27,006 bases of DNA from an uncultured Desulfobacterium sp. GTDB taxonomy: Bacteria; Desulfobacterota; Desulfobacteria; Desulfobacterales; Desulfobacteraceae. How positions within the stretch are numbered: the stretch's first letter is position 1; each line of letters begins with the position of its first letter. The notes beneath the pieces were generated by a model. It saw only the letters and a list, made by a program, of their open reading frames with translations. It was not told the origin of the DNA and did no database searches. The stretch is taken from assembly GCA_937124525.1 (NCBI GenBank), contig CAKZLA010000376.1, positions 1-27,006 on the forward strand. The letters are read 5' to 3'. Made by a program: the position numbers and the translations under genes. Of the stretch, positions 1 through 27,006 are shown in pieces.

Positions 1-371
1 CCAAAAATAATCAGCGCTAGTAATACTAAAAATGAAGTAAGTGCAATTAGCAGTAACATGGGCGGTTTACCTAAACGATTGTCGCGCCAAGCAAAACCGA
101 GATGATGCATAGCAAGCCAGACCCAAAAATAATTTGTCCAACCCAGCCATTCCCAGCCCATCATAAAAAATGCAGTATCGACAACCACGGCTAAAAATAT
201 ATACGCTGCCAACGAAAGAAAACCCCATCGCCGCCAAAGCGCGTAAGTCGCCGGTGCGAGCAGCACAATGAGGGTGTAGATAGCTAAAAACCAAGTAGGC
301 ACTAATGCCAGTTTTGATGCGGCGACAATCGTCTGGGCGCTTGCGCCAAAAAAACTCAGTACCAGCGACAT
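1..371 (-). pseudogene. C-terminal fragment of a membrane acyltransferase (acyltransferase-3-like)
   Basis: A minus-strand frame is open from the window edge to an ATG at 369-371, and stays open through the adjoining CRISPR repeat. The translation is strongly hydrophobic, with successive membrane segments. It contains stretches such as VPTWFLAIYTLIVLLAP and WLGWTNYFWVWLAMHHLGF, followed by AWRDNRLGK. This pattern matches the second half of integral-membrane acyltransferase-3 family proteins, which modify sugars or lipids at the membrane. The roughly 100 N-terminal residues expected for the family are absent. In their place the frame runs into the distal CRISPR repeat at 406. The fragment therefore looks 5'-truncated. 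It also continues beyond base 1, so its true end is not visible. A local rearrangement and an assembly chimera are both possible. Family assignment is by pattern recognition only. Confidence 0.55.
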
Positions 372-405
372 GCCTTCCCAAAAAAGTTTTTTCTCTTCTT
401 TGAAT

Positions 406-769
406 GTTTCAATCCACGCTCCCGCAGGGGGAGCGACCACAGCTTTATCAAACACCTCACCACTCATAATCGTTTCAATCCACGCTCCCGCAGGGGGAGC
501 GACTTCGCTGGCATATCAGGGTTTAAAACCATATCACGTTTCAATCCACGCTCCCGCAGGGGGAGCGACCTCAACTTTATGATTCATCTTACACCCCCTG
601 GATGTTTCAATCCACGCTCCCGCAGGGGGAGCGACCTGTTGTATTTCATTGCAGATCCGTTAATGTTATCGTTTCAATCCACGCTCCCGCAGGGGGAGCG
701 ACCAGAGTTTAAAGCGTCCTGAAATCCCTGTGCACATGTTTCAATCCACGCTCCCGCAGGGGGAGCGAC
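406..769 (-). CRISPR. Type I-C CRISPR array, six 32-nt repeats and five spacers
   Basis: Six identical 32-nt repeats lie at 406-437, 472-503, 538-569, 604-635, 671-702 and 738-769. The spacers are 34, 34, 34, 35 and 35 nt. Read on the minus strand, each repeat starts GTCGCTCCC, forms a GC-rich hairpin and ends GTGGATTGAAAC, which is the usual type I-C repeat form with its 3' tail. Transcription should run from the leader (770-996) toward base 1, so the newest spacer is 703-737. All repeats are identical, with no degenerate distal repeat, which is unusual at an old array end. In crRNA sense, the spacer at 570-603 contains a GGGGG tract followed by an ATG-initiated frame, so it may derive from a gene start. 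I see no match between spacers and the rest of the window. Confidence 0.98.
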
Positions 770-996
770 AGTTACTATGCTAAGTGTTTATAATTGAATA
801 AGAATAACTTGTCAAAGAGCGAACTCTCTTTGAGTGAATCACTGTTTCATGGAAAAAGATAAATGCAAAGTAGAAAAGGATATATTTTCAAATGGTTATG
901 GATTTGCGAACCATGTGTGTCCTTAAAAGCTAAGACAGGCGAGTAGAAACAGTCTTCCCAGATTGTGCCTTTTTAAGCTATGGGTTCGCGGATTAT
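770..996 (-). other. CRISPR leader / cas2-array intergenic region
   Basis: This 227-nt AT-rich stretch between the cas2 stop and the first repeat holds no gene. It contains an array promoter (see next entry) and a perfect 8-bp dyad TCAAAGAG/CTCTTTGA at 812-819 and 826-833 that overlaps the -35 element. A longer imperfect inverted repeat pairs 900-914 with 979-993, and both arms contain GCGAACC or its complement. The outer inverted repeat lies directly after cas2 and could end or stabilise the cas transcript. The inner dyad could bind a regulator or an integration host factor. Those roles are inferred. Confidence 0.8.
787..815 (-). promoter_or_regulatory. Leader promoter for the CRISPR array
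   Basis: On the minus strand a perfect -35 TTGACA (815-810) and a -10 TATAAA (792-787) are separated by exactly 17 nt. A start about 7 nt downstream would fall near 780, roughly ten bases before the first repeat at 769, as expected for pre-crRNA transcription. Confidence 0.8.
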
Positions 997-1284
997 TTAG
1001 AGAATCAACGGTTCATCCAAGTCTATGGATTCTTTTGCGCCGATATGCTCAACTCTTCTTTTCCAATTGGAGCCTAAATAATAGAATCGAAGACTGTCCA
1101 GTTCAGGGTCGATTTCATCCATGAGTTTCTGTTTTAAAACTGTCCACTGGGCTGGATCGACAACGCATTCAAACACAGAGTACTGGACTCTTTGACCGTA
1201 ATTCTGACAGGCCTTTGCAACACGCCTTAATCTTTTCTGCCCGTTTTCTTTAATGGACACATCATAACTTATGAGAACCAGCAC
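997..1284 (-). CDS. cas2: CRISPR-associated endoribonuclease Cas2 (type I-C)
   Basis: A protein of 95 residues beginning LVLISYDVS, the ferredoxin-like beta-1 strand of Cas2 with the conserved Asp that helps bind metal. The middle part [14 protein letters not shown] is the second conserved strand. Length and order fit type I-C Cas2. With Cas1 it forms the spacer-integration complex. The start is GTG, placed by a strong AAGGAGG Shine-Dalgarno sequence 4 nt upstream. It follows cas1 with a 9-nt gap and is the last gene of the cas operon, next to the leader. Confidence 0.95.
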
Positions 1285-1293
1285 AGAACCTCC

Positions 1294-2325
1294 TTATTTC
1301 CATAAAAACGGGGGATAGCCATCCAGATCGCCCCGGATGAATCTTGCCAGGAGCAGGGCCTGAATAAAAAATAGATTCCCGATCTCCACCTTTTCGTTGA
1401 GAAAGGGATGCATCAGTTTTTCCTGCTTCCTTTTCTGGTAGACTTCCAGAACGGTCCTCCGGGTCTCATCATCCATGTAAACCCCTCCTGAGTCCTTTAT
1501 CTGGAAGCCATCAGGCTGAACCTGATTTCTGTTTATCAGGGACAGCACCAGCCTATCTCCAAGAACAGGACGGAACTCCTCCATGATATCCAGAGCCAGG
1601 CCCGGCCTTCCTGGACGGTCCCGGTGAAGGAAGCCCACTGCCGGATCCAGGCCCGCCGTCTCAAGGGCGGATCGAACGTCATGGACAAGCAGGGTATAGA
1701 TGAATGACAGCAGGCAATTGATTCTATCCATGGGAGGTCTCCGGCTCCGCCCTCCAAATTTGAAGTCCTGTTTCTGGGAGAGGAGCAATTCGTTGAAAAC
1801 ACTGAAATACTGATGGGCAGCGTCTCCCTCGATTCCCCTCAGATGGTCTGCATCTCCTTTATGCAATTCCTTTTGAATATAGTTTTTGATTCTACTCGAT
1901 ACTTTTTTGACCTTTTGTTCGCCCATCTTTTCACGGTGATCCCGGAGTGCCCGTTCAAGGACTGTCCTGCAGTTAAACAACTTACCGGTGAGAATGAAAC
2001 CGGCCATCTGCCCGCAGGTCTCCGGGGAATCCGCCATCCTGAACTGCTTTCTCCGGAGCAGCACATTACCTGAGACAGGGCCTTTGACCGAGGCCAGGAA
2101 GCGGCCGTATCGGGTCAGGAAACTTACGGAAACATCCTTTTCTGCGCAGAATCCCATGAGAAAAGGGCTGCACGTCACCGCACCAAAACAGACAATACCG
2201 TCCAGGGTGTGAATGGGAATTTTAAACCGCGTTTTCTGCTCTATTTTGATGGCAACTGTTTCCCCTTCCTTGTTCAGATATGCCCCCTGGGTCGTGACAA
2301 ACAGGGTGTTCAAATGTTTTTTCAT
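1294..2325 (-). CDS. cas1: CRISPR integrase Cas1 (type I-C)
   Basis: A 343-residue Cas1, the usual type I-C length. It has a beta-sheet N-domain and an alpha-helical catalytic domain. Likely metal ligands are Glu166 in RGIEGDAA, His234 in GFLHRDRPG and Asp246 in LALDIMEEFRP. It integrates new spacers together with Cas2, and in I-C systems with Cas4. I set the start at ATG 2325 because the protein then opens MKKHLNTLFV, as in relatives. A longer frame to 2361 only adds the translation of the orphan repeat at 2327-2356 (it would read SPHGGAWIET). No independent strong Shine-Dalgarno sequence is visible outside that repeat, so the ribosome site appears to overlap the repeat tail. Confidence 0.95.
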   Translation of the reverse strand: MKKHLNTLFVTTQGAYLNKEGETVAIKIEQKTRFKIPIHTLDGIVCFGAVTCSPFLMGFCAEKDVSVSFLTRYGRFLASVKGPVSGNVLLRRKQFRMADSPETCGQMAGFILTGKLFNCRTVLERALRDHREKMGEQKVKKVSSRIKNYIQKELHKGDADHLRGIEGDAAHQYFSVFNELLLSQKQDFKFGGRSRRPPMDRINCLLSFIYTLLVHDVRSALETAGLDPAVGFLHRDRPGRPGLALDIMEEFRPVLGDRLVLSLINRNQVQPDGFQIKDSGGVYMDDETRRTVLEVYQKRKQEKLMHPFLNEKVEIGNLFFIQALLLARFIRGDLDGYPPFLWK

Positions 2326-2326
2326 T

Positions 2327-2356
2327 GTTTCTATCCACGCCCCCCCATGGGGGGAC
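2327..2356 (-). repeat. Orphan CRISPR-repeat-like element between cas4 and cas1
   Basis: On the minus strand this 30-nt element is a GTCCCCCCATGGGGGG hairpin followed by CGTGGATAGAAAC. The 3' tail differs by one base from the array repeat tail (TGGATTGAAAC). The stem is a perfect CCCCCC-AT-GGGGGG palindrome at 2341-2354, different in sequence from the array stem but the same in form. It fills the 55-nt gap between the cas4 stop and the cas1 ATG and ends one base before that ATG. In type I-C systems Cas5 is the repeat endonuclease, so this could be a processing site inside the cas mRNA. That role is inferred. Confidence 0.85.
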
Positions 2357-2380
2357 TTCAATCTTAAAATTCTGATGCAT

Positions 2381-3031
2381 TCAATTCAACTCCTTGCGGA
2401 CAATATCTGCGAACCATGCTGAAACTTTCCGCTTATTCCCGATGGTTTTGGGAAGGCAAAGATCCAGAAACGAACAGGTATCGCATTTTTTTTCATAGCG
2501 TGCCGCAGGGGTTGCCCCGGAATCAATAAGGTCATGGACTTTCTGGGCTGTTTCGCAGGTAAGTCTGCGCAGGGCATCATCAAATGCCACATCCAGCCTG
2601 CGGCGGGTCTTCCCGTAAAAGAGCGCCCCTTTCTCAACACGATGGCCGAGCATCTCCTCAAGGCACAGGGCCTGGGCGCAGAGCTGAACTTTGTCAGACG
2701 CATTTTTTTTTGGCCTCCCCCGCTTGTACTCCACAGGAAACGCCACCCATTGCCCCTTTTTATCTTCTATTTGATGAAACTCCACCACATCGGCCCTGCC
2801 GGAAACCCCGAGCTGCCTGGATCTCAGGGGCAGGCCGTACTCCACCCGGATTCGCCCCATGGCTTTACTGTCACCCCTGTCCACCCGTTCATGCATGATA
2901 CGGCCTTCTGCCGTGAATCTGTTCTCAACCCAGAGCTGTTCAACGTGAATCAGAGCACATTGCCGTTCGCAGAACAGCAGATGCTGAAGGGCTGACAACT
3001 GGATGAAATCATTTTCATGAATTTCCTTCAT
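2381..3031 (-). CDS. cas4: CRISPR-associated exonuclease Cas4
   Basis: A 216-residue RecB-like nuclease of the Cas4 family. Four cysteines that should hold an Fe-S cluster are present: Cys21 in LLFCERQC, and Cys183, Cys186 and Cys192 in CDTCSFLDLC. Nuclease residues include Asp81 in GRADVVEF and Glu101/Lys103 in FPVEYKRGRPK. Cas4 trims prespacers and selects the PAM side for Cas1-Cas2 in type I-C. The ATG overlaps the fic stop codon (ATGA, 3028-3031), so its translation is likely coupled to fic. It is followed by the orphan repeat and cas1. Confidence 0.95.
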   Translation of the reverse strand: MKEIHENDFIQLSALQHLLFCERQCALIHVEQLWVENRFTAEGRIMHERVDRGDSKAMGRIRVEYGLPLRSRQLGVSGRADVVEFHQIEDKKGQWVAFPVEYKRGRPKKNASDKVQLCAQALCLEEMLGHRVEKGALFYGKTRRRLDVAFDDALRRLTCETAQKVHDLIDSGATPAARYEKKCDTCSFLDLCLPKTIGNKRKVSAWFADIVRKELN

Positions 3032-3846
3032 ATTGATGAATTATCCCTGGTCTTCTGAATTTTCCGGATTTCCGCTACCAGGGACAGAGACTGCTCCCAG
3101 GCTCTGCCACAGAACGAGGCAAAGGGCTCAAGGGCATCCGGACTGGGCAGCAGATCTCCGCCTTTTTTTATTTGCCCCACTGCAAAATGATATTCAGAGA
3201 GGGCATCGATATACTGCTTGCGCTCTTCTCTGGGGACCACCACAGGAGGAAGGCCAGCCTTGAGAACGGGGATATTGGCGATGAGCCGAGCCAGCCTTCC
3301 GTTTCCATCAAAAAAAGGGTGAATGCGGACAAAGGAGACGTGGAGCCTGGCATAGCCGTCCATGGCCATTTGGCTGTCCCCCGGTTTTATGGCATCTATG
3401 ATCTCATGATACAGACTGAACCATTTTCCCATGAGTCCCGGCACATCCCCTGGGGAGGCATATTCAAACACCATTTGTTTGCTCCCCACAATCGCCACTG
3501 TTGAGTTTGGCTCCTTTTTCCATTCCCCCACGGGCTTGTAGACGTCAACGACCTGTTGAACCTGAACGGCCCTGTGAAGAGAGAACAATTGCTCCTCGGT
3601 GAAAACACCGCCGCCTTCAACCAGGTTATAGACCAGGTCAATGGCCCTGGCATGGCCCACCACCTCCTCATGGTCTTTCAGAGGCTTGCCGGAAACTGTC
3701 AGCCCCTCTTCCAGTACAAAAGCAGTTTCCCCCAGAGTCAGGGTATTGCCCTCAATGGCTGTGGAGGTGTGGGTCCACAGGTTGCGTAGCTGGGTCATCA
3801 GGGCTTTTTGCAGATCTTTGTCTAAATTTTTTAAGAAACTAAGCAT
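3028..3846 (-). CDS. Fic-domain protein embedded in the cas operon (probable AMP-transferase, class II)
   Basis: A 272-residue Fic family protein. The catalytic Fic motif HPFFDGNGRLARL (His176 to Arg187 and following) is intact. An N-terminal inhibitory motif STAIEGN (Ser28, Glu32, Gly33) matches the [S/T]xxxE[G/N] signature of class II, self-inhibited Fic enzymes. The middle VYKPVGEWK and VAIVGS segments match the usual Fic_N/Fic linker. Such enzymes usually transfer AMP to Ser, Thr or Tyr of a target protein. No separate antitoxin gene is seen, consistent with built-in inhibition. It lies between cas7 and cas4, in the same direction, and its TGA overlaps the cas4 ATG. An 87-nt gap separates it from cas7. 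Fic is not a standard I-C component. It may be an accessory effector, a regulator of Cas4-Cas1, or an inserted passenger. Confidence 0.93.
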   Translation of the reverse strand: MLSFLKNLDKDLQKALMTQLRNLWTHTSTAIEGNTLTLGETAFVLEEGLTVSGKPLKDHEEVVGHARAIDLVYNLVEGGGVFTEEQLFSLHRAVQVQQVVDVYKPVGEWKKEPNSTVAIVGSKQMVFEYASPGDVPGLMGKWFSLYHEIIDAIKPGDSQMAMDGYARLHVSFVRIHPFFDGNGRLARLIANIPVLKAGLPPVVVPREERKQYIDALSEYHFAVGQIKKGGDLLPSPDALEPFASFCGRAWEQSLSLVAEIRKIQKTRDNSSI

Positions 3847-3933
3847 TGTGGGGCCTTTTTTTGGTTATATCATTCAAAACCAGTCGGTTGTTTGATTGTC
3901 TGAAAATAGCGGACAACTTTCAGGTATTCAAAT

Positions 3934-4809
3934 TTATTCAATCACCTCTACTGTTACATTCGCAGGTAATTGATCCTCAGAGGGAATGATAATATCCTGG
4001 TAGTCCGAAAACTGCCTTGGTGGTTTTTGCGCATCTTTCAGTGTAGGATTCGGAACCATTTCAAATAATTTATGGGCCGGAGCATTTCCAAGGGCTGAGC
4101 TATGTTTAAATATCACAAGCTTTCTCATGGCCATTAAACCACGGGCGGCAGAGTGATCATGGTCAAACATATTCTGTAAGGATTCCCAGAAAAGTTTTAA
4201 ATCATCTTCTGAAAATTTTGTATCATTTGCCAGATTTGCGGAAATGAATCCATGGGCACGGTATAGACCATACGGCACCGTATATTTACGCCCCATTGTA
4301 CGGTTGTCGCCACTCTGGCTTTTCGCTTCTGCTTCAGTGGCCACAGCCATCCGGGTTATACTATGTTCAAGTGCCACAATCGGATCGACAGAACGGCCAA
4401 AGGTAAATTGAACTGGGCCACGCACCTGACCCGCATTCTCACCGGTACTCATTACCGCACCAAAGGTCCGTACATCAAAGAATTTTTCACACATAATGTC
4501 ACGGGCTTCGGCTGTTTGAGCCGCTGCATTTTCTATCGATTGCACCCTCTCATCTTGTCGCGCTTCTGCAATACTATTGTTCAGGATTGCTTTTTCTTTA
4601 ATAAAGATGTCATACCCTTTTTTGTCGCTTTGCCTTAACTGCACATAATTACGGACTTTCCGTTTGAGGCAGACATCTGTGACAAGCCCTTTCCCAGTTT
4701 CAGCATCGATCCGGGGGAGATTACCTGCATCGGGATCTCCATTGGGATTCCCATCCTGTACATCAAAGAAAAGGATAAAATCATACCGGTTTTTAACTGG
4801 ATTAGTCAT
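3934..4809 (-). CDS. cas7: Cascade backbone protein Cas7 (Csd2, type I-C)
   Basis: A 291-residue Cas7/Csd2 protein. The N-terminus [20 protein letters not shown] and the following [12 protein letters not shown] are the classic Csd2 opening, with an RRM-like fold. [18 protein letters not shown] in the middle is also conserved in the family. Several copies coat the crRNA in the type I-C Cascade. Its start overlaps the end of cas8c by 8 nt, suggesting translational coupling. No further cas effector follows; fic comes next after 87 nt. Confidence 0.96.
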
Positions 4810-5197
4810 TGGTGTTCTCCTCTGATTTATCGATATTATTTTTTGTATCTGTTCCTTTGAACTTTAAATCTTGTCGCTGATGGTAATAGCCAACTGCAAA
4901 TCTTCCCTGCTCTTCAAGGGAAAATTGACGAGGAATAATTCCGCTTCCGTCCAGTCCGTCCACAATTTCACCGATAAGATTTTCAAAAAAATTCTTTCCG
5001 GAATCCATCTTTGCAAGGTGGTGGTTCTTTAATTTCATTAACTGTGGATAAACAGTGACAGGAGTGCTGGAAAAAGCGCCGTAGTATCTCTCTCTGATAG
5101 TTTCAATCTTCAGTGCTTTCCATTGCACCCTCTCAAGGACTGCGAAGAGCCGTCCTAAAAGATAGGCTGGATTTTTGTTCGTTTTATCAAGAGCCAC
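4802..5197 (-). CDS. cas11c: Internal small subunit Cas11c, translated from within cas8c
   Basis: Type I-C Cascade is known to need a small subunit, Cas11c, made from an internal start in cas8c. Here a GTG at 5197-5195 is in frame with cas8c (codon 556). It is preceded by a strong GAGGAGGAG Shine-Dalgarno sequence (5212-5204), with 8 nt between AGGAGG and GTG. The product would be 131 residues and start (V)[18 protein letters not shown]. Its length and position match Cas11c from other I-C systems. The SD match and placement are seen directly; function follows from the family. Confidence 0.8.
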
Positions 5198-6862
5198 AGT
5201 GATCTCCTCCTCTTTTTTATGGTGGAATCTATTAAATCTGTTGATGCAGGCTTTAATTATTGCTGCCCGTATCCTGGTAACATTAGGTATAGATCTATCG
5301 TTAATTTTTTTATTTTGTTCTGCTCTAATTCTTCGAATAACAGAATGAAGCAGCGTTTGGGGATAAGGTTTATTTTTCAAAATTGAGTTGATTACATTTT
5401 CGGCTAAGTTCGGAGGCACATCATAACGCATTTTTTTATACCAAATGTGGTGTGGCTCTTTTTTCTTGCCAGCAGATCTCGAGGATGATGCTAATAAGGC
5501 AGATAAGGAGTCATATACGTGATCTGCATTGCTATGAATAATTTCTAAATCATCAAAGTGCTGTTTTATATTTCTTGCAAAATCTCCGACGGTACCATTT
5601 TGCCAATGGCGAACTGTTATCCTAGCTTTGCTGGGTGCCGAGAGTCCTAAAATATAAAAACGTTTAGACTCCTCAAGTGTCAATCTACCACTATTAATAC
5701 TTTCGTATAGCTGTCTAACCGCTCTCGTGCATGAATCTGGGCTGTCTTTGGGAGGGGCAAGTATTGGTTTCGTGATTTTTTCGATACCTATATCGGTTTC
5801 TTTTTCAGTCCAAAAAAGAAATGACGTTCCTCCAACGTCTATGCTATTCGTTTCACTGGATAGAAGATTATTTATTGCCTGCACATATTTTGTAGCAGCA
5901 GACCTTCCAACCTGTGCATTTAAACCTTCCCGTCCTTCACCCCTACTGCTGCTCCTAAACCCATAAGAACACAATGCTTCGTTGTTAAACGATATGATTG
6001 CAGAGCCTGAAGGCTGTGCTCCAGTTACTCCCTTTATTACAAGATGTTTTGGTTCGATTTTTTCTAATTCTCCAGTGATAAGACAACGTCTCATGTTCTC
6101 ATCGTGTTCCTCTTCAGGGAAAAAGAAATCAGGATAAATTTTCTTTACCTCCGGGAGCCCAAGAATCATTTGATGCTGCCCATATATCCGAAAAGAAATT
6201 GCAGGACTGCTTTCGCCATTTAAAAAACCCGTATAAGTTTTCTTTCTGGTGTTAAGTTCTTTTGTTAGCTGTTTTTCTAATTTCTTATGGATAGTTAGAG
6301 TTTTTTTATCAGCTTTTTCTTTTTTGAGCTGTTCGATTTTTTCTGAAATTTTTAAGAGTTGATCATTAAGGCTTGAAATTTCATTTTTTGTGAGTTTTTC
6401 AACAATGAAGTTCATTATATCTGCATTTGAGGCTTCATCTTGTAATTTATCAAGAAAACTCACCACAGCGGAAATTTCTTTTATCTTTGCTTTTTCATTA
6501 AATTTTTTTGTTAATTCATAAAAGCTGTTTCTACTTCCGATTTTCTTTTTGATTGTTTTCTCGGTTGAGTCGGCTGGATATCTTCCTAAAACAAACGCGG
6601 CATTATCCCAAAGAAAATTCGTATCATTACCGCTATTCGTATGTTTTAAAGCCTGCTTTCCGATACAGGGAACGATTGTGAATTTTCCGGAAAATTTTTG
6701 AGTTTTTTCATCGAATTCAATCAAAGATGAAATGTCCATGCACTCGCCATTTTCATTTATTTCGATAAGATAGCCAATTTCCTTTTTTATCCAGCCGACA
6801 GGAGCTATCTCTCCCAGCTTGGCTTTGCGTTCATAGTAGTCATAAAGTGCCTGAAGAATCAT
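4802..6862 (-). CDS. cas8c: Cascade large subunit Cas8c (Csd1, type I-C)
   Basis: A 686-residue Cas8c that recognises the PAM in type I-C Cascade. Family landmarks include the start [27 protein letters not shown] near residues 81-93, [32 protein letters not shown] and SYGF. The protein is longer than most relatives, which are roughly 570-620 residues. The extra length includes a lysine/glutamate-rich, probably coiled-coil segment at about residues 155-210. The C-terminal 131 residues are probably also made separately as Cas11c. The start codon overlaps the cas5 stop (ATGA, 6859-6862). Base composition is clearly more AT-rich than in cas4, fic and cas1. Confidence 0.95.
5204..5212 (-). promoter_or_regulatory. 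Internal ribosome binding site for Cas11c
   Basis: GAGGAGGAG inside the cas8c coding sequence lies 8 nt (from AGGAGG) before an in-frame GTG. It is one of the best SD matches in the operon and sets the Cas11c start. Confidence 0.8.
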
Positions 6863-7608
6863 TTTCGCACCTCTTCACTATTCCATTCAGGGACAACGAT
6901 TTTTCCGTTATTCATTTCTGCCCGAAAAAAAGCCGGCCGGATGTCATTGGGGTCTGAAAAATCAAGGTCGTAGAGCATGAATCCAAGATCGCGGTTTTCC
7001 TGAATCGGCAGATATCCATTCGCATAAGAGGATAGATCTTCTACAAGTTCAAAGTTTGCCGAAAATTCCCGGCAGCCAAGATAGGGCTGATTGAAACACT
7101 GCCCTTTTTTCACCCTTCGTTCAAACATTGCAAGGTATTTGCCGGGGTTTTCATCTTTTTTTGATTCACAAGCTTCAAGCGCGTCTTTTAAATCTTCAGT
7201 CTCTTCATTGTCCCATAGAATTTCAGAAACCGCTTTGAAATTGCCCTTTCGTTTATTTACAGGGATGTATTCCATCCAGGCATGAAGCCGATATCTGACA
7301 TCTCTCAAGAGAAGCCCCGCCCGCTGAAGGCGATTATCCTCTATGAATATCTGGTCTTTTTTCCCCTTTCCAGCAGTAGATCCAACCTCATTTCTCCGTA
7401 TAGAGATATTCTTGATCGGTGCAAGCACCTCAATTTCCCGGATATGCCATTTGATTGCCGGTTTCCAGAAAATTGCTTCAAATATGGCCCTTGAAGCTGA
7501 TGGGGTTATTACGTCATAGCTCACCCGCTCCACCTTCATTTCAGGGCGGGTGAAACAGGCGTAATCGCCCCATACCTCAAGGCAGAACCGCTTTTCACTT
7601 TTGTTCAT
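6859..7608 (-). CDS. cas5: Cas5 (Cas5d), crRNA-processing endoribonuclease of type I-C
   Basis: A 249-residue Cas5. The N-terminus FCLEVWGDYACFTRPEMKVERVSYDVITPSA carries the conserved Cas5 pattern, and LGCREFSANFELVED is the typical second RRM-like part. In type I-C, Cas5 replaces Cas6, cutting the repeat at the base of its hairpin and then staying on the crRNA. I chose the ATG at 7608 because an AAGGAG Shine-Dalgarno sequence lies just upstream and the protein then begins as in relatives. A frame upstream to 7725 is open but has no family similarity. The stop overlaps cas8c as ATGA. The 122-nt gap to cas3 contains a strong hairpin at 7670-7702. Confidence 0.95.
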   Translation of the reverse strand: MNKSEKRFCLEVWGDYACFTRPEMKVERVSYDVITPSASRAIFEAIFWKPAIKWHIREIEVLAPIKNISIRRNEVGSTAGKGKKDQIFIEDNRLQRAGLLLRDVRYRLHAWMEYIPVNKRKGNFKAVSEILWDNEETEDLKDALEACESKKDENPGKYLAMFERRVKKGQCFNQPYLGCREFSANFELVEDLSSYANGYLPIQENRDLGFMLYDLDFSDPNDIRPAFFRAEMNNGKIVVPEWNSEEVRK

Positions 7609-7669
7609 CGGCCACTCCTTTTTATAAGAAAGTGTAGGCATACCTAACATCACTTTCATGCTTTGTTGT

Positions 7670-7702
7670 GGGCGAGTCCGGGTCTCAAATCCCGGTCCGC
7701 CC
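7670..7702. other. Strong GC-rich hairpin between cas3 and cas5
   Basis: On the plus strand GGGCG-A-GTCCGGG pairs with CCCGGTCCGCCC across an 8-nt loop, giving ten GC pairs with one bulge and one mismatch. It has no following T-run in the direction of cas transcription, so it is not a classical terminator. It may stabilise or attenuate the message between cas3 and the Cascade genes. It vaguely resembles a tRNA T-arm, but the loop is one base too long and no tRNA body is present. Confidence 0.55.
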
Positions 7703-7730
7703 GTGGCGGTTATATTGTAATGCAACGATT

Positions 7731-9992
7731 TTAAATGATCGGAATATCTCCGTCATACCCTACAAATCCCAGTACAGAATCATATAGTGTATCTGCATTC
7801 TGACACCATATTCCCTGAACCACTTCAAATGATTCCCTGACCTCATTAAAGGCATTTTCCGGGATTGAAACCGTATGCCGCTGCAGCCTCCGCATCAGAT
7901 TGCGGCTCGGTCCCTTATAACGCAATACCTCAATTATTTTTTGTATTTTTTCTTTTTCATACCAAACCACTACCGAAACTTGCCGCTGATCATCAATCAA
8001 GTTAAATTTCTGCGCAGCTGTACGAAACTGGAAATTAAAATCAGAAGCATCTTTGACCAAAAGCGCTTCCATATCCTGTTTGTCAAAACTGTTCAGGCTT
8101 GAGAAATATAGCTTGAAATACTTTGTGAAGGTTTGAGGATTGAGTTTTTTACACCCCTCAGTATCAACTGAAAGTATGGTTTTTCCGGCCTGTTCTCCCT
8201 TGCGCAGCATTCCCACAGGGGCTGGTTTTGGCGGTTCAAAAACAAAAACTTTGCCATTTATGGGGTAGCCCTCATTGTCCTTTAATTTCCCTTCGCGGTT
8301 ACAACGGCCGGCTGCCTGGGCAATTGAATCAAAGCCTGCCATTGCCCGAAATACCACCGGAAAGTCAAAATCCACCCCAGCTTCAACCAACTGGGTGCTG
8401 ACGACACGAACCGGTTTTTTTGCATCAAGCTTTCTTTTGATCCGTTCAATGCAGTCACTTCTATGTAGGCCACACATATTGGCCGACAGATGAATGGTAT
8501 TTTTAGGCATCTGCTCATATAGTTCACTGCAGTCCTTCCGGGTATTTACAATGCACAATACCTGATCATATTTCTCAAGTTCTTCAGCCAGAGAACTCCA
8601 TTGTGGGAATCGGCCCAATTGTTCAACCTCAACACGCTGAAGCTGATTTGTAAGTTCTTCAGGAGTTGGTGATGTCATTATTTCACGGCATTTTTCTTTT
8701 TCCAGGATGGCATAATATTCTCCATTTTCTTTTTGGAAGATTTTAGATGTAATTGCCGGCTGTGTTGCGGTACAAAGCACCATGGATGCCTTGAAATAGC
8801 TTGTCAGACCTTTAATGCTGTATAGAACGGGTTTGAGATAATCCGTCGGCAGCATCTGAACCTCATCAATAATGACCACGCTGTTCACAATATTATGCAA
8901 TTTGCGGCATGCTGAAGATTTTGCAGCAAAGAGGGATTCAAAAAACTGTACACTGGTGGTGACAATAATCGGGGCATCCCAGTTCTCGGTGGCCAGACGG
9001 CTTTGAAGTGTTTCCTTGTCAGGGTCAAGGGAACTGTGATGTTCAATTACATTTTCATCATGGAAAATTTTTTTATATATTTTCGAAGTCTGCTCAATGA
9101 TACTGGTGTAGGGTATTACCATAATGATCCGATTTTTGTTATGCCTGACGGCATGCTTCAAAGCAAATGCCATTGAAGAAAGTGTCTTTCCTCCGCCAGT
9201 GGGAACCGTAAGGGAGAACAAGCCAGGCTCTTCATCTGCCTGTTTCCTGCATTGAGATAGTATAGCCGCCCGTATCCTGTTGACTGGGGTTCCCGGTGCT
9301 TCCTCCGTTAAAGAATCCATATGGGTATCAAATAACTTTTTTAAGGCCTTTATCGAACTATATTTTCCCCGGTTGTCAAATTTTCCAGGGTCCATGAATC
9401 GTTCCGTATCGAGAAAGTCCGCATCAACAAGGCAGGAGTAAAGTATTCTTATCCAGAAGTGAAAATGCGCATACTCTCCTTCTGAAATAAATTCAGGTAC
9501 AGCTTCCGGCATTTTAAGGTTATCTGTAACCTCTGTGATGAACTCATCAGAGAGTGCAGGAAGTTTTGCAATTTCATCCGGTTTTAAGCGGAATTCAAGG
9601 CTTCCGCCGGTTCCTATGGTATGCATCCAGTCCGGCAGCCCCCCATGATGCCCGGCAATTAAATACGCAAGAACTTTTCCGATTTGCGGTCCCCATTCTT
9701 TGTATGCCCAGGCCGCTCCATGTGTCGAGTGAGGTGCTCGCCCCTCTCCGTCTTTTATATGGGCCTCCGGATCATACCCGCTTTGTAACTTAATTTTATT
9801 CTGAAATGCTTCAGAACCTTTTCCCATGTCATGGATAAGTGCTGCGACCTCCACCCAGTCTTCACCTGAAAAGTTTTCTGCAGCTTTTTTTGCTATTTTT
9901 GCAACATCCCTGAGGTGATCGTTAAGATCGTGAATGATCCAATTTTGGGAGACATCTTGTCTTACATGAGCCAATAATTTTTGTTTACACAT
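7731..9992 (-). CDS. cas3: CRISPR-associated helicase-nuclease Cas3 (type I-C)
   Basis: A 753-residue Cas3 with an N-terminal HD nuclease and a C-terminal superfamily 2 helicase. The HD domain shows His54-Asp55 in LIHDMGKG and the double His at 115-116 in AGHHGG. Helicase motifs are VPTGGGKT (Walker A, about 263-270), IDEVQML (DExx, about 375), STQLVEAGVD (about 532-541) and QAAGRCNREG (motif VI, about 559-568). It unwinds and degrades DNA bound by Cascade. I prefer the ATG at 9992, preceded by AAGGA, over a TTG at 10040 without an SD. It is the first gene of the cas run and lies 77 nt after the XRE-type regulator. Confidence 0.96.
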   Translation of the reverse strand: MCKQKLLAHVRQDVSQNWIIHDLNDHLRDVAKIAKKAAENFSGEDWVEVAALIHDMGKGSEAFQNKIKLQSGYDPEAHIKDGEGRAPHSTHGAAWAYKEWGPQIGKVLAYLIAGHHGGLPDWMHTIGTGGSLEFRLKPDEIAKLPALSDEFITEVTDNLKMPEAVPEFISEGEYAHFHFWIRILYSCLVDADFLDTERFMDPGKFDNRGKYSSIKALKKLFDTHMDSLTEEAPGTPVNRIRAAILSQCRKQADEEPGLFSLTVPTGGGKTLSSMAFALKHAVRHNKNRIIMVIPYTSIIEQTSKIYKKIFHDENVIEHHSSLDPDKETLQSRLATENWDAPIIVTTSVQFFESLFAAKSSACRKLHNIVNSVVIIDEVQMLPTDYLKPVLYSIKGLTSYFKASMVLCTATQPAITSKIFQKENGEYYAILEKEKCREIMTSPTPEELTNQLQRVEVEQLGRFPQWSSLAEELEKYDQVLCIVNTRKDCSELYEQMPKNTIHLSANMCGLHRSDCIERIKRKLDAKKPVRVVSTQLVEAGVDFDFPVVFRAMAGFDSIAQAAGRCNREGKLKDNEGYPINGKVFVFEPPKPAPVGMLRKGEQAGKTILSVDTEGCKKLNPQTFTKYFKLYFSSLNSFDKQDMEALLVKDASDFNFQFRTAAQKFNLIDDQRQVSVVVWYEKEKIQKIIEVLRYKGPSRNLMRRLQRHTVSIPENAFNEVRESFEVVQGIWCQNADTLYDSVLGFVGYDGDIPII

Positions 9993-10069
9993 ATTCAGGA
10001 TGTTCCTTTTTTTCTCAAAAACATTGTGGGTTTGAAGCAAATGATTAAAGAAAACAGTGAAACAGATTT

Positions 10070-11227
10070 TTATCCTTTAGATCCTGATATTTTTTTTTGT
10101 TGAACCATTTGTTGAATTTGGGAGACCTCCTGCCGGGCAGAGTCTACTTTGCTTGCCGTCAACAGCAAATCAAAAAACCTGCCATTGGCATTGAGTATCC
10201 TCCGGGAGGAATCCGGTTCGGTAAATCCGGTCTGGCTGTAGTGCTCCTTTATCCTGGCCTGGAGCTGGTCTGTCAGCTTCTGAGAGATCAGGTCCAGTTC
10301 GGCCAGGCGGTAGAGAAAGGCTTCGGCGGAGACGCCGAACCGGTGTTTGATGCGCAGCAGAAGTTCCCAGGACCAGGTGTTTTTTGAAACGCCCAGCTGG
10401 GTCACTGTGGCCCGGACGGCGGTTTCGGGCATGAGAAAGCTTGCGGCAAAGCGTTTTGCCGCCCTGGCTTCGGTGATGGGGCGGTTTTCATTCTCTGTTT
10501 CTATTGGAGTGAACAGAGGGGTTTTCCGGCCAGAAGTCTGGTTGAAAATCAGGATTTTCCCCAGTTCCCGTGCCAGGGAGAAAAGCTGCTTTTCAGGGTT
10601 GTTCCGGGTGTTTATGAAAAAAAAGGCATTGTGATGTACGGGTTCGTAAAAGGAGAGGGCTTCGAATTCGGAAGTGTTGGGGGGGAAGGGAAATAGAATG
10701 ATTCTTAGACCGAAATTTTCCAATAGCTCCAGGTAATCGAATACCACGGCATCCCCTGTACCCAGGTAGATTCTCATCCTTTCGGCCAGAGAGTCCATGC
10801 CGGGATAATCCGGTTCAAAGGGGACGGAAAGCGGTATAAAGGCATGCTTCTGGACTCCGAGAATATCTTCCAGGGCGTGGAAGGCAGTCATGATGTCATG
10901 GCAGGCGGATAAAAGAGATTTCTGGGGAATCCGGGCGTCGGGATCAATGCTGACAAGCATGGTGTCAGCATCGGTATAAGCTGCGCGGGCCTGGGCCAGA
11001 TCCCGGGCAAAAAGGGCATCCGCCGGAATTTCAAGGGCCTGTGTCAGATTGTAAATGACAGCGGCAGAGGGCAGATTGACTCCTCTTTCAATTCTCCCAA
11101 GGGGCCCCTCCTGAATACCGATTTTCGATGCAAGAGCGGCAAGGGTCCAGTTTCTCGATCTGCGAAAGAACCGTATGTTCTTTCCAATGAAATGAAGCGA
11201 AGAGTTCATAAATATATTTTGAATCAT
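10070..11227 (-). CDS. XRE-type regulator with a degenerate ImmA/IrrE-like domain
   Basis: A 385-residue protein. Residues about 15-70 form a helix-turn-helix of the XRE type (LAALASKIGIQEGPLGRIERGVNLP). A longer C-terminal part follows in the style of HTH plus ImmA/IrrE peptidase proteins, including the family signature KRFAASFLMPE. The expected zinc-peptidase motif HExGH appears here as RELGK (residues 220-224), so both zinc histidines are lost while the Glu remains. Proteolysis is therefore unlikely, and DNA binding or sensing is more likely. It lies upstream of cas3 and reads in the same direction, with 77 nt between, so it could control the cas operon. Alternatively it is a stress regulator unrelated to CRISPR. 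The start could also be the second Met at 11209. Confidence 0.85.
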   Translation of the reverse strand: MIQNIFMNSSLHFIGKNIRFFRRSRNWTLAALASKIGIQEGPLGRIERGVNLPSAAVIYNLTQALEIPADALFARDLAQARAAYTDADTMLVSIDPDARIPQKSLLSACHDIMTAFHALEDILGVQKHAFIPLSVPFEPDYPGMDSLAERMRIYLGTGDAVVFDYLELLENFGLRIILFPFPPNTSEFEALSFYEPVHHNAFFFINTRNNPEKQLFSLARELGKILIFNQTSGRKTPLFTPIETENENRPITEARAAKRFAASFLMPETAVRATVTQLGVSKNTWSWELLLRIKHRFGVSAEAFLYRLAELDLISQKLTDQLQARIKEHYSQTGFTEPDSSRRILNANGRFFDLLLTASKVDSARQEVSQIQQMVQQKKISGSKG

Positions 11228-11320
11228 ATGATTCTTTAATTGTCAACAATTATTTTAATATCATTCTAAAATAGAACTATTTAATTCTTTTTTGCATAGA
11301 CTGGGCAGAATTAAATTCTG
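11221..11320. promoter_or_regulatory. Cluster of short dyads at the 5' end of the regulator gene
   Basis: Four dyads occur in 100 bases. GAATCATATGATTC (11221-11234) is a perfect 14-bp palindrome covering the regulator's start codon. AATTGT-CA-ACAATT is at 11238-11251, AAATAG-AA-CTATTT at 11269-11282, and CAGAATT-A-AATTCTG at 11306-11320. The second includes a minus-strand TTGACA. XRE proteins bind such dyads, so autoregulation is plausible but not shown. The sequences are not copies of one another. Confidence 0.5.
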
Positions 11321-11380
11321 ATTAGGTAGGATTAAGAAGACGATATATATTGTCATACTCAACAGAAAATGGATACATAG

Positions 11381-11524
11381 TCATGCCGCAAGGCGTCGAT
11401 GGTATCCATTCGGGCCGCCTTCAGGGCCGGGAAATATCCGAATACCACGCCCACGGCAGCCAAGAAGAGAAAGGCAATGAAGATGATGGAAAGGTCCAGA
11501 ACAAAGGGGATGGAAAAGGCGCGG
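11381..11524 (-). pseudogene. Decayed copy of the 3' end of the MacB-type permease gene
   Basis: These 144 bases align without gaps to 12185-12328, the last ~48 codons of the intact permease gene, with 9 differences by my count (about 94 % identity). The orientation is the same. The original stop codon is not kept in the copy. The similarity ends abruptly at 11524, where a different gene fragment starts. No start codon or upstream part of the permease is present, so this is a non-functional remnant. Confidence 0.9.
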
Positions 11525-11734
11525 TCTTTTCATGCAGTCTCTGGTACTGTTCAGCCTGCTGCTGCTACCGACCCTGCTCCTGGTCAATCGCCTTTACGTA
11601 CAATCCATCGGAAGGCTTGGGGTGTATGGGTGGTTGAAAAATTCCAACGAACCTCTTCTTCATCCACCGCACTCCACAGAAAAAATATTTTTAATGAATT
11701 AGCGCCCTGCGGGTGGACTTTTTCCAACATATTG
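11525..11734 (+). pseudogene. Deleted copy of parts of the spermidine-synthase-like gene and its terminator
   Basis: Bases 11525-11630 match 24415-24540 of the large membrane gene at the right of the window. They share TCTTTTCATGCAGTC and CTGTTCAGCCTGCTGCTG, with an 18-nt deletion and several substitutions. A short shared word ATCCACCGCACT follows near 11661, matching about 26358 in the same gene. Bases about 11693-11734 match the region after that gene (about 26627-26671), including its terminator-like CCCTGCGGG and CTTTTTCC. The order of the pieces is the same as in the intact gene, so this looks like one copy that has lost most of its length. No reading frame survives. Confidence 0.8.
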
Positions 11735-11757
11735 ATTTAATAATCAATAAAATGGAA

Positions 11758-11868
11758 AGAGCGTACCCTTTTTGCAGTATTCTTTCCCTCGCAATTCTTA
11801 AAGAGGGTTTGAGGACGAGGTATTTAGCAGGCTCTTTCCCCAGGGATAATCTAAAAAGGGTACACTCT
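11758..11868. repeat. Long-spaced inverted repeat
   Basis: AGAGCGTACCCTTTTT (11758-11773) and AAAAAGGGTACACTCT (11853-11868) are inverted copies with one difference, 79 nt apart. The similarity may extend outward through ATCAAT on both sides if a short insertion is allowed on the left. I find no clear target duplication, so it may be a damaged small mobile element or a structured RNA. Confidence 0.6.
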
Positions 11869-11897
11869 ATTGATAAGTACCCGAGCATATATTCCTC

Positions 11898-12028
11898 GTA
11901 AATATTCGGTTTGCTTATGTAAATGTTTGGACAGTGCCCCATATTCGCCTGTTTGGGGCTGCGTAGCATACTAATGCTATGTGAGCAGACCAAAACAGGT
12001 GAAGATGGGGTGCTGACCGAATATTTAC
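11898..12028. mobile_element. 131-bp MITE with GTAA ends and 8-bp target duplication (IS66-like)
   Basis: The ends are perfect 13-bp inverted repeats, GTAAATATTCGGT at 11898-11910 and its complement at 12016-12028. Directly outside both ends is the same octamer TATTCCTC (11890-11897 and 12029-12036), a target-site duplication. The interior is an almost continuous hairpin (about 11932-12015) with several G-U pairs if transcribed. There is no transposase. Terminal GTAA and 8-bp duplications are known traits of the IS66 family, so this is probably a non-autonomous relative. It lies in the graveyard between the regulator and the efflux operon. Confidence 0.85.
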
Positions 12029-12036
12029 TATTCCTC

Positions 12037-12180
12037 AAAATAAAACCCAGAGATATCAACGATATATATCCATGGAATACTGAAAAACATATGTATGGGT
12101 ACTTACGATCGACTAGAGGATTTGATCAAACAAAATATGCTGCGGTTGTGCCGCCATTGCCTTCAAAATTGATGAATCCC
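12037..12180. other. Intergenic remainder with no recognisable feature
   Basis: About 140 bases of AT-rich sequence lie between the MITE and the permease stop codon. I see no gene, terminator or repeat in it. Confidence 0.6.
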
Positions 12181-13386
12181 CTACTCATGCCGCAGGGCGT
12201 CGATGGGATCCATTCGGGCCGCCTTCAGGGCCGGGAAATAGCCGAACACCACGCCCACGGCGGCTGAGAAGAGAAAGGCAATGAAGATGATGGAAAGGTC
12301 CGGAACAAAGGGGATGGAAAGGGCGCGGCTCGTGGCAAAGGAGGCCACCAGGGCCAAAACGATGCCGATGATGCCGCCAAGGGAAGAAAGGACCATGGAC
12401 TCCACCAGGAACTGTAAGAGTACCTCGTGCTCGTAGGCACCGATGGCCAGGCGGATGCCGATCTCCCGGGTCCGTTCCGTGACCGAGACCAGCATGATGT
12501 TCATGATGCCGATACCGCCCACAAGCAGGCTCACCGCAGCTACGGCCCCGAGCAGGGCGGTCATGGTCTTGGTGGTGGAGGTGAGCATGGCAGCCAGCTC
12601 CTTGGTGTCCATGATCCTGAAGTCGTCCTCCTCGTTGTCGGCGATGTGACGCCGCTTTCTGAGCATGTCGGCGATGACCGTGGCGGTATCTGAGGTGGAG
12701 ACCCCATCGGCCACCGCCACCTGGATCACGGCAATCTCCCTGTTCCCGGCGAACCTGCGCTGGACCGCCTTTAAGGGCATGACCACGATGTCGTCCTGGT
12801 CCCGGCCCATGGTGGACTGGCCCTTGGGGGCAAGCTGCCCCACCACCTGGCAGGAGACTGTACCCAGGCGCAGCTTGCGTCCCACAGGGTCCTGACCGGG
12901 GAACAAGTTGGTGCTGACGGTATCGCCCACCACGCATACGGCCCGGCCCGCGCTGAGTTCGCTTTGGGAAAAGCTGCGCCCGGCCTTGAGGACCCAGTTT
13001 CTCACCGAAAAAAAATCGTTGGTGCTGCCCGTGATACTGGTGCTCCAGTTCTGGTTTCCCACCACGGCAACGGCATTCCGGGTGACCGCCGGTGCCACGC
13101 CAGTGAGTTCTGGAATCTCTCTTTGCATGGCCGTGGCATCACTCAGGGTAAAGTTGGGTGCGCCAGCTGATCCGCCCGGACCGTGGCGCTTGCCGGGCGT
13201 GATCATGAGCACGTTGGTGCCCATGGCCGCAATCTGGTTGGTGACCTGAGCCGTGGTACCGTTACCGATGGTCACAAGCGTGATAACGGCACCCACCCCG
13301 ATGATGATTCCGAGGATGGTCAGGACCGACCGCAGCACGTTGCGTCGGATGTCCCGCAGGGCTAAACGAAATGTGTTCCAGATCAT
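12181..13386 (-). CDS. MacB/FtsX-type ABC transporter permease
   Basis: A 401-residue permease. There is one N-terminal membrane helix (about 18-40, VLTILGIIIGVGAVITLV), a large periplasmic MacB_PCD domain (about 45-265), and three C-terminal helices from about residue 270, with the signature LVGGIGIMNIMLVSVTERTREIGIRLAIGA. It ends PIDALRHE, as most of this family do. It acts by mechanotransmission, moving substrates in the periplasm toward the outer-membrane channel. The ATPase is a separate gene, unlike classical MacB, where they are fused. Its ATG overlaps the ATPase stop (ATGA, 13383-13386). It is the last gene of the operon. Confidence 0.95.
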   Translation of the reverse strand: MIWNTFRLALRDIRRNVLRSVLTILGIIIGVGAVITLVTIGNGTTAQVTNQIAAMGTNVLMITPGKRHGPGGSAGAPNFTLSDATAMQREIPELTGVAPAVTRNAVAVVGNQNWSTSITGSTNDFFSVRNWVLKAGRSFSQSELSAGRAVCVVGDTVSTNLFPGQDPVGRKLRLGTVSCQVVGQLAPKGQSTMGRDQDDIVVMPLKAVQRRFAGNREIAVIQVAVADGVSTSDTATVIADMLRKRRHIADNEEDDFRIMDTKELAAMLTSTTKTMTALLGAVAAVSLLVGGIGIMNIMLVSVTERTREIGIRLAIGAYEHEVLLQFLVESMVLSSLGGIIGIVLALVASFATSRALSIPFVPDLSIIFIAFLFSAAVGVVFGYFPALKAARMDPIDALRHE

Positions 13387-14138
13387 GGGGCCGTCTCCAT
13401 GGGTTCGGCGGTATTGGTAGATTCCGCCGCAGGTTCATCCATTCCTGGGCTTTCTCCTTCCACCCGTCCGTCCAGAAACCTGACGATGCGGTCCGAGTAG
13501 GCGGCCATTTCCGCCTCGTGGGTGACCATGACCACGGTGATCTTCCGGGTCTGGTTGAGTTCCTTTAAAAGCCCCATGATCTCGTGGCTCCGGGCGGAGT
13601 CCAGGTTCCCGGTGGGCTCATCCGCAAAAAGCACGGCGGGATGGGTGGCAATGGCCCTGGCAATGGCCACCCGCTGCTGCTGACCTCCGGAGAGTTCAGC
13701 CGGGGTGTGGGATGCCCTTCCTTCAAGCCCCACCTGTTCCAGGGCCTGAAGGGCCATGGCCCGCCGCTTTCCGGCGGGGATCCCCCGGTACATCAATGGC
13801 AGCTCAACGTTCTCCAGGGCAGTGGTCCGACTGAGCAGGTTAAAGCCTTGAAACACGAAGCCCAGATAAAACCTCCTCAGGGCGGCCAGTTTTTTCCGGG
13901 GCAGCCCGCTGACCTCCACGCCTCCGAACCGGTACCGGCCCGAGGTGGGGCTGTCAAGACACCCCAGGATGTTCATGCAGGTGGACTTGCCGGAGCCGGA
14001 CGGTCCCATAACCGAGATGAACTGTCCCGGTGCAATGGTCAGGTCAATGCCGCACAGGGCAAAAATCCGGGCCTGACCCGCGCCGTAGGCTTTGGTGACC
14101 TTTTCAAGGGAAATCAGGGGAGCGTCTTGTTCAGCCAT
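13383..14138 (-). CDS. ABC transporter ATPase (LolD/MacB type)
   Basis: A 251-residue nucleotide-binding protein. Motifs seen are GPSGSGKST (Walker A), LSGGQQQRVAIARAIA (signature), VLFADEPTGNLDS (Walker B with catalytic Glu) and VTHE (switch His). It should form a dimer and power the MacB-type permease encoded next. I placed the start at the ATG 14138, giving MAEQDAPLISLEKVTKAYG, because this leaves a normal 4-nt gap after the fusion-protein gene. The open frame continues upstream to 14270, but that part overlaps the previous gene and is not family-like. Confidence 0.94.
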   Translation of the reverse strand: MAEQDAPLISLEKVTKAYGAGQARIFALCGIDLTIAPGQFISVMGPSGSGKSTCMNILGCLDSPTSGRYRFGGVEVSGLPRKKLAALRRFYLGFVFQGFNLLSRTTALENVELPLMYRGIPAGKRRAMALQALEQVGLEGRASHTPAELSGGQQQRVAIARAIATHPAVLFADEPTGNLDSARSHEIMGLLKELNQTRKITVVMVTHEAEMAAYSDRIVRFLDGRVEGESPGMDEPAAESTNTAEPMETAP

Positions 14139-14142
14139 GGCT

Positions 14143-15468
14143 TCAACTTCCCCGCTTTCCCTGGGCCGAAAGAATGATCCGGGTGCCCGGCTTGATCCTG
14201 CCGTCAAGAATCTGGGTATCCACCCCGTCCGTAAGTCCGGCCTTGACCGGTACGGGCCTTGGCTGGTCATCTTTTCCCAGGATCCAGAGGGTCTTCCTGC
14301 CCTCGCCCCTGCCTGTGACGACGACCTGTTTGGGCTTACGGGGCGGCCTGCGCCTGGACGACCCCGGCATCAGGGCTGATAGAATCGACGGTTTCCGGTC
14401 CTTTGCACCGGAAGCGGACGGAGTGAAGCGAAGGGCGGCTGCCGGAACCGTCAGGGCCTGGACCGCCCGGCTAACCGCAATATCTGCGGTGGCGGTCATG
14501 CCGGGCCGCAGGGAAAGGTCATGGTTGTCCACCGTGAGAACTGTTTCGTAGGTCACCACCCCGTCCGTGGTGGTGGCGTTGTACCGAACCTGGCGGATGC
14601 GAGCGGCAAATTTCCTGTCAGGATAGGCATCCACAGTGAAGCTTGCCTCCTGTCCGTCCCTGACCTGACCGATGTCTGCTTCATCCACATCCACGTGGAG
14701 TTCCATTTGGGTTAGGTCCTCGGCCAGCAGAAAGAGAACCGGTGCCGAAAGGGAGGCGGCAACGGTCTGGCCCTCTTCAACGTTGCGGGTCAGGACCACG
14801 CCGTTCACAGGGGAGATAATATCCGCCTTGGACAACTCAGTGACGCTGATGTCCAGAGTGGCCCGGACCTCTGCCACGCCGGCCTCGGCACTGGCCTTGT
14901 TGGCAAGGGACCTGGCATGGGCCGCCCTTGCCACGTCCATGTCAGTTTTAGAAGGGACTTTGCCCTGGCTCAGTGCATGGACCTTTTCCAGGTTCTCCAG
15001 CGTAAGTCGAGTCTCCTCCACGGTGGCCTCGGCCTGGAGAACGGAGGCTTTGGCAGCAGCCAGGGCAGCCTTCTTCTGCCGTACCTGGGCCAGGCGCTCC
15101 GTCACGTCCAGACGTGCCAGGATCTGGCCCACACGGACATTGTCGTTGTAATCCACCAGCACCTCCCTGATGGTGCCGGAAAGCTCACTTCCCACCTCCA
15201 CCTGGTTGGTGGGTTCCAGGGTGCCGGTGGCGGTAACGGTCACGACAATGTCCTTGACGGCAGCAGACACTGTTTTAAAGGAGACGGCAGGTAAAACAGC
15301 ATCCTCCTGTTTTTTAAATATCTTGACATAGTAACCTGCCCCCAGAAGAAGAAAGATCAGAACAAGGGTCAGGAAAACTTTTTTCCCCCGTTTCCCGGAT
15401 GCCGATTGAAGGGTGGTGGTAATATCGGCAGCAAAGGTTTCAGGGGGGGAGGAATTTTGTGACGTCAT
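14143..15468 (-). CDS. Membrane-fusion protein (MacA/HlyD-like periplasmic adaptor)
   Basis: A 441-residue adaptor. A cytoplasmic N-terminus precedes one membrane helix (about 31-49, VFLTLVLIFLLLGAGYYV). After that come the barrel-sandwich (lipoyl) halves, an alanine-rich coiled-coil hairpin (about residues 125-215), and a beta-barrel with RPGMTATADIAVS. An extra basic, proline-rich stretch (SSRRRPPRKPK) interrupts the C-terminal part and makes it longer than E. coli MacA. It links the inner-membrane permease to the outer-membrane channel. The start overlaps the stop of the channel gene (ATGA, 15465-15468). The substrate cannot be read from the sequence. Confidence 0.94.
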   Translation of the reverse strand: MTSQNSSPPETFAADITTTLQSASGKRGKKVFLTLVLIFLLLGAGYYVKIFKKQEDAVLPAVSFKTVSAAVKDIVVTVTATGTLEPTNQVEVGSELSGTIREVLVDYNDNVRVGQILARLDVTERLAQVRQKKAALAAAKASVLQAEATVEETRLTLENLEKVHALSQGKVPSKTDMDVARAAHARSLANKASAEAGVAEVRATLDISVTELSKADIISPVNGVVLTRNVEEGQTVAASLSAPVLFLLAEDLTQMELHVDVDEADIGQVRDGQEASFTVDAYPDRKFAARIRQVRYNATTTDGVVTYETVLTVDNHDLSLRPGMTATADIAVSRAVQALTVPAAALRFTPSASGAKDRKPSILSALMPGSSRRRPPRKPKQVVVTGRGEGRKTLWILGKDDQPRPVPVKAGLTDGVDTQILDGRIKPGTRIILSAQGKRGS

Positions 15469-16937
15469 GGGAGTTTCCGATCGTTTAAGGTTTCAATGGG
15501 CCCCCATCCCCCGCCAAGGGCCTTGTACAGCAGAATGAGGTTAGACACCATGGTCCCCCGGCTTTCGGACAAGTCATTCCTGAAGGAAAGTTGGGTGCGC
15601 TGGGACTCGAGCACGGCGGTGAAATCCGTCAGGCCTGAGAGGTATTTTTTCCGGGCGAGCCGTTCTGCCTGTTCCGCCTCTGCCACGGCCCGGACCAGGA
15701 TGTCATACCGGGTCTGCTCGTTGGCATATTTAACCAGGCAATTCTCCACCTCTTCCACCGCATTCAGAATGGCGGACTCATACCGGATCAGGGCCTGTTT
15801 TTGAAGGGAGGACTGGACAAGGATCTTCTTTTTAATTGCACCGGCGTCAAAGAGGTTCCAGGAGACAGAGGCCATGATCTTGCGCAGCCAGTGAGAAGGG
15901 TCGGCGATGTTGCCTGCAAGTCTGCCCGGGGAGATCCCTTCCACTCCGATGGAGCCGGCAAGGGAGAGCTTGGGATAAAGGTCGGCCGTGGCCACGCCCA
16001 CCCGGGCGGTCTGGGCCATGAGTTCGTTTTCCGCCTCCCGGATGTCCGGCCGCCGCCTGATGGCATCGGCAGGCAGGCCAACGGCAACGGTGGGGGAAAG
16101 TTCCGGAAGGGAAACAACCTCACTGAGAAGGGTGTGAAGGTGGCCCGGCCGCTTCCCCGTGAGCACGGCCACCTTGTTCATGGCTGCCGAAAGGCTGTTC
16201 TCAAGGCCGGGTATTTTGGATTTTGCGCTTTCCAGATTGTAGGAGGCCTGTCGTACGGCCAGCTCGTCGGTCAGCCCGGCCTGGTATCTCCATAAGGTTA
16301 GCTGCCGGGATTCGGTCTGGGAGGAGATGCTTTCCCTGACCACCGCCAGGCGAGCCTGACTGGTCCTTACCTCAATGTAGCTTTGGGCCAGGTCGGCTGC
16401 AAGGGAAATGAGGACGTCCCGCAAAGCCTCCTGCTGGGCGGCAAGGTCGGCGTCCGCGGCCTCCATGGAGCGCCGAATCCGGCCGAACAGGTCTATCTCC
16501 CAGCCTGCGGCGAGCCCGGCGGTGTAGGCGGTATCGGTGGTGCCCTTTCCTTTCTCGTTGCTGGTCCCGGTCCAGGCAGCACTGCCGCTGGTATCCAGGG
16601 TTGGTCGTGTGTCCGCCCCCTCGATTTTCCGCAGGGCCCGGTACTGGGTAACGCGCGCCAGGGCCAGGCGTAAGTCCAGGTTGTCAAGGATAGCCTGGTC
16701 GATGAGATCGGACAGAATCGGGTCGCCGAAAATCTGCCACCATCGGGCCAAGCGTTCAGGGTCGGCCTGTTCCAGGGCCAATCCCTGGATCATGGGGGAG
16801 TGCCATGGCCCCTGGGGCACAAGGCCGGGACTTTCATAGTCCGGCCCTGCTGTGGTGCACCCGGCCGCCATTATCAGGAAGCAAAATATCCAAAATCTCC
16901 TGAAAAGAGAAAACTGATACTGACGGAAACCGGACAT
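15465..16937 (-). CDS. Outer-membrane efflux lipoprotein (NodT/TolC family)
   Basis: A 490-residue TolC-like channel subunit of the NodT type. The signal peptide ends at a lipobox, IMAAGC with Cys27 as the lipidated residue, followed by the typical GPDYESP. Two repeated outer-membrane-efflux domains follow, with landmarks WWQIFGDPILSDLI and RRRPDIREAENELMA. A trimer forms the exit duct of a tripartite pump. It is the first gene of the operon, with an AGAGGA Shine-Dalgarno sequence 6 nt before the ATG. The region upstream (16938-17094) is shared with the divergent riboswitch promoter, and I cannot assign a clear promoter for this side. Confidence 0.95.
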   Translation of the reverse strand: MSGFRQYQFSLFRRFWIFCFLIMAAGCTTAGPDYESPGLVPQGPWHSPMIQGLALEQADPERLARWWQIFGDPILSDLIDQAILDNLDLRLALARVTQYRALRKIEGADTRPTLDTSGSAAWTGTSNEKGKGTTDTAYTAGLAAGWEIDLFGRIRRSMEAADADLAAQQEALRDVLISLAADLAQSYIEVRTSQARLAVVRESISSQTESRQLTLWRYQAGLTDELAVRQASYNLESAKSKIPGLENSLSAAMNKVAVLTGKRPGHLHTLLSEVVSLPELSPTVAVGLPADAIRRRPDIREAENELMAQTARVGVATADLYPKLSLAGSIGVEGISPGRLAGNIADPSHWLRKIMASVSWNLFDAGAIKKKILVQSSLQKQALIRYESAILNAVEEVENCLVKYANEQTRYDILVRAVAEAEQAERLARKKYLSGLTDFTAVLESQRTQLSFRNDLSESRGTMVSNLILLYKALGGGWGPIETLNDRKLP

Positions 16938-17094
16938 AAAGATCCTCTTAAATTTGCCTAAGTTCTGTCTGATGGTCCTGTCTGGGGTCGGGCATCATTT
17001 TTCTGGGAGATATTTCCCGGACCAAATGGGCCATAGGTTAATGGGGGATACAGTCGGTGTCAACGATTTTTTTATGGAGGACAATAGTTTTTTA

Positions 17095-17123
17095 TTGACA
17101 AACCCTTTTTTTTTAAATTATAC
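17095..17123 (+). promoter_or_regulatory. Sigma70-like promoter for the riboswitch transcript
   Basis: A perfect TTGACA (17095-17100) is followed after 17 nt by TTATAC (17118-17123). The start of transcription would be near 17130, just before the first base of the riboswitch. Confidence 0.75.
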
Positions 17124-17133
17124 CAACAAAGTT

Positions 17134-17284
17134 TAGGTGCTCATGGAGCTGAAGAGGGAACCCTGTGAAAATCGGGGACGGACCCGCCGCTGTAATCGGA
17201 GACGAACGCTGCAGAATACCACTGGCTGAAAGGCTGGGAAGGTGCGGCAATTAGGCTGAACCGAAAGTCAGAAAACCTGCCTGG
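17134..17284 (+). promoter_or_regulatory. Cobalamin (B12) riboswitch
   Basis: The conserved order of B12 riboswitch elements is visible: an AGGTGC start, GGGAACCCTGTGAAAATCGG, GACGGACCCGCCGCTGTAA (17184-17202), the B12 box with CCACTGGCTGAAAGGCTGGGA (written here as two parts, CCACTGGC and GAAAGGCTGGGAAGG), and CCGAAAGTCAGAAAACCTGC near the end. It lies on the plus strand ahead of the TonB receptor. When cobalamin binds, expression downstream is normally lowered. The terminator at 17475 may be the switching element, but it is about 190 nt downstream, which is far. Confidence 0.95.
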
Positions 17285-17474
17285 ACAAAAAAGATAGGTA
17301 TTGCCGCGTGGTTGGCACAGCCTTATTCTGGTTTTTTTAGGGGAAAGGAAAGTCCGGGGCCGAATGCCTTCGGTCCTGTTTATGAACTCATCGGCAATGA
17401 AGGCCGCATCCTTATCCTGATCTAAAAAGGCCAGAAGTATCAAACCAAAGGGCCAGAAATATTAAAGAAATCAG

Positions 17475-17518
17475 CCACGAAGGCAGGGACTACCTCTGTT
17501 TTCGTGGTTTTTTTTTTG
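17475..17518 (+). terminator. Rho-independent terminator after the riboswitch
   Basis: CCACGAA (17475-17481) pairs with TTCGTGG (17501-17507), with further partial pairing inside the loop. A run of T follows from 17508 to about 17518. It is a strong intrinsic terminator in the leader of the TonB gene and the best candidate for the riboswitch expression platform. Confidence 0.75.
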
Positions 17519-17610
17519 GAGGAGGGGAGAGGCTTTCAGATGGGCAAACAATGATTAATAGCTCAGAATTGAAATATAAATTAACTATTTGATAACAAAC
17601 TTTAGGTGAT

Positions 17611-17653
17611 GAAAAAAGGCAGCCGCATCCCGGCCAGGACGTTTTGGCTGCCT
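17611..17653 (-). terminator. Hairpin resembling a minus-strand terminator
   Basis: AAGGCAGCC and GGCTGCCTT (outer limits about 17616-17654) form a perfect 9-bp stem. On the minus strand the stem is followed by TTTTTTC, so it looks like a terminator for leftward transcription. No leftward gene lies immediately to its right, because the TonB receptor is on the plus strand. It might block antisense transcription or be a relic. Confidence 0.4.
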
Positions 17654-17782
17654 TCAGGTTCACAATCCCGGCAAGCGGGGCTGCTTCTCTTTTTTTACTT
17701 CAAAACGCCTCCATTGTCAATGCAGATGCTGGATTGTTCAGTCGTTAACATGTTGCTGCAAAAGTTGAAAAGGAGGAAAAAG

Positions 17783-19936
17783 ATGAAACGAATTTATGCG
17801 TCGGTGGTAGCACTGGGATTCTTTATGATGAGCATCCTCGTCGTGCCCGTCCACGCTCAAGATGAAAAAATCGGTTCCCAGCCGGTCACGTCCTCAGAAA
17901 TTGAAGACGGGAAGATCCATAAGCTAAAAGATGTGGTGGTTAAGGAAGAAAGTGGCGCAGAGGGGATTACGGTCAACCCCGGTAAAACCACCATTCAATT
18001 CGATGATTTTTCCATCGTTGGTGATAAAAACAATATCCAGGATTTGCTCAAAACCCAGGCTATTTTCGATTTTCGAGGAAGTACTGACCTGGTGCCAGAC
18101 AGCGATACCATGAACATGCGCGGCTTTTCCAGCGGACGTTTTGTCATGGCCGTTGACGGGCTGACTGTCCAAAAAACCGGCGGCCGCAAAGGTTCACATA
18201 TTGTGGACTACAGCCTGCTCTCCGCCCTGCCCATTGAAAAAATTGAAATCATCGCCGGCCCCCATTCATCCCTTTACGACAGCAAGAGCATCGGTGGTGC
18301 GGTCAACATCGTCACCCAGCCCCCCCACCGCCGTGATACCTTGGTGCCGGAGGCCAGTCTGAGCAGCAGTTACAGTTCCTATAATACCCAGAATCACAAG
18401 TTGAACCTGGATGGGGCCGTGGATATGGTGACCTATGCCGTCAGCGCCCAAAAACAGAGCACCGACGGTTATCTGCGCTACAACGAAACCGATATCGAAA
18501 CCTATTCGGGCAGCCTGGGACTGCTTCTGCCCTTTGATGGTTATGTTAATGTAACTGCTTCAAATTCCGAGATTGATCGGCAGGTTGTCGTGAACAACAC
18601 GGGGGAGGATTACGATTCCAGCTATCCGGAGGTAACGGATTCCTCATGGGAGCCCTATCAGGACCCCACCTGGGATAAAGAAGCGTGGTCCTACAAGCTG
18701 AACTATTTTCAGAATCTGCCCATGGGACGTCTGAGTGCAGGTGCTTACAAAAGCATGGAAAACCGCCACCGGGACTATGACGTCTGGATTGATGATGACG
18801 ATCATTCCCTTGGAACGGAACGGACCTATTGGAAGACAAAGTGGCAGCAGGAGGGGGGAAGAATTCAGGATCTCTACCAATGGTCTGAAAATCATGAGAC
18901 CACCATCGGTTTCGAGCTGGCAAGGCTGTACGATGGAGATGATCTGGATGAACGGATCAGGAAAAAGGGCACTTATATCCAGCACCAGTGGGACATTACC
19001 TCTTTTCTGGATGTGAAGTTAGGCTTGAGAAATGAGGATGTCCATATATGGGTCAGCAACAGCCAGACCAATGGTATTCCCAACCGCGGAGAGTGGATCG
19101 AACGAACCTGGAACGAATGGGTACCCAAGTCCTATACCACCTTGAAAATGGACCAGATGGCAGACTGGCTGCGGGACACCTCGCTTTCCCTGGGCGTTTC
19201 CAAAATCTGGCATGCACCGGATTCCCATGGCGAGTACAATCCCCAAGGCAGGCCGACCGGTGCCTGGCTGGATCCTGAACATGGCATCGGTTACGATCTG
19301 GTGCTTAACCGGCGTCTGTACAGGGATATTTCCATGACGATTGACTACTCTTTTTATCAGATCAAGGACTATATTGCCACCAATAGAAGTTACGCAAAAT
19401 ATTCCGGCGGCAATGCCGGTGAGCTGCGGTACAGCGATTATAAAATCAACCTTGAGGAAGTTTATCGCCACGGGATTGAACTCAACATGGGGGGGCATTT
19501 GTTTGATGACCTTTCATTTTATCTGAGCTATGCCTGGCAGAAATTTGACAACCAAGGTGACGAACCGGCAGGTGAAACGGAGCTGGACGATGAAGCCGAA
19601 CATCGGGTGACCGCCGGACTCAGTTACCAGCTTTGGGAGAAAACCGCTCTGAAGCTGGACTATTCCTATCAGGGTACGGAAACACAGGAGCAATCTGAAG
19701 AAATTGGTGAAGACGAAAATGGCGATCCAATTTATACTTATAGAGAGGTGGACAATCCTGCCTACAGCGTTTTTAATTTTGCCGTGGAACATACTCTGTT
19801 CAAAGAGAAGTACCACATAAAAAACGCACAGTTGCAGTTTTATATCAAAAACCTTCTGGATGAGGAGTACTACGACTCCCGGGGGTATCTGGCAACGGAC
19901 CGGACCTTTGGCGTCAATTTGAGTCTTCGGCTATAG
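17783..19936 (+). CDS. TonB-dependent outer-membrane receptor (probable cobalamin/corrinoid or tetrapyrrole uptake)
   Basis: A 717-residue receptor. A Sec signal peptide (about 1-25, ending VHA) precedes the mature start QDEK. A TonB-box-like DVVVK (in KLKDVVVKEES) follows. The plug domain includes MRGFSSGRFVMAVDG and IEKIEIIAGPHSSLYDSKSIGGAVNIVT. The rest is a beta-barrel ending in FGVNLSLRL. It imports its ligand across the outer membrane using TonB energy. The upstream B12 riboswitch suggests cobalamin, another corrinoid or a related tetrapyrrole as ligand. I chose the ATG at 17783 because an AAAGGAGG Shine-Dalgarno sequence precedes it and the signal peptide then starts properly. An open frame to 17606 has no such support. 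The next gene follows after 131 nt. Confidence 0.93.
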   Translation: MKRIYASVVALGFFMMSILVVPVHAQDEKIGSQPVTSSEIEDGKIHKLKDVVVKEESGAEGITVNPGKTTIQFDDFSIVGDKNNIQDLLKTQAIFDFRGSTDLVPDSDTMNMRGFSSGRFVMAVDGLTVQKTGGRKGSHIVDYSLLSALPIEKIEIIAGPHSSLYDSKSIGGAVNIVTQPPHRRDTLVPEASLSSSYSSYNTQNHKLNLDGAVDMVTYAVSAQKQSTDGYLRYNETDIETYSGSLGLLLPFDGYVNVTASNSEIDRQVVVNNTGEDYDSSYPEVTDSSWEPYQDPTWDKEAWSYKLNYFQNLPMGRLSAGAYKSMENRHRDYDVWIDDDDHSLGTERTYWKTKWQQEGGRIQDLYQWSENHETTIGFELARLYDGDDLDERIRKKGTYIQHQWDITSFLDVKLGLRNEDVHIWVSNSQTNGIPNRGEWIERTWNEWVPKSYTTLKMDQMADWLRDTSLSLGVSKIWHAPDSHGEYNPQGRPTGAWLDPEHGIGYDLVLNRRLYRDISMTIDYSFYQIKDYIATNRSYAKYSGGNAGELRYSDYKINLEEVYRHGIELNMGGHLFDDLSFYLSYAWQKFDNQGDEPAGETELDDEAEHRVTAGLSYQLWEKTALKLDYSYQGTETQEQSEEIGEDENGDPIYTYREVDNPAYSVFNFAVEHTLFKEKYHIKNAQLQFYIKNLLDEEYYDSRGYLATDRTFGVNLSLRL

Positions 19937-19961
19937 TAGGCGATTTTCATATAACTTCCAC

Positions 19962-19992
19962 GGGCAGACCATATTGGGGATCTGTCCTGCCC
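19962..19992 (+). other. Intergenic hairpin after the TonB receptor
   Basis: GGGCAG (19962-19967) pairs with CTGCCC (19987-19992) over a 19-nt loop. Only A-rich sequence follows, so it is not an intrinsic terminator on the plus strand. It may set the ratio of receptor to methylase message. Confidence 0.4.
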
Positions 19993-20067
19993 ACAATGAA
20001 AAAATAAAGTTCTTTAATTACAGTTTCTTGGTGAAATTTTTATATAAAAAAATTTGGAGAAAATCAA

Positions 20068-21747
20068 ATGCATGACAAAAAATTAAGAAAAGGGATTTGG
20101 ATCGGCGGATTGGTCTTGGTGCTGATATCCCTGATGACCCTGGGCTTCACGTTGTCAAGTGGATTGGCCCAGGCCCAACAGGGAAAAATGCCGGGAAGCT
20201 ACAAGGTGGTGGGCATCGGACCCGGGGATGGCGACCTTCTGACTGTGAGAGCGGCAGAGGCCATCCGCGCTGCGGATGTGGTGTTCTGCAACCCGAAAAC
20301 CAGAGAAAAACGTACCCCATATGTCGATTTTTCCGGGAAAAAGGTGGTGGATGGTTATGGGGTGTTGTTCCGCTATTACGGCAGGGATTGCAAAGCGATT
20401 AGCCAGGAGGAAAAGAGAGGCAAAGACGGAATGGACTGCGAAGGATTCCATCGCAGACAGGCTGAGTTTGCCACCATGGTAAGGGAGGCGGTAAAGGCAG
20501 GCAGGCATGTGGTCCTGCTCAGCGGCGGCGATCCCACCATTTATGGGCCGGATATGTGGAGCGTGAAGGAACTCAAGGATCTGGAGCCGACTGTCATTCC
20601 CGGTCTCAGCGCCTTTAACGCCGCCAATGCAGCTCTTCAGGTCAGCCTGGGAGAAGTGATACTCACGGCCCCGTTCAAAAAAGAAGGAAGCCGGGACAGC
20701 ATTGAGCAATTGGCCGGACATGACAGGGCCACCATGGTTATTTTCATGCCCCGAAACATGCAGGAGCTGTTTGCGCGTCTTTCAACATCCTGTCCTGCAA
20801 ATACGCCGGCGGCCGTTGTCGGCAATGCCGGTATGGTCGGCCAGGAAACGATCACCATGGGCACGGTGGGCGGTTTTGCCGCCGACACTTCCGGAATCAA
20901 TGGACGAAGATCCATCGTATACGTGGGCAAAGCCCTGGGTTGGGCCGCATTCAAGCCTGCCTCGGCATCCAAACAGAGCGGCAAGGGAAAGTTCTATCTG
21001 GTTGGTGTGGGGCCTGGTGATCCTGATCTGATCACCCTGCGGGGGCTTGCAGTGATCAAATCGGCGGACCTGGTTTTTGCCCACCAGCGGCTTAAAGAAA
21101 AATTCAAGGACGCTTTGTCCGGCAAAAAGGTGGTCACCGGCTATCATCGCCTTTTTCCCTTTTACGGAAAACCCTGTGCCAAGGTTCAGCCAAACACCCA
21201 AAATCGGGAACGTATGAGCTGCGAAGAGTATCATAAAAAACAGGAAGAGTTCGCCGCCATGGTGCGTGCGGCAGTGGCCCAAGGCAAAACCGTTGCCATG
21301 CTGGACAGCGGAGACCCGTTGGTCTACGGCCCCTGTGCGTGGTCCCTGACTGAACTACGTGACCTTAATACCGAAGTGGTGCCGGGACTCAGTTGTTTCA
21401 ATGCTGCCAATGCCGCCCTCAAGGCCGGTGTCACCGAAGGGAAAAACTCCCATTCCGTGCTCCTGGCATCGGGATGGTCAGTGGAGGAAATGGCCGTTCA
21501 TCAGAGCACCATGGTGCTCTTTACCATGCGTACGGAGTTTAAGAAGTTCATCGACGGTCTGTCGACCCATTATGCTGCAGACACCCCCGTGGCCATCGTA
21601 TTTAGTGCCGGTTATGCGGAAAAGGAAAAGATCATGCACGGAACTCTGGGAACGATTCTGGATCAGACAGGAAGCGGCAAAATGCCCTTTGAATATTTGC
21701 TTTATGTGGGTGAATTTTTGTCTGATGGAGGGCGGGTTGCCCATTAA
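20068..21747 (+). CDS. Exported protein with two tandem tetrapyrrole-methylase domains
   Basis: A 559-residue protein. An N-terminal Sec signal peptide or anchor (about 8-37, GIWIGGLVLVLISLMTLGF, then AQA) precedes two copies of the SAM-dependent tetrapyrrole (corrin/porphyrin) methylase fold, at about 44-292 and 307-552. Each copy has a first glycine-rich motif (GIGPGDGDLLT; GVGPGDPDLIT), a GDP motif (SGGDPTIYGP; DSGDPLVYGP), and PGLSxFNAANAAL. Both also share an insertion YG(R/K)xC...CExxH, with Cys108, Cys124, His128 and Cys370, Cys385, His389. Known relatives (CbiF, CobA/SUMT type) are cytoplasmic single-domain enzymes of B12 and siroheme synthesis. The start has a TGGAGA Shine-Dalgarno sequence. 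Location beyond the inner membrane and the B12-controlled context suggest a role in binding or modifying imported tetrapyrroles. Catalysis is not established. Confidence 0.9.
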   Translation: MHDKKLRKGIWIGGLVLVLISLMTLGFTLSSGLAQAQQGKMPGSYKVVGIGPGDGDLLTVRAAEAIRAADVVFCNPKTREKRTPYVDFSGKKVVDGYGVLFRYYGRDCKAISQEEKRGKDGMDCEGFHRRQAEFATMVREAVKAGRHVVLLSGGDPTIYGPDMWSVKELKDLEPTVIPGLSAFNAANAALQVSLGEVILTAPFKKEGSRDSIEQLAGHDRATMVIFMPRNMQELFARLSTSCPANTPAAVVGNAGMVGQETITMGTVGGFAADTSGINGRRSIVYVGKALGWAAFKPASASKQSGKGKFYLVGVGPGDPDLITLRGLAVIKSADLVFAHQRLKEKFKDALSGKKVVTGYHRLFPFYGKPCAKVQPNTQNRERMSCEEYHKKQEEFAAMVRAAVAQGKTVAMLDSGDPLVYGPCAWSLTELRDLNTEVVPGLSCFNAANAALKAGVTEGKNSHSVLLASGWSVEEMAVHQSTMVLFTMRTEFKKFIDGLSTHYAADTPVAIVFSAGYAEKEKIMHGTLGTILDQTGSGKMPFEYLLYVGEFLSDGGRVAH

Positions 21748-21813
21748 TTTTGTTGGTAATGGCAATGCCTAATTAACGCGGGAAATCCGCAACCCAGGCA
21801 CCTTTCATCAGGC

Positions 21814-21833
21814 TCTTGTTTTTTTGAACAAGA
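21814..21833 (+). other. Small hairpin before the permease gene
   Basis: TCTTGTT (21814-21820) and AACAAGA (21827-21833) form a 7-bp stem with loop TTTTTG. No T-run follows the stem. It lies in the 143-nt gap between methylase and permease genes and has no assigned role. Confidence 0.35.
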
Positions 21834-21890
21834 ATTCAGGTAACATATTTTCGATGATGTACAGCCTAATCCGCTGTGAATGGAGATAGA

Positions 21891-23318
21891 ATGTCCAATG
21901 GATTAAAACGGGAACTGGGGCTGTTTTCGGCAACGGCCCTGGTCATTGCCAACATGGTCGGTTCCGGTATTTTCACGACCTCCGGGTTTATCATGGCCGA
22001 GCTGAAAAATCCCCATACCCTTGTTTTGTGCTGGGTTTGCGGCGGATTGTTTGCTCTGTGCGGGGCCCTGTGCTACGGAGAACTGGGTGCACGCTTTCCC
22101 AAGGCAGGCGGGGAATACGTTTTTCTAAAGGAGACCCTGGGCCGACCGGTGGGGTTTCTCTCCGGCTGGATCTCCTTGATCGTGGGATTTTCCGCTCCCA
22201 TTGCAGCGGCATCCATGGCCTTTGCCACCTACCTTTTTCAGGCCTTTTCAATCCCTGCGGGCAATGGGGGGATGGTTTTTAAGGTAGCCGGCATCCCTTT
22301 GGTGAACTTGTCGCCCATGACGCTGACGGCCATGGGGGTGATCCTGCTCTTTTCTCTGATCCACTATCACAGCCTGCAGGTCGGTAGCCGGGTACAGAAC
22401 GGATTGACACTGTTTAAAATCGCTCTTGTGGTCGTGTTTATCGGTGCTGGTCTGGCATTGGGCAACGGCTCCATGGACCATTTTACAGCCCCTGCATTCC
22501 CTGTCTGGTCTTCGGATAAGTTTGCCGTGTCCCTGATTTTTGTCTCCTTTTCTTACAGCGGATGGAACGCCGCCGCATACCTGGGAGCTGAGATCGTCAA
22601 TCCCCAACGAAATATTCCCATTGCTTTGCTGGCCGGTACCATCATTGTGGTGATTTTGTACGTTCTGCTGAATCTTGTATACTTGTATGCATTACCTTCC
22701 GAAGCCATGGAGGGGGTACTGGAAATCGGTGCCAAGTCTGCCTCTTTCCTGTTCGGCAGGGGCGTTAGCCGACTGTTCAGCGGTGCCGTGGCCCTGGGGT
22801 TGTTGTCCGTGCTGAGCGCCATGATTCTGACCGGGCCGAGAATTTATTACGCCATGGCCAGGGATGGACTCTTCTTTCAGATGTTTGGCAGGTTGGACCC
22901 GCATCGCAGCACACCGGCCAAATCCATTTTCCTGCAAGCGGCCATCGCCGTCATGATGGTGGTTTCAGCTTCATTTGACAGTCTTTTGCTCTATATCGGC
23001 TTTACCCTTTCGCTCTTTGCCATGCTGGCGGTCATTGGCTTGATGCGCATCCGGCAACGCACCCCCCTGCCCGGCGGAACATACCGGACCTTCGGATATC
23101 CGTTGACCCCGCTGCTTTTTGTCTCTGGGAATCTATGGATCATTTTTTTCTCGATCAAAAGCCGTCCGGTCACGGCCCTGTTCGGCCTCGGTACCATCGG
23201 ACTGGGAGTTTTGACATACCTCTATTTCAACCGCCGGAACCGCCGGGGAGGCGATCCCTTTTCAATGGACGTCCAGGACAATCTTGAAACCATACAACAA
23301 CAGAGCAGATCCAATTGA
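21891..23318 (+). CDS. APC-superfamily amino-acid/polyamine permease
   Basis: A 475-residue integral membrane protein with about 12 hydrophobic segments. The start GLFSATALVIANMVGSGIFTT (here as GLFSATALVIANM and VGSGIFTT) is the hallmark first helix of APC transporters, with the GSGIF substrate loop. Further signs are GELGARFPKAGGEYVFLKE and SYSGWNAAAYLGAEIVNPQRN. The family moves amino acids, polyamines or related amines, usually by proton symport or exchange. The ATG at 21891 follows a GGAGATAGA Shine-Dalgarno sequence. A GTG 15 nt upstream would only add five residues. Its stop overlaps the next gene's ATG by one base (TGATG), so translation is likely coupled. The substrate is not readable. 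Confidence 0.93.
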   Translation: MSNGLKRELGLFSATALVIANMVGSGIFTTSGFIMAELKNPHTLVLCWVCGGLFALCGALCYGELGARFPKAGGEYVFLKETLGRPVGFLSGWISLIVGFSAPIAAASMAFATYLFQAFSIPAGNGGMVFKVAGIPLVNLSPMTLTAMGVILLFSLIHYHSLQVGSRVQNGLTLFKIALVVVFIGAGLALGNGSMDHFTAPAFPVWSSDKFAVSLIFVSFSYSGWNAAAYLGAEIVNPQRNIPIALLAGTIIVVILYVLLNLVYLYALPSEAMEGVLEIGAKSASFLFGRGVSRLFSGAVALGLLSVLSAMILTGPRIYYAMARDGLFFQMFGRLDPHRSTPAKSIFLQAAIAVMMVVSASFDSLLLYIGFTLSLFAMLAVIGLMRIRQRTPLPGGTYRTFGYPLTPLLFVSGNLWIIFFSIKSRPVTALFGLGTIGLGVLTYLYFNRRNRRGGDPFSMDVQDNLETIQQQSRSN

Positions 23319-26300
23319 TGGGTCTGCATCCGAATATGGATGGAATGTACGACGCAAATACACGGCCTGAAGATAAAAAAATGCTGAACCTTTTCATAGC
23401 CGGCTGCTTTTTTCTCTCTGGAGCCGCCGGTCTCGTCTATGAAGTCATCTGGGTGCGGCTGATCGATAAGATCATCGGCGGTGCGCCCTTTGCCGTGACC
23501 ACTGTGCTTTCCGTGTTCATGGGCGGATTGGCCCTGGGCAGCTATTTGTCCGGCCGGATCGTGGACCGATTTACCCGGCGTGCAACCCTGCTGACCCTGT
23601 ACGGTGTCATGGAAATCGGTATTGGCTCGTGTGCCATGCTCGTACCGCTCCTTATCCGGGCCATTCAGCCTTTCTATCACTTTTTTTATGACCAGCTTCT
23701 GAATCATACCTGGGCATATCCCCTTGTGGCCTTTGTCAGCTCTGTTTTTATTTTGATCGTGCCCACGGCGCTCATGGGAGCCACCCTTCCTGTGCTGTGC
23801 CGGTTTTACGTCATGCGTCTGGATCATATCGGTAGTCGCACCGGATGGCTTTACGGCCTGAACACCATCGGAGCTGCACTGGGCGTTATTCTGTGCGGAT
23901 TTGTGTTGATTAAAACCCTGGGCGTTTCCATGACCCTGGCCCTGTTTGCCTCCATCAACGGATTGATCGGCCTGTCCTGCATTCTGCTTTCACGTTTCCT
24001 GCCGGCCGATGGGATGTCAACGGTTTGTTCCCACCAAAAAAAATTTGCCAAAGCCATGGTGCCGGAATGCAGCAATACCCACGAAGAATTTGTCCACTGG
24101 GGTGTGCTGATCTTTGTTGCTTCCGGGTTCTGTGCCATGGCTTACGAGGTGTTATGGACACGTTTGCTGGGGCTCATTGCCGGACCGACAACCTATTGTT
24201 TCAGTCTTGTGGTGGCCACCTTTATCATTGGCCTGGCCCTGGGCAGTATCCTGTTCGGTCGCCTGGCCGACAAAACCCGCAACGCCTTGGTTTTACTGGC
24301 CGGTACCCAGATGGCGGCAGCCATGATGGCACTTGCCGTAAGCCAACTCCTGGGTAACGGCCAATTCTTTTTCGCCAAATTAATTCATACTTACCATGAC
24401 CGGTTTTCCCATCTTCTTTTCATGCAGTCCCTGGTGCTGTTCAGCCTGCTGCTGGTACCGACCCTGCTCCTGGGGGCGGCCTTTCCGCTGGTCAACCGCC
24501 TTTATGTACAATCCATCGGCAACATGGGGCGTCGTATGGGAACGGCCTATGCCCTGAATACCGTGGGTGCCCTGACCGGTTCATTCATTGCCGGGTTTGT
24601 GCTGGTGCCATGGGTGGGCAAAATGAACGGGTTACGTCTGGTCATCTTATTGCAGTTTTGTTTGTCAGGTCTGGTGCTCTTATTCCTGAGCGTCAAAAGG
24701 CGCAAAGGTTTCCCCCATGGCTTGACCATTGCGGGGCTCATCGGTATCGGATGCCTGGTGATCACTCTTTTCCCCAACTGGCACACCGATCTGCTTTCAC
24801 GGGGATGGTACAGGGATTTTGGTGCACTCCAGTCGGACCTGGACTGCACGGGGTGGGGAGAGGCTGTGATGAAAGGGGCCCGGCGCATTGCCGGTCACCG
24901 CCAGGGGCTGGATGTCGTTTTCCAGGGGGAGAGCGCCGGCGGGTTTACCACGGTGGAAAGGGAGACCACCAGCATGGGAACCGTGGAATACGCCATGTTC
25001 AACAGTGGCAAGGCCGATGCTTCTTCCCATGGCGACCGTTCCACGCAAACGCTTTCCGCACATATTCCCATGCTCTTCCATCCAGGCGCCAAAAGCGTCA
25101 TGCTGCTGGGTCTTGCCAGCGGTATGACCGCCGGAGAGGTCCTGCTCTATCCGGTGGAAAGGCTGGATGTACTGGAGATCAACCAAGCGGTGGTCACCGC
25201 CTGCCGGAACTATTTTTTTCCCTGGAACAATAACTGCCTGGACGATCCGCGCACCCATGTGATGATTCAGGACGGCCGTAATCATCTGGCACTGACCCGG
25301 CAATCCTATGATGTCATTATCTCCGAGCCTTCCAATCCCTGGATGGCGGGACTGGCCAACTTATACACCCTGGAATTTTTTCAATTGGCCAGGAAGCGTT
25401 TGACTCCCAAGGGCTTTTTCGGCCAGTGGATTCAAGCCTATGAAATGGATAAAAAAACATTTTCCCTGTTGGGGCGAACTTTTACTGCTGTTTTTCAAAA
25501 CAGTGCCCTGATCAAAGTGGGGCCTGTGGATTACCTCATGCTGGGCTTCAATGACGAGCACGAAAAATTGGACTGGAATGTGGCAAAGCAGAATGCGGTC
25601 CATGCCAAAAAATCCACTCTGGTCAGTTTCCCTGGAATTGATTTTCTTGTCCATTTGATTATATCCGAAGATTTGAGACCTATTTTCGGCAACGGTCCGC
25701 TGCATACGGATAATCTGCCCTATCTTGAATTTTCAGCCCCCAGAACCATGTATCAGGAGAGTGAGGATATCCAACGTATGATCGGCGGAAAACGTTGGTT
25801 ATCGGCGGATACAAATCGCTTTTTAAACCACAGCAATGATAATGCCAGCCTGATGGATCTGGTGGAGTTCGCCGCCTCGGCCAATGTGCCCATGTTTAAG
25901 ACTGTGCCCTGGCTCCGGCTTGAAAAAAAAGAGAAGCTGCGTTACCGGAAAATCGTGGATAGCTATTGCCGGCGGGTTCTGGTGCCCTCCTATGACATCT
26001 TTGATTGCCTGGATCTCAAAACCGCCTGTGCCGGGATTCAAGCCGCTGCCATTCAAAAAAAAATCACGGCCGATGATCATGCCGCGGCCATTGATCATTA
26101 TAACCTGGCTCTGGCCCATATCGCCGGCGGAAAGAAAATGCCGGCCACGGACAGTCTGCGCACGGCAATCCGGCTCGATGCGAACAATGAGGCGGCGCTG
26201 ACCGCCCTGGGTCTGCTCATGGCCGAATCCGGCTCCCTGGATAAAGCAGCGCAGTTCTTAAACAATGCCATCGGGTTGGCACCACGCAAGGCAGCACCTT

Positions 26301-26563
26301 ACAAGTATCTGGGGATGGTGGAGCTGAGGCGCAGGGCGCCTGACCAGGCCATCCTTAATCTATCCACCGCACTTCGCCTTTCCCCCAACGATGGCGTGAT
26401 CCTCAGTGAGTTGGGGACGGCCTATTATCTACAGGGCAATACGGACAAGGCGCTTGCCTACCTGAACAAGGCCCTTGCCAACAATCCTCGTGATGAACAA
26501 AGCCGGTATTACCTGGAACTGGCCATGGAAAAACAAAAAAAGCAGTCTGAAATTCGGCAGTAA
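23318..26563 (+). CDS. Membrane-fused spermidine-synthase-like protein with C-terminal TPRs
   Basis: A 1081-residue multidomain protein. Two related membrane halves (about 27-225 and 262-490) start with similar signatures, LSGAAGLVYEVIWVRL and ASGFCAMAYEVLWTRL. A Rossmann domain of the spermidine-synthase type follows (about 540-750), with VMLLGLASGMTAGEVL, LDVLEINQAV, IQDGRNHL and YDVIISEPSNPWMAG. The last ~150 residues look like TPR repeats (GLLMAESGSLDKAAQFL, ELGTAYYLQGNTDKALAYL). Classical spermidine synthase transfers an aminopropyl group from decarboxylated SAM. The glycine motif here is GLASGMTAG, not GGGDGG, so the activity may differ. The ATG at 23318 shares a base with the permease stop. 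A terminator follows at 26640. Confidence 0.92.
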   Translation: MGLHPNMDGMYDANTRPEDKKMLNLFIAGCFFLSGAAGLVYEVIWVRLIDKIIGGAPFAVTTVLSVFMGGLALGSYLSGRIVDRFTRRATLLTLYGVMEIGIGSCAMLVPLLIRAIQPFYHFFYDQLLNHTWAYPLVAFVSSVFILIVPTALMGATLPVLCRFYVMRLDHIGSRTGWLYGLNTIGAALGVILCGFVLIKTLGVSMTLALFASINGLIGLSCILLSRFLPADGMSTVCSHQKKFAKAMVPECSNTHEEFVHWGVLIFVASGFCAMAYEVLWTRLLGLIAGPTTYCFSLVVATFIIGLALGSILFGRLADKTRNALVLLAGTQMAAAMMALAVSQLLGNGQFFFAKLIHTYHDRFSHLLFMQSLVLFSLLLVPTLLLGAAFPLVNRLYVQSIGNMGRRMGTAYALNTVGALTGSFIAGFVLVPWVGKMNGLRLVILLQFCLSGLVLLFLSVKRRKGFPHGLTIAGLIGIGCLVITLFPNWHTDLLSRGWYRDFGALQSDLDCTGWGEAVMKGARRIAGHRQGLDVVFQGESAGGFTTVERETTSMGTVEYAMFNSGKADASSHGDRSTQTLSAHIPMLFHPGAKSVMLLGLASGMTAGEVLLYPVERLDVLEINQAVVTACRNYFFPWNNNCLDDPRTHVMIQDGRNHLALTRQSYDVIISEPSNPWMAGLANLYTLEFFQLARKRLTPKGFFGQWIQAYEMDKKTFSLLGRTFTAVFQNSALIKVGPVDYLMLGFNDEHEKLDWNVAKQNAVHAKKSTLVSFPGIDFLVHLIISEDLRPIFGNGPLHTDNLPYLEFSAPRTMYQESEDIQRMIGGKRWLSADTNRFLNHSNDNASLMDLVEFAASANVPMFKTVPWLRLEKKEKLRYRKIVDSYCRRVLVPSYDIFDCLDLKTACAGIQAAAIQKKITADDHAAAIDHYNLALAHIAGGKKMPATDSLRTAIRLDANNEAALTALGLLMAESGSLDKAAQFLNNAIGLAPRKAAPYKYLGMVELRRRAPDQAILNLSTALRLSPNDGVILSELGTAYYLQGNTDKALAYLNKALANNPRDEQSRYYLELAMEKQKKQSEIRQ

Positions 26564-26639
26564 GATTTCACCCCAGTCAGGGTATTTATTAATGCCAAGG
26601 CACAAGCTCTTGATCTTAATTTTGATGAATGAACTTAGT

Positions 26640-26659
26640 GCCCTGCGGGCGGGCTTTTT
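26640..26659 (+). terminator. Intrinsic terminator after the B12-controlled gene cluster
   Basis: GCCC (26640-26643) pairs with GGGC (26651-26654), followed at once by TTTTT (26655-26659). The stem is short but GC-only. A mutated copy of the same segment is found at about 11700-11724 in the graveyard. Confidence 0.55.
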
Positions 26660-26675
26660 CCAAGGCATTGACATA

Positions 26676-27006
26676 TCACCTTATTTTGGATTTACTACCT
26701 GGTTCCTTATCGGGCAACTCCCTGAAAAATTGAGATTTATGCTCCGGATAGCAGGAAGGGTGAATAATGGCGGCAATGTCTGTCAATATTTCATCCAGCC
26801 GATCTCCCGACTGAAAATAGTGGCGCATAGGGGAGTATACCTTACCGTCCTTTAAGGGTTTCAACCTGGCAATCGTGGGGTTGACCCTGGCCAGGGCTTC
26901 CTTGGAAGTGGCCCCGGTTTGGGGGGTGCGATAGGTAAAGAAGATATCGGCGTCCTCGCCGCTTAGCAAAAAGCGCCCAAGGGAAATTTCAATGCAGCAG
27001 TTTCCA
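26676..27006 (-). CDS. ABC substrate-binding protein, C-terminal part (iron-siderophore/cobalamin type)
   Basis: The minus-strand frame is open from the right edge of the window to a stop at 26676, giving 109 residues of C-terminus. Segments such as LSGEDADIFFTYRTPQ, ARVNPTIARLKPLKDGKVYSP and GDRLDEILTDIAAIIHP match the second lobe of TroA/BtuF/FepB-type periplasmic binding proteins. These deliver metal chelates or cobalamin to an ABC importer. The N-terminal part and any signal peptide lie outside the window. It converges on the B12-controlled cluster, which fits a shared role in tetrapyrrole or metal uptake. The ligand is not readable from this fragment. Confidence 0.8.
   Translation of the reverse strand, partial: GNCCIEISLGRFLLSGEDADIFFTYRTPQTGATSKEALARVNPTIARLKPLKDGKVYSPMRHYFQSGDRLDEILTDIAAIIHPSCYPEHKSQFFRELPDKEPGSKSKIR

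Follow-up and report, generated by a model that had tools for sequence, protein, structure and literature searches.

An exported tandem protein of the tetrapyrrole methylase fold within a TonB receptor cassette of sulfate-reducing bacteria

We analyzed a stretch of 27,006 nucleotides from an uncultured Desulfobacterium sp. (contig CAKZLA010000376.1 of assembly GCA_937124525.1), which as a whole is called the window here. One of its genes encodes a protein of 559 amino acids in which the sequence points to an export signal, two class III methylase folds, and intact cofactor-site residues. Comparison of loci places the gene, as judged from sequence, in a conserved cassette with a TonB receptor, a DUF4198/NikK-type protein, and an APC permease; part of the loci appear to add NikL-like, ExbBD/TonB, or CbiM genes, and in some genomes predicted cobalamin riboswitches precede such genes. 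The reading that we prefer, and regard as about evenly balanced between right and wrong, is that the protein sits in the cell envelope as a non-catalytic part of a TonB-dependent cassette for the acquisition of cobalt, perhaps as a corrinoid, in which it binds or transfers the incoming cobalt compound. Nickel or a non-tetrapyrrole metallophore is possible as the ligand. What would be new is a class III methylase fold repurposed as an envelope component of TonB-coupled metal or cofactor uptake. The features of the window are as follows.

12181 to 16937, minus strand: MacB, ABC ATPase, HlyD, and OEP genes, divergent (tripartite efflux pump; Pfam), of uncertain cassette membership
17118 to 17298, plus strand: cobalamin riboswitch aptamer (RF00174; Rfam, 111.1 bits, E value 2.3e-27)
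17473 to 17509, plus strand: terminator-like hairpin and T run, a probable expression platform (consensus match only)
17606 to 19936, plus strand: TonB-dependent receptor, close to the FCYXU family of selenoproteins (Pfam Plug, E value 1.9e-11)
19199 to 19249, plus strand: receptor site SKIWHAPDSHGEYNPQG, a His-type variant (some relatives have CxxU or CxxC there)
20068 to 21747, plus strand: exported tandem tetrapyrrole-methylase-fold protein, 559 amino acids (open reading frame, Pfam, AlphaFold)
20068 to 20175, plus strand: predicted export signal, residues 1 to 36, probable cleavage at AQA/QQ (heuristics)
20197 to 20943, plus strand: TP_methylase domain 1, about residues 44 to 292, with an insert containing C108-C124
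20986 to 21726, plus strand: TP_methylase domain 2, about residues 307 to 553, with an insert containing C370-C385
21876 to 23318, plus strand: APC-family amino-acid-type permease, a conserved cassette neighbor (PF13520, E value 4.3e-54)
23315 to 26563, plus strand: MFS/spermidine-synthase-like/TPR fusion, a frequent cassette gene (PF01564, NF037959)

The hairpin has 16 pairs, of which 7 are G-C, and is followed by TTTTTTTT. The likely start of the receptor is the ATG at 17782, with a signal peptide, and the tandem gene begins 131 bp past the receptor gene, itself downstream of the riboswitch. In the fusion protein at 23315 to 26563, SEPSNPW stands in the place of the usual catalytic motif of the DSSDP type. 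All four kinds of gene in the divergent efflux set also occur within two other loci (L049 and L061), and three of them within L175. A CbiO match at 13461 to 14126 is a MacB-type ABC ATPase by Pfam and was left out of the CbiO counts; CbiO-only matches in L048 and L049 were likewise not used. A fragment at 11380 to 11523 matches a portion of the MacB protein at 12184 to 13386 with 89.6% identity, which suggests a partial duplication. The minus-strand reading frames at 997 to 10040 resemble, by eye, what we take to be a type I-C CRISPR-Cas operon, presumably with Cas2-, Cas1-, Cas4-, Cas7-, Cas8-, Cas5-, and Cas3-like members. Within that set lies a Fic-like open reading frame (HPFFDGNGR, 3028 to 3846), and a repeat-like peptide, GAWIET, occurs at nearby reading frame starts in the same region.

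Pfam PF00590 matched the tandem protein in two stretches with 276.5 bits, against a gathering score of 27.8, and its two halves share 42% identity. AlphaFold returned a confident two-domain model (pLDDT 86.9, pTM 0.85) that is predicted to have the three-dimensional class III methyltransferase fold of the PF00590 superfamily; the solved structures nearest to it are those of CobM and CbiF, which align with domain 2. None of the 25 NCBIfam B12 equivalogs viewed, out of 31 that matched, fits the protein well. The best was CobM/CbiF (TIGR01465), which scored 184.8 against a cut-off of 259.65. CbiE (TIGR02467) alone was formally above its cut-off (102.0 against 92.9), but as three stretches spread across the two domains. 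In a tree of 48 rows, CbiF and CobA came together (92/91) and the exported domains fell elsewhere, the tandem domains (91/98) and branches s1, s2, and s3 all lying outside the CbiF-CobA group and the other cytosolic groups; this tree has an unresolved backbone and long branches and does not establish that all exported forms share one origin. An identity as CbiF/CobM was rejected on the score below the TIGR01465 cut-off and on the failure to group with genuine CbiF. The idea that the exported protein substitutes for a missing pathway enzyme was rejected because each of five genomes checked for cytosolic corrin methylases (four with tandem forms, one with single forms only) holds 8 to 12 PF00590 matches, exported domains included. 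The non-exported PF00590 genes examined in these genomes belong, as named from the alignment, to the CbiF, CbiL, CobA, CbiH, CbiE, or RsmI groups.

The first 36 residues of the window protein resemble a signal-peptidase I signal, with a hydrophobic stretch and an AQA site, and no lipobox was found; export calls here and below are heuristic and were not made with SignalP. The search for tandem homologs gave 499 matches at an E value of 1e-3 or better among 7998 scored candidates, of which the best 120, the window protein included, were inspected; matches beyond these may include cytosolic enzymes. A hydrophobic N terminus was present in 119 of the 120, the exception (P0057) beginning late, and a lipobox-like site was seen in 71 and an AxA site in a further 23. 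Many of the homologs are therefore probably envelope lipoproteins, and as sequence features such lipobox-like signals would be difficult to explain in a cytoplasmic enzyme. The best 120 of 744 matches to a single-domain relative included 115 with a hydrophobic N terminus and 4 with a lipobox-like site. None of 10 measurable cytosolic relatives reached the export threshold of 1.6 (17 were examined, 7 being too short before the first motif); the highest value, 1.53, belonged to a CbiE scored on the default 40-residue stretch. Both export and cassette membership of the tandem protein are well supported. The preliminary description had read two tetrapyrrole methylase domains behind an export signal, near a TonB receptor and a B12 riboswitch, and each element has held up: the domains in the two Pfam stretches and the AlphaFold model, export in the homologs' N termini, and the setting in the RF00174 and Plug matches and the terminator-like hairpin.

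The closest named relative among the best 120 is from Desulfocicer niacini (85% identity), followed by those of Desulfosarcina species, and Candidatus Electrothrix cable bacteria also carry homologs (P0081 and P0102). Matches at an E value of 1e-60 or better occurred in 6 of 297 genomes of a phylum sample and 25 of 389 genomes of an order sample, and matches at 1e-55 in 5 of 21 and 4 of 39 genomes of two further orders; these counts pool tandem and single forms, and each sample includes the genomes from which the search started. Annotated names, where given, are mostly precorrin-4 methylase or SAM-dependent methyltransferase. Yet 234 of the 240 relatives inspected (the best 120 of 499 tandem and the best 120 of 744 single-domain matches) look exported, so that counting PF00590 genes overcounts B12 enzymes. 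Single-domain exported TP genes with one in-frame TAG were seen at 11142 to 12011 of L066 and in L131/L140.

The SAM contacts of the NirE crystal structure, as given in a section of PMC4731766, are P27, D105, T133, and M186. Mapped by motif, with NirE itself outside the alignment, their equivalents are kept in both domains in 119 to 120 of the best 120 tandem homologs (P52/P316, D155/D416, S181/S442, and M227/M487), T133 being a serine in both. The NirE substrate residues R111, E114, R149, and H161, mapped in the same way, have no counterpart in either domain, and an identity as SUMT (CobA/CysG/NirE) was rejected on that basis. CbiF also differs at these positions, so their loss excludes SUMT chemistry only; R51 of NirE was left out of the comparison because the cytosolic CobA in the alignment lacks it too. 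Set beside SUMT, the active sites keep their SAM half, whereas the SUMT substrate half is replaced. A corrinoid-modifying role, one of two that had been proposed at the outset, is unlikely because SAM is a cytoplasmic molecule and the known SUMT substrate residues are replaced; the SAM site is oddly well kept. In the single-domain branch s1, GNP stands in place of GDP in two of four proteins and the serine of PG-x-S is missing in three of four. Each tandem domain also has an extra loop with two cysteines that are invariant in a 57-sequence alignment and kept in 119 to 120 of the best 120 tandem homologs. Both cysteines are present in the aligned tandem and s2 proteins and both are absent from s3 and s1, so that a disulfide or an optional site is as likely as a metal site, and the cysteines were rejected as a key metal site.

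Neighboring genes were sought by tblastn with the cassette proteins in 21 tandem loci (the window, L001, L004, L048 to L062, and L141 to L143) and in 14 single-domain loci (L063 to L076). A TonB receptor is present in 19 of the 21 tandem loci, as a fragment only in L048, and is absent from L056 and L059. The DUF4198/NikK-type protein was found in 17 (not in the window, L050, L052, or L062) and the APC permease in 18 (not in L001, L059, or L062). Other partners were NikL-like proteins in 10, the SpdSyn-MFS fusion in 9, ExbB with ExbD in 5, and CbiM in 3, one of these on the opposite strand; no DUF4198, NikL, or CbiM match was obtained in the window. The single-domain loci gave a receptor in 12, DUF4198 in 8, the permease in 9, NikL-like proteins in 5, CbiM in 2, and SpdSyn-MFS in 1. 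Several contigs are short, so absences of neighbors are uncertain. ExbB, ExbD, TonB, and DUF3450 genes lie upstream in some loci. The assignment as NikL is weak within the cassettes, at 57.9 and 39.5 bits where the cut-off is 100, and clear in L176 (153.6 bits). One locus, L069, has a natural fusion of DUF4198 and an exported TP_methylase domain in a single polypeptide (2416 to 3975, minus strand; Pfam scores of 136.8 against 34 and 144.8 against 27.8, respectively). Controls were 43 shorter loci totaling 144.6 kb, taken around either TP genes (13) or riboswitches (30). No DUF4198, NikL, or SpdSyn-MFS was found in them; the permease occurred once, beside the TP gene of L120, a control that proved to hold an exported TP gene. 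DUF3450 was found in one control, CbiO in three, CbiM in two, and weak TonB receptor matches (50 to 81 bits) in six.

The window receptor scored 728.1 bits on the FCYXU model NF049945, under the cut-off of 825, and its site is of the His type; with the CxxU/C motif also absent, membership in FCYXU was rejected. Among 29 receptor frames viewed, 16, the window included, have the His-type PDxHxxYNxQG, 8 have an in-frame TGA at CxxU/PCPU, 2 have CxxC, and 3 fit no type (two broken frames in L058, plus L074). A His-type receptor was present in 12 of the 15 tandem loci compared, with L141 to L143 left out. Receptors adjoining tandem genes in four genomes (G001, G566, G521, and G019) scored 710 to 802 bits, below the FCYXU cut-off, and the receptor beside single TP genes in G343 scored 1135.8 bits. 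Receptors with an in-frame TGA beside exported TP genes were seen in L001 (1725 to 3785 and 6301 to 8475), L052, L063, L065, L066, L069, and L076, and are candidate selenoproteins on the evidence of the reading frame. The FCYXU-type family figures among selenoproteins in a portion of PMC13188914, and a portion of PMC12013277 reports that Desulfosarcina sp. BuS5 has a TonB receptor containing selenocysteine, without the FCYXU name. An exchange of Cys, Sec, and His at this site would suit a metal ligand.

Riboswitch control was less general than the window would suggest. All 21 tandem loci were scanned, and a cobalamin riboswitch lies directly 5' of the receptor and tandem gene in three, namely, the window, L062, and L143. 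Seven genomes carry 4 to 24 such riboswitches each, and the binomial chance of at least 3 of 21 loci having one within 500 bp is about 6e-7, with loci treated as independent and the rate taken from the densest of three genomes. The association is far above chance, yet not general. None lies directly upstream in the other 18 loci, the relatives L049 and L051 among them; within those 18, no receptor is present in L056 and L059 and just a fragment in L048, and little upstream sequence is available for L050 and L052. A relaxed Rfam search of L048, L049, and L051 gave no riboswitch at E values up to 0.01. Homologs thus mostly keep the signal (119 of 120) and the receptor (19 of 21) but seldom the riboswitch, and since the frequent partners are metal-ion uptake parts, a corrinoid is no more than a possible ligand. 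In L001, a riboswitch lies 5' of an MFS gene of the same cluster. Thirteen of 16 single-domain loci were scanned (L063 to L076, L135, and L136, without L069, L074, and L075), and the only riboswitch, in L136, precedes a putative cobaltochelatase gene (760.5 bits, cut-off 779.45) and not the TP gene.

Riboswitches also precede related genes elsewhere. In Desulfonema magnum (L174), one is followed by two TonB receptor genes, one of the FCYXU type (855.1 bits, above the cut-off), and then by NikL-like and APC genes, with the TP gene absent. In genome G566, an FCYXU-like receptor (L175, 4877 to 7051; 751.6 bits, below the cut-off) has a riboswitch on one side and a corrinoid adenosyltransferase gene on the other, and in L176 a riboswitch stands ahead of CbiM and NikL, with CbiM directly behind it. 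The best CbiM model for that protein, NF004905, is also the best for the cassette CbiMs of L004, L058, and L073. NikKMLQO operons behind B12 riboswitches were taken as implying cobalt uptake by Zhang et al. in 2009 (a part of PMC2667541). Searches of 32 loci with E. coli and delta-type NikR patterns gave 24 and 36 fuzzy matches, against 42 to 51 and 66 to 102 in five mononucleotide shuffles, and so no NikR signal. A Fur-like pattern had 5 matches against 0 to 1 in shuffles, scattered and not ahead of receptors, and no other regulator was identified in those loci. An FmdE-like protein (PF02663; L174, 12193 to 16998) and long reading frames that by eye are dehydratase-activase-like (L174, same region; L176, 6253 to 12601) lie in clusters that also have FCYXU-like receptors and cobalamin riboswitches.

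A cobalt acquisition cassette might work as follows. Low B12 would allow the riboswitch to permit synthesis of the receptor and the tandem protein, and the receptor would take in a cobalt compound, which may be a corrinoid or some other chelate of cobalt. The tandem protein, probably free in the periplasm here and membrane anchored in many relatives, would bind the incoming complex in its old cofactor and tetrapyrrole clefts, acting as a binding or transfer protein and not as a methyltransferase. The complex or its metal would then be handed on, the metal to DUF4198/NikL and CbiMQO and the ligand to the APC permease. In favor of this account are the export signals, the cassette partners that the controls largely lack, the DUF4198-TP fusion, the three upstream riboswitches, the FCYXU-like receptor of L175, the NF004905 subtype of CbiM shared with L176, and the other PF00590 genes in the five genomes checked. 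The kept SAM-site residues count against it, being needless for a pure metal carrier, as do the 18 tandem loci with no riboswitch directly upstream, the presence of CbiM in just 3 of 21, and the window's own lack of DUF4198, NikL, and CbiM matches; the TP fold is uninformative on the ligand. A more specific version, which we think improbable, has the retained SAM pocket hold the 5'-deoxyadenosyl (or methyl) upper ligand and the tetrapyrrole cleft hold the corrin, making the protein a receptor for coenzyme B12; it would account for a near-invariant SAM site outside the cytoplasm. If true, a complex of enzyme, SAM, and corrin would have been turned into the coenzyme B12 receptor of a TonB-dependent, partly selenocysteine-based cobalt salvage system.

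The same near invariance of a SAM-type site in an exported protein would also suit a metallophore cassette for nickel or cobalt that involves no tetrapyrrole, an explanation we consider possible but less likely. The MFS/spermidine-synthase-like protein would make or export a SAM-derived chelator, the receptor would retrieve its metal complex, and the TP-fold protein would bind that complex through the SAM-like pocket; metal would pass to NikK/NikL/CbiMQO, and the amino-acid-like ligand to the permease or a MacAB-type pump. The tandem loci agree with this in the frequency of the SpdSyn-MFS fusion (9 of 21) and the permease (18 of 21), as do the alternation of Cys/Sec with His at the receptor site, which metal ligands might show, and the MacAB-like genes near the cassette in the window, L049, and L061 and near the FCYXU-like receptor in L175. 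However, just one of the 14 single-domain loci has the fusion, no gene cluster for a known metallophore was noticed in passing, and the metallophore synthases known to us belong to other families. A system for nickel, or for a nickel tetrapyrrole such as F430, in which B12 control of three loci was a secondary takeover, seems to us rather unlikely: NikR-like boxes are not above shuffles, and the cassette CbiMs fit cobalt CbiM models, with the same subtype behind a riboswitch in L176. In its favor, 18 of 21 tandem loci have no riboswitch directly upstream, and a part of PMC2667541 assigns NikK and NikL to nickel uptake; cable bacteria, carriers of two homologs, depend on nickel according to a part of PMC11247825.

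Two further explanations keep the protein an enzyme. That it is an active periplasmic methyltransferase, or another enzyme using SAM or SAH, with an extracytoplasmic corrinoid as the molecule modified, is very unlikely in our judgment, even with the NirE-type SAM contacts in place in nearly every homolog: we know of no periplasmic supply of SAM, the NirE substrate residues are gone (though CbiF differs there too), and s1 proteins have partly lost the GDP and PG-x-S motifs. Still less probable is an N-terminal segment that serves as an inward-facing anchor of a cytoplasmic biosynthetic enzyme. The window protein does lack a lipobox, and the site at which it would be cleaved is a prediction, but the lipobox-like and AxA sites of its homologs argue otherwise, a basic N terminus favors export of the C terminus, the paired invariant cysteines fit an oxidizing compartment, and all five genomes checked have other PF00590 genes. 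We keep to the non-catalytic cobalt acquisition component as the working explanation.

The protein had been singled out as a candidate for an undescribed function, and this was upheld insofar as no extracytoplasmic tetrapyrrole methylase was found among the best-matching papers of the open-license literature, as represented by titles and abstract beginnings and the terms used; the phrase "tetrapyrrole methylase" was absent from the best-matching open-license papers. The family is sizeable and unrecognized, and its cassette offers a testable route by which sulfate reducers and cable bacteria may scavenge cobalt or nickel, as well as a context for selenocysteine TonB receptors. Many of its loci share a DUF4198 protein of the NikK type and a NikL-like protein with the NikKMLQO/CbiMNQO nickel-cobalt ECF uptake systems, and a few share CbiM, but the cassette couples them to a TonB receptor, an APC permease, and a TP-fold protein. 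The main text of PMC2667541 contains neither TonB nor tetrapyrrole, and PMC11247825, which treats a TonB receptor next to a Nik/Opp/Dpp operon, has no mention of tetrapyrrole, methylase, or amino acid permease. Relative to the FCYXU receptor (NF049945), some cassette relatives carry the in-frame TGA at CxxU, whereas the window site is of the His type. The precorrin-4 C11-methyltransferase CbiF/CobM differs from the tandem protein in that the latter is exported and duplicated, carries in each domain the extra loop with its two invariant cysteines, lacks the GRTPVPE-type stretch of CbiF, stays below the 259.65 cut-off, and lies outside the CbiF branch. The BtuB-BtuF-BtuCD system is alike in having a TonB receptor under a cobalamin riboswitch and an exported partner, but here the partner has the TP fold. 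A BtuBFCD identity was rejected, as the window receptor scored 63.6 bits on the BtuB model against 599.7 and no BtuF or BtuCD was found by Pfam among the eight window proteins scanned. Bacteroides BtuG, a surface corrinoid lipoprotein, may be compared alongside that system. The periplasmic cobaltochelatase CbiK-P of Desulfovibrio is likewise an exported B12-pathway fold in a sulfate reducer, with another fold and without tandem methylase domains. In the tandem protein, too, the fold of a biosynthetic B12 enzyme seems to have been put to a new use outside the cytoplasm, that of capturing nutrients.
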